A program made the translations under genes and the position numbers. 64,000 bases of DNA from Pseudomonadota bacterium (GTDB lineage Bacteria; Pseudomonadota; Alphaproteobacteria; Rhodobacterales; Rhodobacteraceae), in the NCBI GenBank assembly GCA_020161655.1, contig JAIUPC010000005.1, positions 82,673-146,672 of the forward strand. The letters run 5' to 3'. The stretch's first letter is position 1; every line of letters starts with the position of its first letter. Below, piece after piece: positions 1 through 64,000 of the stretch. Under the pieces are notes generated by a model that saw only the letters and a program-made list of their open reading frames with translations, searched no databases and had not been told where the DNA came from.

Positions 1-282
1 CGTTGCCGGAACACCCTGCAAGGGGTCGAATGCCGGACGGGGCGGGATCGTGTCACAGGGCACTTTGCGATGCCGCTGCATGATTTCGAGCACGGTGTTC
101 GTGCTGATGGCGAGATCGCTTGCGATCCTGCGGTAGGATCGTCCCTCCGCGACGGCCGTGGCGAACTTGCGGGCAGGCCTGTCGGATTTTGGGCGCTGGC
201 CTGGCTGACGGCCGAGTTTCTTCCCCCATGCTCTGGCGGGTGCGGAGCGTGTGACCGCGGCGCGCGGTCGCAAGGGCGTTGT
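1..282 (-). pseudogene. C-terminal fragment of a serine recombinase (resolvase/invertase type), runs off left edge
   Basis: On the minus strand an open frame begins near 282 and continues off the window without a stop. After about 17 unrelated residues it reads ARAWGKKLGRQPGQ, which resembles the linker after the catalytic domain of resolvases. A helix-turn-helix follows (RSYRRIASDLAISTNTVLEI). The catalytic domain with its serine should lie upstream but is absent, because a stop sits just before the frame. The likely meaning is the DNA-binding tail of a decayed recombinase. A small HTH protein of unknown role is the alternative. Confidence 0.45.
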
Positions 283-312
283 CATGAAACCTTCACTGGA
301 CCGGCCAAATAA

Positions 313-328
313 TTCCTGTATTCAGGAA
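313..328. promoter_or_regulatory. Candidate ArsR operator overlapping the ribosome binding site
   Basis: The inverted repeat TTCCTG-TATT-CAGGAA has perfect 6-bp arms and ends two bases before the ATG of the arsR-arsC fusion. Its right arm supplies the AGGA Shine-Dalgarno. Binding here by the encoded ArsR domain would block both transcription and translation start. Autoregulation is inferred from the family. Confidence 0.5.
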
Positions 329-330
329 GC

Positions 331-1170
331 ATGGAACAGAATCGCGCCATTCATGCCTTTGCGACCCTCGGCCATCCCGGTCGCCTCGCTGTCTTCCGTC
401 TCCTGATGCGGTTTGCGCCGCAAGGCGTTCGGCCGACCGAGATTGCCGGGGCGCTGGGGCTGAAGCAGAACACGCTTTCGCATCACCTGGGCGACCTGAC
501 CGCCTCGGGCCTTGTCGGGGTCGAGCGTCAGGGGCGGTCGCTGTTCTATTCCGTCGATCTCGAGACTGCTGAGGGGCTGATCTCGTATCTCGCCCTCGAT
601 GTGGGCCGTGCCCGGCCCGATCTCCTCCCCCCCCTGATTTCCGCCCGGAAGGAAGGCGCCATGCGTGACAGTGATTTCGACGTGCTTTTCATCTGCTCGG
701 GCAACTCGGCCCGCTCGATCTTTGCCGAGGCACTGCTGCGCGATCTCGGGCAAGGCAAGTTCCGGGCCTTCTCCGCCGGCATCCGCCCCGGCAGCGCGCT
801 GAACCCCTTCGCGCTGGAAATCCTGAGGCGCAACGGCCACGACACCTCCGGCCTGCGCGCCAAGCACATCTCGGAGTTCCAGCAGCCCGGTTCCATCGTG
901 ATGGATTTCGTCTTTACCGTCTGCGACACCTCGGCAGCCGAGGAATGCCCGCCCTGGCCCGGCCAGCCGATCACCGGCCACTGGGGCCTGCCCGACCCGG
1001 TGAAGGCTATCGGCACGGACGCCGAAAAGGCGCTGATCTTCGCCCAGACCTACGCTGCACTCCGCCGCCGCATCATGACCTTCGTCGAGCTGCCCTTCGA
1101 GTCACTCAGCCGCTTGTCCCTGCAATCCCGCGTCGATTCCATCGGTGCCGATACCGAAGCAAAGGCCTGA
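331..1170 (+). CDS. arsC: ArsR-type repressor fused to arsenate reductase (LMW-phosphatase type)
   Basis: The protein has 279 residues. Residues 1-95 form an ArsR winged helix (recognition helix [13 protein letters not shown]). Residues 115-265 form a low-molecular-weight-phosphatase/arsenate-reductase domain. The CX5R loop is CSGNSAR (C122, R128), the second and third redox cysteines are C198 and C206, and the general-acid motif is PDPVKA (D222). The domain should reduce arsenate using a Cys relay. The ArsR part (residues 1-110) contains no cysteine, so the usual As(III) tri-thiol sensor is missing. It heads a tight operon with gapdh and arsJ. Fusions of this kind are known in Rhodobacterales. 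The start is fixed by AGGA next to ATG. Confidence 0.9.
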
Positions 1171-1174
1171 CCTC

Positions 1175-2182
1175 ATGACCCGCATTGCCCTGAACGGCCT
1201 TGGCCGCATTGGAAAGCTTGCGCTGCGCGACCTGATCGACAGCGGAGCAGGCGGCGAGATCGTGCTTCTGAACGATCCCGTCGGTGACGCCGAACAGCAC
1301 GCGCTCTTGATGGAGTTCGACTCGGTTCACGGTCGTTGGCGCACTGCCGTCACGGCGGGGGAGGGCGCGCTGGTCCTGAACGGCCAGCCCATCCGCCTGA
1401 CGCATGAGAAGATCATCGAGGCCTTGCCCCTTGCGGAAATGGGTGTCGATCTGGTCATCGACTGCACCGGCCATTTCAAGACCGCCGCGAAGCTTGCCCC
1501 CTATCATGCCGCCGGGGTCAGGAAGGTCGTCGTCTCCGCCCCGGTCAGGGACGGCGGGGCGCTCAATCTCGTCTACGGGGTGAATCACCATCTCTACGAC
1601 GGCTCGCAAAGCCTGATCACCGCCGCCTCCTGCACGACGAACTGCCTCGCCCCGGTGGTCAAGGTGATCCACGAGGTGCTTGGCATCTGCCACGGGTCGA
1701 TCACCACGATCCACGATGTCACCAACACGCAGACCATCGTCGACCGCCCGGCAAAGGACATGCGCCGCGCCCGCTCGGCGCTGCTCAACCTGATCCCGAC
1801 GACCACGGGCAGCGCCACCGCGATCACCCTGATCTACCCCGAACTGAAAGGCAGGCTGAACGGCCACGCCGTGCGGGTGCCGCTGCTCAACGCCTCGCTC
1901 ACCGATTGCGTGTTTGAAGTGGAGCGAGCGACCACCGTCGACGAGGTGAACGCGCTCTTCAAAGCCGCCGCCGAAGGGCCGCTGAAAGGCATCCTCGGCT
2001 ATGAAACTCGTGCGCTGGTTTCCTCCGATTTCACCAACGACCCCCGCTCCGCGATCATCGACGCGCAATCGACCATGGTGGTGAACGGGACGCAGGTGAA
2101 GCTCTACGCCTGGTATGACAACGAATGGGGCTATGCCTGCCGCTTGGCCGACATCGCGCGGATGGTCGCGGGCTCGCTGTGA
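1175..2182 (+). CDS. ArsJ-associated glyceraldehyde-3-phosphate dehydrogenase
   Basis: The protein has 335 residues. The NAD-binding start is [17 protein letters not shown] and the catalytic signature is [10 protein letters not shown] (C153). Gene position four bases after arsC and overlapping arsJ points to the arsenic-specific paralog. That enzyme uses arsenate in place of phosphate to form 1-arseno-3-phosphoglycerate, which ArsJ then exports and which breaks down outside the cell. An upstream in-frame start at 1145 lies inside arsC; ATG 1175 gives the normal GAPDH N-terminus. A purely glycolytic role is unlikely in this context. Confidence 0.9.
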
Positions 2183-3426
2183 CCTCGCCGAACCCCCTGA
2201 GGGCCTATGCCGCCGTCACCGCCGCCTACTGGGCCTTCATGCTGTCGGACGGTGCGCTCAGGATGCTGGTGCTTCTGCACTTCAATGCACTGGGGTTTAC
2301 GCCCCTGCAACTCGCCTGGCTGTTCCTGCTCTATGAGGTGGCGGGGATCGTCACCAATCTCGCCGCGGGGTGGCTGGCGGCGCGCTTCGGCCTTGCGGCG
2401 ACGCTTTACGGCGGGCTGGCGCTTCAGATCGGCGCACTGGTGGCCCTTGCCCAGCTTGACCCTGGCTGGAGCATCGCCGCCTCGGTCGCCTTTGTCATGA
2501 GCGTGCAGGGCATGTCAGGCGTGGCCAAGGACCTGGCCAAGATGTCCGCGAAGTCGGCCGTGAAGCTGCTGGCCCCGAAGGAAGACGGCGGCCTCTTCCG
2601 CTGGGTCGCGGCCCTGACCGGCTCGAAGAACGCGGTCAAGGGGCTTGGCTTCTTCCTTGGCGCCGCGCTTCTGGGGCTTGCCGGGTTCGAGGCGGCAGTC
2701 TGGGGCATGGCTGGCGTCCTGGCGGTTATCCTGGTCGCGGTCGTCCTGTTCCTGCCTGCGGGCCTTCCCGGTCGGATGAAGGCGGACGAGTCCTGGGGTG
2801 GCTGGCGCTCCAGGGACCCGCGCGTCAACCGCCTCAGCCTCGCCCGCCTTTTCCTCTTCGGCGCCCGCGACGTCTGGTTCGTGGTCGGCGTGCCGGTCTA
2901 CTTCCAGTCCGTCCTGTCCGACGGCACCGCAGAGGGCCGCCGCGAGGCCTTCTTCCTCGTGGGTGGATTCATGGCGCTCTGGATCATTGCCTATGGGGCG
3001 GTACAGGCCATTGCGCCGCGCCTGCTGGGCGGCAAGGGCCGGCCCGAGGCAGAGATCACGCGCAAGGCGATCCTGTGGTCCGGGCTTCTGGTGCCGATCC
3101 CCTTCCTTCTGGCGTTGGCCGCATGGGCGGCAGGCGGCTCCTCGCCCTTTCTCACCGTGACACTGATCGGCGGCCTTCTGGTCTTCGGCTTTGTCTTTGC
3201 CGTCAACTCCTCGGTCCATTCCTACCTGATCCTCGCCTTCGGATCGGCGGACCGCATCACCCGCGACGTCGGTTTCTACTACATGGCCAATGCCGCCGGC
3301 CGCCTGACCGGCACACTCCTCTCCGGCCTCAGCTTCCAGTTCGGCGGCCTGCCGCTCTGCCTTGCAACCGCTGGCCTCATGGCCACACTGTCATGGCTCG
3401 CCGCACGACGGCTCAGCTCCGCCTGA
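2179..3426 (+). CDS. arsJ: Organoarsenical efflux MFS permease ArsJ
   Basis: The protein has 415 residues and about 11-12 hydrophobic segments. The opening [20 protein letters not shown] is characteristic of ArsJ, followed by [20 protein letters not shown]. It should export 1-arseno-3-phosphoglycerate made by the preceding dehydrogenase. The GTG start at 2179 overlaps the gapdh stop (GTGA), which implies translational coupling. A longer reading from 2125 would lie inside gapdh. The last 14 bases overlap the end of the convergent MFS gene. Confidence 0.9.
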
Positions 3427-4618
3427 GCAGAACGAGCGCAACCGTCGCCAGAAGGCCGATCCCCGCCGTCAGCCAGATCGCTTGCAGGCCCCAGGCCGTC
3501 AGCGCCGCGCCGAAGATCAGCGGCGCGGCGGCTTGCAGCACGCGGGCAGGGGCGTTCAGCCAGCCCAGACGCGCGCCGTAGCCCGCCGCCCCGAACAGCG
3601 CGAGCGGAAGCGTGCCCTTGGCGATGGTCAGGATCCCGTTTCCGGCTCCGTGCAGAATGGCAAAGGCAAAGGCGGCAGGCCCTCCGAAGACCACCAGGCT
3701 GACTGCGGCCACCGGATGGGCCAAAGCGGCAATGCGGGCGGACGCCAGCGGATGGAACCGGCGCAGAAGCCCGAACTCCAGCACCCGCGCCGCCACCTGC
3801 GCCGGTCCGATCAGCGCGCCTGCGGCAATCGCAACCGCCGTGCTGGCCCCCGCCGCCTGCAAAAGACCCGGCAGATGCGTGGCCATCGCGGTGGAGTTGA
3901 ACCAGGTGGCGGCAAAGACGAAGGCCAGGAGCCAGAGGGCGAACCGGGGCGGCGGCGGGCCTTCGGCCTCCTCTGCCGCGGGCCTGGCGATATGCTTTGC
4001 CCCCTCGGGCAGAAGCGCGTTCAGGGGCAGTGCCAGACAAAGATGGATCAGCGCCCAGCCCAGACAGGCCTCCCGCCAGCCCCATGCCGCCAGCATCAAC
4101 CCGGACAGCGGCCAGCCCACAGTGCTGGCGAAGCCCGCAATCAGTGTGATCCCGGTGATCGGTCCACGCGCCTCGCGCCCGTAGATGCCCGCAAGTGTCG
4201 CAAAGGCCGCCTCGTAGAGACCCATCCCCATGCCCAGACCGACCGCCACCCAGCCCGCGAACAGGATCGACGGCGTTGGTGCCACGGCGAGCAATGTCAA
4301 CCCGGCGGCAAAGACAAGGTTCGACAGCATCAACACGCCCCGCCCGCCGATGCGGTCGATGCGTGCGCCTGCCCAGGGGCCGACCGTGGCCGAGACGACC
4401 ATGGCCATGGAGAACGCCGCGAAAACCCAGACCGGAGACAGGCCGAAGCTGGCCGCCATGGGAGCGGCGAGCACGGCGGGGATGTAATAGCTGGAGGCCC
4501 AGCCGATGGTCTGGGCCGTGCCAAGGGCTGACACGACCCATCCGCGCCGGGACGGTGGCAGCCTCAGCAGCACGCGGCTGCCTTTGCGGGTTCGACCGAT
4601 GCCGTTCCGCAGCCGCAA
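3413..4618 (-). CDS. MFS transporter of the arsenic cluster
   Basis: The protein has 401 residues and about 12 transmembrane segments. The N-terminal half reads GWASSYYIPAVLAAPMAASF and the loop motif between TM2 and TM3 is GAR-IDRIGGRG. It is the third gene of the arsR-monooxygenase-MFS unit and overlaps the monooxygenase gene by 55 bp. An efflux role for arsenite or an organoarsenical is inferred; the MFS pump ArsK is one possible match. Substrate cannot be read from the sequence. Confidence 0.75.
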   Translation of the reverse strand: MRLRNGIGRTRKGSRVLLRLPPSRRGWVVSALGTAQTIGWASSYYIPAVLAAPMAASFGLSPVWVFAAFSMAMVVSATVGPWAGARIDRIGGRGVLMLSNLVFAAGLTLLAVAPTPSILFAGWVAVGLGMGMGLYEAAFATLAGIYGREARGPITGITLIAGFASTVGWPLSGLMLAAWGWREACLGWALIHLCLALPLNALLPEGAKHIARPAAEEAEGPPPPRFALWLLAFVFAATWFNSTAMATHLPGLLQAAGASTAVAIAAGALIGPAQVAARVLEFGLLRRFHPLASARIAALAHPVAAVSLVVFGGPAAFAFAILHGAGNGILTIAKGTLPLALFGAAGYGARLGWLNAPARVLQAAAPLIFGAALTAWGLQAIWLTAGIGLLATVALVLLRRS

Positions 4619-5931
4619 CCTGTCTCCCCGCTGTTTTTCGCTACCTCATACTTTACGCAGCAAGCATCAGCGCGCGTCTGCGCAGGGCCACCGCAGCACC
4701 CGGAGGCGGCCTTTGCCACCGGCCGTCCCGGGCCGCTGCAGACGCCGGTTTGCGGCAGAACTAGCTCCACTCGGGCGGCGGCAACATGATCTCCGGCGAT
4801 GGCCGCGACGATCGAGCGGACCTGCTCATGCCCGGTCGCCATCAGAAATGTCGGTGCGCGGCCATAGGACTTCATGCCCGCGATGTAGAACCCCGGCTCG
4901 GGATGGGACAGTTCAGCGGCCCCATGCGGGCGAACCGTGCCGCAGGAATGCTGGTTGGGGTCGATGAGCGGGGCCAGGGCAGGCGGGCATTCGAGCGCGG
5001 GATCAAGCGTCACCCGCAGTTCCTGCAAGATCGACAGATCGGGGCGGAAGCCGGTCGCGATGACCAACTCATCCACCTCGATGCGGCGGCCATCCTCGGC
5101 CAAGGCGGCAAGGGGGGCCACCCCCTCGATCGCCGCCAGATGGAAACCGCTTTCCAGTCGGACGTCGCGGTTGGTCACAAGCCGCTTCATGTCGGTGCCA
5201 AGCGCGCCGCGTGCGGAAAGCTGGTCGGCAGCGCCTCCGCCCAGTGCCCGCGTGATCGCCTTGGCGCGGCAGAGCCAGATCGCCTGCGTGCCGGGCAGTT
5301 CAGAAAGCGCGATCATCGTGCCGATGGCGGAATGGCCACCGCCCAGCACCGCCACCCGCTTGCCTGCAAAGCGCGCCCGGTCCTGTCCGGTTACATCCGG
5401 CATGCCATAGCTGACGTGAGGATGCGCCGCCTCGCCCGGCACGGGACGACCTGCACCACCCGGATTGGGCTGGAACCAGGTGCCTGTGGCGTCGATCACC
5501 GCGTCGGCGAAGTGCCGCTCCTCGCCCGCTGCGCCTTCGGTCCCGATCACGAAGCGGGCTGTGGCGCGACCGGCATCCTTGGCCTTGCCGATACCCTCGC
5601 GCGATACCGCCACGACATTGCGGTCCAGCCGCAGCCAGGGCGCAAGGCTGTGACCGAGAGGATCAAGGTAGCCGGCGACAAGCTCCGCGCCGGTCGGACA
5701 GGCCTCCGGGTCCGGCGCTCGCCAGCCAGTCTGCTCAAGTCGCCGGGTGACCGCGCGATCGGTGTTGTAACGCCAGTTCGAGAACATCGGCACATGGCCC
5801 CAGGCCTTGACGGCATGGCCAACGGCATCGCCCCGTTCAAGGATCAGCGGCACCATGCCCCGTTCCAGCACATGCGCGGCTGCGGCCAGTCCAACCGGCC
5901 CCGCCCCGAGAATCGCAACGGTCTTCGTCAT
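4564..5931 (-). CDS. Flavin-dependent monooxygenase/FAD oxidoreductase (ArsO-like) with Cys-rich tail
   Basis: The protein has 455 residues from the ATG at 5931, which has GAGGAACCAGGG upstream; the reading frame remains open to 6015. A Rossmann motif (VAILGAGPVGLAAAAHVLERG) binds FAD and a second glycine-rich motif (VAVLGGGHSAIG) should bind NADPH, as in flavin monooxygenases. ATGFRPD is a typical late motif. The last 60 residues leave the family core and hold nine cysteines, including SGCCGG, ACC, GCGCG and a terminal ACC, so they may bind As(III) or metals. The gene lies between arsR and an MFS gene. ArsO is the closest named family; the reaction is unproven. Confidence 0.7.
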   Translation of the reverse strand: MTKTVAILGAGPVGLAAAAHVLERGMVPLILERGDAVGHAVKAWGHVPMFSNWRYNTDRAVTRRLEQTGWRAPDPEACPTGAELVAGYLDPLGHSLAPWLRLDRNVVAVSREGIGKAKDAGRATARFVIGTEGAAGEERHFADAVIDATGTWFQPNPGGAGRPVPGEAAHPHVSYGMPDVTGQDRARFAGKRVAVLGGGHSAIGTMIALSELPGTQAIWLCRAKAITRALGGGAADQLSARGALGTDMKRLVTNRDVRLESGFHLAAIEGVAPLAALAEDGRRIEVDELVIATGFRPDLSILQELRVTLDPALECPPALAPLIDPNQHSCGTVRPHGAAELSHPEPGFYIAGMKSYGRAPTFLMATGHEQVRSIVAAIAGDHVAAARVELVLPQTGVCSGPGRPVAKAASGCCGGPAQTRADACCVKYEVAKNSGETGCGCGTASVEPAKAAACC

Positions 5932-5986
5932 CCCTGGTTCCTCTTCTGCTAGAAACATCGAAATATCGGAGATGAAGAAATGCCGG

Positions 5987-6289
5987 TCACACCTCCTTGA
6001 CGCAGGCATCCACACAGCACTCCGCCGCCAGATCGTCGATCAGTCCGCGCATCACCGGATAGTTCGTCCGGCAGATCAGGGAGGTCCCGGCCCGCTCCTG
6101 CTGGATCAGATCGACCTGAATCAGCGCGCGGCAATGATGCGACAGCGTCGACCCCGGAATGCCCAGCTTCCCCTGAAGCTGCCCCACGGAAAGTCCGGCG
6201 CCTCCTGCCCGAACCAGCAGGCGATAGAGCCGCAGCCGCGTCGGATTGCCGAGCGCTGCGAGGCGCGATGCCGCAAGGTCGATATCCAT
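5987..6289 (-). CDS. arsR: ArsR/SmtB family arsenic-responsive repressor
   Basis: The protein has 100 residues. It is a winged helix (LAALGNPTRLRLYRLLVR, recognition helix GSTLSHHCRAL) with a C-terminal cluster ECCVDAC (C91, C92, C96). That arrangement resembles the C-terminal As(III) site of the Acidithiobacillus ferrooxidans ArsR type. The start at 6289 was chosen because it gives the normal family length; the frame is open to 6478. It is the first gene of the minus-strand arsenic unit and should be autoregulatory. Confidence 0.85.
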   Translation of the reverse strand: MDIDLAASRLAALGNPTRLRLYRLLVRAGGAGLSVGQLQGKLGIPGSTLSHHCRALIQVDLIQQERAGTSLICRTNYPVMRGLIDDLAAECCVDACVKEV

Positions 6290-6456
6290 GTTCCCCGATC
6301 CTTTATCTATATTTCTAGTTGGATGGAAATACCGCGTCAACACCTTTTGCGCCGCAAGGGCGCGTTCAACTCCTCCATGGCGGTCTCTCAAGCCGAAACC
6401 GTCGACTGCCGCCATCCGCCCAAGCAAAGCAAGCCGCCAGTGCAATGACATAATCT

Positions 6457-7509
6457 TCAATACCTGAGAGAGTACCACGCCCCCCTGCCGGCCCCGTTCA
6501 GGGTGAGGTGGCCATCCCCGACGAGCGCCCTGAAATGCTGCTTCAGGGTGTTGCGGTTCTCTCCGGTCAGCCGTTCGGCGTCGCCGATCGTCAGGCGGCC
6601 GTGGTCGCGGACGAGGTCGAGAAGCTTCGCCGAAACCTCGGGCAGGCTGCCCATCATCAGCCTTTCGCGTTCGACCTTGTCGCGCAGCCGGCGCATCTGG
6701 CGCTGGAGCGCAGTCAGGAAGAACGTGAGCCAGGGCCCCCAGTCCGGGTCGCCGGACCTGATCGTGCCCTGGGTCTGCCGGAGCGCCAGATAATAGGCTT
6801 CCTTGCTTTGCTCGATGACGCTTTCGAGGGAGGCATAAGGCACATAGGCATAACCTGCCCTGAGCAGGAGGAGCGTGGTCAGAACCCGGCTGAGGCGCCC
6901 GTTGCCATCCTGAAACGGGTGGATCTCAAGGAAGACCACCACGAAGATGCCGATCAGAAGAAGCGGATGCAGCGTGCCGTCCCTCTTGGCGGCATCGTAC
7001 CACTCCACCAGCTCGGTCATCCGCGCCGGCGTGTCAAAGGGACTGGCGGTTTCGAAGACGATGCCGAGCTGCCGCCCGGTCTCGTCAAATGCCGCGATGG
7101 AGTTTGCCGAGGTCTTCCAGGCGCCGCGATGCCGCTCATCCTTGCCGCTGTGGCGCAGGAGGTCACGGTGGAGCTGGCGGATGTGGTTTTCGGTCACATC
7201 GACGTCGCGCCAGGAGGCGAAGATCGTTTCCATCACCTGCGCGTAACCTGCGACCTCCTCTTCATCCCGGGTCGCAAATGTCCCGATGTCGAGATTGGTC
7301 AGGAGCCGCTGAACCTCCTGATCCGAAAGCTTGCTGCCCTCGATGCGGGTCGATGACCCTATGCTCTCGATGGTCGCGACACGGCGCAAGGCAGAGAGGC
7401 GTTCCGGCGCAAGGCTGCCCAAGGCGCGCCAGGCACCCTTGAACTCATCGATCTCGGCGATGGCGGAGAGGAGCGCCGGCGTGATGCGGAGGGACTGGGT
7501 CTGGATCAT
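6457..7509 (-). CDS. Fic family protein with N-terminal inhibitory motif and C-terminal winged helix
   Basis: The protein has 350 residues. The catalytic loop HPFQDGNGR (H197-R205) is intact, so it should transfer AMP or a similar moiety to a protein hydroxyl. The N-terminal inhibitory motif STRIEG (S53-G58) matches [ST]xxxE[GN], marking a class II self-inhibited Fic. Residues 290-350 form a winged-helix domain (LTIGDAERLTGENRNTLKQHF). Its ATG overlaps the stop of the upstream WGR gene (ATGA), so the two are co-translated. A broken second copy lies at 27029-27253. The target is unknown; it is not clearly a toxin. Confidence 0.9.
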   Translation of the reverse strand: MIQTQSLRITPALLSAIAEIDEFKGAWRALGSLAPERLSALRRVATIESIGSSTRIEGSKLSDQEVQRLLTNLDIGTFATRDEEEVAGYAQVMETIFASWRDVDVTENHIRQLHRDLLRHSGKDERHRGAWKTSANSIAAFDETGRQLGIVFETASPFDTPARMTELVEWYDAAKRDGTLHPLLLIGIFVVVFLEIHPFQDGNGRLSRVLTTLLLLRAGYAYVPYASLESVIEQSKEAYYLALRQTQGTIRSGDPDWGPWLTFFLTALQRQMRRLRDKVERERLMMGSLPEVSAKLLDLVRDHGRLTIGDAERLTGENRNTLKQHFRALVGDGHLTLNGAGRGAWYSLRY

Positions 7510-7862
7510 TCGCCAATCCTATACCCAATTACACCCGTTTCTGGCAACTCCGCTTCCGCACCCAATTGCACCCGTTTTCTGGGAGGGCCGTCCGGGTCAT
7601 GGCAAGGATCGCCGCAAGCGACCTCGACATACCCTCGCCGAAGCTTCATGCGAAGCGTCCGCCCGGCGCTGACCTCTGCCTCATATCGTGTCGCGCAGGT
7701 TTCCATCGCGGTTCGGCCAGATGTCCCGATCCGGCCCCAGTTGCGGAGAAGCACGACTTCACCGAAGAGCGTCGGCTCGAGGGCAAGCGCATAGAAGCGG
7801 GCCATGTTGCGGTCCGGATCGTGTCGGGTGAGCCGGACGGGATCAGGCAGGGAGTAGACCAT
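7506..7862 (-). CDS. WGR domain protein
   Basis: The protein has 118 residues from ATG 7862; the frame is open to 8039. The WGR domain spans about residues 5-80, with NMARFYALALEPTLFGEVVL followed by the name-giving WGRIGT. WGR domains are thought to bind nucleic acid (for example in PARPs). The tail of about 35 residues is Pro/Glu-rich and unrelated to the paralog at 39704-39955. It is coupled to the Fic gene by a 4-bp overlap, and a remnant mobC lies divergently upstream. Confidence 0.8.
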   Translation of the reverse strand: MVYSLPDPVRLTRHDPDRNMARFYALALEPTLFGEVVLLRNWGRIGTSGRTAMETCATRYEAEVSAGRTLRMKLRRGYVEVACGDPCHDPDGPPRKRVQLGAEAELPETGVIGYRIGE

Positions 7863-8182
7863 GTCGCGAGTCTGGCAGGTGCCGTTCGCCCGGTCCAATG
7901 ACGCTTCGTGCGACGAGGGCGATGTTCGATTCCCGGTCATGATGAGGCGGTTGAACTCGCGCTGCACCAGTGCCTTTGAGCGCGCCTTCACCACTTTCGT
8001 GCCCTGCACTCCGTGCTTCTGCCGGCCACACCTGTCCATCGGATAGAAATTGCCTGCCAGTGTCGCCTCTTGCTTGCCGGGAGAGTCATAGGAGAAGCAA
8101 AAGGGGGGAGTGGCAGGAAATGCGATGTGTATGCACCACCCCCGACAGATGAATCCCGACGGCCGCGCCGCGCCCTCGCCGG
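7863..8182. repeat. Copy 1 of the WGR-mobC intergenic block
   Basis: This stretch between the WGR gene and the mobC remnant is clearly similar to 39956-40270. Shared runs include CCATCGGATAGAAAT and GGGGAGTGGCAGGAAATGCG. Outside this block the flanks diverge. It is therefore one arm of a duplicated mobilization module. The block may hold an origin of transfer, but I cannot point to a nic site. The rest of the gap, 8183-8306, has no gene I can support. Confidence 0.6.
8127..8182 (+). pseudogene. mobC remnant (first ~19 codons)
   Basis: Starting with GTG at 8127 the frame reads VYAPPPTDESRRPRRAL. This matches the start of the intact MobC-like protein at 40219 (MYTPPPTDESRRTRRAL). Similarity stops abruptly near 8182. 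The start codon has changed ATG to GTG and the remaining about 175 codons are missing. Confidence 0.65.
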
Positions 8183-8306
8183 CTCGAACAGCTTCGCGCC
8201 GGAAACTGGAAGGTCATGCGGGAGAAGTCCCACTACGATGCGGCCGGCGATCAAGACTCGCTGCACCCTGTCTGCGGGGACGCCTATCCGCCATGCCAAA
8301 ACGGGA

Positions 8307-8975
8307 TCAACAGATCACAATCCGGTCAAAGCTCGCATAGTCCGGACACTGAACGCGGCAATGGTCTGCAAAGCCGGGTTCCATGCTTTTCTGGCCAATC
8401 CCGATGACTGCCAGGCCGGCTGCGTGGGCCGAGATCACTCCGGGCAATGCGTCTTCGACCGCAAAGGCCTCGGCAGGGCCAAGGTCGAGGAGGCGCAGGG
8501 TTTCGAGATAGGGCAGCGGGTCCGGCTTGCCGCGCGGCAGGTCCGCGCCCGACACGATGACACCTGCACGGTCCGCAAGTCCAAGCTGATCCAGCGCAGC
8601 ATGAATATGGCGGCGGGGCGAGGAGGAGCAGACGGCAATGCGAAGTCCCGATTCAGCCAGCCGGATCACCGATTGCGCCGCCCCGGGGACAGGCTGGCGC
8701 AAGACCGGCAGCAGGACATCCGCTTCGGCACCGATCTCGTCGGCAAGCTCCGCACGACGGGAGTCAGTCAGGTCAGGGCCCAGCACCTCGGTCAGAAAGC
8801 CGCGCAGGCCCCGCCCGACGAAGGCGTCATAGGTGGATTGCGGCACCTCTACCCCAAGGCGGCCAAGAACGCGGCGCTTGGCCGCCTCCCAGGCGGGTTC
8901 ACTATGCACCAGCGTTCCATCCAGATCGAAGATCGCGGCGCGGAAGCGGGACAGGTTCACGCGACCAATTCCCAT
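8307..8975 (-). CDS. HAD-superfamily phosphatase (beta-phosphoglucomutase/sugar-phosphatase-like)
   Basis: The protein has 222 residues from ATG 8975. Motif I is AIFDLDGTLVHSE, where the second Asp marks a phosphatase or mutase rather than a dehalogenase. Motif II is VCSSSPRRHI, the lysine region is RGKPDPLPY, and motif IV is AVEDALPGV. The helical cap (about residues 17-85) follows motif I, as in the PGMB/GS1 group. It lies divergently from the inositol-monophosphatase gene with 50 bp between starts. Context suggests cytosolic dephosphorylation of an imported sugar phosphate. Confidence 0.8.
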   Translation of the reverse strand: MGIGRVNLSRFRAAIFDLDGTLVHSEPAWEAAKRRVLGRLGVEVPQSTYDAFVGRGLRGFLTEVLGPDLTDSRRAELADEIGAEADVLLPVLRQPVPGAAQSVIRLAESGLRIAVCSSSPRRHIHAALDQLGLADRAGVIVSGADLPRGKPDPLPYLETLRLLDLGPAEAFAVEDALPGVISAHAAGLAVIGIGQKSMEPGFADHCRVQCPDYASFDRIVIC

Positions 8976-9025
8976 GTGTGATCCAGGCTGGTAGGGTCCG
9001 GCGCCAGTTGAACAGGGAAAATGCC

Positions 9026-9817
9026 ATGACCGACGTTGCCGCACGATACGCAGCCGCCCGCCAGATCGCGAGCGCGGCGGGGGCTCTGGCGCTGGACTAC
9101 TTCCGCAAGTGGGAACAATTGACCATCGACGTGAAGGGGCACCAGGATTTCGTATCCGAAGCGGACCGCAATGTCGAACTGGCCGTCCGATCCGCCCTGA
9201 AACAGGCCTTCCCCGACGATGGAATCGTCGGTGAGGAGGGTGAGCCCACCCCCGGCTCCAGCGGCTATACCTGGGTGATCGACCCGATCGACGGCACCAC
9301 GAACTTCATCAATGGCATCCCGCAGTGGTGCGTCATTCTGGCCTGCGTCCATCATGGCCGGACAGTGATCGGTGTTGTCCACGACCCGGTGCATGACGAG
9401 ATGCACCATGCCCGGCTTGGCGGCGGAGCTTTCCTCAACGACACCTCTGTTCGTTGCACCCCCAAGACCTCGCTGGGCGCAGGATCGCTGGGCGTGGGCT
9501 TTTCTGGGCGGACCCGCGCGGACGGGATAAAGGCCCTTGTCAACCTTGCCACCGACGCCGGAACGGTGTTCTGGCGCAACGGCTCGGGCGGGTTGTCGCT
9601 GGCCTATGTCGCGACCGGCCGCATCCTTGGCTATGTCGAGGAACACATGAACGCCTGGGATTTTCTGGCAGGTCATCTGATTGTGGCCGAAGCTGGCGGC
9701 CGGGTCGAGCCGGTGAACGCCGATGACGCAATCGCCAGCGGCGGCCGCGTGGTCGTGGCCGGGGCCGGGGTGTTCGCGGCGGTACAGGCCCTGGCCACGG
9801 CGGCCTATGACGGCTGA
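9026..9817 (+). CDS. Inositol monophosphatase family protein
   Basis: The protein has 263 residues. All metal-site motifs are present: DFVSEADRNVE, GEEGEP, WVIDPIDGTTNF, and the late motif NAWDFLAGHLIVAEAGG. The family hydrolyses inositol, histidinol or sugar monophosphates with Mg2+. The start at 9026 gives the usual N-terminus (MTDVAARYAAARQIA). Its end overlaps the end of the convergent ABC ATPase gene by 13 bp. Together with the adjacent HAD enzyme and AfuABC-like importer it suggests use of phosphorylated polyols or sugars. Confidence 0.85.
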   Translation: MTDVAARYAAARQIASAAGALALDYFRKWEQLTIDVKGHQDFVSEADRNVELAVRSALKQAFPDDGIVGEEGEPTPGSSGYTWVIDPIDGTTNFINGIPQWCVILACVHHGRTVIGVVHDPVHDEMHHARLGGGAFLNDTSVRCTPKTSLGAGSLGVGFSGRTRADGIKALVNLATDAGTVFWRNGSGGLSLAYVATGRILGYVEEHMNAWDFLAGHLIVAEAGGRVEPVNADDAIASGGRVVVAGAGVFAAVQALATAAYDG

Positions 9818-10887
9818 CCGGACGGGATCAGCACCGGGCCGGAAGCGGCGAAGGATATGGTGACGACGTCGCCCACCGCGAATGGGGATGCCACATCGTC
9901 GAGCACCGCAAAGACGGTGCCGAAGGCGGCGGTGACGGTGTACTCCATCCGGCTGCCGACATAGGTCGCCTTGTCGATCACCGCCGCCACCCCGTCGCCC
10001 GCCCCCGCCACCAGCCGCATCCGCGATGGACGCACGGCGAGTTTCGCCGGACCCCTGGCCAGGCCGCGCGACGGCAGGCGGTGGGTGTAGTCGGTGATCC
10101 TGACGGTTGCGACATCTCCGTCCAGCGCGATGATGTCCACCGGGATCAGGTTCGCTTCGCCAATGAAGTCAGCGACGAAGGCGTCTGCGGGGGCCTCGTA
10201 AAGCTCGCGCGGCGTACCTTTCTGGGCGATCGCCGCATTGCGCATCACGACGATCTCGTCCGACACCGCCAGTGCCTCTTCCTGATCGTGGGTGACATAT
10301 ACCACCGTCAGCCCCAGGTTCTGCTGGATCTCGCGAATTTCCTCGCGGACCTGTCGGCGCAACTTGGCATCAAGATTGGACAGCGGTTCGTCGAACAGCA
10401 GGACCTGCGGCTCCAGCACCAGAGCGCGCGCCACAGCGACGCGCTGCTGCTGCCCGCCCGACAGCTCCGACGGCAGCCGATCACCATAGCCCACGAGGCC
10501 GACCAACCCCAGCCCGGCCAGTGCCTTTTCCTTGGTGTCGGCCTTGTCAAAGCCCGAGAATTTCAGCCCGTAGCTGACATTCTCCATCACTGTCATATGG
10601 GGAAACAGCGCGTAGCTCTGGAACACCATCGACACGTCGCGGTCGGTGGCGGGCAGCCTGGTCACGTCCTTGTCGCCGATGAAGATGCGGCCCGTGCTGG
10701 CCATTTCCAGCCCCGCGATCATCCGCAGCGTCGTAGTCTTGCCGCAGCCGGACGGGCCGAGAAGCGTGACCAGCGTCCCCGCCTCGACCTCGAGGTTGAT
10801 GTTGTCCACGGCAGTGACCTTGGTGCCATAGATCTTGGACACATTCTCGAACCGGACCGAGGCGGCCTTGGCGTTGATACCCGTCAT
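9805..10887 (-). CDS. ABC transporter ATP-binding subunit, AfuC/FbpC-like
   Basis: The protein has 360 residues. Walker A is GPSGCGKTT, the signature is LSGGQQQR, and Walker B plus D-loop is [12 protein letters not shown]. The C-terminal TOBE-type domain is about residues 245-355. It is the last gene of the binding protein-permease-ATPase operon, with no gap after the permease gene. The family couples ATP hydrolysis to uptake of iron, putrescine or phosphorylated sugars; see the binding protein for the likely substrate. Confidence 0.85.
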   Translation of the reverse strand: MTGINAKAASVRFENVSKIYGTKVTAVDNINLEVEAGTLVTLLGPSGCGKTTTLRMIAGLEMASTGRIFIGDKDVTRLPATDRDVSMVFQSYALFPHMTVMENVSYGLKFSGFDKADTKEKALAGLGLVGLVGYGDRLPSELSGGQQQRVAVARALVLEPQVLLFDEPLSNLDAKLRRQVREEIREIQQNLGLTVVYVTHDQEEALAVSDEIVVMRNAAIAQKGTPRELYEAPADAFVADFIGEANLIPVDIIALDGDVATVRITDYTHRLPSRGLARGPAKLAVRPSRMRLVAGAGDGVAAVIDKATYVGSRMEYTVTAAFGTVFAVLDDVASPFAVGDVVTISFAASGPVLIPSGQPS

Positions 10888-13098
10888 CTAGTGGCCTTCC
10901 CCATGACTGGTGCGCCTGCCGATCTGCGTGCGCCCCACCAGAAGTTGCAAGAGCCCCACGGCAGCCAGCATCACGAAGATCAGCGCCGTGGAATAGGCGA
11001 TGGCCAGGCCGTAGTCGTTGTTCTCCACCCGGCCGATGATATAGCTGGTGGACATGTCGTAGCGCGCCGACACCAGGAAGATCACCGCCGAAATCGCCGT
11101 CATCGCGCGGACAAAGCTGTAGACCAGCGCCGCCAGGATCGCGGGGCGCAAGAGGGGCAGGATCACCGCCCGGAACGTCTGCCAGCTGTTGGCACCCAGC
11201 GTCAGCGAGGATTCATCCAGTGACTTGTCCAACTGACTCATCGAGGCGATGCCCGCACGCACGCCCACCGGCATGTTGCGGAAGATGAAGCTGACCACCA
11301 GGATCAGGCCGGTGCCGGTGATCTCGATCGGTGGCACGTTGAACGCCAGAATGTAGGCCACGCCGATCACCGTGCCGGGGATCGCGAAGGACAGCATCGT
11401 CCCGAACTCGAAGGCCCGTTTTCCAGCGAAGCTCTGCCGCGTCAGCAGGTAGGCGGTGATCAGGCCGATGGCGGCGGTCAGGGGTGCGGCCAGCGTGGCG
11501 ATCAGCATCGTCGTCCAGAAACTGTCCCAGGCCGATCCGGTCCAGCGCAGCCCGTCCCCGGCCCAGTCGATCCGGAACGCGGTGATGTAATGCTTGAACG
11601 TCAGCGTATCATCGATGCCCCAAAGCTGGACGACCGACCCGTACAGGATCATCCCGTAGACGACCACGGTAAAGGCCGACCACAGCGCCACCACCGCGTA
11701 GACCGGATAGGCCAGCCCGTTCGGCATCGGCGGATGCACCCCCGCATCGCCCTTGCCCGTGACGGTGGTATAGCTTTTGCGCCCCAGCCAGAACCGCTGC
11801 AGATAGAACGCCCCCAGCGTGAAGCCCAGCAGGACCACGGCCAGAATGGCCGCGCGGCTTTGGTCATACTGCGCGCCGACGATGGCAAAGAAGATCTCGG
11901 TCGACAGCACGTCGAAGTTGCCCCCCAGCACCAGCGGGTTGCCGAAGTCGGCCATGCTTTCGATGAAACCCAGCAGGAACGCATTGGCCAGACCCGGGCG
12001 CATCAGGGGCCAGCTTATGGTGCGGAACGTCTGCCAGCGGTTGGCGCGCAGGGTCTGCGCGGCCTCTTCCATCGACGGGCTGACGCCTTCGACCACGCCG
12101 ATCAGCACCAGAAACGCGATGGGAGTGAACGCCAGAAGTTGCGCAATCAGGATGCCCGGCAGGCCGTATACCCAGCGCGTCGCCTCGATCCCGAACATGC
12201 CGGCCAAAGCGGTGGTGACGGTGCCCGAAAGCCCGAACAGCAGGATGATCGCCAGGCCGATCACGAAAGGCGGCGTGATGATTGGCAACACGGTCAGCGC
12301 CCGCAAGAGGCGTTTGTAGCGAAACCCCGACCTTGTCAGGACCAGCGCGAATGCCAGCCCCAGAAGGGTGGTCAGAATGCCGACCAGTACGGCCAGCAGC
12401 AGCGAATTCCACGCCACCCCGCAGCGCCCGCCCGACAGGCAGCCAAGGCCCCAGATCCGGCTGTCAAGGAACTTCGGGAAGAACCCCATGACCGAATAAC
12501 CGCCGTCGTCCGTGGCAAAGGCGGCCAGCAGCATCTTGGCGATGGGGAAGAAGACAAAGATCGTGACGACCGCGATGACCCCGCCAATCGCCGAGGTCAC
12601 GAAGACGTCGCCATTGATCGCCCCTCGCGCCGCAATGCCCTGGGTAAACAGGAACAGAAAGGCCGAGGCGGTGACCATCGCACCATAGCCCATTCCGAAC
12701 TGGCGGTCATCCAGGGGGCCGAACAAGGCGGCAAGCCAGTCAGCGTTGAACCCGCGCAGCCCGATGCCCAGCCCTTGCGCGACCAGCCAGCCAAAGCCCA
12801 ACGCACCGGACAGCACCAGCACTCTGGCGTAAAGCGGGTCGGTCTTGCGCCGACCAAGGATTGCAATTGGTGCGGCCAGCGCCAACAGCATCGGGGCCAG
12901 CCAGAGTTTCTGCCCGGTTGCAATCAGCACGGCAGCCGGGGCGTAATCGTCATCCAGGGGCCAGCCGTCCAGCAGCCACCCGAAGGACCAGAACCCTTCC
13001 ACCCCATACCAGGGCAGGATGAAATATCCGACCCACCCGGCAATGATCCAGAAGATCAGAACCGGATAGGTTTTCTGTTCAAGGCTGACCGTGCGCAA
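10888..13098 (-). CDS. ABC transporter permease, fused double-length AfuB/FbpB type
   Basis: The protein has 736 residues and two binding-protein-dependent permease domains. Each carries an EAA-type loop (EEAAQTLRANRWQTFRTISW and DESSLTLGANSWQTFRAVIL). An extra hydrophobic N-terminal section of about 200 residues holds several more membrane segments. The double length fits the FbpB/AfuB group. It lies six bases downstream of the binding-protein gene. Confidence 0.85.
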   Translation of the reverse strand: MRTVSLEQKTYPVLIFWIIAGWVGYFILPWYGVEGFWSFGWLLDGWPLDDDYAPAAVLIATGQKLWLAPMLLALAAPIAILGRRKTDPLYARVLVLSGALGFGWLVAQGLGIGLRGFNADWLAALFGPLDDRQFGMGYGAMVTASAFLFLFTQGIAARGAINGDVFVTSAIGGVIAVVTIFVFFPIAKMLLAAFATDDGGYSVMGFFPKFLDSRIWGLGCLSGGRCGVAWNSLLLAVLVGILTTLLGLAFALVLTRSGFRYKRLLRALTVLPIITPPFVIGLAIILLFGLSGTVTTALAGMFGIEATRWVYGLPGILIAQLLAFTPIAFLVLIGVVEGVSPSMEEAAQTLRANRWQTFRTISWPLMRPGLANAFLLGFIESMADFGNPLVLGGNFDVLSTEIFFAIVGAQYDQSRAAILAVVLLGFTLGAFYLQRFWLGRKSYTTVTGKGDAGVHPPMPNGLAYPVYAVVALWSAFTVVVYGMILYGSVVQLWGIDDTLTFKHYITAFRIDWAGDGLRWTGSAWDSFWTTMLIATLAAPLTAAIGLITAYLLTRQSFAGKRAFEFGTMLSFAIPGTVIGVAYILAFNVPPIEITGTGLILVVSFIFRNMPVGVRAGIASMSQLDKSLDESSLTLGANSWQTFRAVILPLLRPAILAALVYSFVRAMTAISAVIFLVSARYDMSTSYIIGRVENNDYGLAIAYSTALIFVMLAAVGLLQLLVGRTQIGRRTSHGEGH

Positions 13099-13104
13099 TC
13101 GGAG

Positions 13105-14124
13105 TTACTGCGGCAGGGTCGAGACTTCGGTGTCCCACTTCGACAGCAGGCGCTTGCGTTCGTCCGACGAGCCGTACTTCTTGAAGTCATAGTCGATCAG
13201 CTTCAGCGTCGCGAGGTCGGGCGCCTTGTCCGACTTGGCGGCACCCACATTCGACATCACCTGGAAGGCATTGACCTGAAGCGCCAGATCCTGCGCCTCT
13301 TTGCTCAGCGCCCAGTCGTAGAACTTCTTGGCCTCCTCCATGTTGCGCGCGCCCTTGATGATCGACATCGACCCGATCTCATAGCCCGTCCCCTCGCACG
13401 GCGCGACGGTCACGATGGGAAAGCCTGCCACGGTTGTGGCCACGGCGTCATGCATGAAGACGATGCCGATCAGCGTCTCGCCCTGACCGGCGGCCTTGAT
13501 CGGGGCCGAGCCGGACTTGGTGTACTGGTTGATGTTGGCATGCAGCCTCTTCATGTAGTCAAAGCCGCCGTCTTCGCCGAACATCTGCACCATCGAGGCC
13601 AGCGTGGTATAGGCGGTGCCAGACGAATTCGGGTTCGCCATCTGCACCATGCCCTTGTATTCCGGCTTGGTCAGGTCTTCCCAGCAGGCCGGAGCGGGAA
13701 GGCCCGCTGCCGCCAGCATTTCAGAGTTGTAGCCAAACCCAAGCGCCCCGGAGTAGATGCCGATCGTCTTGTCGCCGGCACTGGTCGCCTGGGCGATGGC
13801 CCAGGGATGAAGCTGGTCGCGCATCGGGCTGACGTAGGGCTCGGTCAGGTCTTCTTCGGCGGCCTGCAGATGCGGGTCACCGGTGCCGCCCCACCACACA
13901 TCGCCTTTGGGGTTCGAAGCTTCGGCCTGAACCTGGGCAAAGGTCTCGCCCGAAGACTTGCGGGTCATCGCCACATCGATTCCGGTCGTTTCCTCGAAGC
14001 TCTTCTCCATGATCTGGCACCATTCCTCCTGCGCCGAGCAATAGAGGTTCAGTTCGGCCAGCGCGGCCGTGCCGGACAAGGCAGTTGCGGACGCCAAAGC
14101 AGCGGCCAAAGCGTGTTTTGTCAT
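13105..14124 (-). CDS. ABC transporter substrate-binding protein, AfuA-like (probable phosphosugar binder)
   Basis: The protein has 339 residues. A Sec signal peptide ends near ALAELNLY (residues 20-24), and GGGAGG-type SD (GGGAGGAACACC) precedes ATG 14124. It belongs to the family annotated as iron(III)-binding. Iron-binding FbpA proteins have a tandem tyrosine in the second lobe. At the matching place this protein has His-Asp (FMHDAVA, H225-D226), followed by acidic CEGTGYEIG (E244, E249). AfuA of Actinobacillus and pathogenic E. coli, which binds hexose phosphates, also lacks the tyrosine pair. I therefore favour a periplasmic sugar- or polyol-phosphate receptor. Confidence 0.75.
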   Translation of the reverse strand: MTKHALAAALASATALSGTAALAELNLYCSAQEEWCQIMEKSFEETTGIDVAMTRKSSGETFAQVQAEASNPKGDVWWGGTGDPHLQAAEEDLTEPYVSPMRDQLHPWAIAQATSAGDKTIGIYSGALGFGYNSEMLAAAGLPAPACWEDLTKPEYKGMVQMANPNSSGTAYTTLASMVQMFGEDGGFDYMKRLHANINQYTKSGSAPIKAAGQGETLIGIVFMHDAVATTVAGFPIVTVAPCEGTGYEIGSMSIIKGARNMEEAKKFYDWALSKEAQDLALQVNAFQVMSNVGAAKSDKAPDLATLKLIDYDFKKYGSSDERKRLLSKWDTEVSTLPQ

Positions 14125-14209
14125 GGTGTTCCTCCCAAAACGATGTGCTGTATCTTGCGCCCGTTGTGGGGCGTCTCAATTTGATTTCCGATGCTAGCCC
14201 CATTGCGTC

Positions 14210-14222
14210 GATTGTGACAATC
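14210..14222. promoter_or_regulatory. Palindrome upstream of the AfuA-like operon
   Basis: GATTGT-G-ACAATC is a perfect palindrome with 6-bp arms, 86 bp before the afuA-like ATG. It lies in otherwise gene-free DNA and may be a regulator site. No regulator gene is adjacent. Confidence 0.35.
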
Positions 14223-14332
14223 CGAATTCTGCCAGCCCAACCCGGCACCGCAGGTTGGGGTCGGGACGGGGATGCACTGGTTTCGTGGCCGACCGGTGAA
14301 AGCCCGCCCTGCCGGGATGCGCGGAGCCAGGT

Positions 14333-14476
14333 TCAGCATCGTTGGGATCCGCTCTCCGCCATGATCGGGTTCCGGCGCTCGGGCAAGAGGATGACCTTCA
14401 TCGGCGAGAGGCGCTTGATTTCGTCGGGCGAGAGGAGCGGCCGTCCCTCCATCCGAGCAACCAGAAGGTGTTCCAT
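14333..14476 (-). pseudogene. C-terminal fragment resembling conjugal coupling protein TraG/VirD4
   Basis: The minus-strand frame reads MEHLLVARMEGRPLLSPDEI then KRLSPMKVILLPERRNPIMA. This resembles the tail of type IV coupling proteins, where a plasmid-type ATPase ends in a run like MARMEGRPPLSPDEV...ILLP. No Walker motifs remain. It would be a relic of a conjugation operon. Only about 48 codons support this, so identity is tentative. Confidence 0.35.
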
Positions 14477-14840
14477 GGGAAACGGTAACGGACCGACGCC
14501 GGAGGTTCGGCGCAAAGCAGTTCGGCTGGCATTGACCAGCGGTCGGACGCGGCGGTAGATCGCGGAGGATCTGGGGATTGGCTTGTCGACGCCGGGGCGC
14601 AGGCTCGGGCAGGAACGGGATGCCAGTTCCTCAAACACCCGAACGTGGTGTCGATCTTTTTGCGGCGTCTGTAGGGCTCTGATGATGTGACCGCTCTCCT
14701 TTGGTGGATCGTCGCAGACCCACCCTGGCACATTGATGCCGTCGGGGGGCGGTCACATCATCAGAGCCTCGAGGAAGGGATCATCGTCAACGAGTACACC
14801 TTCACCGAAGGAGGGCGCCGGTTCGGGTGAGACCGCACGG
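14477..14840. other. Gene-free debris between TraG-like fragment and abiE
   Basis: No gene can be supported here. A plus-strand frame ending at 14672 (tail GCQFLKHPNVVSIFLRRL) has no recognised relative. The notable content is the long inverted repeat at 14675-14768, listed separately. Confidence 0.4.
14675..14768. repeat. Perfect 20-bp inverted repeat with 54-nt loop
   Basis: GGCTCTGATGATGTGACCGC (14675-14694) recurs exactly as its reverse complement at 14749-14768. The arms are too far apart and lack a T-run for an ordinary terminator. Possible meanings are the two ends of a very small transposon derivative, or two abutting IS ends after a deletion. Confidence 0.7.
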
Positions 14841-14875
14841 TTGAAAACTGTCAGAAACCCGCGTATGTTTCTGAC
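14841..14875 (+). promoter_or_regulatory. abiE promoter with overlapping inverted-repeat operator
   Basis: TTGAAA (14841-14846), 17 bp, then TATGTT (14864-14869) make a sigma-70-like promoter. The perfect inverted repeat GTCAGAAAC (14850-14858) / GTTTCTGAC (14867-14875) covers the spacer and -10. AbiEi antitoxins are known to bind inverted repeats and autorepress. An AAAGGAG SD follows at 14876-14882. Confidence 0.6.
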
Positions 14876-14887
14876 AAAGGAGCGATC

Positions 14888-15481
14888 ATGGAGCGCATGG
14901 CCGAGAGCATTATGAATGTCGCGACGACGTTGCCGGAGGGTGTGCCATTGGCGGCGAAGGGGCTCTTGCACCTTGGCTCGCGCGCGGCGGTCGATCAGAC
15001 GCTATCGCGTCTCGCCGCGCGCGGCGAGTTGATCCGTGCGGGACGCGGAATCTACATGCGCCCGGTCCAGACGCGCTTTGGTCCGCGCAGTCCGTCCGCT
15101 GAACAGGCAATTGAAGCGCTGGCTGTTCAGCGGGGGGAGACGATCGTGCCGAGCGGTGCTGCCGCGGCAAACGCTCTGGGCCTGACCACGCAGGTACCGG
15201 TCAAGTCGGTTTACCTTACCTCGGGGCGTAGCCGTGTGCTGAACCTTGGCCGGCAAACAGTCGAACTGCGTCATGCGCCGCGCTGGCAGTTGGCCCTTGG
15301 CAACAAGACCTCCGGCAAGGTTGTCCGTGCGCTGGCCTTGCTTGGACCGGATGAGGCTCCCAAGGCCCTGCAATTCCTGCGAACTAAGCTCACGGACACG
15401 GCAAAGACAGAACTGGTGTCCGCTGCGCCGCAGTTCCCGACTTGGTTGGCACGATTGGTCGGAAAGATGGTCCATGGCTGA
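14888..15481 (+). CDS. abiEi: AbiEi-type antitoxin (DUF6088), type IV TA
   Basis: The protein has 197 residues. An N-terminal winged helix covers about residues 15-60 (LGSRAAVDQTLSRLAARGEL, RAGRGIYMRP). The AbiEi C-terminal domain follows (GETIVPSGAAAANALGL, TSGRSRVLNLG). The antitoxin counters the toxin without direct binding in this class and represses its own promoter. It overlaps the toxin gene by 8 bp. The start is set by AAAGGAG five bases upstream. Confidence 0.8.
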   Translation: MERMAESIMNVATTLPEGVPLAAKGLLHLGSRAAVDQTLSRLAARGELIRAGRGIYMRPVQTRFGPRSPSAEQAIEALAVQRGETIVPSGAAAANALGLTTQVPVKSVYLTSGRSRVLNLGRQTVELRHAPRWQLALGNKTSGKVVRALALLGPDEAPKALQFLRTKLTDTAKTELVSAAPQFPTWLARLVGKMVHG

Positions 15482-16496
15482 GGCATTCCTGCGCCTCAGC
15501 GCCAAAGACCGGCTGGATGCTCTTGGTGTCGCAGCCGATCGGCTTTGCCGGCCAGCCCACCTCCTCGAAAAGGACGTCTGGGTGGTCTGGGCGATCCAGC
15601 AGCTGTTTGGATCGCCCATCGGCACAAACCTCGTCTTCAAGGGTGGCACCTCTTTGTCGAAGGCCTACCAGGTCATTGACTGTTTTTCCGAGGATGTGGA
15701 TCTGACCTTCAATATCCGGGCGCTGATCCCGGATTTGCTCGAGGGCCGTGAAGATGCCATGCCCGCCACATCCAGCGAAGAGCGGCGCTGGTCGAAACGT
15801 GTCCGCCAGGCTTTGCCTGAATGGGTGGCCGAGACCATCCAGCCGATCCTGCAGCAGGCGATTGATCGGGAAGGGATCGATGCCAGGCTTCGGATTGACG
15901 GCAACAAGCTGTTCATTGACTACCCGCACCTCGCCCAAGGCACGGGATACGTTTCTCCGAGCGTAATGCTGGAATTCGGCGCGCGTTCTACCGGAGAGCC
16001 GGCATCCCCGCGCGACATTGTCTGCGACGCCGCGTCGGTGATCGAAGGCGTGGAGTTTCCGACTGCCTGCCCGCGCGTGATGCATGCAGAACGGACCTTC
16101 TGGGAAAAGGCGACGGCGATTCACGTCTTCTGTTTGCAGAACCGTATGCGTGGGAATCGCTTTTCCAGACATTGGCATGATGTCGCCCGGTTGGACGATG
16201 CGGGCATCGCCGCTGCGGCCATCGCAGATCTCGCACTTGCGACCGCTGTCGCACGGCACAAGACGATGTTCTTTGCAGAGAAGGCTGCAGATGCCACATG
16301 GATCGATTTTGGCGCCGCAACCTCTGGGCAACTGCAACTTGCCCCAAGCGGCGATGCCCTCGACGTTCTTGCTGAGGATTGCCGCCGGATGGCCGAGGAC
16401 GGCCTGCTTGCAACGACACCAGAGCCCTTTGGCGACTTGATGGACCGCTGCGCGGACATCGCCAGAAGGGCCAACGCAGCGTTTAGATCTTCCTAG
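15474..16496 (+). CDS. abiEii: AbiEii-type nucleotidyltransferase toxin
   Basis: The protein has 340 residues. The nucleotidyltransferase motifs of the AbiEii/MenT family are present: KGGTSLSKAY (residues 56-65) and SEDVDLTF (metal-binding D74 and D76). Later basic residues include MHAERTFWEKATAIH. Family members add nucleotides to tRNA or other targets and cause growth arrest or phage abortive infection. ATG 15474 overlaps the antitoxin end. It sits amid plasmid relics, as such modules often do. Confidence 0.85.
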   Translation: MAEAFLRLSAKDRLDALGVAADRLCRPAHLLEKDVWVVWAIQQLFGSPIGTNLVFKGGTSLSKAYQVIDCFSEDVDLTFNIRALIPDLLEGREDAMPATSSEERRWSKRVRQALPEWVAETIQPILQQAIDREGIDARLRIDGNKLFIDYPHLAQGTGYVSPSVMLEFGARSTGEPASPRDIVCDAASVIEGVEFPTACPRVMHAERTFWEKATAIHVFCLQNRMRGNRFSRHWHDVARLDDAGIAAAAIADLALATAVARHKTMFFAEKAADATWIDFGAATSGQLQLAPSGDALDVLAEDCRRMAEDGLLATTPEPFGDLMDRCADIARRANAAFRSS

Positions 16497-16518
16497 TTCG
16501 CTTTCCTCGGCAGCATTC

Positions 16519-16590
16519 TCACCTGCTCCCGTCGATCTGCTCTGACATCAGTCCCTTGCCGCGGACGCACGGGTCTGGGACGGCGCGTCG
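16519..16590 (-). pseudogene. Duplicated 3' end of the small repeat protein gene
   Basis: The minus strand reads RRAVPDPCVRGKGLMSEQID then GSR and a stop. This matches the last 23 residues of the protein at 17284-17580 (RRAVPDECFRDKGLMSKWID, GNR, stop). No upstream portion is present, so it is a duplication relic sitting where a mobile mystery protein B (Fic) gene would be expected. Confidence 0.7.
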
Positions 16591-16616
16591 CCCGGCGGGC
16601 TTGTGAAGCTTCAGCG

Positions 16617-17078
16617 TCATTGCCAGAAATCCCGGCGGCCTTCACGGATGATGTCCGCAGCCAGTTCCTCCACCATCTCGGCCTCGCTGCGCAGCCCTTC
16701 GCTCTGCTCTTCGAGGGCCATATGCGCGTGTGTGCGCTGGATGATGCGGCGGGCTTTCGCGCGCGCTTGGGCCAGGACGATCTCTTCGACCGCGCCCTCG
16801 CGCGGGACGATGGCAAAGACGAGACGTCCGCCCATGGCCTCGGCGATCTTCTCGAGCTGGTTCAGCGTTATCGTTCCCGCCTGTTCATTTCGGATCGACG
16901 CATAAATCGTGTTGCGCGCGACCCCGAGCCGTTCGGCAAGGGCAGGCGCCCTCATACCGATCGCCTCCTGAAAGGTGGCGATCCAGCCGCCGAACGGCTT
17001 TGCAAGCGACTTTGTCAGGCTGGCTGCTTGGTTGATCCTCTCTTGGGCCTGGCGTTGCTTCGGGCGGGAGACGGACAT
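16617..17078 (-). CDS. Mobile mystery protein A (XRE-like DNA-binding)
   Basis: The protein has 153 residues, the normal family length. After an N-terminal region (RQAQERINQAASLTKSLAKP) comes an XRE helix-turn-helix (ALAERLGVARNTIYASIRNE) and the conserved LEKIAEAMGGRLVFAIVP. The family usually sits directly before mobile mystery protein B, a Fic protein, and the pair moves between genomes. Here the partner is missing and an unrelated fragment follows. A TTGCGA/TACAAT promoter lies upstream. Confidence 0.75.
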   Translation of the reverse strand: MSVSRPKQRQAQERINQAASLTKSLAKPFGGWIATFQEAIGMRAPALAERLGVARNTIYASIRNEQAGTITLNQLEKIAEAMGGRLVFAIVPREGAVEEIVLAQARAKARRIIQRTHAHMALEEQSEGLRSEAEMVEELAADIIREGRRDFWQ

Positions 17079-17121
17079 TTGCCAACCTGAGAGTTTGCAT
17101 TAGGACACGTTTTGAAATGTC

Positions 17122-17150
17122 ATTGTATGGCAAAGCGTCCAAATTCGCAA
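17122..17150 (-). promoter_or_regulatory. Putative promoter of mobile mystery protein A gene
   Basis: On the minus strand TTGCGA, 17 bp, TACAAT is a near-consensus sigma-70 promoter 44-72 bp before the ATG. The local DNA is AT-rich compared with its surroundings. Confidence 0.45.
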
Positions 17151-17283
17151 TATTATAGTATTACAAACTTCCTTGATTGACCAGTTCGTAGATTGTCAGA
17201 CAGACGGTTCCGCCAAGCAATTATGCGGCGGCAGAGATGACCCGCGACCATACCGCGTGGATTTCACGCGCTGATCGGCACTC

Positions 17284-17580
17284 TCACCTGTTGCCGTCGA
17301 TCCACTTCGACATCAGGCCCTTGTCGCGGAAGCATTCGTCCGGGACGGCGCGGCGCTTGATCCGGGCGAGCTTCTCGGCGAAGGCCACCTGCTTCGAGGT
17401 CGGCAGCCGGTCCATGTCTGATACTGGTTTCAGCCCAGCCTGCGCCTCAATCCAGGCACTCAGGGACCGGCAGTCCTGCTGAACCTCCCAGGGCAGAAGG
17501 GTCTGGTTGCGCAGGGCGAGGGACCGCGCATCGGCGATCTGCTTGGGTGTTGCGGGCAGGGCGTATGTGGGGCCGTCCAT
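17284..17580 (-). CDS. Small protein with two topoisomerase-tail-like repeats
   Basis: The protein has 98 residues in two related halves. The first half is TPKQIADARSLALRNQTLLP...CRSLSAWIEAQ. The second is TSKQVAFAEKLARIKRRAVP...KGLMSKWIDGN. This TxKQ...A...LP...WI pattern resembles the short repeats at the C-terminus of plasmid TopB/topoisomerase III-type proteins. No catalytic part is present, so it may be a free-standing domain gene of conjugative plasmids or a leftover tail. A second copy of its 3' end is at 16519-16590. Function is unknown. Confidence 0.5.
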   Translation of the reverse strand: MDGPTYALPATPKQIADARSLALRNQTLLPWEVQQDCRSLSAWIEAQAGLKPVSDMDRLPTSKQVAFAEKLARIKRRAVPDECFRDKGLMSKWIDGNR

Positions 17581-17757
17581 CGGGAAACTCCCTTTCTGGC
17601 TTGGCTCTTAATGGAGAGCATAACAGGAACAAAATCAAGCCAAGCGTCCGGGATGCGTCGGTTCGAGAGGGACAGGAGGGTCGGGGAAGATCATGCCTGA
17701 GGGTGCCCGAGAGAGGGCGTCTGGGCCTGATCCTGTCCCTCATTCTGGAGTTTCCCG

Positions 17758-18129
17758 ATGACCTATCTCGGCCCTGTTGCGCATTCCGTTCCTGTCTCGT
17801 CCTGTGATCCAGCGCCCGCAATCCTTGCAGTTGCTGAAGCGCTGCAGCCCAATCTGGCGCGGGGGTTCCAGATTGACGCGCTGCGTCTACGCGTCGAGAT
17901 GGAGCGCGCCTTTGGCGGCTCCGATGCCGATGGCGCCTGGGATTGGAAGCTCGCCTATGAGGCGGGCGAGGTGGCTCTGGTCCTCTTCCTGCGGAAGTTC
18001 GGCCGCGCGCTGGTGGCCCGGGCCGGCTCGCCCGCGGCGCTGCTGCCGATCCTCGCCAAAGTGGCAGGCCTCTTGCCTACGCACACCCGGCGCTCGGAAG
18101 AGATGGAGCGCTTTCAGCAGATGGCATGA
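17758..18129 (+). pseudogene. 5' fragment of a strawberry-notch-like helicase/methyltransferase gene
   Basis: The frame encodes 123 residues (FQIDALRLRVEMERAFGGSD, LLPILAKVAGLLPTHTRRSE). These match the N-terminus of the very large strawberry-notch-type plasmid proteins that carry a methyltransferase and helicase. The reading ends at ERFQQMA and a stop, just where IS110 sequence begins, so the gene was cut by that insertion and the remaining over 1000 codons are gone. TGGAG precedes ATG 17758. Confidence 0.55.
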
Positions 18130-18221
18130 CCATTCTTGGCGCTCCGGCTGACGTCCGACAGGATCGCCACAGAGTGATCGCGGTCTGCACTCTTCTTCGG
18201 TCCGCAGCCCGAGGAGATAGC

Positions 18222-18585
18222 ATGGAAGACTACAACGCCTTTGTCGGTTTGGACGTGCACAAGGACAGCATATCGGTCGCGATTGCGGATGCCGGTCGGG
18301 ACGACGAGATCCGGATGTATGGGACGATCGCCAACACGCACGACGCTGTTTCGCGCCTGATGCGCAAACTGGTGCAGCGCCACGGCAAGATCGAGGTGAC
18401 CTACGAAGCAGGTCCCTGCGGCTATGGGAATTATCGGCAACTCGCCGAGATGGGGATTGTCTGTCGGATCGTGGCGCCAAGCCATACGCCAAAGCGGCCG
18501 GGTGAACGGGTGAAGCACGACACGCGTGACGCGCTGATGCTCGCGCGCTTGCTTCGTGCAGGCGAACTTACCTTTGTGTGGGTGT
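18222..18585 (+). pseudogene. Truncated IS110-family transposase (N-terminal catalytic half)
   Basis: From ATG 18222 the product begins FVGLDVHKDSISVAIADAGR, carrying the first acidic residue of the DEDD site, and continues to KHDTRDALMLARLLRAGELT. Homology ends at FVWV, near 18585, where a truncated recombinase on the other strand starts. The C-terminal serine/transposase-20 domain is missing. The element's left end should lie near 18125, directly after the strawberry-notch fragment. Confidence 0.75.
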
Positions 18586-19606
18586 CCGTGCCGCAAGATG
18601 CGACGATCTCTTCGATGGTCAAAGCCGGAATCGTCTTTGGGACCGTGGAAAGCCGACGACGGACCCCTGACGGCACAGCCAAGAAGAGCGACGGAGCACA
18701 TAGACCTTGGCCAATCATGAAACGCAAGAATGTGCGCAGCACGGTGACCGTCATGCGGACTGAAGATCGGGAACGGTCATCACCCTGATCCAGAATGATC
18801 GGGCGGACAGCGGTCGCGGTGAAGTTCTGCGGTCCCGATCCCAGCTTCGTCAGCCAGCGATTCAACTCCTGCAGATAGCGCCGGACCGTCTCAACAGTGG
18901 CGCCGCGCTCCCGACGCAGCCATGTGGCGAAATCGGCGAAGCGTGGATCGGCCGGTGCTTCTGCAGGTCCCGCCACTGGAATCAATCCCTCGACTCTGAG
19001 AAAGACGACAAAGGCGCCGGCACCACGAAAGCGATCCTTGGTCCCCGTGGTGACAACCCGTTTGCCGCGCTTGGTCCTGATCCCGCATTGGCAGTCATGC
19101 TGGACGAACTGCTCGATCACGTCGTCTTCGATGCTGGCCGCCGTAACTCGCATTTGCAGGATACATTCGGCGAAATGGCGGGCTTGGCTCATGCGAGAGC
19201 TGTAGGTGATCTTACTATAGCCTTGGGCTGCAAGGTTCGCTGAAAAGCCTGCCAAATGCCCGCCGAGCCGGGCAACGTCGTCTGGAATGGCAACATGGCC
19301 GGTATCTTCCAGATACCGCAGAAACCTGCGGGCCTCGGCGATGCAGCTCGGGTCCCGCAGCTGCAAGGCACTGTACTGGCTGCACCGACAGCGGTGGCGC
19401 GCAAAACGATTGATGGACGCAGCATCAATATCCCTTATCGCGATATGCCGGTCGGCAGCCCACTTCAAGAGATGCCGGGCGGCGCTGAGGGCACCAGCAG
19501 ACAGGTTGGGATTCTCCGCAACGTAAGCCGAGACGAGTGCTTGGTTGGCGGGAGCCCCGGCGGCTGTCGTGCCGCCGGGGTGAGAGTTGGAGGGGGAGGT
19601 CATGTC
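18586..19606 (-). pseudogene. Tyrosine recombinase/integrase lacking its catalytic domain
   Basis: From ATG 19606 (AGAAGGA upstream) about 340 residues remain, with two SAM-like core-binding regions (GALSAARHLLKWAADRHIAI; TVETVRRYLQELNRWLTKLG). The frame reaches PALTIEEIVASC, the spot just before the catalytic domain, then runs into antisense IS110 sequence. The R-H-R-Y residues are absent, so it is inactive. It resembles large plasmid integrases of Rhizobiales and Rhodobacterales that occur in sets of two or three; no siblings are seen. Confidence 0.7.
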
Positions 19607-19667
19607 GGGGTGTCCTTCTGCGGTTGAGAGCAGAGGCATCATGATTATGCAAAGTGGAGATCCCGAA

Positions 19668-19823
19668 ATGAAACATCATATCAACGACATGAAGCGCCGC
19701 GCTCTGCATAACGCGGACGCGGCATATTACGTCGGCTCGTACCTTCAGTATTCCTTCCCGGTGCAACTCTATGAGCCCTTCACCGATGGAGAGGGCAATC
19801 TGTCCTCGCGCCCGGTGTCCTGA
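19668..19823 (+). CDS. Possible small ORF, unknown function
   Basis: 51 codons from ATG 19668 with GGAGATCC upstream. The product (MKHHINDMKRRALHNADAAY; YLQYSFPVQLYEPF) is hydrophilic with an aromatic C-terminal half. I do not recognise it. It is divergent from the recombinase fragment and may equally be chance. Confidence 0.25.
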   Translation: MKHHINDMKRRALHNADAAYYVGSYLQYSFPVQLYEPFTDGEGNLSSRPVS

Positions 19824-19868
19824 CCCTAACGGGTGCTTTCCTGTGCTGAAGTCCGGCCGACCCTTGGC

Positions 19869-20840
19869 TTAGGCCGCGTCGATGAACACCTTGGCCAGAT
19901 CGCTCAGATCCCAGTTCCCCCCGGTCAGAACCGCGCAAACCTTCTCACCCGGTCTGACCTTGATCGAACCGGCCAGCAGAGCGCCGATGCCGATCGACGC
20001 GGCCGGCTCGGCGATCAGCTTGGCGTCCGTGGCCAGCGCTCGCATGCCGGCGACGATATGCGTGTCCTCCACCAGAACGATCTCGTCGACGTATTTTTCG
20101 ATGATGGGATAGGGGTTCCGTCCCGGAACGCTGAGCCGCAGCCCGTCGGCAATGGTGTCCAGGAGCGGCAACGAGGTGCGCTCCTTGTTGATGCGGCTGT
20201 GAAAGTACTTCGGGGTCAGCGCCGGCTCGGCACCGATGACCCGGACCGAGGGCTTCAATTCCTTGATCGCCGTGGCGATGCCCGAGATGAGACCTCCGCC
20301 GCCCAGCGGCACGATGACGGTATTGACGTCTTCGAGGTCATCGAGGATTTCGCAGCCGATGGTGCCCTGGCCGGCCATGACCCGCGGATCTTCGAAGCCG
20401 TGAATCACCGCATAATTCTTTTCTTGCGCGATCTCGTAGACCTTCTTCCAGCGGGCGGCATTGTCGCCGTCGAACATGATGACTTCGGCGCCCAAAGCCC
20501 TGGTATTGGCGATCTTGAGCTTCGGTGTGGTCACTGGCAGCACAAGGGCCACCTTCACGCCCAGCATTCGCGCGGCATAGGACAGCCCCTGCGCGTGATT
20601 GCCCGAGGACGAGGAAATGATCCCGTTGGCGATCTGGTCCCGCGGCAGCTGGAGCGCCGTGTTCAATGCACCGCGAATTTTGAAGGCGCCGGTGATCTGC
20701 AGGGTTTCGGGCTTGAGATACAGCTGGCAGCCGACGGCGCTCTCGATCTTGTCGGCGCGCAGCAGCGGGGTGTGGCGGATATGCGGGCGCAGCCGCGCGC
20801 GCGCGTCGAGGATATCCTGCAGGGTCGGGTGGTCGTACAT
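19869..20840 (-). CDS. PLP-dependent threonine/3-hydroxyaspartate dehydratase family (EutB/BhcB-like)
   Basis: The protein has 323 residues from ATG 20840 (GGAAGAAGCAA upstream). Fold-type II motifs are the PLP lysine region ITGAFKIRGALN, the substrate loop SSSSGNHAQG and the phosphate cradle VPLGGGGLISG. It lies next to an ornithine-cyclodeaminase-like gene. That pair recalls EutB-EutC of ectoine degradation and BhcB-BhcD of the beta-hydroxyaspartate cycle, where 3-hydroxyaspartate is dehydrated to iminosuccinate and then reduced to aspartate. Other genes of those pathways are absent, so the substrate is open. Confidence 0.75.
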   Translation of the reverse strand: MYDHPTLQDILDARARLRPHIRHTPLLRADKIESAVGCQLYLKPETLQITGAFKIRGALNTALQLPRDQIANGIISSSSGNHAQGLSYAARMLGVKVALVLPVTTPKLKIANTRALGAEVIMFDGDNAARWKKVYEIAQEKNYAVIHGFEDPRVMAGQGTIGCEILDDLEDVNTVIVPLGGGGLISGIATAIKELKPSVRVIGAEPALTPKYFHSRINKERTSLPLLDTIADGLRLSVPGRNPYPIIEKYVDEIVLVEDTHIVAGMRALATDAKLIAEPAASIGIGALLAGSIKVRPGEKVCAVLTGGNWDLSDLAKVFIDAA

Positions 20841-20940
20841 TTGCTTCTTCCTTGTGGCTTCCACGTCGGCAATGTTTGACCGCGCGTGGAGGATGTTCAT
20901 CGACGGCTCAATCTGGGTTCATGCCCTTGAGATCGGCAGT

Positions 20941-21948
20941 TCAGCCCAACGGCACCAGTTCGAGGAAATCGAAAAAGGTCCCTAGCTTCTGCTCCAACGC
21001 GTTGCGGTAGATCTTTCCGGCCGTCGTGTTGTCCTGAATCGCCATACCGGTAGAATCGAAGATGGTCACCTCGGCATCGGTCTCCCGGCCTGGCTTCCTG
21101 CCCAGCAATATCTCTCCGATCTCCGCATGAATGGCGGCGCGGGTGAGGATGCCTTCGCGCAGCGGATGCTGCGTCTCGCCCTTTTCGGCGCATTGCGACA
21201 GCGAATCGACGACAACCTTGGCCTGTCGGAAAGTCTCGGGGTCCAGTTCCTGCTTGCCCTTCTGGTCGGCGCCGATCGCGATGATATGCGTGCCGGGCCG
21301 GACCCAGCGGGCCTCGATTACCGGCCCGCTGCCTCGGGTGGTAGTGATGACGATGTCGGCCTGCGCGACCGCGGCCTGGATCGATTCTGCCAGCACCACC
21401 GGAATGCCGAGTTCGGCCTCGATGTCCGCCTTGAAGCGTGCCTGCGCCTGCGGGATGCGATCCGAGGCGTGGATGACCTCGATTTCCATCACCTCGCGGA
21501 TCGCCCGGATCTGCATCCGCGCCTGATTGCCTGTGCCGATCGAGGCCAGGCTGCGGGCATCCTTGCGCGCCAGCGCCTTGACCGAGACGGCACCGGCGGC
21601 GCCGGTCCTGAGGCCCGTGATCAGACTCCCCTCCATGACGCAGGCCAGGGCACCGCTTCGGGCGTCGAACAGAAGGATCGTGCCCATGCCGTTGGGCACG
21701 CCGTACTGGGCCGGATTGTCGGTGAAACCGCCCGACGAAGCCTTCATCGAGATCAGGCCGCCCGATTTGTGATGGCTGAGCTTGAAATCGATCTCCGCGG
21801 AAGAGGGTTCGAGATGGAGGCCGGTGTAACCGGGCTGCTCGACTTGATCGCTGTTGAAGGCCCGATATGCCTCCTCGACCGCGCCGATGACGTCCGTCAG
21901 GCGGATCAGCCGGCTCACTTCGTCCTTCTTCAGCAGCAAGGTTTTCAT
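20941..21948 (-). CDS. Ornithine cyclodeaminase/mu-crystallin family (EutC/BhcD-like imino acid reductase)
   Basis: The protein has 335 residues. The NAD(P)-binding motif is [17 protein letters not shown], preceded by [20 protein letters not shown]. The family deaminates ornithine or reduces cyclic imines and iminosuccinate. It is 100 bp upstream of the dehydratase gene on the same strand, so the two probably share a transcript. Together they would turn a 3-hydroxy amino acid into an imine and then into an amino acid. The start at 21948 is preferred over 21957, three codons earlier. Confidence 0.8.
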
Positions 21949-22265
21949 CTGCAGCATCTCTCTGTCATTTGCTTTTCCGCCGCGCCCCCGCCACCGGTGA
22001 CACGTGTCAATGTGCGTCGCACCCGTCCAGACCTATCTTGGCCTGCCCCCGGCAGGAGAACAGCGTCAAACCCATCCCGCCCGCAGCACGATCAACTGAA
22101 GGTCACGACTGGACAGGCACGAAATTTCTATGGATTGCGCAGATCGTCCCCGATGACGTGTAGCAGGGGCGACCGAACGGTGAGGGTGCAAGGTTTCAAG
22201 GACTTCAGTAGCAGGCAAACTCCGGCCGAAACGGCCTCGGGCGGGCCCTCGGTAGCAGCCGCCCG
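21949..22265. other. Intergenic region before the EutC-like gene, with a 12-bp palindrome
   Basis: No gene is supported in these 317 bp. The promoter for the dehydratase/reductase pair should be here. TGACACGTGTCA at 21998-22009 is a perfect palindrome 50 bp before the start and is a candidate regulator site. Confidence 0.4.
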
Positions 22266-22943
22266 TCAACGCGGGTTGAGCAATTTGATCTGCAGGTCTT
22301 CCCAGTGTTCCTGGAACGCATCGCGCGCGGTGTCGTAGTGGCGGCTTTTCAGGCTGTTGATGAGCCGCTTATGCTCATCGGCCATTTCTTCGGCAGTGCC
22401 ATAAAAGCCCTGCCGCTGCACGAGGAGCAGCTCGATTTCGCCTTCCAGGCCGGCATAGGTGCGCTTCAGCCGGGCGCTGCCGCTTGCGGCGATTATGGCG
22501 CGGTGGAAGTCTCGGTCCGCCGTAACCAGCATCGATCTTTCAGCGGCGAGGGTCGAGGCATGCATGAGCGCGACCGCCTCGATCGCCGCTGGCGGGATGA
22601 TTCCGGTCAGCACGATCATACGGATGGCCTCGCCCTCGATGGCACCCCGCACACGGGTGATGTCGACGATGTCGTCGGGGCCGAATTCCGGCAGCACGAA
22701 GCCCCGGTTCGGGATCTGGCGCAGTAGGCCCTGGGTGACCAGGATCTGGGCGGCGGTGCGGAAGGTGTGTCTGGACGTCGAATGCTCTTCGCACATCTTG
22801 GCGTCGCGAAGGAATTCGCCGGGCTGGAAGTCGCCGGACAGGATGCGCCGTCGCAAGGCGCGCGTCAGTAGATCCACCGCGCTGAGGGGGGCTGTCTCGG
22901 CATCCGTCTCGTTGTGTGCGGCTTGTGTCACGGCGTGCGGCAT
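22266..22943 (-). CDS. GntR-family transcriptional regulator (FadR/FCD type)
   Basis: The protein has 225 residues. An N-terminal winged helix spans about residues 20-85 (LTRALRRRILSGDFQPGEFL; LLRQIPNRGFVLPEF). An all-helical FCD ligand domain follows (DIVDITRVRGAIEGEAIRMI; DRDFHRAIIAASGS) with the usual metal-binding His/Asp positions. It sits between the two halves of the catabolic cluster and likely controls both. Candidate operators are at 25529 and 25749. Confidence 0.8.
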   Translation of the reverse strand: MPHAVTQAAHNETDAETAPLSAVDLLTRALRRRILSGDFQPGEFLRDAKMCEEHSTSRHTFRTAAQILVTQGLLRQIPNRGFVLPEFGPDDIVDITRVRGAIEGEAIRMIVLTGIIPPAAIEAVALMHASTLAAERSMLVTADRDFHRAIIAASGSARLKRTYAGLEGEIELLLVQRQGFYGTAEEMADEHKRLINSLKSRHYDTARDAFQEHWEDLQIKLLNPR

Positions 22944-23035
22944 GGCTCGGCATAGGTCGTTGATTATGCAGCTACGCCACAGGCAGCAGCGCAGGGCAAG
23001 GGTGAAGGCGCGCCGGTCGACGCTCTGCGCCCGAT

Positions 23036-24394
23036 CTAGACCTGCACGGCACGCAGCGCCGCGTCGACGCCTTCCAGCAGGCGGGCCGCGTTGGCCGAGG
23101 TAAAGACCAGCGGCGGCCGGATCTTCAGGATATGGGCATCCGCCCCGGTCGCGGAAATTAGGATGCGCCGGTCACGCAGGGCGTTGACGGCTGCCAGCGC
23201 ACGGTCCATGTCCGGCACCTTCCGGTCGCGGTCCTTGACCAGTTCCACGGCGAAATAGAGGCCAGCCCCGCGAACGTCGCCCACGAATTCGTATTTCTTC
23301 TGCAGGGCGCGCAGGCCGTCGAGAATTTCGCCGCCGACCTTGGCAGCGTTTTCCATCAACCCCTCGTCACGGATCGAGTCGAGCACGGCTTGCGCCGCGG
23401 CAACGGCGACGGAATTGCCGCCGAAGGTGTTGAAATAGCGCATGGTTGCGCCGAACTCGGCCACGAGGTCCGGTCGGACCACTAGGCCCGCGACCGGATA
23501 GCCATTGCCCATCGGCTTGCCCAGGGTCACAATGTCCGGCTCGACCTTGTGGCGCGCGTGACCCCAGAGATGGGTGCCGGTGCGTCCGAACCCCGATTGC
23601 ACCTCATCTGCGATGAAGAGGCCGCCCGCCTTGCGCACCACCTCGGCCACCGGCACCAGCACGTCGGTGGGATCGGTGTAGAGACCATCAGACGAGAAGA
23701 CAGAATCGACGATGAAGGCGGCCAGACCGCCGCCGTGGCGCTCCAGATCAGCGATCTGGCGCGCGACATCTTCCGCCATCCGCCGACCGATTTCCGCGAC
23801 CGGAAGGCGGTAGGAATCCGGTGCCGCGACGGTGCGGAGATAGGGATCGAGCGCCGATTTCTTGCCCAGCGATGGCGAGATCGCCGCCACCGCGCCGCTG
23901 TTGCCGTGATAGGCTTCGGACGTGACGATAACGCCGGTCTTTCCGGTATAGTAACGCGCCACGCGCAGGGCCAGGTCGTTGGCTTCCGATCCACTGCAGG
24001 TGAACATCGCGCAGCCGTTCCGCCCGAGTTCGCCGCCGAAGGTGCCGATCAGCGCTTCGGCATAATCCAGCAGCGGCTCTTGCATGTAGCGCGTGTGGGT
24101 GCACAGCGTCTCAAGCTGCCGCCGGATCGCCGCGACGACACGCGGATGGGCGTGTCCCAGTGATACCACGTTGTTGTAGGCGTCGAGATATTCATTGCCA
24201 TGCTTGTCATAAAGAAAGACCCCCTTGGCACGGGATATCTGCACCGGCGACTTGTAGAACAGCCGGTACCCCGGGCCGAGCAGCCTTTGCCGCCGGGCGA
24301 TATGCGCCTGGTCTTCGCTGGCGAGATCGGCCGCGTCCTGCGGGTTGAAGCCATTCGCCATGTCGCCACGGAATCCCTTGGGCAGAGTTGTCAT
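23036..24394 (-). CDS. Class III PLP enzyme (aminotransferase or phospho-lyase, AGXT2L-like)
   Basis: The protein has 452 residues from ATG 24394; the frame is open to 24529. Class III motifs include YLDAYNNVVSLGHAHPRVVA, CSGSEANDLALRVAR, FIADEVQSGFGRTG and the PLP lysine TLGKPMGNGYPVAG. Directly upstream and 11 bp away is an APH-type kinase gene. Kinase plus class III enzyme is the architecture of hydroxylysine or ethanolamine breakdown (HYKK with AGXT2L phospho-lyases, sometimes fused in bacteria). A true transaminase is the alternative. Confidence 0.8.
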   Translation of the reverse strand: MTTLPKGFRGDMANGFNPQDAADLASEDQAHIARRQRLLGPGYRLFYKSPVQISRAKGVFLYDKHGNEYLDAYNNVVSLGHAHPRVVAAIRRQLETLCTHTRYMQEPLLDYAEALIGTFGGELGRNGCAMFTCSGSEANDLALRVARYYTGKTGVIVTSEAYHGNSGAVAAISPSLGKKSALDPYLRTVAAPDSYRLPVAEIGRRMAEDVARQIADLERHGGGLAAFIVDSVFSSDGLYTDPTDVLVPVAEVVRKAGGLFIADEVQSGFGRTGTHLWGHARHKVEPDIVTLGKPMGNGYPVAGLVVRPDLVAEFGATMRYFNTFGGNSVAVAAAQAVLDSIRDEGLMENAAKVGGEILDGLRALQKKYEFVGDVRGAGLYFAVELVKDRDRKVPDMDRALAAVNALRDRRILISATGADAHILKIRPPLVFTSANAARLLEGVDAALRAVQV

Positions 24395-24405
24395 TTCGGT
24401 TCCTA

Positions 24406-25464
24406 TCAGGTCAGGAGTTCGGAAATTTGCGCGGTCGAAAGCGAATGGAACCACGCAAGGTGGGCCCATCCGGTCCCGGTGTGGCGCAGGATGTAGCGGC
24501 TGTTCTGGGGAAAGATTTCGGCCCGCCATGAGGTCAGCAGTGCCCGGACAGCGAGCCGACCCATGGCGAGGAAGGGCATCAGGCGAAGCTCCTCGTCGGT
24601 CAGGTCGGCGTGGCGGAGATAGCCGCGCAGAACATCGCGCGGTTCGTCGAACAGATCGCGCCGGTTGTCTTCGATGATCTTGGGCATCTGGTTCATCAGC
24701 GCGGTCGAGACGTCGACGGCGATGGCAGTGCGGACCGCGTCGCCGAAATCGATGACGCCGGTCAGGAAACCCGGGCTAGTGTGATCCACGACCAGGTTCG
24801 AGGTGTTGAAATCGTTGTGCAGCACTTGCCGTCGGCACAGGTCCAGACGCGGCTTGATTTCGGCAAAGCGCTCCAGCGCGCGGACAGTCCAGGCCCGCTT
24901 TGGGCCCTCGGGAATGAAGCGCGCCAAATCGGCAAGTTCGAGCAGATGGGTGACATCCCAGGCCAGCACCCGGTCGTCGGCCGGATGCGAAAAATCAGCC
25001 ATGGCAAGACGCAGCCTGGCCAGCACCTCGCCGATCCGTTCGCGCTGAGGGGCGGTTGATGTCGTCCGGTCGAGCGGCGTTCCGGGCAGGAAGCTGATGA
25101 GCCGCGCAACGCGCCGCTCGCCAGCGCGGGTGGTGACGAGGGGCAGATCCGCGCCGAGGAGGGCGCGATGGGCCCGGGGGATGGGCAGATCAGGCGCGCG
25201 CGCTTCGAGATGACGCAAGAGCGCGACCTGGAATTCTAGCTCCTGAATCCGCTCGGAGGGATGGGCGATCTTCAGCACGAACTTGCCCCGCGCCGCGCCG
25301 TCGAGGAGGAATGTGTCGTCCTTCTCGGTGTCGAAGCGCGTTGCTGTGCCCGGCAGGTCATAGAACCGCGCGGCGATGTGTTCGGCTTCGGCGGCGCCCA
25401 CCGGGCGACAAGCCTCGGAAAGCTCGGCGGCGGGGGCAGGCCCGGACGGACGATTATGACCCAT
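24406..25464 (-). CDS. Aminoglycoside-phosphotransferase-fold small-molecule kinase (hydroxylysine-kinase-like)
   Basis: The protein has 352 residues. The catalytic loop is VLHNDFNTSNLVVD (Brenner-type HxDxxxxN) and the metal site is GVIDFGDAVRTA. FVLKIAHPSE holds the ATP-binding lysine. Substrates in this family are amino alcohols, aminoglycosides, homoserine or hydroxylysine. The ATG at 25464 is the first gene of the minus operon kinase-PLP enzyme-gntR. Resistance to an antibiotic is unlikely because the partners are catabolic. Confidence 0.8.
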   Translation of the reverse strand: MGHNRPSGPAPAAELSEACRPVGAAEAEHIAARFYDLPGTATRFDTEKDDTFLLDGAARGKFVLKIAHPSERIQELEFQVALLRHLEARAPDLPIPRAHRALLGADLPLVTTRAGERRVARLISFLPGTPLDRTTSTAPQRERIGEVLARLRLAMADFSHPADDRVLAWDVTHLLELADLARFIPEGPKRAWTVRALERFAEIKPRLDLCRRQVLHNDFNTSNLVVDHTSPGFLTGVIDFGDAVRTAIAVDVSTALMNQMPKIIEDNRRDLFDEPRDVLRGYLRHADLTDEELRLMPFLAMGRLAVRALLTSWRAEIFPQNSRYILRHTGTGWAHLAWFHSLSTAQISELLT

Positions 25465-25528
25465 TTCAAACCCGAATCAAAGGCTACCCCAAGGCCGGCA
25501 GCGGCATGGGTTTACCTAACTCACACTG

Positions 25529-25544
25529 CATAATTGTCCAACAA
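25529..25544. promoter_or_regulatory. Candidate GntR operator, copy 1
   Basis: CATAATTGT-N3-ACAA, with a TTGT/ACAA inverted core, 65 bp before the kinase ATG. The same 9-bp left part and the same spacing recur at 25749. Assignment to the cluster's GntR protein is inference. Confidence 0.5.
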
Positions 25545-25748
25545 GTCTTTTTTGCGGTCGAGATGTTCCGCTTTCGACGCCGGGCCAACCGTATCAAGCG
25601 CCCTTGCGAATTTGGATGGGCATTTCCGCTAAACCAAGGCTTTTTCGGATAAAACCGGAAACTATTGCAAGGTATTGCACGAAAGATCCCTATGCTGCCG
25701 TCCCTCGTCGCGCCAAAACTGCAGCCTGCCCACGCCAGGGGCGTATGC

Positions 25749-25764
25749 CATAATTGTTGTACAA
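25749..25764. promoter_or_regulatory. Candidate GntR operator, copy 2
   Basis: CATAATTGT-TGT-ACAA, extending to a perfect ATTGT/ACAAT pair (25753-25765). It lies 137 bp before the HAD gene and 220 bp from copy 1, suggesting that one site serves each divergent promoter. Confidence 0.5.
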
Positions 25765-25901
25765 TACATTGACGACGCCGCAGCACTGTGCTTTCTAGCT
25801 CAAACGGGCCGGGCTGCAGAAGGCAAGCTGCGGTGTTCCGTCGGTCATGGCTGGCCCTGTGCTGCCGCGCCATGTCATGAAACCTAGAAGGACTACATGC
25901 C

Positions 25902-26591
25902 ATGACCAAATTTCGGCCGAAATACGTTACCTTCGACTGCTACGGCACGCTTACCAACTTCGACATGGCCGGCGCCGCGCGGCGTGTTTACGGCGCGCGG
26001 CTTTCGCCCGAGGCAATGGCCGGTTTCGTCGAAGCTTTCAGAGGCTATCGCCTTGACGAGGTGCTGGGGGCATGGAAACCCCTTGTTGACGTGGTGCACA
26101 ATTCCGTCGAGCGCAGCTGCAAACGCATCGGCATCCGGTTTGATGCCGAAGACGCGCAGCGCATCTATGACGAGATCCCGACCTGGGGCCCGCACCCGGA
26201 CGTCCCGGCAGGTCTTGCCCGTGTCGCCAAGGAAATCCCGCTGGTGATCCTGTCAAACTCGATGAAGGGCCTGATCATGTCGAACGTGGAAAAACTGGGC
26301 GCGCCAGTGCACACCGTCATCACCGCCGAGGAAGTTGGCGCCTACAAGCCGCTTATGAAGGGCTTTGAATACATGCTCGACACGCTCGGCTGCACCCCCG
26401 AGGACATCACGCATGTCTCCTCTTCATTCCGCTATGACCTGGTGCCGGCCTATGATCTGGGGATCAGGAATAAGGTCTGGGTCAACCGCGGCCACGAACC
26501 CGCCAACCAGTTCTACGACTACACCGAGATCGCGGACATCGGCGGACTGGCCGTCGCCGTGGGTCTGGAACCCACCCTGAAGCGCACCTGA
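25902..26591 (+). CDS. HAD-superfamily type II (haloacid-dehalogenase-like) hydrolase
   Basis: The protein has 229 residues. Motif I is VTFDCYGTL: nucleophile D12 is kept, but the second Asp of phosphatases is Tyr (Y14), as in L-2-haloacid dehalogenases. Motif II is VILSNSMKG, the lysine is in GAYKPLMKG, and motif IV is SSSFRYDLVPAYDLG. It is therefore more likely a dehalogenase or C-N/C-X hydrolase (an azetidine-carboxylate-hydrolase-like role is conceivable) than a phosphatase. It is divergent from the kinase operon and shares its control region. Confidence 0.8.
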   Translation: MTKFRPKYVTFDCYGTLTNFDMAGAARRVYGARLSPEAMAGFVEAFRGYRLDEVLGAWKPLVDVVHNSVERSCKRIGIRFDAEDAQRIYDEIPTWGPHPDVPAGLARVAKEIPLVILSNSMKGLIMSNVEKLGAPVHTVITAEEVGAYKPLMKGFEYMLDTLGCTPEDITHVSSSFRYDLVPAYDLGIRNKVWVNRGHEPANQFYDYTEIADIGGLAVAVGLEPTLKRT

Positions 26592-26897
26592 ATACAGCCG
26601 CCTTGGCATTGTTGCAGTCCGATAAGATGGGGCAGTCCATCCCCCCGTTCTTTCGTTCTAGGCTACACGGTCGAAGGGATGCCACGGCGGAAACAAGAAA
26701 CCGCTCGGGCCATTCCGGCTGGCACCAGGACAATCACAGTTGCCGCCCGGGGCTGCGATCGACCGCTAAGGCGGATCCTGCGGGCTCAATGCTGCACCGC
26801 GGTCAGGCAGTTCTCCGCCCGAAGCGTCCGGGGAACAATGACATAATCTTCATTGTCAAACTTTTGACTATTGGCGCAATGTAGGCGCAAAGCTAAA
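26592..26897. other. Gene-free stretch with a relic of Fic 3' flank
   Basis: No gene is supported. A 17-bp run CAATGACATAATCTTCA at 26836-26852 is identical to 6443-6459, where it spans the stop codon of the intact Fic gene. It is probably the 3' edge of the second Fic copy. Confidence 0.5.
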
Positions 26898-27035
26898 ATG
26901 TCTCATCTGAGCAAAGCAGAAGTGTCACTCTCCCCCGTGTTGAGCGCGTGGGAGATTGAGCATGGGATGGGTCGTCCTGTGCAAGCGTGGACCGAAACGT
27001 CTTGAGTTCTGGCACAAATCAAGGACGGCTAGCTG
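26898..27035 (+). pseudogene. 5' remnant of an ISNCY (IS1202-like) transposase gene and IS end
   Basis: ATG 26962 begins MGWVVLCKR, followed by frame-disturbed codons that restore to LE-LAQI-DGRL-like text. This resembles the start of ISNCY transposases (MGWVVMSER..NRIEVLAQVDDGRL). The IS end would be the TGTCTCATCTGAG run near 26899. Only about 25 codons remain before Fic-like sequence resumes. Confidence 0.5.
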
Positions 27036-27253
27036 CGGCGGCCCTTCGCGTCCTGGAACGGATCGATCTCAAGCAAGACCACCGCGAAAGTGCCGATCTG
27101 CCGCCCGGTCCCGTCAATGGCCGCGATCGGGCTTGCCGAGGTCTTCCGGGCGCCGCGATGCCGCTCATACTTGCCGCTGTGGCGCAGGAGCTCGCGGTGA
27201 AGCTCGCGGATTTGGTTCTCGGTTGCATAGATTCCGCCGGGGGGGCCCGCCAC
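27029..27253 (-). pseudogene. Degenerate internal fragment of a second Fic gene
   Basis: The 74-codon frame contains TENQIRELHRELLRHSGKYE then RHRGARKTSASPIAAIDGTGRQ, closely matching residues 106-147 of the intact Fic protein. It then jumps to FAVVLLEIDPFQDAKGR. About 40 residues are deleted, and the catalytic HPFQDGNGR has decayed to DPFQDAKGR. The ends are missing, and the ISNCY remnant abuts its 3' side. Confidence 0.85.
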
Positions 27254-27268
27254 ATCGTCAAAGCCCTC

Positions 27269-27964
27269 TCAGACGGAAACCTCCGCGCGCAGGGTGGCCT
27301 TGTCGAAGCTGGCCGTTGGCCCCGCGAACGAGACTGCGCCGCGCCGAAGGACGTAGAAGCGGTCGGCGAGAGCATGGGCGAATTCGAAATACTGTTCGAC
27401 CAGGATGATGGCCATGTCGCCCCTGTCGCGCAGATAGGTGATTACCTGGCCGATCTGCTGGATGATGTTGGGCTGGATGCCCTCGGTCGGTTCGTCGAGA
27501 AGCAGCACCTTTGGGCGCATGATCATGGCGCGGGCGATGGCAAGCTGCTGCTGCTGGCCGCCAGAGAGGTCGCCGCCGCGCCGGCCGGACATATCTTTCA
27601 GCACGGGAAAGAGATCGTAGATGCTTTCGGGGATTCTGCGCTCGGCGCGCGGCAGGAGCGCGAAGCCGGTTTCGAGGTTTTCGCGCACGGTCAGCAACGG
27701 GAAGATCATCCGACCCTGCGGCACGGTGGCCAGACCGCGTCGGGCCATGTCCTGTGGGGCCAGGCGGCCTAGGCTTTCACCGTCAAATTCGATGGTGCCG
27801 CCCGAGCGGGGATGGGTCCCGGCAAGCGCCTTGAGAAAGCTCGTCTTGCCTACGCCATTCGTGCCCATGATGCAGGTCACCTCACCGGCCCTCGCTTCGA
27901 AATCGATGCCGTACAGGATCTGCGATCCGCCGTAATGCAGTGTCAGCCCTTCGGTCTTCAGCAT
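27269..27964 (-). CDS. urtE: Urea ABC transporter ATP-binding protein UrtE
   Basis: The protein has 231 residues. Walker A is GTNGVGKTS, the signature is LSGGQQQQLAIARA and Walker B is VLLLDEPTEGIQPNI; the last phrase is typical of UrtE/LivF. It powers high-affinity urea import with UrtD. It is the last gene of urtABCDE, one base after urtD. The Fic/ISNCY debris begins just past its stop, so the operon end may have been trimmed. Confidence 0.9.
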   Translation of the reverse strand: MLKTEGLTLHYGGSQILYGIDFEARAGEVTCIMGTNGVGKTSFLKALAGTHPRSGGTIEFDGESLGRLAPQDMARRGLATVPQGRMIFPLLTVRENLETGFALLPRAERRIPESIYDLFPVLKDMSGRRGGDLSGGQQQQLAIARAMIMRPKVLLLDEPTEGIQPNIIQQIGQVITYLRDRGDMAIILVEQYFEFAHALADRFYVLRRGAVSFAGPTASFDKATLRAEVSV

Positions 27965-27965
27965 C

Positions 27966-28709
27966 TCAGCCCCGCCCCAGATAAACGTCGATCACGGCCT
28001 GGTTCTTTGTCACATGGTCAAGGCTGCCTTCGGCCAACACCGCGCCCTCGTGCAGAACGGTCACGCGGCAATCCAGGCGGCGGACGAATTCCATGTCATG
28101 CTCCACCACGACCACGGCGCGGGTCTTCGCGATCTCGACAAGCAGTTCGGTGGTCTTCTCCCGTTCCGCAAGCGTCATCCCCGCCGCCGGTTCGTCGACC
28201 AGCAAGAGACGCGGTTCCTGTGCCAGCAGCATCGCGATCTCCAGCCACTGCTTTTGACCATGGCTGAGGATGCCCGCCTTGCGGCCCAGGCTGTCCCCCA
28301 GCCCGACCTGCACCGCTAGCGCCAGAATCCGCTCGTCATCCACCCCGGTCTTGCTCCACCCCAGCACTGCCCAGGGGCTGCGGCCTGCCTTAAGTGCCAG
28401 TGTCAGGTTCTCCGAGACTGTCTGGTCCTCGAACACCGTGGGGCGCTGGAACTTGCGCCCCACACCCGCGCGTGCGATCTGCGCTTCTGACATCCGCAGC
28501 AGCGAAACGGGCTTCTCGCCGAAGCTGACGCTGCCACTGTCCGGCCGGGTCTTGCCGGTGACGATGTCCATGAAGGTGCTCTTGCCCGCCCCGTTCGGCC
28601 CGATGATGGCCCGAAGTTCCGCCGGGCCGATGGCAAAGGTCAGGTTGTTGATCGCGCGGAAGCCGTCGAAGCTAACGGTAACGCCGGACACTTCCAGAAG
28701 GGTGCTCAC
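27966..28709 (-). CDS. urtD: Urea ABC transporter ATP-binding protein UrtD
   Basis: The protein has 247 residues. Walker A is GPNGAGKST and Walker B is RLLLVDEPAAGMTLAEREKT. Between them VFEDQTVSENLTLALK and the signature LSHGQKQWLEIAMLLA are UrtD/LivG features. It overlaps urtC by 4 bp. Confidence 0.9.
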   Translation of the reverse strand: MSTLLEVSGVTVSFDGFRAINNLTFAIGPAELRAIIGPNGAGKSTFMDIVTGKTRPDSGSVSFGEKPVSLLRMSEAQIARAGVGRKFQRPTVFEDQTVSENLTLALKAGRSPWAVLGWSKTGVDDERILALAVQVGLGDSLGRKAGILSHGQKQWLEIAMLLAQEPRLLLVDEPAAGMTLAEREKTTELLVEIAKTRAVVVVEHDMEFVRRLDCRVTVLHEGAVLAEGSLDHVTKNQAVIDVYLGRG

Positions 28710-29926
28710 TCCTGCGCCTCCTTCTCTTGCAGCGACCCGTCATCCGGTCCGAGCGGCGCGCCCTTGCGGTCAGGGGCATGCACCCCGGCTAAGCGGTCGA
28801 AGAGCCCGCCGATGCCCTTTGGGGCGAACAGCGTAACCAGCACGAAGGTCAGGCCCAGAAGCACCTGCCACCAGTCGACCCAGTTGATCGTGGCAAACCC
28901 CAGCGGGATCGAGGGAACGCGCCCGCCCGTGAACCAGCTGGACAGAAGCGACACCACTGCGGCCCCGATGACAGCCCCGTAAAGCCTGCCGCGTCCGCCG
29001 ATGGCCGCCCAGACGGCAAGGTAGATACTTGCGATGGGGGCCAATTCGGCCGGGTTGACAATGCCGGCTTGGGGGTAATAGAGCGCACCGGCAAGCGCGC
29101 AGATCACGGCGGTCAGGGTGAAGGCGAACAGTTTGTAGCTCTCGACCGAATAGCCGAGGAACCGTACCCGCGCTTCGTCATCCCGGATCGCGCGGATCAC
29201 AGAACCGAACTTGCCCGAGACAATGGAATGCAGGGCCACGTATGCCAGCGCAAGCGCAAGCGCCGAAGCCCAGAAGAACCAGACGCTGACGGTATCCTGC
29301 CCGGCAGTGACCCCCGGCAGGTTCTGCAACCCCGAAAGCCCGTTGTTGCCCCTCAGGCCGCTGTCGTTCTGGAAGAGATAGAGCGCGAGGGCGAGGGTCA
29401 TGGCTTGGGTCAGGATCGACAGATACACCCCGGTCACCCGGCTGCGGAACGCCAGCCAGCCGAAGACCAGCGCCAAGAGGCCGGGCAGAGCCACCACCAA
29501 CGTCAGTTGCAAAGGCAGGCTATGCGCAAAGCCCCAGATCGCGGGCAGGTCCGAAGCCCCCACTACGCCAAAAATCTGGGTGGCAATGCCTTGGGAAATC
29601 TCCTCCGGCGTCGCGGGCAACCCGCCGTTCAGAAGCGAGGCGATGACGATTTCCTCGGTTCGGGCGTACATCAGCCACATGCCGATCATGTAGCCGCCAA
29701 GCGCGAAGAAGGCCATGTGACCAAGCGAGAGGATCCCGGCGTAGCCCCAGATCAGGTCCATCGCCAAGGCGGCGAGGCAGAGGCACAGTGTCTTGCCCAG
29801 CGTCTTGACGAAGGAGGTCGAGACGAGGCCGAAATGCGCCGCCACGGTCACGCAGAGGGTGAAGAGGGCGAGACCGGCGAGGAAGACGAGGGCGGATCGG
29901 TGGCGGGGTTGAAGGATCGCGCGCAT
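28706..29926 (-). CDS. urtC: Urea ABC transporter permease UrtC
   Basis: The protein has 406 residues with about 10 hydrophobic segments of the LivM type. Marker runs are ALAMDLIWGYAGILSLGHMA and GKFGSVIRAIRDDEARVRFL, the cytoplasmic coupling loop. It forms the membrane channel with UrtB. The C-terminal tail (about 25 residues) is charged and soluble. It follows urtB after three bases. Confidence 0.9.
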   Translation of the reverse strand: MRAILQPRHRSALVFLAGLALFTLCVTVAAHFGLVSTSFVKTLGKTLCLCLAALAMDLIWGYAGILSLGHMAFFALGGYMIGMWLMYARTEEIVIASLLNGGLPATPEEISQGIATQIFGVVGASDLPAIWGFAHSLPLQLTLVVALPGLLALVFGWLAFRSRVTGVYLSILTQAMTLALALYLFQNDSGLRGNNGLSGLQNLPGVTAGQDTVSVWFFWASALALALAYVALHSIVSGKFGSVIRAIRDDEARVRFLGYSVESYKLFAFTLTAVICALAGALYYPQAGIVNPAELAPIASIYLAVWAAIGGRGRLYGAVIGAAVVSLLSSWFTGGRVPSIPLGFATINWVDWWQVLLGLTFVLVTLFAPKGIGGLFDRLAGVHAPDRKGAPLGPDDGSLQEKEAQE

Positions 29927-29929
29927 CGG

Positions 29930-31867
29930 TCAATCTCCCGCCGCGCGGCCACGAAGGGCAATGATCCCCCGGGGCCGGAACTGGATGAACAGGATGATGA
30001 ACAGGATCATGTAGGTCTGCGCCGCCAGGGTGTTGGAGGGATTGAAGAACTCGATCACCTTCTGCAGCCCGCCGATCATCGTGGCCCCCGCTAGCGTCCC
30101 CCAGATGCTGCCGACCCCGCCCACAACCACGGTCATGAAGCTTTGGACGATGTAGTCGGTGCCAAGCTCGGAGGTGACCTTCGCGAAAAGCCCGATGGCA
30201 ACCCCGGCGATCCCGGCGATGCCCGAGCCGATCCCGAAGGTCAGCACGTTGATGCGATCGGGGTTAATGCCCATGCTGGCCGCCATTCCAGGGTTCTGCG
30301 TGACCGCGCGAACCTCCAGCCCCAGACGGGTGCGTTTCATCAGCCAGAGGAAGAAGCCCAGGAAAGCCAGCGCCAGCACGAAGATCGCGATGCGGATGTA
30401 GCTGATCGACACCACAGCGTTCAGCACCCATGCCCCGTCCAACCAGGCCGGAGAGGTCAGGGGCCGCGCCTGTGTGCCGAAGATGTTCTTCAGGGCCTGT
30501 TGCAGCGCAATAGAGACGCCGAAGGTCGCCAGAAGCGTCTCCAGAGGGCGCTTATAAAGGTGCCGGATCACCAGCCGCTCCAAGGCCACCCCGGCGGCAA
30601 AAGTGATGACGAACGCCAAAGGCAGCGCGATCAGGATCGAAGCAGTATAGTTCGGGATGTAAAGCTGTACGACATAGCCGGTGTACGCGCCGATTGTGAT
30701 GAATTCGCCATGCGCCATGTTGATCACGCCCATCACCCCGAAGGTGATGGCAAGGCCGATGGCGGCAAGGAAGTAAATCGAGGCGAGCGACAGCCCGTCC
30801 AGCGCCAGATCCGCGGTCTGCATCGCGCCGACTGTCGTGCCGATCCGGCCAAGGGCGGCCTTGGCGGCATCGGTCACGGCGCGGTCGGGTTCTGCATAGA
30901 CCTCATAGAAGCGGGCGGTGGCGAGGGCGGCTGCCGCCTCATCATCCGTAGCGGCGACCGGGACGACCCCGCTTGCCTCCAGCGCAGTATAGGCGCGGTC
31001 GCGGGCGGCCTGCGTGTTCAATTCGGCTACGGGCACGCCTCCCACAGCGCCATCCTTCAGGTTGGCAAGCAACGCCGCCCGCTGCACCTCCAGCGTCAGG
31101 CGGGCGGGGGCGAGATTTGCGTCGACGAGGAGGTCATAGGCCTCGGCCTCGGTCAGGTCCCGCCCCGGACGCAGTTCGCGTGCGACGTTGGCATCGGGCG
31201 GGGTGGCCGATGCGATGCGACTGGTCGCAACCATTGGGTTCAGCGCCCCGCGCAGGTCCAGCCCGAGGTCCGAGCCGAAGCTGCTGATGGCCGCCACGCG
31301 GGCGGCGCTGTCAGGGTCGAAGCGCAGGGTCAGCAGCCGCTCCAGCCTCTGCTTCTGCGCCTTCAGCGCGGGGTCATCCTCACCGTCAATCGCAGCGCGG
31401 AGCGGCTCCAACGCCTCGGCTTTCGGGTCCTGCGCGATGGAGGCGAGCGCGGCCCGCCGCTTGGCCGGATCAGGGTCAGACAGGGTGAACTGCACCAGCG
31501 CCGTCGCGATCAGCCCGCGCACGCCGGCATTGGGCCTGAGCGCGGTCACCTCGGACGGAGCGGTATTGCCGGCGGCGGTGCCATCAAGCGCGGTCAGTGC
31601 CAGGTCGTCGCCTTCGGGCGCCGAAAGTAACAGCACATCGTCAGACTTGCGGATCACCAGCCGCTTGTCGGCCCAGGCGGAGAGGATGTCGTCGGCCATC
31701 GGGTCGCCGCTCGCGGCAAGGGCAGCGATCACCGGACCGATGGTCTGGCGCGAGGGCCTGGCAATTTGGTCGCGGTTCTGCGCGACAATCTCGCCAGCGG
31801 TCTGGCCAATAGCAGGCACGGCGGCAAGCCAGCAGAGGGCTGCTGCGATAAGGGAAAGGAAACGCAT
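29930..31867 (-). CDS. urtB: Urea ABC transporter permease UrtB
   Basis: The protein has 645 residues. A signal peptide (MRFLSLIAAALCWLAAVPAI) leads a periplasmic domain of about 310 residues with HEAT-like helical repeats. A LivH-type membrane domain follows (AIGLAITFGVMGVINMAHGE). The long extracytoplasmic N-terminal part is normal for UrtB of alphaproteobacteria. The gene starts 57 bp after urtA. Confidence 0.9.
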   Translation of the reverse strand: MRFLSLIAAALCWLAAVPAIGQTAGEIVAQNRDQIARPSRQTIGPVIAALAASGDPMADDILSAWADKRLVIRKSDDVLLLSAPEGDDLALTALDGTAAGNTAPSEVTALRPNAGVRGLIATALVQFTLSDPDPAKRRAALASIAQDPKAEALEPLRAAIDGEDDPALKAQKQRLERLLTLRFDPDSAARVAAISSFGSDLGLDLRGALNPMVATSRIASATPPDANVARELRPGRDLTEAEAYDLLVDANLAPARLTLEVQRAALLANLKDGAVGGVPVAELNTQAARDRAYTALEASGVVPVAATDDEAAAALATARFYEVYAEPDRAVTDAAKAALGRIGTTVGAMQTADLALDGLSLASIYFLAAIGLAITFGVMGVINMAHGEFITIGAYTGYVVQLYIPNYTASILIALPLAFVITFAAGVALERLVIRHLYKRPLETLLATFGVSIALQQALKNIFGTQARPLTSPAWLDGAWVLNAVVSISYIRIAIFVLALAFLGFFLWLMKRTRLGLEVRAVTQNPGMAASMGINPDRINVLTFGIGSGIAGIAGVAIGLFAKVTSELGTDYIVQSFMTVVVGGVGSIWGTLAGATMIGGLQKVIEFFNPSNTLAAQTYMILFIILFIQFRPRGIIALRGRAAGD

Positions 31868-31924
31868 GGGCAGTCCGGGAAGGGAAGGGGAAGCGAGAGG
31901 GGAGGTCCCCTCTCGTCGGTCAGG

Positions 31925-33211
31925 TCAGTAGTTCGACGTGAGCTGGACGCAGGAGGAGGTTTCCTTGCTGTACATCCCGCATTTTAGGTCCTTCCAGTCG
32001 GCTTCCAGCACCGCCGATGCCGGCAGGAAGTCGGTCCAGGCGTCGCCCGGCACCGGGTCGGTCTGGCTGATGATGTCGAACTGCCCGTCGGCGCGGATCT
32101 CGCCGATCAGCACGGGCTTGGTGAGGTGGTGATTGGGCAGCATCTCGGCCACGCCGCCGGTGAGATTGGGGAACGTCTGCCCGATCATGGCATCGGCCAC
32201 CGCATCCACGTCGGTTGTCCCGGCTTGAGTGACGGCGTTCACCCACATGTTGAAGCCGATGTAGTGGGCCTCCATCGGGTCGTTCGTCACGCGCTTGTCG
32301 TCCTTGATGTAGGCCTTCCAGGTGTCGATGAAGACCTTGTTCTCAGGCGTGTCGGCAGACATGAAGTAATTCCACGCCGCCAGGTGCCCCACAAGGTTCG
32401 AGGTATCGAGGCCAGAGAGTTCCTCTTCGCCGACCGAGAAGGCCACAACCGGCAGCTTGTCTGCGGTGACGCCCGCAGCCGCCAGTTCCTTGTAAAAGCC
32501 GATGTTGGCGTCGCCGTTGATGGTGGAGATGACGCCGACCTTCTTGCCATCCGCACCCAAGGCCACCACATCGCCCACGATCTTTGACCAGTCGGAATGG
32601 CCGAAGGGTGTGTAGTTGACGAAGATGTCTTCCTTCGGAATGCCCTTCGCGATCAGATAGGCTTCGAGAATGTTGTTCGTGGTGCGCGGATAGACATAGT
32701 CGGTACCCAGAAGTGCGAATTTCTGCACGCCGAGTTCGTTCAGGTAGTAGTCCACCGCCGGGATAGCCTGCTGGTTCGGCGCGGCGCCGGTATAGAAGAC
32801 GTTCTTCGATGATTCCTCGCCTTCGTACTGTACCGGATAGAAGAGGAGGCCGTTCAGCTCCTCGATCACGGGCAGGACGGACTTGCGGCTGACCGAGGTC
32901 CAGCAGCCGAACATGACATCGACCTTCGATACCGTCAGAAGCTCGCGTGCCTTTTCGGCGAAAAGCGGCCAGTCTGATGCCGGGTCGACCACCACGGCCT
33001 CGATCTGCTTGCCCAGTAGCCCGCCCTTGGCATTCTGCTGCTCGATCAGCATGAGCATCGTGTCCTTCAAGGTGGTCTCGGAAATCGCCATCGTGCCCGA
33101 CAGCGAATGCAGGACGCCGACCTTGATCGTCTCGCCTTCGGCAAAAGCCATGCGCGGCATCGCCATCGAGGCGAGGCCAGTTGCAAGAAGTGCGCGGCGG
33201 GTCAGTTTCAT
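31925..33211 (-). CDS. urtA: Urea ABC transporter substrate-binding protein UrtA
   Basis: The protein has 428 residues. The signal MKLTRRALLATGLASMAM has a twin-arginine-like RR and ends at MAFAEGE. The mature part (KVGVLHSLSGTMAISETTLK; GCWTSVSRKSVLPVIEELNG; LFYPVQYEGEESSKNVFYTG) is unmistakably UrtA. It binds urea in the periplasm and is first in the urt operon. Expression is normally under nitrogen control; I did not find a convincing sigma-54 site. Confidence 0.95.
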   Translation of the reverse strand: MKLTRRALLATGLASMAMPRMAFAEGETIKVGVLHSLSGTMAISETTLKDTMLMLIEQQNAKGGLLGKQIEAVVVDPASDWPLFAEKARELLTVSKVDVMFGCWTSVSRKSVLPVIEELNGLLFYPVQYEGEESSKNVFYTGAAPNQQAIPAVDYYLNELGVQKFALLGTDYVYPRTTNNILEAYLIAKGIPKEDIFVNYTPFGHSDWSKIVGDVVALGADGKKVGVISTINGDANIGFYKELAAAGVTADKLPVVAFSVGEEELSGLDTSNLVGHLAAWNYFMSADTPENKVFIDTWKAYIKDDKRVTNDPMEAHYIGFNMWVNAVTQAGTTDVDAVADAMIGQTFPNLTGGVAEMLPNHHLTKPVLIGEIRADGQFDIISQTDPVPGDAWTDFLPASAVLEADWKDLKCGMYSKETSSCVQLTSNY

Positions 33212-33495
33212 GTTCTATCCCCTCGTGTCATGAGCCGCGGCGCAGGTGCGTCGCCGGGCCGGTTCTGTTGGTGCAGGTGCAGCATTTGCATCCGGGTGGG
33301 CCTTGGACTTTGCCTTGGCAGGGGGCAGGAAAGCCGGGGAGAGCCGCGGCGGGAAGCGCGTTGTAGGTTGATTTCACTGTGATTCTGAAAAGCCGGCCCG
33401 GGTGACGAAATATTGGGCATCGGTGAATGCTGCGGAGCAGAATTAATGCATTCCGCGCATCCACGGCCGGCAGCGAACGACGGGGGTCAAAAGGG
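33212..33495. other. Gene-free region between ureG terminator and urtA
   Basis: Upstream DNA of urtA. No ORF or clear sigma-54 element is visible. It should hold the urt promoter. Confidence 0.5.
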
Positions 33496-33527
33496 AACGG
33501 GCGGCAAGCATCTTCCACCCGCCCGTT
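33496..33527 (-). terminator. Hairpin terminator after ureG
   Basis: AACGGGCGG and CCGCCCGTT form a perfect 9-bp stem with a 14-nt loop. On the minus strand the stem is followed by CCCTTTT, and it lies 20 bp past the ureG stop. It separates urease from urt transcription. Confidence 0.65.
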
Positions 33528-33547
33528 ACCCCGGCCCCGAGGGGCGG

Positions 33548-34186
33548 TCAGGCCGCGTCTGGCCGCAGGCTGAGGCCGCCGTGGCGCAGGATGAACTCGA
33601 CGACCTCGGCCACACCTTTGTCCTGCCGGAGTTGAGCCATGACATAGGGGCGGCTGCCCCGGGCGCGGGCCGTGTCGGCCTCCAGCAGCACCAGATCGAC
33701 GCCGACATGGGGGGCGAGATCGGTCTTGTTGACAACCAGAAGATCGGACCTCGTTACCCCCGGCCCGCGCTTGCGCGGGATATCCTGCCCAGCGGCGGTG
33801 TCGATGACATAGATCGTAAGGTCCGCGAGTTCGGGGCTGAAGGTGGCGGCCAGGTTGTCGCCGCCGGATTCGATCAGGATCAGGTCCAGATCGGGAAAGG
33901 CGCGGGTGAGGTCAGCCACGGCTGCCAGGTTGATCGAGGCGTCTTCGCGGATCGCGGTGTGCGGACAGCCGCCGGTTTCGACACCCCGGATACGCTCTGC
34001 GGGCAAGACCTGGGCGCGCATCAGCGCCTCGGCATCCTCGCGGGTGTAGATGTCGTTGGTGATGACGGCCATCGACAGGCGCGGGCCGAGGACGCGGGCC
34101 AGTTTTTCGGTGAGCGTGGTTTTGCCCGCGCCCACCGGCCCGCCGATGCCGACGCGAAGGGGGCCATGCGATGCGGTGTAGGTCAT
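33548..34186 (-). CDS. ureG: Urease accessory GTPase UreG
   Basis: The protein has 212 residues from ATG 34186. The P-loop is [19 protein letters not shown], the metal-binding CPH is in [19 protein letters not shown], and the G-motifs include LIESGGDN and VVNKTDLAP. UreG hydrolyses GTP to drive nickel delivery to UreC with UreD, E and F. Its start overlaps the ureF stop by 4 bp. Confidence 0.95.
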
Positions 34187-34815
34187 GTGCGGAAGATCCT
34201 TACATCCATGGTTTCGTGTTGCAGGGCGGCGAGGTCGGCGGCGAGAGCGCAACCGCCGAGATCGTCGAGCGATGCCTCGGCCGCCCGCCGACCCAGCATA
34301 TCGATTTCGGGAAGAAGCCGCGCCAGCGTGGCCTGACCCTCGGTCTGGCCAAGTGGCAGATGACGGGTGGCGATCAGGCAGAGATTGCCGGCAAAGCCCT
34401 GCAGGTAAAGTTGCGCGACCAGCGCGACGGGCAGGTCGAGGTGGCCGGCGGCGGCACCAAGTGACACCGGCAGCAGCCGGGGGGGCAGGGGGCGGCCCGT
34501 CATGGCGGCCACGGCGCGCGCCAGGGCCGCGCCCTGTTCTGCGCTCTCCTGCAGGCGTTCGGCCGAGGGTTGCAAGGCACGGGCAAGGGCGTCGAGCGCC
34601 TCATGATCGGCCGCCGCGTCCAGCGCCTGGCAGAGCAGGACGGCATCCTGCCAGCCCGCGCCGTGGTGGAGAATGTTGCGCATCCATGCCTCAAGCGAAG
34701 CGGCGTCGCGGACCCACCCTGCGGCAATCACGCGCTCCAGCCCATGGCTGTAAGCGAAAGCCCCGGTCGGGAAAGCAGGGGAAAGCCATTGTACAAGGGT
34801 CAGGAGGGACGTCAC
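34183..34815 (-). CDS. ureF: Urease accessory protein UreF
   Basis: The protein has 210 residues from the GTG at 34815, which overlaps the ureE stop (GTGA). [16 protein letters not shown] and [13 protein letters not shown] are the conserved N-terminal UreF motifs. It is an all-helical protein that gates UreG activity in the apo-urease complex. The frame is open to 34872 but the GTG start fits family length and coupling. Confidence 0.9.
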
Positions 34816-35351
34816 CGCGCGACCTTGGGCGGGGCGTGGAAATGCAACTTGCCGTCGCCGTGGTCGTGCCATCCGAAGGTTGCAGCGGACGGTTCCAGGG
34901 CATGGGAATGCTCGTCCTCGCCATGGGAATGGCCCATGGTTCGGCCATGGCCATAGGCCCCGCCCTCCGGCCGGAAGGGCAGGCTGGCGCGGCTGATGGT
35001 GGCGCCGAGACCGGTGAGCATCCGCTCCAGCACGTGATCTTCGCGGATCATCAGGCGGTCAGGCAGGATCTGGCAGGGCGTGTGCCGGTTGCCGATGTGC
35101 CAGGCCAGGCGCGTCAGGTCGCCGGTGACGACCAGCACCGCTTCGGGCGCGGGGTCGATACGGATGAAGAGGGGGCCAGGCAGTTCGAAACCCCAATAGC
35201 CGTCGAGGTTGGTGACGCCGGGAAGCGAGACCATGAAGTCGCGGCCCCGCGCGGTGGTCAGGAGCTTCCGCCGCATCAGGCGCTGGTCGTAATCTAGCAC
35301 GACGGTGTCGTCGGTGCGGGCGGGGGCGTCCGTCAGAAGGCGGGCGGTCAT
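34812..35351 (-). CDS. ureE: Urease accessory nickel-binding protein UreE
   Basis: The protein has 179 residues. The two-domain core includes LAWHIGNRHTPCQI and LRILEDHVLE-like MIREDHVLERML. The last 45 residues are His-rich (GHGRTMGHSHGEDEHSH; WHDHGDGKLHFH), giving about a dozen possible Ni2+ ligands. It delivers nickel to UreG. It follows ureC after 7 bp. Confidence 0.9.
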   Translation of the reverse strand: MTARLLTDAPARTDDTVVLDYDQRLMRRKLLTTARGRDFMVSLPGVTNLDGYWGFELPGPLFIRIDPAPEAVLVVTGDLTRLAWHIGNRHTPCQILPDRLMIREDHVLERMLTGLGATISRASLPFRPEGGAYGHGRTMGHSHGEDEHSHALEPSAATFGWHDHGDGKLHFHAPPKVAR

Positions 35352-35358
35352 AGCGGCC

Positions 35359-37068
35359 TCAGAACAGAAAATAGCGTTGTGCCAGCGGCAGCTCGCGGGC
35401 GGGCTCGCAGGTCAGAAGCTCCCCATCGGCCCGCACTTCGTAGGTTTCGGGATGGACTTCGATCCGGGGCATGGCGGCGTTCAGCTTCATGTCGGATTTC
35501 GAGATTTTGCGGGTGTTCTCGACGGCGAGGGTCGCCTTGGCCAGACCCAAATCGCCGCGCAGATTGCCTGCCTGTGCCGCCCCCGAGACGAAGAGGACTG
35601 CACCCTGTTCGACCGAACGACCGAAGGCGCCGAACATGGGCCGGGAATACACCGGCTGCGGGGTCGGGATCGAGGCGTTGGTGTCGCCCATCTGCGCGCA
35701 GGCGATGGTTCCTCCGACCAGCACCATCTCGGGCTTGGCGCCGAAGAAGGCGGGCCACCACAGCACCAGATCCGCGCGCTTGCCGACCTCGACGCTGCCG
35801 ATATGGCGCGACATGCCCTGCGCGATGGCCGGGTTGATCGTGTATTTCGCGACGTAGCGGCGGGCGCGGATGTTGTCGTTGGCGCCCTGTTCTTCAGGCA
35901 GACGGCCGCGCTGCTGCTTCATCTTGTGGGCAGTCTGCCAGGTGCGGGTGACGACCTCGCCCACGCGGCCCATGGCCTGGCTGTCAGAAGACAGGATCGA
36001 GAAGGCGCCCATGTCATGAAGGATATCCTCGGCCGCGATGGTTTCGCGGCGGATGCGGCTTTCGGCAAAGGCCACGTCCTCGGGGATGCGCTTGTCGAGG
36101 TGGTGACAGACCATCAGCATGTCGAGGTGTTCCTCGATCGTGTTGGCGGTATAGGGCATGGTCGGGTTGGTGGACGAAGGGATCACGTTCGGCTGCGACA
36201 CGACGCGCATGATGTCGGGCGCATGGCCTCCGCCTGCGCCTTCGGTGTGGAAAGCGTGGATGGTCCGGCCCCGGATCGCGGCCAGGGTGTTTTCGACAAA
36301 GCCCGACTCATTCAGCGTGTCGGTGTGGATCATCACCTGAACGTCCATTGCATCGGCCACCGACAGGCAGCAGTCGATGGCGGCGGGGGTGGTGCCCCAG
36401 TCCTCGTGCAGTTTCAGCGCGCAGGCCCCGGCATTGACCATCTCGACGATCGCCTCGGGGCGCGAGGCGTTGCCTTTGCCCGACAGGCCGAAGTTGATCG
36501 GAAAAGCATCGAGGCTTTGCAACATCCGCGCGAGGTGCCACGGCCCGGGCGTGCAGGTGGTTGCCAGCGTGCCGTGGGCCGGGCCGGTGCCGCCACCAAG
36601 CATGGTGGTGATGCCGGAATGCAGGGCATCCTCGATCTGGCCCGGCGCGATGAAATGGATATGCGCGTCAAACCCGCCGGCCGTAAGGATCTTGCCCTCG
36701 CCGGCGATCACCTCAGTCCCGGGGCCAATGACGATGGTGACGCCGGGCTGTGTGTCGGGGTTGCCGGCCTTGCCGATGGCATGGATCAAGCCGTCGCGCA
36801 GGCCGACATCGGCCTTGTAGATGCCCGTATGATCGAGGATCAGCGCATTGGTGATCACGGTATCCACGGCACCACCGGCGCGGCTGACCTGACTTTGGCC
36901 CATGCCGTCGCGGATGACCTTGCCGCCGCCGAATTTGACCTCTTCGCCGTAGGTCGTCAGGTCGCGCTCGACCTCGATGATGATGTCGGTATCGCCAAGG
37001 CGGACACGATCGCCAGTTGTCGGGCCGTACATGGCGGCATAGTCCGGGCGCGCGATGCGGCTTGCCAT
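35359..37068 (-). CDS. ureC: Urease catalytic subunit alpha
   Basis: The protein has 569 residues, full length. Nickel ligands and catalytic groups are visible: H136 and H138 in [10 protein letters not shown], the carbamylated lysine K219 in [11 protein letters not shown] with H221, and the mobile-flap [16 protein letters not shown] histidines. It hydrolyses urea to ammonia and carbamate in the cytosol. It starts one base after ureB. Confidence 0.97.
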
Positions 37069-37069
37069 G

Positions 37070-37375
37070 TCAGAGTTCCCCCATCACTTGGGCGTTGAAG
37101 CCGAAGACGCGCCGCGCGCCGGCGAAGGGCACGAGGCGCACCTCGCGCGTCTGGCCGGGTTCGAACCGCACGGCAGTTCCGGCAGGGATGTCCAGTCTCT
37201 GGCCCCGGGACGCGGCGCGGTCGAAGCGCAGGGCGGCGTTGGTTTCGGCAAAATGGTAATGGCTGCCCACCTGCACCGGGCGATCGCCGGCATTGGCGAC
37301 GATGAGAACGGTCACTGGCGCCCCGTCGTTCAGGGTAAGGTCTCCTGCTGCGGGAAAGATCTCTCCGGGGATCAA
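37070..37375 (-). CDS. ureB: Urease subunit beta
   Basis: The protein has 101 residues. The start [18 protein letters not shown] and the middle [20 protein letters not shown] are diagnostic. It packs against UreC and UreA in the trimeric enzyme. The ATG overlaps the stop of the small membrane ORF (ATGA). Confidence 0.95.
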
Positions 37376-37548
37376 CGACGCCTCCAGTTGCGCAAGCCCA
37401 TAGCCGCGGCCACCACAGCGGCGGCGATCAGGGCCAGGTGATCGGGTTCGGTCAGCAAATGCGCGATGCCGGCTAAGCTATGGTCGCCCGGATGGGCCCA
37501 GGCGGCGCCGGGAAGGACAAGGGGCAAGAGGGCGATCAGGGGTTTCAT
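37372..37548 (-). CDS. Small HupE/UreJ-like membrane protein inside the urease operon
   Basis: The protein has 58 residues from ATG 37548. A signal-like N-terminus ([20 protein letters not shown]) leads [20 protein letters not shown], the hallmark start of HupE/UreJ proteins. One transmembrane segment and an RNWRRR tail follow. HupE/UreJ normally has six membrane spans and about 190 residues, so this is a mini version or a truncated copy kept in frame. It lies between ureA and ureB and is coupled to ureB. A role in nickel supply is only inferred from resemblance. Confidence 0.65.
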
Positions 37549-37558
37549 GAGGGGCCTT

Positions 37559-37861
37559 TCAGCGGATCGGGTAGTGGACGGTGACGAGCTTGGTGCCATC
37601 GGGGAAGGTCGCCTCGACCTGAACCGAATGGATCATTTCGGGGATGCCGGGCATGCATTGCGCGGCGGTGATGACATGGGCGCCGGTTTCCATCAGCTCG
37701 GCGACGGTGCGACCGTCGCGGGCGCCTTCGACGACGAAATCGGTGATCAGCGCGATGGCCTCGGGGTGGTTCAGCCTGACGCCGCGTGACAGGCGGCTGC
37801 GCGCAACCATCGCGGCCAGACTGACGAGAAGCTTCTCTTTTTCGCGAGGGGTCAGATTCAT
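37559..37861 (-). CDS. ureA: Urease subunit gamma
   Basis: The protein has 100 residues beginning [20 protein letters not shown], with the motif [20 protein letters not shown]. Length and sequence are exactly those of UreA. The start at 37861 follows ureD by 8 bp. Confidence 0.97.
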
Positions 37862-37869
37862 CGGGGTTC

Positions 37870-38682
37870 CTACATCAGCCAAACGCGAGGTGGCGGGGCC
37901 GCGCGCAAGAGGGACAAGAGGCGGAGAACCTGGCGACGCAGCGGCCAGCCGTCTGCTGCCATCAGCCGCAGAACGAGCTTGCCATCGAAAGCCGAAGCAC
38001 CCGAAAGAACGCCGGGTTCGTCGAGAACGGCCCGGACAGCGTTCAGGCGGGCCTCGGCGCCGGGTTGCACGAGGGCGAGGCTCGCGAATGCCCGCGCGCC
38101 CTGCATAAGGCCGGGTCCGTCGGCAAGCGCGGCATCGGTGAGGCGCAGGGGTTCGTAAAGCACCGGCACGCCGTCGCGAAAGATCTTGCGGTGATCGGTC
38201 AGGGAAAGACTCCGCACCGTCTCGCTCATGGCAAGACGCCCCAGCACCACGGCCTCAAGCACAAGGCAGGAGGCGCCGGCGCTTAGGTTGACGGTGGTGC
38301 GGCGGTTCAACGCAGAACTGTCGAACAGGATAGTTTCCTGCGGCAGCCAGTCGAGATGCGCCGCCGGACCAAGGTTCAGTGTAACCGCGACCTCGGCTGC
38401 GCCCTCGACGCTGCGATAGGCCCGCTCGGCCGTTTGAGTAGTGGCCGTGACCCGGCAGCCGGCGGCCAGGTCGAGTTCATAGCGCAGGCTGTCGCCGCCA
38501 GTCATACCGCCGGATGTGTTCAGGAAGACTACTTCGGGGCCGGTGATCATGGGATGGACGAAAGCCTTGGCGGAACCGGATTGGTGCAGCCGGGCCAGCC
38601 GCGTCCAGCTGCCCTCGCACCGAAAACCCAGATGGGCGGCGCCATGGCTGCGTTGCGCGACAGGAGAGGGACAGGCGGACAT
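37870..38682 (-). CDS. ureD: Urease accessory protein UreD
   Basis: The protein has 270 residues from ATG 38682. An alternative GTG at 38757 would add 25 residues unlike the family. [37 protein letters not shown] and [11 protein letters not shown] are UreD signatures. UreD is the scaffold on apo-urease through which nickel reaches the site. It is the first gene of the operon D-A-orf-B-C-E-F-G. Confidence 0.9.
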
Positions 38683-38984
38683 GTGCAACGGGCCTTTTGA
38701 CGGCCAGCGGTAATCCGGTACCGGGGGGCGGTCGTCCCGAAAAGCCTCACGGCGCACGAGGCGGCGCGGATTCGGATCGGACTGATGGAAAATTGGGCGG
38801 AATGCCCAAATCGCGGTTTGAATGCGAAAGGGTCTGGTGGCGTTCGGGCACAGGACGGTTCGCTACGTGGCAAAAGACACGCCGCAGTCAATCTTCCGCT
38901 CTGGCCTAAAATGCAGAGTCGGCTCCGCTAGTTTCGTCACCACAGATCTGTACGGTCCTAAACGCCAAGAAGATGCGCAAGCAA
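38683..38984. other. Gene-free region between ureD and parE-like gene
   Basis: 302 bp that must contain the urease promoter. No RNA gene, clear promoter or convincing ORF was seen. Confidence 0.4.
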
Positions 38985-39317
38985 CTACCTACCGAAGCTT
39001 TTCCGCGAGGTGCCTTCGGCCATCCAGTTCTGACCGCCGAAGGCAACCAGCGCGACGTAGAGAACATCGCGTTCTGAATCCGCCCGAAACACGATGGTAA
39101 GGCGGTGGCCGCGCCCGCCGTGTCGCACGAGCCAGTGCTCGAGGGGAGCGGCCAGCCGCATGCCCGATCCCGGATTGGCGAGAATGTCGGCCAGGAGTGC
39201 ATCGACTTCATCGAGGCGCCGTGCCGCGGCGGCTTGGTCGCCTCCCGTTACCTCGACGATGTGATCGACGAGGGCGACCAGATCGCGCCCGACCCAGGGA
39301 TGCCGGATGAGGCGCAT
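38985..39317 (-). CDS. ParE/RelE-superfamily toxin
   Basis: The protein has 110 residues. The pattern RHPWVGRDLVALVDHIVE, AAARRLDEVDALLADILANP, G-MR, LTIVFRADSERDVLYVALV is typical of the ParE/RelE fold. ParE toxins inhibit gyrase and RelE toxins cut mRNA; which applies is unclear. The gene overlaps its antitoxin by one base (TGATG). Confidence 0.75.
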   Translation of the reverse strand: MRLIRHPWVGRDLVALVDHIVEVTGGDQAAAARRLDEVDALLADILANPGSGMRLAAPLEHWLVRHGGRGHRLTIVFRADSERDVLYVALVAFGGQNWMAEGTSRKSFGR

Positions 39318-39607
39318 CAGCGACGGCGGCCGCTGCTCGAGGCTTTCAGGTAGGCCAGATGGGCGCGTGCGTCAGACGTGAAGTCGTCGGTCGAACCCAA
39401 AGCCTCCCACTGATCGGAGGGCAGGTTCAGCCGGCGCTGGATTTCGGCTTCGAAGAGCGCCCGTTCATTCTCGCGCGCGGCGCGTGCCCGGATCATCTCG
39501 CCCGAGACGGCAGCGCTGATGGTCGGGTATTCGCCGCTCTCGACCAGCTCCCGCGCGAAGGCGAAGGCGCTATCGGTGAAGCTGACGCTTTGCTTGTGAA
39601 CGCCCAT
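39317..39607 (-). CDS. ParD-like antitoxin
   Basis: The protein has 96 residues. The ribbon-helix-helix N-terminus (KQSVSFTDSAFAFARELVES, GEYPTISAAVSGEMIRARAA) is followed by a charged C-terminal arm that would wrap the toxin. It should repress its own operon at the palindrome 16 bp upstream. Confidence 0.75.
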   Translation of the reverse strand: MGVHKQSVSFTDSAFAFARELVESGEYPTISAAVSGEMIRARAARENERALFEAEIQRRLNLPSDQWEALGSTDDFTSDARAHLAYLKASSSGRRR

Positions 39608-39622
39608 GGGGGCCTCGCATTC

Positions 39623-39641
39623 GGTAGTCTATTGGACTACC
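39623..39641. promoter_or_regulatory. ParD operator
   Basis: GGTAGTC-TATTG-GACTACC is a perfect inverted repeat with 7-bp arms immediately upstream of the antitoxin start. Its size suits a ribbon-helix-helix dimer pair. Confidence 0.6.
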
Positions 39642-39703
39642 ATAGGCCCTGCCCGAACTGATTGCAACAAGTGGCCCGTTCGGACATCTCGTCAGGCGCT
39701 TCG

Positions 39704-39955
39704 TCACCCGTCCCGATCGGAATACCCTCTCCGCCGCTTTACCCGCTCGAGCTTCGCGCGCGCGGCGCCGGCCTCGTTAGCCTCCCCGAAGGTCTCCATC
39801 CTGACCTGCCCGCGCGTCCCGATCCGGCCCCAGGTGCGGAGAAGCGCGACCTCGCCGAAGAGCGTCGGCTCGAGGGTCAGCGCATAAAACCGGGCCATGT
39901 TACGGTCGGGGTCGTGGCGGGCCAGCCGGACGGGATCGGGCAGGGCGTTGGTCAT
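39704..39955 (-). CDS. WGR domain protein (second copy)
   Basis: The protein has 83 residues from ATG 39955; the frame is open to 39991. It matches the first 75 residues of the WGR protein at 7506-7862 (ALPDPVRLARHDPDRNMARF; LFGEVALLRTWGRIG) but ends soon after the domain at RGYSDRDG. No Fic gene follows; a ParDE module is there instead. It is divergent from mobC. Confidence 0.75.
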   Translation of the reverse strand: MTNALPDPVRLARHDPDRNMARFYALTLEPTLFGEVALLRTWGRIGTRGQVRMETFGEANEAGAARAKLERVKRRRGYSDRDG

Positions 39956-40270
39956 ACCCCAAGTCTGACAGGTGCCGTTCGACCGGTCCAATGATGCTTC
40001 GTGCGACAGGAGCGGTCATCGATTCACGGCCTTGATGAGACGATTGAACCTGCACCCCGCCAGTGTCTTGAAGCGCGCCCTAACCACTTGGTGCCCCTCA
40101 CTCCCTGTTTCTGCCGACCGAACCTGACCATCGGATAGAAATCGCCCGCCAGGGCCGCCGCAAGCTTGCCGCTGGAGTCCCGAGTGAAGCAGAAGTGGGG
40201 AGTGGCAGGAAATGCGATATGTATACACCACCCCCAACAGATGAATCCCGGCGAACACGCCGCGCCCTCT
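39956..40270. repeat. Copy 2 of the WGR-mobC intergenic block
   Basis: Similar to 7863-8182 and includes the first codons of mobC. Position upstream of mobC/relaxase is where an oriT is usually found. I could not identify a nic sequence, so oriT is inference. Confidence 0.55.
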
Positions 40271-40806
40271 CCGCGAAGGAACGAGGCGAGGTTCTTGCTG
40301 TCCTGAAAGAGGGCGGTTCGGTGACTTCGGCCGCGGCGCGCTTCGGTCTCGACCGCGCCACGGTCCGGCGGATCCGGGACGGGGAAAGGGACAAAGGAAT
40401 CGCGTCCGGGACCGCTGGCGCCGTGGTGACAGTCCGCCTCGCTACGGCAGAAACACAAGCCTTCGAGGCACGAGTCGCGGGGCTTGGGTTGCGCTCCCGT
40501 TCGGAAGGGCTCCGCGTGGCGGTGCGCGCCGCGAGCGGGCTACTGGAATTTTCCCGCGAGGAGAATGCCGGGCTCGATGAACTGACGCGCGCGTTGAACA
40601 AGATCGGCGTCAACGTGAACCAGCTCGCCAGGGCAGCCAACAGCGGGCGGCTGCCGGCCGGCGGGCGACAGCTTGATGTGTTGAGCGAGCTTCGCCGCGA
40701 GGTCTCACAGCTTCGTGCCTTCATGCTCGACCTGACGGCCGAGCGCCGCCGGCGGGGAACGAAGCTCTTCGAGCAGTACGCTCGGACGGAGCGCATTGAT
40801 GGCTAA
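40219..40806 (+). CDS. MobC-like relaxosome accessory protein
   Basis: The protein has 195 residues from ATG 40219 (AGGAAA upstream); the frame opens at 40195. An N-terminal HTH-like segment (GGSVTSAAARFGLDRATVRR) is followed by a MobC-type C-terminal domain with ELTRALNKIGVNVNQLARAA, the conserved relaxosome motif. It would help the relaxase open oriT. It overlaps the relaxase start by 8 bp. Confidence 0.8.
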   Translation: MYTPPPTDESRRTRRALSAKERGEVLAVLKEGGSVTSAAARFGLDRATVRRIRDGERDKGIASGTAGAVVTVRLATAETQAFEARVAGLGLRSRSEGLRVAVRAASGLLEFSREENAGLDELTRALNKIGVNVNQLARAANSGRLPAGGRQLDVLSELRREVSQLRAFMLDLTAERRRRGTKLFEQYARTERIDG

Positions 40807-42649
40807 GGGCCTCGCCGAAGCTGTAATGGGCGAAATCCGCCCACGCGGTGTCAGCCCGAAGGTGGCCGGAACGATGCCGCAAGGCGGGGCGTCAAAGAGA
40901 CCGGCGAGCGGCGGTGGTCTCAGCCTCTATGCGCGGCTCTGGGGTGCGGGGCAGGGAGGTGCCTCGGTCGTCCTGAAGAAGATCCACAATGGCGGAACGC
41001 ATAGCCCCAAGGAGCTTGGCCAGCAGCTCGACTATCTCTTCGCGAAGGCAACCTGGTGCGGCGGCAATGCGGTTGATTTCGACAGCCGGCGCCAGTCTCT
41101 GACGCCCGACGAGCGGACGGAGATCGTCACAAGCTGGTCCGATCATTGGCAGCGCAGCCCGAAGAACGGCCATACGACGCATCTGCTCGTGTCCTTTCCG
41201 CCGGAAGTGTCCGCCCGGAAAGCTCGGATCATCGCCGAGGACTGGGCGGCGGATATGTTCGAAAACCCGGAGGTGCGGGGCGACCAATGGGCCTATGTCG
41301 TGGCACTTCATACCGATCGCTCGCACCCGCATGTGCATTTCGTGGTGCAGAACCGGGGCATCGATAACGACAAATGGTTCTACATGGCCAAAGGCCATGC
41401 CTTCGACCTCCTGTCGATGAAAGAACGGCTGGCCGAGATCGCGGCGGATCACGGCGTGGCGCTTGAGACGACGAGCCGGGTCGAGCGTGGCATCCTGACC
41501 TATGGCGCGGGCCGCGCCGAGATCGAGGATGCGCGCCGCGAGGGCAGGGCGGTTCGGGAAGTGGCGCGGACGGGCCTTGCGCTTGAGACCGCGGAAGCCG
41601 AAGTCAAGGTGGTGTCGGCCGCCTACCGGCAGCTCGCCTTCGTCGCTGCCAGGACCATTTCGCACGACGTTGCCTTCCGTATGGCGGAGGCGGCCAAAGC
41701 GCTGGACGAGGGGCGGCCGATCCTGCCAAGGCGCAAGGCTATCGTCATGGACGGGCAAACCGGTGCCGGCGGTTCCGCGCTGCGCAGGTGGGCGGAATTC
41801 GAGACCCATCTGGAAGGCTGGATCGCGCGGATCGGCGGCAAGATACGCGAGCTGTCGCCCGAGGGCCAGGCGAAGCTGCGGCCCGAGCTGAACAACATCA
41901 CGGCGAAGGCGCTCGAAGTCCTTGGCGACAAGTTCGGGGCTGACCTGGCGCGGGAAGCGCCGAAGTCAGCTCTCTACCGCTCCGCGTTGTCGGCGGCGAC
42001 ACCGGTCCTCGGTGGCGTGGAGACGGAGCTTTCCGCATCACGGGCGAAGTGGCTGGGGGGCAATCTCGCGAAGGAGGCTACGACCTTCGGCCTCAACGGA
42101 GCGGGCATCGCCGCGCGGATCGCAGCCGGCGCATCGAGCGCCTTCGAAGAGCGCACCTGGGTCAAGGCCGACATCGCCGGCGTCGCGGCCGCCAAGGGCC
42201 TCGATCTCACCCGCGAGACGGATCGCGCGGTCGCCGCCGGCACCGTCGACCGTTTCTACGAACGCGCTCGAAGCATGATCGAGCAGGCGCGCGGGCTTGA
42301 AGCGGAAACCCATGTTGCGGGGCTGCGGACGACGCTCGCCAATATGGTGAAGATGGCGGAGCGGCTTGGGTTCGTTCATTTCGAGACGGATGCCGATGCG
42401 CTAGGTCTCGTCGATCACATGAGGGCCCGCTATGGCGGGAGGATCATCGCGGATCTTGCCAAGGGCAAGACCGATGCTCTGGCGAAGGACTTCGCCGATG
42501 CCGGCGAGCGTGCGAAGATCGCCCAAACTGTGAGACTGGCGGCGCGTGACCAAGATGCCTTCGGTCTGACATGGAATGCAGTGAAGGTCCCGGAGCGACA
42601 GACGGAAAGCGGACCGACCAGCAAGCCCGAGCGCGCCCGCGAGCGGTAG
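40799..42649 (+). CDS. Relaxase/mobilization nuclease (MobA/VirD2 type)
   Basis: The protein has 616 residues from ATG 40799 (TTG at 40796 is an alternative). The metal-binding triad is in ALHTDRSHPHVHFVVQNRG (H176, H178, H180), preceded by HTTHLLVSFPP; a candidate catalytic tyrosine is Y79 in QLDYLF. It nicks oriT and leads the transferred strand. Residues 300-616 are a long alpha-helical, Ala/Glu-rich tail. No mating-pair genes are near, so the element would be mobilizable, not self-transmissible. A fragment of a second copy is at 63670-63860. Confidence 0.85.
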   Translation: MAKGLAEAVMGEIRPRGVSPKVAGTMPQGGASKRPASGGGLSLYARLWGAGQGGASVVLKKIHNGGTHSPKELGQQLDYLFAKATWCGGNAVDFDSRRQSLTPDERTEIVTSWSDHWQRSPKNGHTTHLLVSFPPEVSARKARIIAEDWAADMFENPEVRGDQWAYVVALHTDRSHPHVHFVVQNRGIDNDKWFYMAKGHAFDLLSMKERLAEIAADHGVALETTSRVERGILTYGAGRAEIEDARREGRAVREVARTGLALETAEAEVKVVSAAYRQLAFVAARTISHDVAFRMAEAAKALDEGRPILPRRKAIVMDGQTGAGGSALRRWAEFETHLEGWIARIGGKIRELSPEGQAKLRPELNNITAKALEVLGDKFGADLAREAPKSALYRSALSAATPVLGGVETELSASRAKWLGGNLAKEATTFGLNGAGIAARIAAGASSAFEERTWVKADIAGVAAAKGLDLTRETDRAVAAGTVDRFYERARSMIEQARGLEAETHVAGLRTTLANMVKMAERLGFVHFETDADALGLVDHMRARYGGRIIADLAKGKTDALAKDFADAGERAKIAQTVRLAARDQDAFGLTWNAVKVPERQTESGPTSKPERARER

Positions 42650-43085
42650 GGCGGCGATGCAGATTGTGACAGGAAGGGTGCAGGAACAGGGACGAAGCGG
42701 ACTACTTACCTGTCCAGCGCTCGTTGGTGGCTGAATCTCGTCGCGCTATTTTGTAGCCCGTAGGCATGTCCGAAGAAGGGTAGGCCCGGTGGACAGGAAT
42801 TAGTTCAATGCCCACCGACCTTCTCCCCGCGATTCGCTCAACACGCATTGCGTGGAACAAGGGCCGCATCGTCGATCAAAAAGCGCCGAGTCTGCGCAAC
42901 GCAGGGCGCGCGGACCAAGGTCCGCATGACGGAACGCAGCGTTCCAATTGGATCGAGCAGCTTCGCCAAAAGTTCCATGGTGTCCAGTTGGCACCCAAAA
43001 TCATGGCTGGGACGTTCGCCTACCCTGATGGACAGGCCTTGCCTTCGCAATTGCCAAACAGCGGCGAGCACATCATGATCTGCCG
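42650..43085. other. Gene-free stretch after the relaxase
   Basis: 436 bp without a supported gene. It marks the boundary between mobilization genes and the sulfatase cluster. Frames on both strands here resemble nothing I know. Confidence 0.4.
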
Positions 43086-44141
43086 ATGTACGACAGGCAC
43101 GCTGTGCGGCTCTCGATGGTTCATATGGTTCCAGGCGTGGCCGACAGGCATGGTGTGCCGCTGGTCCCGTTGCTGGAGAGCGCCGGGCTGTCCGTGGGCA
43201 GTGAAACCTTTAATCAGTTGATCGCATCCCGCGCGCAGGTCTGCACATTGTTGCGCGGCCTGGCCCGCAAGACGGGATCGGCGATGATAGGCATAGATCT
43301 TGCCGCTGCGGCGGAAGTGCCGCAACTGGGGCTGTTGGGCACGGCGTTGCTTTCTGGCCGGACGGTGGGCGAATGTCTGGCCGCGCAGGCGCGGCACATG
43401 CCCTGCCTGCAAAGCGGGGTGAAGATAGAAGTTCGTCGTGGATCGAGCATGGCAAGTTATGTTCACCGGCTTGAGAACAGCGATCCGAACCGCGCGAAGG
43501 AACTGAACGAAGGCGTCGCAGCCTTTGTCGCAAGGGCGGTACGACACATCGTCGGCGACGCCGAGGTGCCGATGCACATAACCCTGCCGCACCGTGCTCA
43601 GGCACCCGTCGGCCGCTACGAGGAAAGGCTGCGCACGGCGGTCTCTTTCGTCCCCGGAAGCGACTTAATGATCAGCTTCGACGCCAGCCTTCTTGATCAG
43701 CCCAATCGGTTCTTCGGTCCCCCAGTCGAAGGGCAGCCCATCGTGCCCGACCCGGGCCATGTTCCGGTCGATGAATTGGACTGCACGCTGGACGACGATG
43801 CCTTGCATCTGGCGCTGGAGCGGATCATCGGGGCTGCCGCGCTCTCGGGCGTCTTGTCGCTACCCGATGCGGCGCGGACGCTGGGGCTATCGCCGCGCAG
43901 CCTCCAGCGGCGGCTGGCACGGGCGGGACCGGCCTACGAGGTAATCGTGGACCGATGGCGGCACCGCCGTGCGATCGGATGCCTGATGGACCCCGACCAG
44001 CCAATCGGCACGGTTTCGCGGATCCTGGGCTACAGCCACCCTGCGCATTTCGTGCGTGCCTTCCACCGATGGGAAGCGCAGACGCCCAGCGAATTCCGCG
44101 ATCGGGCGATGGCCGAAGGGTTGGCGCGAAATGGCAATTGA
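43086..44141 (+). CDS. AraC-family regulator with arabinose-binding-type N-terminal domain
   Basis: The protein has 351 residues. Residues 15-200 match the PF12625-like sensor domain of OruR/ArgR-type regulators (VPLLESAGL; ELNEGVAAFVARAVRHIVGD). Residues 255-345 are the double HTH (LPDAARTLGLSPRSLQRRLA; PIGTVSRILGYSHPAHFVRA). ATG 43086 was kept, although later Met codons at residues 11 and 14 are possible. It precedes the FGE-sulfatase genes on the same strand and may activate them. Confidence 0.8.
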   Translation: MYDRHAVRLSMVHMVPGVADRHGVPLVPLLESAGLSVGSETFNQLIASRAQVCTLLRGLARKTGSAMIGIDLAAAAEVPQLGLLGTALLSGRTVGECLAAQARHMPCLQSGVKIEVRRGSSMASYVHRLENSDPNRAKELNEGVAAFVARAVRHIVGDAEVPMHITLPHRAQAPVGRYEERLRTAVSFVPGSDLMISFDASLLDQPNRFFGPPVEGQPIVPDPGHVPVDELDCTLDDDALHLALERIIGAAALSGVLSLPDAARTLGLSPRSLQRRLARAGPAYEVIVDRWRHRRAIGCLMDPDQPIGTVSRILGYSHPAHFVRAFHRWEAQTPSEFRDRAMAEGLARNGN

Positions 44142-44297
44142 GCGGCAAGCACCGAAGAAGTAACGATTCTGTGCCGGGTCTTGGAGCCGGGCGGTGGGGA
44201 TCAACGATCGATCTGGATGAGTAGAGTTCGTCCTTGGCCGTCAGGCAAGGAACGGATGCGGTGCGGCCGAAACAGTCCGAACACACGGAAAACTGAA

Positions 44298-45245
44298 ATG
44301 CCACGGAAAGCAGCAAGGGCTGCCTCCGAGCCTCCGCGGCTCGGGGTGGCCGCGGACATGGTCTGGATCGAGGCGGGCGTTTTCCACATGGGATCTAACA
44401 ACCACTACCCCGAGGAAGCGCCAGTGCACCGTGAGGCGGTGGACGGGTTCTGGATCGACCGCACGCCGGTGACCAACCGCGCCTTCGCCGCATTCGTCGC
44501 CGCGACCGGTTATGTCACGACCGCCGAACGTCAACCGGACCCGGCGGACTATCCCGATGCCGAACCCTCTGCGCTGGCCCCCGGCTCGCTGGTGTTCGCG
44601 GCTCCGGCCGTTGTTCACGACCATGACGACTGGCGCGCCTGGTGGCGGTTCGAGGAGGGGGCGCAGTGGCGCTGCCCGTCCGGTCCCGGCAGCAGCATTG
44701 CCGGGATCGAGGATCACCCGGTGGTGCATGTCAGCTTCGCCGATGCCGTAAGCTATGCGGAATGGGCCGGCAAAGAACTGCCGCGCGAAGCCGAATGGGA
44801 GTTCGCCGCGCGCGGCGGGCTTGATCGCGCAGAGTTCGCCTGGGGCGACGAGTTCGCGCCCGACGGCGTGCATCTTGCCAATACCTGGCAGGGGCGGTTC
44901 CCGGTCGAGAATCTGGCGCTGGACGGTTACCGCGGGACATCCCCGGTGACCGCGTTTCCGCCAAACGGCCTCGGCCTCTGCGACATGATCGGAAACGTGT
45001 GGGAGTGGACGACGGACCACTACCTGCCAGACCACCGCCAACGCGCGGCCGAGACCTGTTGCGGTTCGCCCCGACACGCGTCGCGGGACTTGTTTCCGAA
45101 GAAGGTGCTGAAGGGTGGCTCGCATCTCTGTGCGCCGAACTACTGCCGCCGCTATCGCCCGGCCGCGCGCCAGGCTCAGACCATCGACACGGCGTCGACG
45201 CACATCGGGTTCCGGTGTGTCTACCGCGACGCCTCCAACACGTGA
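44298..45245 (+). CDS. Formylglycine-generating enzyme (sulfatase-modifying factor)
   Basis: The protein has 315 residues from ATG 44298; the frame opens at 44181. The FGE-sulfatase fold runs from MVWIEAGVFHMGSNNHYPEE to the end, with NGLGLCDMIGNVWEWTTDHY. The copper-binding catalytic cysteines are both present in GGSHLCAPNYCRRYRPAARQ (C278 and C283), which separates true FGE from the many family members lacking them. It would convert the sulfatase active-site Cys to formylglycine. The sulfatase gene starts 7 bp downstream. Confidence 0.9.
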   Translation: MPRKAARAASEPPRLGVAADMVWIEAGVFHMGSNNHYPEEAPVHREAVDGFWIDRTPVTNRAFAAFVAATGYVTTAERQPDPADYPDAEPSALAPGSLVFAAPAVVHDHDDWRAWWRFEEGAQWRCPSGPGSSIAGIEDHPVVHVSFADAVSYAEWAGKELPREAEWEFAARGGLDRAEFAWGDEFAPDGVHLANTWQGRFPVENLALDGYRGTSPVTAFPPNGLGLCDMIGNVWEWTTDHYLPDHRQRAAETCCGSPRHASRDLFPKKVLKGGSHLCAPNYCRRYRPAARQAQTIDTASTHIGFRCVYRDASNT

Positions 45246-45252
45246 GGACGAG

Positions 45253-46737
45253 ATGCTCGACAAAAATCAAACTCCCGGAGCAGAGGGGGCCACAGTCTAC
45301 AGCCGCCGCGAGGTTCTGACAGGGTCGGCCGGATTCCTTGCGGCCATCGCAGGCCTATCGGCGCTTGTCGGGCCAGCGCGCGGACAGGCCGCCAGCCCGC
45401 CGCATATCGTCTACATCATGGCCGACGATCTGGGCCATGCCGATGTCGGCTTCCGCGGGTCGGACATCCTGACCCCCAACCTCGACCGTCTGGCGACCGA
45501 GGGGGCGCGGCTGCGGCAGTTCTACGCCCAGCCGATGTGCACGCCGACCCGTGCCGCGCTGATGACCGGTCGGTATCCGCTGCGCTATGGCCTGCAGACA
45601 GGGGTGATTCCCTCGGGTGCCACCTACGGTCTGGCCACGGACGAGTTCCTGTTGCCGCAGGCGCTGAAGACGGCAGGCTACCGTACCGCGCTGATCGGCA
45701 AGTGGCATCTTGGCCAGGCCGACCAGAAGTACTGGCCCCGCCAGCGCGGGTTCGACTATTTCTACGGCGCGCTGGTGGGCGAGATCGACCACTTCAAGCA
45801 TGTCGCCAATGGCGGCGAAACCGACTGGTACCGTGACAATGAAATGGTGGTCGAGCCGGGCTATGATACCGAACTCATGGGTGCCGATGCGGTGCGGCTG
45901 ATCGAAGGGCATGATGCCGCGACTCCGCTGTTCCTGTATTTTTCTCCCACCGCGCCGCACACGCCCTACCAGGCACCGCAGGCCTATCTCGACCGCTACC
46001 CCGGCATCGCCGACGAGGCACGCCGCGCCTATGCCGGAATGATCTCGGCGCTGGATGATCAGATCGGGCTGGTGGTCGCGGCGCTGGACCGCAAGGGCAT
46101 GCGCGAGAACACGCTGATCGTGTTCCACAGCGACAACGGCGGGACCCGGTCGAAGATGTTCGCGGGCGAGGGTGCGGTCAAAGGCGACCTGCCGCCCCGC
46201 AACGAACCTTTCCGCGACGGCAAGGGAACGCTTTACGAAGGCGGCACGCGTGTCGTGGCGCTGGCCAACTGGCCCGGCCGGATTGCACCGGGAGATGCCG
46301 ACGGGATCATGCATGTGGTCGACATGATGCCGACAATCGCGGCGCTGGCAGGTGTCAGCCTCGATGCGTCGAAACCGCTGGACGGCATGGATGTCTGGCA
46401 GGCATTGGGCGCGGGGCAGGCCTCGCCGCGCCAGAACATGGTCTACAACATCGAACCGACTGTGGGCGCAGTGCGCGAGGGCAGCTGGAAACTGGTGTGG
46501 CACGCAACGCTGCCGCCCAGGTTGGAACTGTTCGACCTGTCCGCCGATCAGTCGGAAACCACGGATCTGTCTGCCGACCAGCCCGAGAAGGTGGCCGAAC
46601 TTCAGGGCCGCGTGGTCGAGCTCGCCCGTTCGATGGCGCCGCCCCTGTTCTACGCGACTGCGCTGGGCGCAACGCTGTCAATGCCGCTGTCTACGCCAAG
46701 CGATGCCCTCAACCCTACGGGAGCGGAGAACAACTGA
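45253..46737 (+). CDS. Tat-exported Cys-type sulfatase
   Basis: The protein has 494 residues from ATG 45253 with GAGGA upstream. A twin-arginine signal (YSRREVLTGSAGFLAAIAGL) ends near RGQAASPP. The sulfatase core begins HIVYIMADDLGHADVGF, with active motif CTPTRAALMTGR (C96, P98, R100), GKWHLG and FHSDNGG. C-x-P-x-R is the target of the FGE encoded just before. Tat export fits folding and formylglycine formation in the cytosol. It resembles arylsulfatase A/B-like enzymes; the substrate is unknown. Confidence 0.9.
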   Translation: MLDKNQTPGAEGATVYSRREVLTGSAGFLAAIAGLSALVGPARGQAASPPHIVYIMADDLGHADVGFRGSDILTPNLDRLATEGARLRQFYAQPMCTPTRAALMTGRYPLRYGLQTGVIPSGATYGLATDEFLLPQALKTAGYRTALIGKWHLGQADQKYWPRQRGFDYFYGALVGEIDHFKHVANGGETDWYRDNEMVVEPGYDTELMGADAVRLIEGHDAATPLFLYFSPTAPHTPYQAPQAYLDRYPGIADEARRAYAGMISALDDQIGLVVAALDRKGMRENTLIVFHSDNGGTRSKMFAGEGAVKGDLPPRNEPFRDGKGTLYEGGTRVVALANWPGRIAPGDADGIMHVVDMMPTIAALAGVSLDASKPLDGMDVWQALGAGQASPRQNMVYNIEPTVGAVREGSWKLVWHATLPPRLELFDLSADQSETTDLSADQPEKVAELQGRVVELARSMAPPLFYATALGATLSMPLSTPSDALNPTGAENN

Positions 46738-47498
46738 TGTCACGCTATAGTTGCAACACGGCGCGCGCCCTCCTTGCCGCAGCCTCGGTCAGCCTCGCCA
46801 CTGCTTCCTGGGCCGAAGAACACGCATCGAAAAAGCCCGAGGTCTACTTGACGGGCTATCTCTTCGCCACCGCTCTCAGCGGCAAGGCCTCGGCCTTCGC
46901 CGGCATGCCCCCCGCCGACGTCGACCTGAGCTTCAGTGACGTGGTCGAGCATCTCGACATGGGGTTCATGTCGGCGGTCGAGGTCCGCAACGGACGGTGG
47001 GGCTTCCTTGCGGATGTCATGTATTCGCAAGTCTCGCCGACGGGGGCGGTTCCCGGCCCCCTGCCATTGGCGGTGACGCTGCGCCAGCGCAGCCTGACAT
47101 TGCAAGGCAACGTGCTCTACCGGGTCCATGAAACGCCCGGCGTCAGCGTCGACCTCGGCGCCGGCCTTCGTTACTGGAAGCTTGACAACGAAGCCACCTC
47201 GAACGCGCCAGTTGGTCCGGCACCCTTCACCGAACGTGTGGACTGGATAGACGGGGTGGTCATGGCCCGCGTTACCACGCAACTGGACGGCCCGTGGAGC
47301 CTGACTTTCCTCGGTGATGTTGGTGGCGGCGGGTCGGATCTGACCTGGCAACTGCTCGGGACCGTCAACTACCAGAAGAATGACCGGCTGGCGTTGCGTG
47401 CGGGTTACCGTGTGCTGTCGGCGGACTATGAGGACAACGGATTCGTCTACGACATCCGCATGCAGGGGCCGGTCATCGGCCTGACCTACCGGTTCTGA
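46737..47498 (+). CDS. Outer-membrane beta-barrel-type protein
   Basis: The protein has 253 residues. A signal peptide ends near ASWAEEHA. Alternating strands follow (FLADVMYSQVSPTG; RSLTLQGNVLYRV; VDLGAGLRYWKLDN; RLALRAGYRVLSADY), and the last residue is Phe (GLTYRF), the usual outer-membrane insertion signal. The start overlaps the sulfatase stop (TGATG). It could pass the sulfated substrate or product, but that is inferred only from the operon. Confidence 0.7.
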   Translation: MSRYSCNTARALLAAASVSLATASWAEEHASKKPEVYLTGYLFATALSGKASAFAGMPPADVDLSFSDVVEHLDMGFMSAVEVRNGRWGFLADVMYSQVSPTGAVPGPLPLAVTLRQRSLTLQGNVLYRVHETPGVSVDLGAGLRYWKLDNEATSNAPVGPAPFTERVDWIDGVVMARVTTQLDGPWSLTFLGDVGGGGSDLTWQLLGTVNYQKNDRLALRAGYRVLSADYEDNGFVYDIRMQGPVIGLTYRF

Positions 47499-47522
47499 GG
47501 CCTGAAGCTCGGACTTCGCGCG

Positions 47523-48341
47523 GGTTTTGTCGCAAACTTCTGGGATTAACGGGACTGTGTTTTGATGTCTTTTCGTTAGGCCGCCAGGGCCGCAAACTGG
47601 GCAAACGGGCAGAGTTCCGGCTCCCTCTGGCCTTTACGGGTCATGTTAGCGACTTCGATCCCTTCGAGCGTTGCCGACGCAGAGACGAAGGATTTGAAAC
47701 CCAGCATAAGCTGGATCCGCTTCTTGATGATACGCTGATCGTGTTCGACCATGTTGTTCAGATACTTGATCCGGACCATCTTGATCGGAATCGGGCATCC
47801 AAAGCTCCGTAGCATGCGGTTGACCGCGTTGATCCCGGCAGTGTTGGCTCCGCTGCGGTCGATGACGATCTTGCGAGGCAGGCCGTTTACTTCCAGCGCC
47901 CTGGCGAAGAACCTGGTCGCAGCTGGTTTGTTCCGGCGCTTCGAAAGCATGAAGTCCAAGGTCTTCCCGAACTTGTCGACCGCCCGGTAGAGATAAACCC
48001 ACTCACTCTTCACCTTGATGTAGGTCTCATCCCCGCGCCAAGAACGGTCTGTCGGGGCCTTCCGGCGTCGAGCCGTACTCGCGATCAGCAGCTCATACTT
48101 GACCACCCAACGGTTCAGCGTCGCATGATCGAGAATGATGCCACGCTCGGCCATGATCTCTTCAAGGTCACGATATGACACCGTGTAGCGACCGTAGAAG
48201 AAGATCGCGAAGAGGATCACGTCCTTCGGGAAATGAGCGCCTTTGAACGAAGTCATCATACTTCCTCCAAAGTGCCTAGTCCCCGGGGACCGTCAATCCC
48301 CATCCCCACATCGGTCAAGAACCAAAGTTTGCGACAGAACC
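47523..48341 (-). mobile_element. IS6-family insertion sequence, complete
   Basis: The element is 819 bp long. Terminal inverted repeats are GGTTTTGTCGCAAACTT on the left and GGTTCTGTCGCAAACTT on the right (reverse strand), with one mismatch in 17. Both ends and the transposase frame are intact. Flanking octamers TTCGCGCG and TTGCAGGA do not match, so no target duplication remains. That suggests cointegrate resolution or recombination between IS copies. Confidence 0.85.
47576..48259 (-). CDS. IS6-family transposase
   Basis: The protein has 227 residues. DDE residues are in SWRGDETYIKVKSEWVYLYR (first D), KIVIDRSGANTAGI (second D) and NNMVEHDQRIIKKRI (E). An N-terminal HTH precedes (RYTVSYRDLEEIMAERGIIL). 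Length is near the family norm. Confidence 0.9.
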   Translation of the reverse strand: MMTSFKGAHFPKDVILFAIFFYGRYTVSYRDLEEIMAERGIILDHATLNRWVVKYELLIASTARRRKAPTDRSWRGDETYIKVKSEWVYLYRAVDKFGKTLDFMLSKRRNKPAATRFFARALEVNGLPRKIVIDRSGANTAGINAVNRMLRSFGCPIPIKMVRIKYLNNMVEHDQRIIKKRIQLMLGFKSFVSASATLEGIEVANMTRKGQREPELCPFAQFAALAA

Positions 48342-48360
48342 TTGCAGGATTGATGCGGTG

Positions 48361-48390
48361 TGATCCATGTCGGGCCTCACTTCGTAAACC
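48361..48390 (+). promoter_or_regulatory. RpoE-type promoter before the DUF2177 gene
   Basis: TGATCC, 18 bp, TAAACC. It matches the TGATC-N18-TA form recalled for Rhodobacter sphaeroides RpoE and repeats at two other places in this cluster. The -35 box lies 20 bp from the IS6 end, so the insertion left it intact. Confidence 0.6.
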
Positions 48391-48422
48391 CAGGAGTGCA
48401 ACGCATCGGAGCCGCGACGGTC

Positions 48423-48827
48423 ATGGGGCAGATCATTTTTCTTTACGTGGTCACCGCTGTGGTCTTCCTGGGCCTTGACATGTTCGGCATCCGCTACCTC
48501 GTTCGCCCGGTTTTTGAGCCGCAAGTAGGGCATCTTCTAGCTACACCGCTTCGGCTCGGTCCCGCAGCATTGTTCTACTTGGCATATGTCGCGGGCCTTC
48601 TGTTTTTTGTATCGATACCTGCCTTGAAATCTGGGGCGCCGCTTCAGGCGCTCCTCTTCGGCGCTCTCCTTGGGGCGATGTGCTACGGCACCTATGAGAT
48701 GACGAACTATGCCACGCTCATGGACTGGTCGTGGAAACAGGTGGCTGTCGATGGGCTCTGGGGCACCTGCCTCACCGGATTTGCGGCCTGGGCCGGGGTT
48801 GCAGCCCTCAGCGGTCGTCTGTCTTGA
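48423..48827 (+). CDS. DUF2177 family membrane protein
   Basis: The protein has 134 residues from ATG 48423; the frame opens at 48360. Four transmembrane segments are seen (MGQIIFLYVVTAVVFLGLDM; PAALFYLAYVAGLLFFVSIP; ALLFGALLGAMCYGTYEMTN; GLWGTCLTGFAAWAGVAALS). TYEMTNYATLMDW is the family signature. Function is unknown. The RpoE-type promoter and neighbours place it in the singlet-oxygen stress response. It overlaps the convergent SDR gene by 20 bp. Confidence 0.85.
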   Translation: MGQIIFLYVVTAVVFLGLDMFGIRYLVRPVFEPQVGHLLATPLRLGPAALFYLAYVAGLLFFVSIPALKSGAPLQALLFGALLGAMCYGTYEMTNYATLMDWSWKQVAVDGLWGTCLTGFAAWAGVAALSGRLS

Positions 48828-49554
48828 CGAGCCGGGCGGTCAGGCGAAGGGACTGCGCATAGGGCAAAGCACGCAGGCATTTGACTGCCCAGGTGAAGCG
48901 CTTTGGGAAATGCACCTCGAAGGACCGCCGTTGCAGTCCCCGCATCACCGCCTTTGCCGCCTGATCCGGCGTGATAACTGCGGGCATTGAGAAATCGTTC
49001 TTCGCCGTCAGCCGGGTCGAGACGAAACCGGGGCAGACAAGCCGTACATCGACGCGCGGCGCCAGTTCGATCCGCAAAGTCTCAGCCAGATTGTTCACCG
49101 CCGCCTTGGTCGCGCTGTAGGGCTGACCGCCCGGCAAGCCGAAGTAGCCTGCGACCGAGCCGAAGAGCACCAGTTGCCCGCCATCGCGCAAGAGGGGCGG
49201 CGCTAGGCGGGCGACATCGAAACTTCCCAGCAGATTGACCGCAACCAATCTGGCCGTGATCTCGGGATCGAGGTCTTCGACCCGGCCGGGCTCGTAAAGC
49301 GCGGCGGTGCAGATTATTGCATCCAAAGTGCCCGGGGCAATTGTGGAAACGGCATGCGCCAAGGACCCCGCCACGGACAGATCCAGAGGCAGGACCCGCG
49401 CATCGCCGCAGGTGCTGGCAAGCGTCCGAAGCGCCGCTTCATTCCGCGCCGAGAGGATCAGCCGCGTGCCCTCCCGCGCGAGGGCGCGGACAAGGGCCGC
49501 GCCGATCCCGTCGCTGGCACCGATGATCCATACTGTCTTGCCGGCATAGCCCAT
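48808..49554 (-). CDS. Short-chain dehydrogenase/reductase
   Basis: The protein has 248 residues. The cofactor motif is WIIGASDGIGAALVRALARE and the catalytic tetrad includes S (LFGSVAGYF) and YSATK. NADP use is possible. It is third in rpoE-chrR-SDR, 4 bp after chrR, so it is stress induced. Its substrate may be a lipid or aldehyde, by context only. Confidence 0.8.
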   Translation of the reverse strand: MGYAGKTVWIIGASDGIGAALVRALAREGTRLILSARNEAALRTLASTCGDARVLPLDLSVAGSLAHAVSTIAPGTLDAIICTAALYEPGRVEDLDPEITARLVAVNLLGSFDVARLAPPLLRDGGQLVLFGSVAGYFGLPGGQPYSATKAAVNNLAETLRIELAPRVDVRLVCPGFVSTRLTAKNDFSMPAVITPDQAAKAVMRGLQRRSFEVHFPKRFTWAVKCLRALPYAQSLRLTARLVKTDDR

Positions 49555-49558
49555 GCAG

Positions 49559-50194
49559 TCAAATCCGGAACAAGGGCTGCAACAGGCGCGGTATCATCGC
49601 GCGGAAGCGCAAAGGGGCATCCGTTGCCGCAAGGCATATGCAGGGGCCTTCAACTCCGGCGGTCGGCTGGTGGTCCACATCGTCATCCGCGATTTCCAGA
49701 TCGCCGGGGCCAAAGCGGCCCTCGCTGTCGGCAAAACTGCCCTGAAGCACCAGCGTCAGTTCGAGTCCGCCATGGCTGTGCTCGGGCACCGCGCGCCCCG
49801 GTGGAATGTAGAGCAGCCGGAGCGATCCGTCCACATCGGCCGAAAGGATCACTTGGCGGATACCGCCGCCAAGCATACGCCATTTCGGCGGCCGACCGCC
49901 AAGCGCCTGCATGACGGGTGCGGGGAAGATGCCGGACGCGGCAATGGGCTGAGGTGGCGGTGGCGCCAGGTCAAGGGCGGCCATCATGCGATCCCGCCCG
50001 CCCTGGCTGACATCCGCAGGAGCGATCCGGTCGAGCATCGCACCACCCAGCATGTCGGCGGTCTCGGCGCGGGCGCGACAGGCATCGCAAAGCGACAGAT
50101 GCGCAGCGGCAACCACGGCAAACGGTTGGGCGAGGCAGCCGGTCACATAGCCGTCAAGCAAGGCATCGGAAAGGTGATGGGTGATGGCGGTCAT
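49559..50194 (-). CDS. chrR: ChrR-type zinc anti-sigma factor with cupin domain
   Basis: The protein has 211 residues. The N-terminal anti-sigma domain has the zinc ligands HHLSD and HLSLCDAC (HxxxCxxC). The C-terminal cupin domain has PGRAVPEHSHGGLELTLVLQ and GDLEIADDDVDHQP. ChrR holds RpoE inactive until singlet oxygen triggers its breakdown. Its start overlaps the rpoE end by 4 bp. Confidence 0.9.
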   Translation of the reverse strand: MTAITHHLSDALLDGYVTGCLAQPFAVVAAAHLSLCDACRARAETADMLGGAMLDRIAPADVSQGGRDRMMAALDLAPPPPQPIAASGIFPAPVMQALGGRPPKWRMLGGGIRQVILSADVDGSLRLLYIPPGRAVPEHSHGGLELTLVLQGSFADSEGRFGPGDLEIADDDVDHQPTAGVEGPCICLAATDAPLRFRAMIPRLLQPLFRI

Positions 50195-50826
50195 GGCTGC
50201 CTCAGGTCATTCAGGTGGCGCCGCAAGCGGTCCAGACCCAGCCGGATGCGCGACTTGATCGTGCCGAGGGGCAGGCCAGACATCTCGCTGATCCGGCTGT
50301 GCGGCAGATCCTCGAAATAAGCCTGTTCCAGAACGCGGGCCTGATCGGGTGAAATGGCGTCGAGTGCTCTGCGCAGTAGCGCCGCCTCCTGCCCGAGGGC
50401 GAGAACATGTGCCGCGTCGGGCTCGGACCCTTCCGGTTCGGCCAACGCATCGGGCTCAGGCAGCGGCTTGCGGCGGGCCAGATCGATGCGGCGATTGCGG
50501 GCGATGCGGTAAATCCAGGCGCTTGCATCGGCGCGATGAGGATCGAACTGCGCAGCCTTGTGCCAGACCACGAGCATGACGTCCTGCACGACATCCTCCG
50601 CACTGCCGTCACGCAGCCCACCACGCATCAGCATCGCCTTCAGACGCGGCGCGAAATGCTCAAACAGCATCAGGAAGGCGGCGCGGTCGCGATGGTCGCG
50701 GACGGCCAGCAACCACAGAGTAGGATCGGTGTGGCTTGCCGTTTCGGCTGGCAAAGGGTCGATCTCCTCCGCTGGCGTCCTGGCGTGACTGCACGGCCGA
50801 ACGACGCCCGTTTCGGGCGACGTCAT
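50191..50826 (-). CDS. rpoE: ECF sigma factor RpoE (singlet-oxygen response)
   Basis: The protein has 211 residues from ATG 50826. Sigma region 2 is LLAVRDHRDRAAFLMLFEHF...VVQDVMLVVWHKAAQFDPHR, ASAWIYRIARNRRIDLARR; region 4 is LPHSRISEMSGLPLGTIKSR. This is the ECF11 pattern. The frame is open to 51210, but the RpoE-type promoter at 50864-50893 lies before 50826, and an ATG at 50859 would be too close to the start of transcription. About 40 residues precede region 2, more than in R. sphaeroides RpoE as I recall it. Confidence 0.85.
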   Translation of the reverse strand: MTSPETGVVRPCSHARTPAEEIDPLPAETASHTDPTLWLLAVRDHRDRAAFLMLFEHFAPRLKAMLMRGGLRDGSAEDVVQDVMLVVWHKAAQFDPHRADASAWIYRIARNRRIDLARRKPLPEPDALAEPEGSEPDAAHVLALGQEAALLRRALDAISPDQARVLEQAYFEDLPHSRISEMSGLPLGTIKSRIRLGLDRLRRHLNDLRQP

Positions 50827-50863
50827 CACATCCGGACTGCTGCGGCCATCGTGCATCATGCCA

Positions 50864-50893
50864 ATTATACGTCCGCACCAGCCAAGCAGATCA
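50864..50893 (-). promoter_or_regulatory. RpoE-type promoter of rpoE-chrR
   Basis: On the minus strand TGATCT, 18 bp, TATAAT. It implies autoregulation of rpoE and sets the rpoE start codon choice. Confidence 0.6.
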
Positions 50894-50929
50894 CCCGGTA
50901 CGAAACAACGCAATTCCGGCACCTGGCAG

Positions 50930-50959
50930 TGATCCGATGCCAAGGCCGATGCGTAGTCC
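50930..50959 (+). promoter_or_regulatory. RpoE-type promoter of the flavin oxidase operon
   Basis: TGATCC, 18 bp, TAGTCC, with about 20 nt left to the GTG start. It is back to back with the rpoE promoter, so the two -35 boxes are 36 bp apart. Confidence 0.6.
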
Positions 50960-50985
50960 TGAGCAGGCAAAAACGGGGGACATGC

Positions 50986-52266
50986 GTGCCTTTTGACTTG
51001 TCGCGCGGCGCACCACAGAAAATCGCCGTTATTGGCGGAGGTATTGCAGGACTGTCGGCGGCGTGGCTGCTGTCGACCCATCATCAGGTCACGCTTTACG
51101 AGGCCGCGCCGCGCCTTGGCGGTCATGCCCGCACGGTGATGGCAGGACGGCGGGGCGATGTCGCCGTCGATACCGGCTTCATCGTCTTCAATTACGCCAA
51201 TTATCCGCATCTGACGGCGCTCTTTCGCGATCTCGATGTCCCGGTGCAGCGCAGCGACATGAGCTTTGGTGTCTCGCTCGACAATGGCAGGGTTGAGTAC
51301 GCCCTGCGCTCGGCCAATGCGCTGTTCGCGCAGCGCTCAAACCTGCTGCGCCCAGGCTATCACGGCATGATCCGCGATATCTTGCGCTTCAACGCGCGAG
51401 CCATGCGCGCGGCAGAGGGGCGGGCCGATCTGACAATCGAAGGACTGATTGCCGAACTGCGGCTCGGCGCCCGGTTCCGCGATCATTACCTTTACCCGAT
51501 ATGCGGCGCGATCTGGTCGGCCCCCGCGCGCGAGATCGGCGCATTCCCGGCTGAACCGCTGCTGCGGTTTATGGGCAACCACGCGTTGATGTCGAAAGGC
51601 GGGCAGCATCAATGGTGGACAGTCACGGGCGGCAGCGTGACCTACGTGAACCGCCTGACGGCGGCGCTGGAGGCGCGGGGCGTGGCTTTGCGCGCGGCAA
51701 CGCGGGTTCGCGAGGTATCACGGACCGACGCCGGTGCAACCGTGCAGATCCAGGGTGAAACCACTCGCTTCGACCATGTGATCCTCGCCTGCCATGCGGA
51801 TCAGGCACTGGTGCTCCTCAGCGATCCTTCGCCCGCGGAAACCGCCAGCCTGGGCGCGGTCCGGTTTCAGGACAATCGTGCCGTCCTCCATGCCGACCCG
51901 GTCGTGATGCCACGCCGCCGCGCCTGCTGGAGTTCCTGGGTCTACCGCGCCGATGATCCGCAGGACGGTCGCGCAGTGGGTGTGACTTACTGGATGAACC
52001 GCCTGCAATCCTTGCCCGCGGACGATCCGCTTTTCGTGAGCCTCAATCCCGGCACAGCGATCGACCCCGCGCGGATCTACGACGAAACCACCTTTCGCCA
52101 TCCGGTCTTGGATCAGGCGGCCATCGACGCGCAGGCCCGGCTGCGGGCCATGCAGGGCACACGGCACACATGGTACGCCGGCGCCTGGCTGCGCAATGGG
52201 TTTCATGAGGACGGGTTCGCCAGCTCCATGCGCATCGCGCGCCAACTGTTGCCTGCGAAGGTTTAG
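50986..52266 (+). CDS. Flavin amine oxidase-type FAD protein (RSP1091/UfaD-like)
   Basis: The protein has 426 residues. The FAD motif KIAVIGGGIAGLSAAWLLST is followed by LYEAAPRLGGHARTV and DTGFIVFNYANYPHLTALF. GTG 50986 is the only in-frame start just before the motif; the nearby ATG at 50982 meets a stop after four codons. The adjacent DUF1365 and Cfa-type methyltransferase genes match the R. sphaeroides RpoE-dependent operon linked to furan fatty acid formation. A lipid desaturase or oxidase role is therefore inferred. Confidence 0.8.
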   Translation: MPFDLSRGAPQKIAVIGGGIAGLSAAWLLSTHHQVTLYEAAPRLGGHARTVMAGRRGDVAVDTGFIVFNYANYPHLTALFRDLDVPVQRSDMSFGVSLDNGRVEYALRSANALFAQRSNLLRPGYHGMIRDILRFNARAMRAAEGRADLTIEGLIAELRLGARFRDHYLYPICGAIWSAPAREIGAFPAEPLLRFMGNHALMSKGGQHQWWTVTGGSVTYVNRLTAALEARGVALRAATRVREVSRTDAGATVQIQGETTRFDHVILACHADQALVLLSDPSPAETASLGAVRFQDNRAVLHADPVVMPRRRACWSSWVYRADDPQDGRAVGVTYWMNRLQSLPADDPLFVSLNPGTAIDPARIYDETTFRHPVLDQAAIDAQARLRAMQGTRHTWYAGAWLRNGFHEDGFASSMRIARQLLPAKV

Positions 52267-52269
52267 GCG

Positions 52270-53055
52270 ATGTCCGGCGAGCTCGCTTCGCATCTGGCGG
52301 CAGGCGATGTGCTGCATCTGCTCGCCGATGTGACCCATGCCCGGCGCGGCGCCGTGCACCATGCCTTTCGCTATCGCGTCGACTATCTGCTTCTGGCGCC
52401 GGAATGTGTCCGCCCGAGTGGTCTCTTTCGATTGGGGCGGTTCGGCCTCTTCAGTTTCCGCGCGGCCGATCATGGTGGCATTCGCGGTTCGGGAAGTGGT
52501 CCGGAGTGGGCATGGAAGGTGCTGGAAGAGGCCGGCTTGTCACGGGACGGGGAGATGACGCTTGCTCTGATGGCGCAGCCGCGTTTTCTGGGATTCTGGT
52601 TCAACCCGGTGAGCTTCTGGATGGTGCTGCGCGGCGATGATCTGCTTGCCGTGATCGCCGAGGTCAACAACACCTTCGGCCAGCGACATTCCTATCTTTG
52701 CCACCACACGGGCTTCGAAAGCGTCGTGCCGGCCGACCCTATCCGAACTGAAAAGGTCTTTCACGTCTCGCCCTTCCAGCACGTTGCCGGCGTCTACGAA
52801 TTCCACTTCGGCGTGACCCCTGACGAGATTGCCGTAGCAATCCGCAAGACCAACCGGGATGAGGGGCTGATCGCCATGCTGCGCGCAACGCCCCGGCCAC
52901 TGAGCCAGTCTGCGCTCATCTTCGCTGCCCTGCGCCGCCCCGGCGGCGCGCTGCGCGTCCTCGCCTTGATCTACTGGCAGGCGCTGCGCCTGCGCATCAA
53001 GGGAATAACCTACCGCCCTCTGCCACCTGCCCCGCCTGAGGAAATCAGCCGATGA
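52270..53055 (+). CDS. DUF1365 family protein
   Basis: The protein has 261 residues. HARRGAVHHAFRYRVDYLLL, LMAQPRFLGFWFNPVSFWMV and AEVNNTFGQRHSYL are the family's conserved blocks. Function is unknown. DUF1365 nearly always lies between a flavin amine oxidase and a Cfa-type methyltransferase, as here. It starts 3 bp after the oxidase stop and overlaps the next gene by 4 bp. Confidence 0.9.
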   Translation: MSGELASHLAAGDVLHLLADVTHARRGAVHHAFRYRVDYLLLAPECVRPSGLFRLGRFGLFSFRAADHGGIRGSGSGPEWAWKVLEEAGLSRDGEMTLALMAQPRFLGFWFNPVSFWMVLRGDDLLAVIAEVNNTFGQRHSYLCHHTGFESVVPADPIRTEKVFHVSPFQHVAGVYEFHFGVTPDEIAVAIRKTNRDEGLIAMLRATPRPLSQSALIFAALRRPGGALRVLALIYWQALRLRIKGITYRPLPPAPPEEISR

Positions 53056-54212
53056 GCTTGTTCCAGACCCGCTTTCTTACCTCGCTTGAGGGCATCCGCC
53101 GCGGGCGTTTTCGCCTGACCACGCCCGAAGGACACCACCACAATTTCGGAACCGAAGGCCCCGAAGCCGAGATCAATATCTCCGACTGGGCGCTTCTGAC
53201 GGCGCTAGCGGGACGTGGTGATGTCGGTTTCGGCGAAAGTTATATCGCGGGCCATTGGGACAGCCCGGATCTGGAGGCTCTTCTCAGCCTCACCATTCGC
53301 AACCTCGATCGCCTTGGCGGCCATGCGCGGCAGGGTCTGCTTGCAGGCCTCACGTTCCGGCTGACCGACCGGCTACGCGCCAATACGCTGGCCGGTTCAG
53401 TTCGCAACATCCGTGCGCATTACGATGTCGGGAATGAGTTCTACCAGCTTTGGCTTGATCCCGGCATGAGCTATTCGTCAGCCCTGTTCGAGGGGACGGA
53501 CGACCTCGAGACCGCGCAGGCGCGCAAGAACGACCGTATCCTGTCGCGCCTCGGCACGGGCGAGCGGATTCTCGAAATCGGTTGCGGCTGGGGCGGCTTT
53601 GCCGAACGGGCAGCAGAGACCGGCCGCCATGTCACCGGGCTGACGCTTTCGCCCGCGCAGAAGGGTTACGCCGATGCGCGGCTGGACGGGCGCGCAGAGA
53701 TCCGCCTTCACGACTATCGCCAAGCCGGCGGCCGATACGACAACATCGTTTCGGTCGAGATGATAGAAGCAGTGGGAGAACGTTACTGGCCCGCTTACTT
53801 CGCGACGTTGAAGGAACGCCTTGCGCCCGGGGGGCGAGTCGTCCTTCAAGCAATCACTGTCCCCGATGCCGAGTTCTCGATCTATCGCAAGCGCTCCGAC
53901 TTCATACGCCAGCATATGTTTCCCGGCGGTTTGCTGCCCAGCCCAGCGAGCCTGACCCATCAGGGTGCAAAGGCCGGGCTGGAGTTGCGAAGCAGCTTTT
54001 CCTTCGGGCCAGACTACGCCCGCACCTGCCGCATCTGGGCGGCGCGTCTGGCCGAAGCCGCTCCACGCATTCGCCGCTTCGGCTATGACGCGGCATTCCT
54101 GCGCTGCTGGCGTTACTACCTAGAAGGCTGCGCTGCCGCCTTCGCGACCGGCCGCACGGATGTGGTGCAAGTCGAATACAGCCACGCCGAAGGCGAGGCA
54201 CTGGCGGCCTGA
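53052..54212 (+). CDS. Cyclopropane-fatty-acid-synthase-type SAM methyltransferase
   Basis: The protein has 386 residues. The region before the core has SVRNIRAHYDVGNEFYQLWL and MSYSSALFEGTDDL, diagnostic for Cfa/CmaA. The SAM motif is ILEIGCGWGGFAERAAETGR. It adds a methyl or methylene group from SAM to an unsaturated phospholipid acyl chain. With the oxidase it could make methylated or furan fatty acids that quench singlet oxygen. Plain cyclopropane synthesis is the alternative. Confidence 0.85.
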   Translation: MSLFQTRFLTSLEGIRRGRFRLTTPEGHHHNFGTEGPEAEINISDWALLTALAGRGDVGFGESYIAGHWDSPDLEALLSLTIRNLDRLGGHARQGLLAGLTFRLTDRLRANTLAGSVRNIRAHYDVGNEFYQLWLDPGMSYSSALFEGTDDLETAQARKNDRILSRLGTGERILEIGCGWGGFAERAAETGRHVTGLTLSPAQKGYADARLDGRAEIRLHDYRQAGGRYDNIVSVEMIEAVGERYWPAYFATLKERLAPGGRVVLQAITVPDAEFSIYRKRSDFIRQHMFPGGLLPSPASLTHQGAKAGLELRSSFSFGPDYARTCRIWAARLAEAAPRIRRFGYDAAFLRCWRYYLEGCAAAFATGRTDVVQVEYSHAEGEALAA

Positions 54213-54285
54213 CCTTCCTGCGACTGCGAGGGGTTTGCTGGATATAGCGAACCGATGCGGTCCTGTTTCTTTAAAGGGCCGGCCT

Positions 54286-55236
54286 TCATGTCGCCGCAGG
54301 GGCAGGGACGTCAGCCCCGCGGCGGATGCGCTGGCGGAACATGCCGGGGCTTTCGCCGAAGCGCCGGACGAAGGCCTCATAGAAACGCGAAGACGAGCCG
54401 AAGCCAGCGCCGAAGACGATCTCGGCGATCGAGCGGTCGGTCGAGATGAGCAGCGAGCGCGCAAAGTCCAGCCTGTGACGGGTGATCGCCTGGTTGATCG
54501 TATGGCCGACCGAACGGCGGAACAGGGTCATCGCGTAGTTGGGATGCAGTGGTGTGGCGGCGGCGACCTCTTCGATGGTGATCGGCTCATGCGCCCGCTC
54601 CGCGATCACGCGCAACATGCGTTCGACATGGTCGATGCGCGCGGCGTCCTGCGGGGCAAGGCTGGGAATGGCCGAGGCATCCTCGCGCAGGTCCCGCCAG
54701 CCGTCGCGCTGGATACGCAGGACGCGCGCGGTCAGTTCGTTGCGGACGATCTCGGTCAGGCCGACATCGCCGGAGAGAAGTTCCTCGCGCCAGCGCAGGA
54801 AAATGTCGCGGTCCCAGGGCGTCAGATGCGTGGCCGCGATCACCGCGCCGCGAAACACCGCATCGCGGAAGCGCGACAGCGCCGGCAGGCCCAGAAAGAC
54901 CGACATCGGCACATAAAGGCAGACGAACCGCGTCGGATTTGCGCGGTCTATCACCTGATGCGGCACCATCCCCCAGAAAAGACATAGCCGTCCCGCATCC
55001 ACCGTCAATTCGCGCCCGTCAAACCAATAGGTCATCGCGCCCTCGAGCACGAAGTTCAGTTCGATCTGGCTGTGCATGTGCGGGCCGGGCATGCGCTGCA
55101 CGTCAAGCGATTCTCCGGCGCAGAAGCGATGGTCGCCGAACACGACCAAGGGATGACGCGGGTCGTAATCCGGATGCGCGGGCACCGATTCATCGGGGTG
55201 AACCGGGGCGGGGCGGAGGGCTTCTTTGCGGATCAT
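54286..55236 (-). CDS. AraC-family regulator of the galactoside operon
   Basis: The protein has 316 residues. A cupin-like sensor domain covers residues 45-120 (MPGPHMHSQIELNFVLEGAM, VDAGRLCLFWGMVPHQVI). The C-terminal double HTH has ITIEEVAAATPLHPNYAMTL and SIAEIVFGAGFGSSSRFYEA. It is divergent from the ABC/galactosidase operon, 134 bp away, and should sense an imported galactoside. Direct repeats in the gap are candidate sites. Confidence 0.85.
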   Translation of the reverse strand: MIRKEALRPAPVHPDESVPAHPDYDPRHPLVVFGDHRFCAGESLDVQRMPGPHMHSQIELNFVLEGAMTYWFDGRELTVDAGRLCLFWGMVPHQVIDRANPTRFVCLYVPMSVFLGLPALSRFRDAVFRGAVIAATHLTPWDRDIFLRWREELLSGDVGLTEIVRNELTARVLRIQRDGWRDLREDASAIPSLAPQDAARIDHVERMLRVIAERAHEPITIEEVAAATPLHPNYAMTLFRRSVGHTINQAITRHRLDFARSLLISTDRSIAEIVFGAGFGSSSRFYEAFVRRFGESPGMFRQRIRRGADVPAPAAT

Positions 55237-55247
55237 CTTAGAATCCC

Positions 55248-55291
55248 GGAAGTTTTACCTGTCATGGCGGTAGAAGTTACCCGAATTCATG
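55248..55291. promoter_or_regulatory. Direct repeats in the araC-type/ABC divergent region
   Basis: GAAGTT followed 13-14 bp later by TCATG occurs twice (55249 and 55273), 24 bp apart. Tandem half-sites of this size fit AraC-family binding. Confidence 0.35.
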
Positions 55292-55370
55292 ACATTCTCA
55301 AGCCTAGCCGATGTGCCCGAGGAGGGGCGCGCCGGAGAATGAACCGGACAACGGTTTCAGGGAGGAAACC

Positions 55371-56603
55371 ATGAAGACATTCAAGGCCCTTGCCGGGCTA
55401 GCGCTGTCGGCCATGCTGATGGGATCGGTCGCCTTTGCGGGCGAGATCGTCATCAACTCGGACCATTCCGACCCCGCGCCGAAAAAGGCGATGGAAGAGC
55501 TGATCGCGGATTTCCAGGCCAAGAACCCGGAGATCACGGTCAAGTGGAACAACTTCGACCACGAGGGCTACAAGGCCTCGATCCGCAACTTCCTCACCGC
55601 CGATCCGCCGGATGTGGTGGCCTGGTATGCCGGTAATCGGATGGCGCCCTTTGTCGAGGCAGGTCTGTTCGAAGATGTGAGCGATGTCTGGGCCGCCAAC
55701 GGCTTTGACGAGTCGCTGAAGTCGGCCGCTGCGTCGATGACCATGGATGGCAAGAAATGGGGCGTGCCCTACACCTACTATCAGTGGGGCATCTACTACC
55801 GCGCCGATATCTTCGCCGAGCAGGGGATCGCACCGCCGAAGAACTGGGCCGAGCTGCTGGCCGCCTGCGAAAAGCTGAAGGCTGCCGGGGTCACCCCCTT
55901 TGCCATCGGCACCAAGGCGCTCTGGCCCACGGGCGGCTGGTTCGACTACATGGACCTGCGCGTCAACGGCTATGAGTTCCACATGGACCTGACCGCCGGC
56001 CAGGTGCCCTACACTGATCCGCGCGTGAAGGCGGTGTTCGAGAAGTGGGCCGAGCTGGTGAAGCCGGGCTACTATCTCGAAAACCACGCCGCGATTGATT
56101 GGCAGGATGCGATCCCGCAGATGGTTCAGGGCAAGGCCGCCATGTACCTGATGGGCAACTTCGCCGTCGCCACCATGAAGGAAGGCGGTCTGACCGAAGA
56201 GCAGATCGGTTTCATGCAGTTCCCGGAAATCACCGCCGGGGTCCCCATGGCCGAAGAAGCGCCGACCGACACGTTCCACATACCGTCGGGCGCGAAGAAC
56301 AAGGAAGACGCCAAGGTGTTCCTGGCCTACCTTGCCTCTCCCGAGGCGCAGGCCAAGATGAATGCGACGCTGGGGCAACTGCCGGTGAACAACCAGGCCG
56401 CCAAGCCCAGCGACAAGTTCCTCGACGCGGGCTTCACGATGCTGTCGAATGCCTACGCCCTGGCGCAGTTCTATGACCGCGATGCCGATGCGGAAATGGC
56501 CAAGGCCGGCATGGAAGGGTTCCAGGAGTTCATGGTCAAGCCAGGCGAGGTCGACCGCATTCTTGAGCGTCTGGAAAAGGTCCGCGCCAAGGTTCATCAA
56601 TAG
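55371..56603 (+). CDS. Sugar ABC transporter substrate-binding protein
   Basis: The protein has 410 residues from ATG 55371 (GGGAGGAAACC upstream). A signal peptide ends at SVAFAGEI. The mature protein is a family 1 sugar binder (FLTADPPDVVAWYAGNRMAP; ALWPTGGWFDYMDLRVNGYE; GKAAMYLMGNFAVATMKEGG). Operon partners indicate alpha- and beta-galactosides such as melibiose, raffinose or galacto-oligosaccharides. Confidence 0.85.
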   Translation: MKTFKALAGLALSAMLMGSVAFAGEIVINSDHSDPAPKKAMEELIADFQAKNPEITVKWNNFDHEGYKASIRNFLTADPPDVVAWYAGNRMAPFVEAGLFEDVSDVWAANGFDESLKSAAASMTMDGKKWGVPYTYYQWGIYYRADIFAEQGIAPPKNWAELLAACEKLKAAGVTPFAIGTKALWPTGGWFDYMDLRVNGYEFHMDLTAGQVPYTDPRVKAVFEKWAELVKPGYYLENHAAIDWQDAIPQMVQGKAAMYLMGNFAVATMKEGGLTEEQIGFMQFPEITAGVPMAEEAPTDTFHIPSGAKNKEDAKVFLAYLASPEAQAKMNATLGQLPVNNQAAKPSDKFLDAGFTMLSNAYALAQFYDRDADAEMAKAGMEGFQEFMVKPGEVDRILERLEKVRAKVHQ

Positions 56604-56669
56604 GGCGGGTTCCTCCCCGTCCGCCGGGGCTGCCTTCGGGTGGCCCCGGCCCCTGCCAGCGAGGATGAC

Positions 56670-57572
56670 ATGGCCAACGCGAAGCCCGCCGGGTTCTGGA
56701 AGCGGAACCAGTTGAAGATTGCGCCTTGGGTCTTTCTGGCCCCCGGCGGCATCATGTTCCTGATCTATGTCCTGATCCCCATCGTCCAGTCTGTCTGGAT
56801 CAGCTTCCACGACTGGGACGGCCTCGGCGACAAGGTGTGGATCGGCGTGGCCAACTATGTCGAGCTTCTGGACGACGACACCTTCTACACCGCGCTGAAG
56901 AACAACGTGCTGTGGCTGGTTCTTTACCTTCTGGCCATCCCCATGGGCCTTGCAGTGGCCTTGTTCCTGAACCAGACGGTATTCGGCATCCGGCTCTACA
57001 AGTCCCTGTTCTTCTTTCCCTTCGTGATCAGCCAGGTCGTGGTCGGCCTGATGTTCACCTGGTTCTATGCCCCCGATTTCGGTCTGTTTTCCCAGTTCAT
57101 CAAATGGCTTACGGGGACAGAGGTCGCCATCCTCGCCGATGAGCGTTTCGTCACCTACGGCATCATCGCCGCCGGCCTCTGGCCACAGACCGCCTATTGC
57201 ATGATCCTGTATCTGACTGGCCTGAACAACCTGAACCCCGAACAGATCGAGGCCGCGCGGATGGACAACGCGCGCGGACTGCGTCTCTTGTGGCACGTGA
57301 TCCTGCCGCAGCTGGCGCCTGCGACCTTCATCGCCATGGTCGTCACCGTCATCGGAGCGCTGCGCAGCTTTGACCTCGTCTCCATCATGACGGCGGGCGG
57401 GCCGTATGGGTCCAGCCAGGTCCTGTCCTACTTCATGTATGAACAGGCGCTGTCGGAATACGGCTACCGCATGGGGTATGGCGCGGCCATCGCCGTGGTG
57501 CTCTTCCTCATCATGATGGTGTTCATCACGCTCTTCATCCTGCGGATGATCATGCAGGAAAGGAACCGCTGA
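56670..57572 (+). CDS. Sugar ABC transporter permease (MalF-type)
   Basis: The protein has 300 residues and six membrane segments. The EAA loop is EQIEAARMDNARGLRLLWHV. The start at 56670 gives the typical basic N-terminus before WVFLAPGGIMFLIYVLIPIV. It overlaps the next permease by one base. Confidence 0.85.
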   Translation: MANAKPAGFWKRNQLKIAPWVFLAPGGIMFLIYVLIPIVQSVWISFHDWDGLGDKVWIGVANYVELLDDDTFYTALKNNVLWLVLYLLAIPMGLAVALFLNQTVFGIRLYKSLFFFPFVISQVVVGLMFTWFYAPDFGLFSQFIKWLTGTEVAILADERFVTYGIIAAGLWPQTAYCMILYLTGLNNLNPEQIEAARMDNARGLRLLWHVILPQLAPATFIAMVVTVIGALRSFDLVSIMTAGGPYGSSQVLSYFMYEQALSEYGYRMGYGAAIAVVLFLIMMVFITLFILRMIMQERNR

Positions 57573-58420
57573 TGTTCCCGACCCCCATTCATAAGTCTCC
57601 GCCCGCCGCGCAGATTGCCTACAAGGTGCTGCTGCCCGTCGCGCTCGTCATTTGGCTGATCCCGCTGATCGGGGTCGCTGTCACTTCGCTTCGACCCGCA
57701 TCGGACCTTGCGGCGGGCAACTACTTCGGCATGCCTTCGTCGCTGGCGTTCGGCAACTACGCCGACGTGTTCCAGAACAGCCCGATCGGCTGGTACATCC
57801 TGAATTCCTTCAAGGTCACCATTCCCACCGTCATCGGCGCGGTTGCCCTGTCCTGCCTGACCGGCTTTGCGCTGGCGGTCTACGGGTTTCGCGCCAATCT
57901 CTGGGTCTTCTTCGCCTTTGTCGCGGGCAACTTCATCCCGTTCCAGATCCTGATGGTGCCTGTCCGCGACATGACGCTGAAGGCGGGAATGTATGACACG
58001 ACGATTGGCCTCGTCCTGTTCCATGTCGCCTTTCAGACCGGGCTCTGCACGCTCTTCATGCGCAACTTCATCAAGGGCCTGCCTTTCGCCCTGATCGAAA
58101 GCGCGCGGGTGGAGGGCGTCAGCGAATGGCGCATCTTCCGCCATATCGTGCTGCCCCTGATGCGCCCCGCCATCGCGGCCCTGTCGGTGCTGGTCTTCAC
58201 CTTCGTCTGGAACGACTACTTCTGGGCCACCGTTCTGGTGCAGGGCCAACATGCCATGCCGGTGACGGCGGGGCTTTATGCGCTGAACGGGCAGTGGGTC
58301 GCCGCCTGGCACCTGGTTTCCGCCGGGTCCATCGTCGCCGCCCTGCCGCCCGTTCTGATGTTCTTCCTGATGCAGCGGCACTTCATTGCCGGCCTGACCC
58401 TTGGCGCGACCAAGGGCTGA
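57572..58420 (+). CDS. Sugar ABC transporter permease (MalG-type)
   Basis: The protein has 282 residues and six membrane segments. The EAA-type loop is ESARVEGVSEWRIFRHIVLP. It pairs with the preceding permease. Confidence 0.85.
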   Translation: MFPTPIHKSPPAAQIAYKVLLPVALVIWLIPLIGVAVTSLRPASDLAAGNYFGMPSSLAFGNYADVFQNSPIGWYILNSFKVTIPTVIGAVALSCLTGFALAVYGFRANLWVFFAFVAGNFIPFQILMVPVRDMTLKAGMYDTTIGLVLFHVAFQTGLCTLFMRNFIKGLPFALIESARVEGVSEWRIFRHIVLPLMRPAIAALSVLVFTFVWNDYFWATVLVQGQHAMPVTAGLYALNGQWVAAWHLVSAGSIVAALPPVLMFFLMQRHFIAGLTLGATKG

Positions 58421-58437
58421 GACAAAGGATTCCCTCC

Positions 58438-59526
58438 ATGGCCGATGTCAGCCTGTCCAAAGTCACCAAGCAGTTCGGCGCGGTCAGCGTCATCAAGGGC
58501 GTCGACCTTGAGATCGCAGACGGAGAATTCTGCGTCTTCGTCGGCCCTTCGGGCTGCGGCAAGTCCACCCTCTTGCGGATGGTTGCCGGACTTGAAGAGA
58601 TTACCTCGGGCGGTCTGAAGATCGGCGGGCGTGACATGACCCATGTCGGCCCGTCGGACCGTGGCGTGGCGATGGTCTTCCAGTCCTACGCGCTCTACCC
58701 CCACATGTCAGTGGCCGAAAACATCGGCTTCGGCCTGAAGATGACGGGCCACGACCGGGCCGAGATCGCCAAGCGCACCGCGGTCGCCGCCAAGATGCTG
58801 CAACTGGACCAGCTTCTGGACCGCAAGCCCGGACAGCTTTCCGGCGGCCAGCGCCAGCGCGTCGCCATCGGCCGCGCCATCGTGCGCAACCCGGAGGTCT
58901 TTCTCTTCGACGAGCCGCTGTCGAACCTCGACGCTGCCCTGCGCGTGCAGATGCGGGGCGAGATCTCGCGCCTGCATCAGGACCTTGGCGCGACGATGAT
59001 CTATGTGACGCATGATCAGGTCGAAGCCATGACCATGGCCGACAAGATCGTCGTGCTGTCGGCGGGCCATATCGAACAGGTCGGCAGCCCGCTGGAGCTT
59101 TACCACCGGCCGAAGAACCTCTTCGTCGCGGGGTTCATCGGCAGCCCGAAGATGAACTTCCTTTCCGTCGATGCCCGTCCGGCCGCCGGCGGGGCCGAGG
59201 TCACATTGCCCGGCGGGGCCACCCTGAAACTGCAGGGCAACATCGCCAGCGCGGGCCGCATGACGCTGGGCCTGCGCCCCGAACATGTCAGCGCCACCGG
59301 CGAAGGCGAAGCGGCGCTGGACGCGACCGTGAAGCTGGCCGAACACCTTGGCTCGGAAACCCTGTTCTTCGTGGCGCTGGCGGACGGGTCGGAGATCGCC
59401 GTCAAGGCGGACGGTCTGGCGTCGCAGAAACCGGGCGACCGGATGCAGATTGGCGTTCCCGCCCGCGCCTGCCATCTCTTCGATGACAGGGGCCAGGCGG
59501 TCATCAACGGGGATCTGACGCGCTGA
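58438..59526 (+). CDS. Sugar ABC transporter ATP-binding protein (UgpC/MsmK type)
   Basis: The protein has 362 residues. Walker A is GPSGCGKST, the signature is [15 protein letters not shown], and Walker B is [13 protein letters not shown]. The regulatory TOBE/MOBE domain follows from about residue 235. ATG 58438 starts the core; an upstream frame to 58126 overlaps the permease. Its stop overlaps the GH42 start (TGATG). Confidence 0.9.
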
Positions 59527-61466
59527 TGCTGGGGGTCTGCTACTATCCCGAACACTGGGACGAAGCCCGGTGGGAAGCCGATGCCCGCCGCATGGCGGAC
59601 TTAGGCATCACCTATGTACGGATCGGCGAATTCGCCTGGTCACGGCTTGAACCTGCGCGCGGGCAGTTCACCTTCGGCTGGCTGGACCGGGCGATGGACG
59701 TGCTTCATGCGGCGGGCCTGCGCATCGTTCTGGGCACCCCGACCGCGACCCCGCCGAAATGGCTGGTGGACGAATGCCCCGACATCCTGCCCTATGATGA
59801 ACATGGCCGGGTGCGCGGCTTTGGCTCCCGGCGGCACTACACCTTTTCGTCCAGGACCTGGTGGCGAGAAAGCGCCCGCATCGTCACTGCCCTGGCCGAG
59901 CGCTATGGCGATCATCCCGGTCTTGCGGGCTGGCAGACAGACAACGAATACGGCTGCCATGACAGCACCCGTTCCTGGGGCCCGGAGGATCTGCGCGCCT
60001 TCCGCGACTGGCTGCGTGGCCGCTATCAGTCGGCCGATCAGCTGAACGAGGCCTGGGGTTCGGTCTTCTGGTCGATGGAGGTCGCGTCGTTTGATGAGGT
60101 TTCCCTGCCCGTCGGCACGGTAACAGAGCCCAATCCCGCCCAAAGGATGGATTTCTGGCGCTTTCACTCCGATCAGATTGCCGCCTATGACCAGATGCAA
60201 TGCGACATCCTGCGCGCCCATTCGCCGGGCCGCTGGATCACCCATAACTTCATGGGCTTCGTCTCGGATTTCGATCATTTCAAGGTTGCCGAGAACCTCG
60301 ACCTCGCCTCATGGGACAGTTACCCTATTGGCTTCGTCGAGAAGTTCCCCTTCTCCGAAGATGAACGCAACCGATGGGCCGAAACGTCGCATCCCGATAT
60401 AGCGCCCTGGCATCACGACCTCTATCGCGGGGTCGGCCGGGGACGCTTCTGGGTGATGGAGCAGCAACCCGGCCCGGTGAACTGGGCCGCGTGGAACCCG
60501 GTGCCCAAACCGGGCATGGTCAGGCTCTGGACATGGGAGGCGCTGGCCCATGGCGCAGAGGTGGTCAGCTATTTCCGCTGGCGGCAGGCCCCTTTCGCGC
60601 AGGAGCAGTTTCATGCCGGGCTGAACCTCGCGGGGCAGGACGAGCTGTCGCCCGGCGGGACCGAGGCCGCCGATGTGGCGCGTGAGCTCGCGGCTCTGCC
60701 GACCTTGCCCGCGAGCCGCCCTGCACCCGTGGCCTTTGTCTTTGACTATTCCAGCTACTGGGCGACGATGATCCAGCCGCAGGGCAAGGATTTCCGCTAC
60801 GAGGAGCTGGTCTTCCGCTGGTATGAGGCGTTCCGGCGGCTTGGTCTCGATGTCGATGTGGTTTCGCCGGGCACAGCGCTCACAGGCTACAAGCTTGTCG
60901 TGGTGCCAACCATGGTGCAGGTCGGCGATGCCGCGCGGGCGGCGCTTGAAATGGCCGGGGGCGCCATCCTGATCGGGCCGCGCGCCGGGTCGCGCGACCG
61001 GCATTTCGCCATTCCCGAAACCCTCGCGCCCGGGCCTCTGGCGCCGCTGACCGGCACCCGGGTGACACAGGTCGCGTCATTGCGGCCGGGCTTGTCGCAG
61101 GCGGTGACAGGCGCCGTTGAAGGCGATGTGGTGCGCTGGCGCGATCATGCCGAGGCTGTGGATGCCGAGGTGCTGGCACGCTTTGAAGACGGCGGCGCGG
61201 CGCTGACCCGCAAAGGGCGGGTCCATGCGCTGATGGGCTGGCCGGAAGCGCGGCTGCTGGACAACGTCGCCCGCCATATGGCCGGGGCGACCGGGCTGGA
61301 AACGCTCGCAGTGCCGCCACAGATCCGCCTGCGGCGCCGGGGCGACTGGTGGTTCTTCTTCAACTATGGTCCCGGTGACTGGGCGCTGCCTCGGGGCTTT
61401 GACTGCCTCCTGGGCGATGCCGTCGTGCCGCCGCAGGGCCTGACCATCGCGAGGCGCAGGGCATGA
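59526..61466 (+). CDS. GH42 beta-galactosidase
   Basis: The protein has 646 residues. The (beta/alpha)8 start [20 protein letters not shown] is typical. The acid/base is E141 in [11 protein letters not shown] and the nucleophile is E312 in [14 protein letters not shown] trimerisation-type domain (about 385-590) and a C-terminal beta domain follow. No signal peptide is present, so it works on imported beta-galactosides in the cytosol. Confidence 0.93.
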
Positions 61467-63532
61467 CGACATGGCGGATCGACGCGCCCGGGCAGACACT
61501 GGCTCTGGTCAGTGACGTTGCGTTGCCCCGCGTGATCTGGTGGGGGCCAAGCCTGCCCGAGGGCGAAGACCTGGCCGAACTCGCGCGCGCCGACCAATCG
61601 GATCTGACCGGTGGCATGCTGGACCGGCTGCCCGCTCTGACGCTCTGCCCGCTGCCCGCCGCTGATTGGCAGGGGCAGCCCGGCCTCGTGTTGGCCGAGG
61701 CCGATGGCCGACCGCTGTCGCCGCGCCTGCAGTTTTTGCGCGCCGAAGAGGGGCCGGGCCTGATCCGCCTCATCTCCGGTGGCGACGGTCTGACCCTCAC
61801 CCACAGGTTCCGCGCCCATCCGACCGGGGTGATCGCCCTTCAGACGCTGCTGGAGGCGGACCGCCCCGTACGCCTCCATTGGCTGGCGGCGCCAGTGCTG
61901 CCCCTGCCGCAGGGCGATGCAGAGATCATTGATTTCACGGGCAAATGGCTGGGCGAGATGCAGCCCGTCCGCAATCCATGGACCCCCGGTATCCGCCTGC
62001 GCGAAGCCCGCAGCGGGCGTTCCGGGCAGGAACACCCGCCCTTCGCCCTGTTTCCCGGCCCGGGCTGCACCTACAGCCAGGGGGCCGTGCGCGGGCTGCA
62101 TTACGCCTGGTCCGGCGGGCATCGGATGCTGGCCGAGGAATTGGCTGATGGCCGCAGGCAGGTCCAATTCGGCCATTCCAGCGGCGCCCATCTTGATCCC
62201 GGCACACGGTTTGAAACCGCCGAATTGCTGGCCGTGGCCTCGGACCGGGGGCTGAACGGCCTCGCCATCCGCTATCAGCGCGACCTGCGCGACCGGGTGG
62301 TGCGCTGGCCCGATCCCGCCCGCCCGCGCCCGGTGCATTACAATTGCTGGGAGGCGGTCTATTTCAATAACGACCTCGCCACGCTGTCCGACATCGCGAC
62401 GCGTGCCGCAGCCCTCGGGGCCGAGCGCTTCGTGCTGGATGACGGCTGGTTTGGCCGGCGCGATGATGACACGTCGAGCCTCGGCGACTGGCAGGTGGAT
62501 CGGCGCAAATGGCCGCAAGGCCTTCAACCGCTGATCGACCATGTCGAAAGCCTTGGCATGCGCTTCGGCCTCTGGGTCGAGCCTGAAATGGTGAACCCCG
62601 ACAGCGATCTGGCCCGCGCCCATCCCGACTGGATTCTCGGTCCGGCGGATCAGACCACCGGGCGCAATCAGATGGTTCTGGATCTGGGCCGGGCCGAGGT
62701 CCGCGATCATCTCTTCACCGCGCTTGATGCCCTCTTGTCAGCCTATCGCATCGACTATCTGAAATGGGATCACAACAGGCTGCTGCCCGTGGTCGATGCG
62801 GCGCAGACGGACGGCATCTATGCCCTTCTGGACCGGCTCAGGGCCGCGCATCCGGGGGTAGAGGTCGAAAGCTGCGCCTCGGGTGGCGGGCGGATCGATG
62901 CCGGCATTCTGGCGCGAACGGAGCGGGTCTGGCTATCCGACTGCATCGACCCGCAGGAGAGGTTGCGCATTCAGGCCGACGCCGCGTTGCTTCTGCCCGG
63001 CGCGCTGACTGGCAGCCATGTCGGCGCCGCAAAGTCCCACACCACCGGACGGATACAGCCGATGTCGTTTCGCGCGCGGGTGGCGGCGCTGCGCCATTTC
63101 GGCTTCGAGATGGACTTGCGGGCGCTGACCTCGGAAGAGGCGCAGGTGCTGGCTGAGGTCACTCGCTGGTGGAAGGCTAACCGCGACTGGCTGATGCGCG
63201 CCGATATCCTGCGACTGGACAGTGCCGATCCGGCTGTGCTCGCCGAACTGCATCTGGCCGAGGATGGCGGGCGCTTTCTGCTTGCCGCAGGCGTGGCTGA
63301 GACGAGCCGCCAGATCCTGCCGCGCCCGCTGGAACTGACTGGGCTGGAGCCTGGGGCGCGCTATGAGGTGCGCCTGTTGAACCCCGAGGACGCCCCGCCA
63401 AAATCGCGCGGCAAGACGGCACTTCAGCACTGGCTGCTGATTCTGACCGGGCGGTCGCTGATGTCAGGCGGGTTGCGCTTGCCGGTAGCCTGGCCGTCGA
63501 CCCTCTGGATGGTGGAAGGGCGGCGGCTATGA
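61463..63532 (+). CDS. GH36 alpha-galactosidase
   Basis: The protein has 689 residues. Marker motifs are [25 protein letters not shown], the nucleophile D436 in [17 protein letters not shown] and the acid/base D493 in VWLSDCIDP. It is cytosolic, without a signal peptide. It overlaps the GH42 gene by 4 bp (ATGA), completing a six-gene import and hydrolysis operon. Confidence 0.93.
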
Positions 63533-63539
63533 CAACTGG

Positions 63540-63668
63540 ATGGCTATATGCTGTAGACGCCCCCTACCGCCCGACGGCCGTGGCGCGCCATGGCGGATTT
63601 GTGCTGTATTGCAATTGGGAGGCGGGTATGAGCGAAGTTCTGATAATCGGTCTACACTTGGCGAAGAG
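63540..63668 (+). pseudogene. 5' end fragment of an IS110/IS1111-type element
   Basis: ATG 63628 (GGGAGGCGGGT upstream) starts MSEVLIIGLHLAKSVSIAAG, very like the first residues of IS110-family transposases (MxEVxTIGLDLAKxVFQ); here the catalytic Asp after GL is His. After about 14 codons it passes into relaxase-like DNA. The preceding 90 bp are probably the element's leader. The left ATG at 63529 overlaps the GH36 stop and is not trusted as a gene. Confidence 0.5.
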
Positions 63669-63669
63669 C

Positions 63670-63860
63670 GTATCCATCGCCGCCGGTGCCTCTTCGATGA
63701 AGCGTCACGGAGCTGCCCTGCTTGCCAGAGCCGCGCATAGAGGCTGAGACCGCCGCCGCGCGATGGCCACTTCGATGCCCCGCACTGGGCATCGTCCCGG
63801 CCACCTTCGGGCTGACGCCGCGCGGACGGACCTCCCCCAGAACAGCTTCGGCAAGCCCGT
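63670..63860 (-). pseudogene. Fragment of a second relaxase gene (N-terminus)
   Basis: The minus strand reads GLAEAVLGEVRPRGVSPKVA then GTMP, matching residues 4-26 of the relaxase at 40799. After a frameshift the DNA continues to match (GGCGGTGGTCTCAGCCTCTA-like run and the ARLWGAG and SVVLKK codons). About 60 codons remain. It ends where an IS630 copy entered at a TA dinucleotide. Confidence 0.8.
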
Positions 63861-63862
63861 TA

Positions 63863-64000
63863 GAGCATGTCAGACTTAAATTGGAGCATATCCTGCATGG
63901 CGAAGGTAGTTTTGGCATTCGTTTGGGGTGAAGGCGTCGAGCAAGGTTCCGACCCCTCGCCATGAGGCTTCGATGGTGCGTTCTTCCGCTTTGCGGAACA
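63863..64000 (-). mobile_element. IS630-family element, left end and transposase C-terminus (runs off right edge)
   Basis: The minus-strand frame from the window edge to a stop at 63876-63878 reads FRKAEERTIEASWRGVGTLL then DAFTPNECQNYLRHAGYAPI. This is the tail of IS630-type DDE transposases. The element end GAGCATGTCAGAC directly follows TA at 63861-63862, the normal IS630 target. The inserted site equals the TA of the relaxase start region (GCTAAGGGC in the intact copy). Confidence 0.7.

Follow-up and report, generated by a model that had tools for sequence, protein, structure and literature searches.

Six open reading frames of the predicted families were found between positions 19869 and 26591 of the window (the 64,000-nucleotide stretch of DNA that was analyzed), all with intact catalytic motifs in the ORF and family-model checks, in agreement with the gene list of a preliminary description of this DNA (Table 1). 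The AT1 reading frame spans 23036-24529 on the minus strand, with a likelier start at 24394, 11 bases past the kinase gene. IS110 and integrase-like fragments border the cluster.

Table 1. Genes of the catabolic cluster, with positions counted from the first letter of the window.
Gene	Position	Strand	Family model and remarks
EutB-like PLP dehydratase	19869..20900	-	PF00291; PALP/threonine-dehydratase-like, threonine/serine dehydratase family
EutC-like imino acid reductase	20941..21957	-	PF02423; OCD/mu-crystallin family
GntR/FCD, probable local cluster regulator	22266..22943	-	PF00392 and PF07729
AT1, class III PLP enzyme, probable phospho-lyase	23036..24394	-	PF00202; start inferred
KIN1, APH-family small-molecule kinase	24406..25464	-	PF01636 (1.3e-28)
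HAD1, type II HAD hydrolase	25902..26591	+	TIGR01428; divergent from the kinase gene

The HAD1 protein belongs to the type II HAD family, scoring 164.5 bits against TIGR01428 (cut-off, 125.4). Residues D12, R50, N119, K149, S175, and D179 were invariant in all 77 relatives, a non-identical set drawn mostly from the 61 kinase loci described below, whereas position 14 was tyrosine in 60 and histidine in 17; the D12/Y14 signature reported earlier is present as stated. We take D12, R50, N119, K149, and D179 to be equivalent to the catalytic residues of L-2-haloacid dehalogenase. The DxD phosphatase motif is absent, with the aspartate nucleophile and the conserved Arg, Asn, Lys, and Asp all in place, and the earlier assignment to a dehalogenase-type rather than a phosphatase-type HAD, here taken as the dehalogenase/azetidine-hydrolase type, is upheld by TIGR01428 and by the best solved match, L-azetidine-2-carboxylate hydrolase (3smv; 1.4e-20), distant at only 77 bits. 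In a profile search of the HAD family, 3smv (107 bits, near 1e-30) was level with a related dehalogenase (8hp5, 109 bits). An HxxxSxxxD stretch is common to HAD1 and 3smv in the alignment, whereas the invariant R50, D52, and SSSxR are peculiar to the HAD1 family.

For KIN1, both NCBIfam matches fell below their cut-offs: the N-terminal part of PRK06148 (1.8e-55) and the homoserine kinase model thrB_alt (2.1e-15; 56.8 bits against a cut-off of 255.9). The nearest solved relative in a profile search was a homoserine kinase (2ppq, 9.4e-18), a distant kin, and a single-sequence search of the PDB gave no match at E 0.01. The motifs HND (H216, N217, D218) and DFGD (D239, F240, G241, D242) were invariant in 29/29 aligned sequences. 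Kinase relatives at E 1e-40 occurred in only 10 of the 149 genomes of the window's family, the Rhodobacteraceae, and the closest of the kinases in the nine other genomes was the only one to reach 49% identity to KIN1. A homoserine route, in which the HAD would convert azetidine-2-carboxylate to homoserine for KIN1 to act as homoserine kinase, was dropped, since the product named in the available text of PMC8016842 is 2-hydroxy-4-aminobutyrate and KIN1 lies far under the homoserine kinase cut-off; no link between the homoserine cluster of R. leguminosarum and the present gene set was found in the accessible parts of PMC10228743 and PMC3333776.

Among the best 60 of 83 PDB relatives, AT1 was closest to a phospholyase (5g4i, 331 bits) and to human ethanolamine-phosphate phospho-lyase (6tor, 318 bits), with the other 58 entries at or below 177 bits; by sequence it is therefore nearer to phospho-lyases than to transaminases, and its residues 32-448 align with both lyases. 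In 61/61 kinase-anchored loci, which were themselves found through the kinase, AT1 started between 200 bases before and 400 bases after the end of the kinase gene (median gap, 37). Because AT1 is nearest to two solved phospho-lyases, the kinase and AT1 are a predicted phosphorylation/elimination pair, most likely phosphorylating an amino alcohol and then eliminating phosphate and ammonia; pathways of this kind are known, a comparable pair being hydroxylysine kinase and 5-phosphohydroxylysine phospho-lyase. This proximity to phospho-lyases and the position of AT1 directly after the kinase lend support to the earlier proposal of phosphorylation followed by amino-elimination, and the accompanying remark that the gene set matches no known pathway was too strong for the kinase/lyase half of the cluster. 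The hydroxylysine and ethanolamine-phosphate lyase systems resemble the present one in that an APH-type kinase adjoins a class III PLP enzyme, whereas here the two are accompanied by a HAD of type II and a regulator of the GntR family. The best NCBIfam matches of KIN1 and AT1 were opposite ends of the fused kinase/aminotransferase models PRK06148 and PRK06149; unlike those fusions, the two are separate genes here and score far under the full-length cut-off. PRK06148 itself carries the name 'hypothetical protein'.

The EutB/EutC-like pair belongs to the same two enzyme families that stand side by side in the hydroxyectoine (EutB/EutC) and β-hydroxyaspartate (BhcB/BhcD) systems, yet the window pair scores at roughly half of the respective cut-offs. 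EutB reached 241.9 and 214.8 bits against the two EutB models (cut-offs, 413 and 413.35) and 253.9 against BhcB (550), and EutC reached 220.3 bits against the EutC model (471.65) and 208 against BhcD (500). A separate contig of the same genome (C11) carries an ectoine gene cluster with an EutD-like gene and its own EutB/EutC, to which the window proteins are 35% and 36% identical, respectively; the C11 EutB is above both cut-offs and the C11 EutC above that of PRK08291. Since the genome has this separate cluster, the window EutB/EutC, judged by sequence, are not the ectoine pair. No linked EutD hydrolase or ectoine transporter was found in the window's cluster, so that the reported absence of ectoine genes holds for the cluster and not for the genome. 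The window's GntR regulator is of the FCD type, in contrast to the MocR-type EnuR of ectoine systems, as described in the available portions of PMC13188858 and PMC5924519, where the EutABC roles are proposed and not proven. A reasonable predicted function for the window pair is to turn 3-hydroxy amino acids into imines and these into amino acids. That the pair might form the core of a second hydroxyectoine or β-hydroxyaspartate pathway appears very improbable and is largely contradicted already: the similarity at family level, a BhcC-like DSD1 gene in the wider cluster (139.9 bits against a cut-off of 690), and hadL (haloacid dehalogenase) near the ectoine genes of some genomes, according to a review figure legend in the accessible text of PMC5924519, are set against window scores that are all far under their cut-offs and against the genome's own ectoine cluster.

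Kinase loci were collected in one scan with a single sequence, which matched 91 stretches, some of them short; 61 were confirmed, dominated by Rhizobium, Sinorhizobium, and Pseudomonas. HAD, AT, and GntR genes were beside KIN1 in 28/30 loci at a kinase identity of at least 60% (GntR in 29/30) and in 13/27 at 44-60%, and the HAD was missing from 14/27 of the latter and from 4/4 loci below 44%. In Pseudomonas and Paraburkholderia, HAD, AT, and GntR accompany the kinase in other gene orders. The HAD-KIN-AT-GntR set is a conserved block, and because 28 of the 30 close loci retain it, the linkage is more than a chance assembly. The gene set is a real bacterial system, frequently plasmid-borne. The subtypes of HAD and kinase tend to match, with KIN1 within 3 kb of 42/60 Tyr14 HADs, and KIN2 or AT2 within 3 kb of 14/17 His14 HADs (4 of these 14 also with KIN1 within 3 kb).

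EutB-EutC orthologues were present in the fetched stretch with the HAD-KIN-AT-GntR block in 12/30 close loci, and neither gene was present in 17/30. The pair shared a fetched stretch with a window-family HAD in 8/11 genera, the 11 being ten plasmid genera plus the window's own, with Phyllobacterium, an eleventh EutC plasmid genus, left out and with one record each for Agrobacterium, Microvirga, Burkholderia, Cupriavidus, and Allorhizobium. EutB-EutC lay no more than 25 kb from the HAD in 15/18 plasmid records, with about 1.1 expected at random placement; these were the records among the matches listed for both genes, matched by hand and including many close strains. The exceptions were NZ_CP141214 (145 kb, where a different HAD lies some 11 kb away from EutC), NZ_CP104132 (77 kb), and Cupriavidus NZ_CP068436 (569 kb). 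Across plasmid records, EutC was found in 102 and the HAD in 330, and EutC-EutB stood alone in one Agrobacterium and one Microvirga record. Across the class, the EutC search at E 1e-85 yielded no sequence but the window's own in 385 genomes. Nine other genomes of an even class sample had a window-family HAD; kinase, AT1/AT2, and EutB/EutC were found in 0/9 of the fetched stretches, and an FAD oxidoreductase of the set in 5/9. The suspicion that the two halves might never occur together is refuted by the 12 close loci and by their presence in one cluster in several genera. A single self-contained six-gene pathway is not supported, because EutC-EutB also occur alone and window-family HADs also occur without the kinase, and the genes form two modules of a larger system instead.

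A further contig of the same genome (C7) is nearly filled by a larger cluster with a second set, HAD2-KIN2-AT2, along with FAD oxidoreductases and dehydrogenases of the tartrate and semialdehyde types; EutB/EutC are absent from this contig. In the wider cluster, the tartrate dehydrogenase and the succinate-semialdehyde dehydrogenase were above family cut-offs, and an FAD oxidoreductase nearest the pipecolate oxidase model and a transporter binding protein nearest the NikA type were both far below theirs. The S. meliloti cluster encodes a second HAD nearer to azetidine-2-carboxylate hydrolase (7.1e-41), adjoining a class III aminotransferase and a GNAT gene.

Taking together the computed family assignments, the intact catalytic residues, the conserved gene linkage, the proximity of AT1 to phospho-lyases, and the larger cluster on C7, we infer each reaction, the order from HAD through kinase to lyase, and the kind of substrate as follows. 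The cluster probably breaks down an unusual amino alcohol or amino acid as part of a larger pathway of plant-associated and marine bacteria. In module 1 (HAD1, KIN1, AT1, and GntR), D12 of HAD1 would displace, by water, a leaving group at the carbon beside a carboxylate, giving a hydroxylated amine; KIN1 would place phosphate on the hydroxyl vicinal to the amine, AT1 would eliminate phosphate and ammonia as a phospho-lyase to give an aldehyde, and GntR may respond to the substrate or to an intermediate. Semialdehyde dehydrogenases and further enzymes encoded on C7 could then oxidize the aldehyde. In module 2, dehydration by EutB would turn a 3-hydroxy amino acid into an imine, and EutC would reduce the imine to the plain amino acid. 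Our confidence in this reading, two neighboring modules within a larger accessory system for amine/amino acid catabolism, stays somewhat short of even, lowered because none of the nine class-wide HAD stretches has kinase, AT1/AT2, or EutB/EutC.

It is possible, though doubtful, that KIN1 and AT1 form an ordinary pair of the kind that degrades ethanolamine, 1-amino-2-propanol, or hydroxylysine, with HAD1 and EutB-EutC being separate genes joined by plasmid shuffling. The kinase-AT loci that lack a HAD, some of which have hydantoinase or NMT1-type binding protein genes, are consistent with such an origin, as are the class-wide HAD loci without a kinase, the solitary EutC-EutB pairs of Agrobacterium and Microvirga, and the mobile-element fragments bordering the cluster. 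Shuffling sits poorly with the recurrence of HAD and kinase-AT together in Rhizobiales, Pseudomonas, Paraburkholderia, Pantoea, and the second paralogous set, and with the tendency of HAD and kinase subtypes to pair up.

A more specific proposal, which we consider unlikely, is catabolism of small-ring amino acids, in which the HADs would open the ring of azetidine-2-carboxylate, whether free or as part of plant metallophores of the nicotianamine/mugineic-acid type, and the aminotransferase, semialdehyde dehydrogenase, and D-malate/tartrate dehydrogenase would finish the four-carbon pieces. HAD1 and its family are nearest, among solved proteins, to azetidine-2-carboxylate hydrolase and a related dehalogenase, the second HAD of S. 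meliloti is closer still, and the two dehydrogenases above cut-off, together with the more weakly matching pipecolate oxidase-like and NikA-type-like proteins, would suit such a route. The accessible text of PMC8016842 describes azetidine-2-carboxylate hydrolases from Pseudomonas (A2C) and Aspergillus (AzhA), with Aspergillus detoxifying the compound through a HAD hydrolase that an acetyltransferase assists. The specificity assignments are, however, all distant, marine members lack an obvious source of such compounds, and no link was found in the open-licence literature as far as its text was available. Plain azetidine-2-carboxylate is also unsuited to the kinase-lyase chemistry, because its product would carry the amine on C4 and the hydroxyl on C2, which are not vicinal; this geometry also counts against the two-module reading in the case that HAD1 is a plain azetidine-2-carboxylate hydrolase. 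Azetidine amino acids are our boldest substrate candidate. In the fullest and still less likely form of this proposal, the window and C7 together would let bacteria feed on amino acids with an azetidine ring, among them nicotianamine and the mugineic acids, with which plants chelate metals. After import by a NikA-type peptide transporter, FAD-dependent enzymes would cleave secondary amines, the HADs would open the ring with inversion and so yield D-hydroxy acids, the kinase and phospho-lyase would strip the vicinal amine from a hydroxylated piece, EutB/EutC would remove a 3-hydroxyl, and D-malate dehydrogenase would act last.

No description of this gene set was found in the available text of the open-licence PMC literature. 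The two-module reading ties together vague or conflicting annotations (aspartate/GABA aminotransferase, homoserine kinase, haloacid dehalogenase, and ornithine cyclodeaminase) for genes seen repeatedly on the plasmids of rhizobia, Burkholderia, Paracoccus, and marine Roseobacteraceae, and offers a reaction scheme for them that can be tested. Should the substrate prove to be a metallophore or non-protein amino acid of plants, the system would have a bearing on rhizosphere competition. The gene gabT3 presumably belongs to the S. meliloti version of this cluster. Its product, GabT3, prefers GABA according to the accessible part of PMC7268258. In the available text of a PhaR study (PMC12542648), SMa1850, SMa1855, SMa1864, and SMa1869 of S. 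meliloti were regulated, with no substrate given, and their product names and positions suggest that they are this cluster.

All six genes named in the preliminary description were found, each in the family stated there, by ORF and family-model checks. Their minus-strand order is kinase (KIN1), class III PLP enzyme (AT1), GntR/FCD regulator, EutC-like and EutB-like, and the type II HAD gene (HAD1) is divergent from the kinase, with 437 bases separating the two. The AT1 reading frame opens upstream at 24529, within the kinase gene; its likely start, at 24394, reads MTTLPKG. Beyond the HAD gene, four ORFs resemble a urea/branched-chain-type ABC transporter (the two scanned are an ABC ATPase and a permease) and gave no sign of membership in the cluster. 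A partial IS110 transposase ORF at the cluster border, overlapped by an opposite-strand, weakly integrase-like ORF, is possibly a mobile-element scar, and an AbiEii-like nucleotidyltransferase ORF (PF08843, 1.7e-34), with a small opposite-strand ORF whose weak HTH match lies below cut-off, a possible toxin-antitoxin remnant.

Features of the cluster and its surroundings (positions in the window)
Feature	Position	Strand	Remark
AbiEii-like ORF and small ORF	15246-17078		opposite strands
IS110 and integrase-like ORFs	18126-19642		opposite strands, cluster border
EutB-like (threonine/serine dehydratase family)	19869-20900	minus	
EutC-like (OCD/mu-crystallin family)	20941-21957	minus	
GntR/FCD regulator	22266-22943	minus	
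AT1, class III PLP enzyme	about 24394 to 23036	minus	after kinase
KIN1, APH kinase	25464 to 24406	minus	first gene of minus-strand run
HAD1, type II HAD	25902-26591	plus	
ABC transporter ORFs	27269-31867	minus	beyond HAD gene

Among solved structures, AT1 matched best to phospholyase 5g4i, at 331 bits, followed at 318 bits by 6tor, the human ethanolamine-phosphate phospho-lyase; the third-ranked among the matches listed reached 177 bits. As a single sequence the kinase had no PDB match; its profile was nearest to homoserine kinase 2ppq (9.4e-18), and its HND and DFGD motifs were invariant in 29/29 aligned relatives. Judged by these relatives and motifs, KIN1 and AT1 would act as an amino-alcohol kinase and an ammonia/phosphate lyase. 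The earlier view that the gene set matches no familiar pathway thus stands in part: the kinase/lyase part is of an already known kind, whereas searches of the open-licence PMC literature showed no description of the pair joined to a type II HAD or forming part of a large system often found on plasmids. The catabolic module is real, recurrent and previously uncharacterised.

Scanning GTDB genomes with the kinase yielded 61 loci, in all of which AT1 starts −200 to +400 bases from the kinase end (median gap, 37). At kinase identities of at least 60% (n = 30), AT1, HAD and GntR genes were present in 30, 28 and 29 loci, respectively (all three in 28), the HAD-less loci being L047 (Frigidibacter) and L050 (Mesorhizobium); the numbers were 27, 13 and 13 at 44-60% (n = 27) and 4, 0 and 0 below 44% (n = 4). 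The kinase-AT pair is therefore a reusable cassette, of which one branch is marked by HAD and GntR. This branch was seen, with differing gene orders, in Rhizobium, Sinorhizobium, Mesorhizobium, Devosia, Pseudomonas and Paraburkholderia, and on a Pantoea plasmid genes for phosphotransferase, AT and HAD follow one another directly, adjoined by a gene annotated as a PLP-dependent aminotransferase family protein. Among HAD-less kinase-AT loci, one scanned neighbour per locus identified hydantoinase B (L070), hydantoinase A (L073) and an NMT1-type binding protein (L075), which suggests that another pathway also uses the cassette.

Larger, varied sets occur in Sinorhizobium meliloti RCAM1750, Rhizobium etli CFN 42, Paracoccus seriniphilus and S. 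meliloti LMB1 pB, as well as in Allorhizobium, Alloyangia, Ponticoccus and Burkholderia. Their components are a type II HAD, FAD oxidoreductases, a peptide/NikA-type ABC transporter, class III aminotransferase, GNAT, succinate-semialdehyde, tartrate and aldehyde dehydrogenases, glyoxylate/hydroxypyruvate reductase A, an acetylornithine deacetylase-like M20 protein, cupin and AsnC, with EutC-EutB in most, though not in the R. etli CFN 42 and Paracoccus stretches. On a Klebsiella plasmid, a HAD is accompanied by FAD oxidoreductases, an ABC transporter and comparable dehydrogenases. In the window's genome (24 contigs, 4,079,253 bases), such a set nearly fills contig C7 (24,131 bases), which lacks EutB/EutC and whose second HAD, kinase and AT (HAD2, KIN2, AT2) are 68%, 28% and 45% identical to those of the window. 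This division resembles that of S. meliloti LMB1 pB, where EutC-EutB and the other genes of the set share one stretch with HAD, phosphotransferase and AT, and HAD1-KIN1-AT1-GntR lies ~145 kb away. The C7 transporter looks decayed: the Opp-type permease ORFs beside HAD2-KIN2-AT2 (L009/L117) have short lengths of 211 and 142 aa, and the contig yielded no binding protein belonging to the set.

The window EutB and EutC reach about half of the cut-offs of the ectoine and beta-hydroxyaspartate models. A separate ectoine/hydroxyectoine catabolic cluster lies on contig C11 of the same genome (L131): its EutB exceeds both cut-offs (447.3 and 426.3 bits), its EutC exceeds PRK08291 (476.6 vs 408) but not TIGR02992 (453.7 vs 471.65), its EutD-like hydrolase falls slightly short (575.8 vs 613), and an M20 deacylase is also there. 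With low model scores and identities to C11 of 35% (EutB) and 36% (EutC), the window pair is a second, distinct one. Its nearest relatives, threonine dehydratase and serine racemase for EutB and archaeal alanine dehydrogenase and imino acid reductases for EutC, are consistent with conversion of a 3-hydroxy amino acid to an imine and then an amino acid.

The two halves of the cluster occur together at part of the loci: EutB and EutC orthologues (at least 60%) were both in the fetched stretch at 12 of the 30 close kinase loci, EutC only at 1, and neither at 17. On plasmids, EutC at 60-80% identity was found in 102 records from 11 genera, and HAD in 330 records. When 10 of these genera and the window's own were checked, HAD accompanied EutC in eight (Rhizobium, Sinorhizobium, Allorhizobium, Alloyangia, Ponticoccus, Variovorax, Burkholderia and the window's), and was absent from the stretches fetched for Cupriavidus, Agrobacterium and Microvirga; in Cupriavidus, an FAD oxidoreductase of the set adjoins EutC. 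Among records listed for both EutC and HAD, 15 of 18 had the two within 25 kb (1.1 expected under random placement), many being close strains. The pair thus belongs to the system often, not always. EutC-EutB also occurs as a lone gene pair (L134, L135), surrounded in Microvirga by copper and heavy-metal genes, and adjoins a P-type ATPase gene in S. meliloti L111.

HAD1 scores above the type II HAD cut-off, and D12, G15, R50, N119, K149, S173, S175 and D179 are invariant in 77/77 relatives, whereas residue 14 varies, with Tyr in 60 relatives and His in the other 17. KIN2 or AT2 lies within 3 kb of 14 His14 HADs (with KIN1 too in four) and neither in three; KIN1 lies within 3 kb of 42 Tyr14 HADs, the remainder having FADox2 without a kinase (9), AT1 only (1), AT2 (1) or other neighbours (7). 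This pairing, in HADs mostly drawn from kinase-anchored loci, supports a shared pathway. In an even sample of 385 alphaproteobacterial genomes, however, the family occurred in 10, including the window's, and none of the nine stretches around the others (one of 8 kb) contained kinase, AT1/AT2 or EutB/EutC, while five contained an FAD oxidoreductase of the set at ≥44%; HADs of this family therefore also serve without the kinase. This control slightly raised the probability of an ordinary kinase-AT degradation pair to which HAD and EutB-EutC were brought separately, an explanation that is still unlikely. It lowered our confidence, from an even chance to a little less, in the tentatively preferred reading of two neighbouring modules of a larger catabolic system, with kinase and phospho-lyase within the HAD-kinase-AT-GntR module.

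Degradation of an azetidine-2-carboxylate-type small-ring amino acid by the system is improbable, even though HAD1 has L-azetidine-2-carboxylate hydrolase as its top solved match (1.4e-20) and a profile of 17 relatives gave 104-109 bits to 8hp5, 3smv and variants, everything else reaching at most 57. HADs of this group act by inversion. The tartrate (580.7 vs 470.4) and succinate-semialdehyde (665.5 vs 646.35) dehydrogenase models were also passed; as tartrate dehydrogenases have D-malate activity, the two enzymes could take D-2-hydroxy-4-aminobutyrate to D-malate and pyruvate. For the kinase-lyase step, however, amine and hydroxyl must be vicinal, an arrangement that a 3-hydroxylated azetidine piece would provide but plain azetidine-2-carboxylate does not; a metallophore version is more improbable still. 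S. meliloti has a second HAD in which the likeness to the hydrolase is strongest (7.1e-41) and which is adjoined by a class III aminotransferase and a GNAT.
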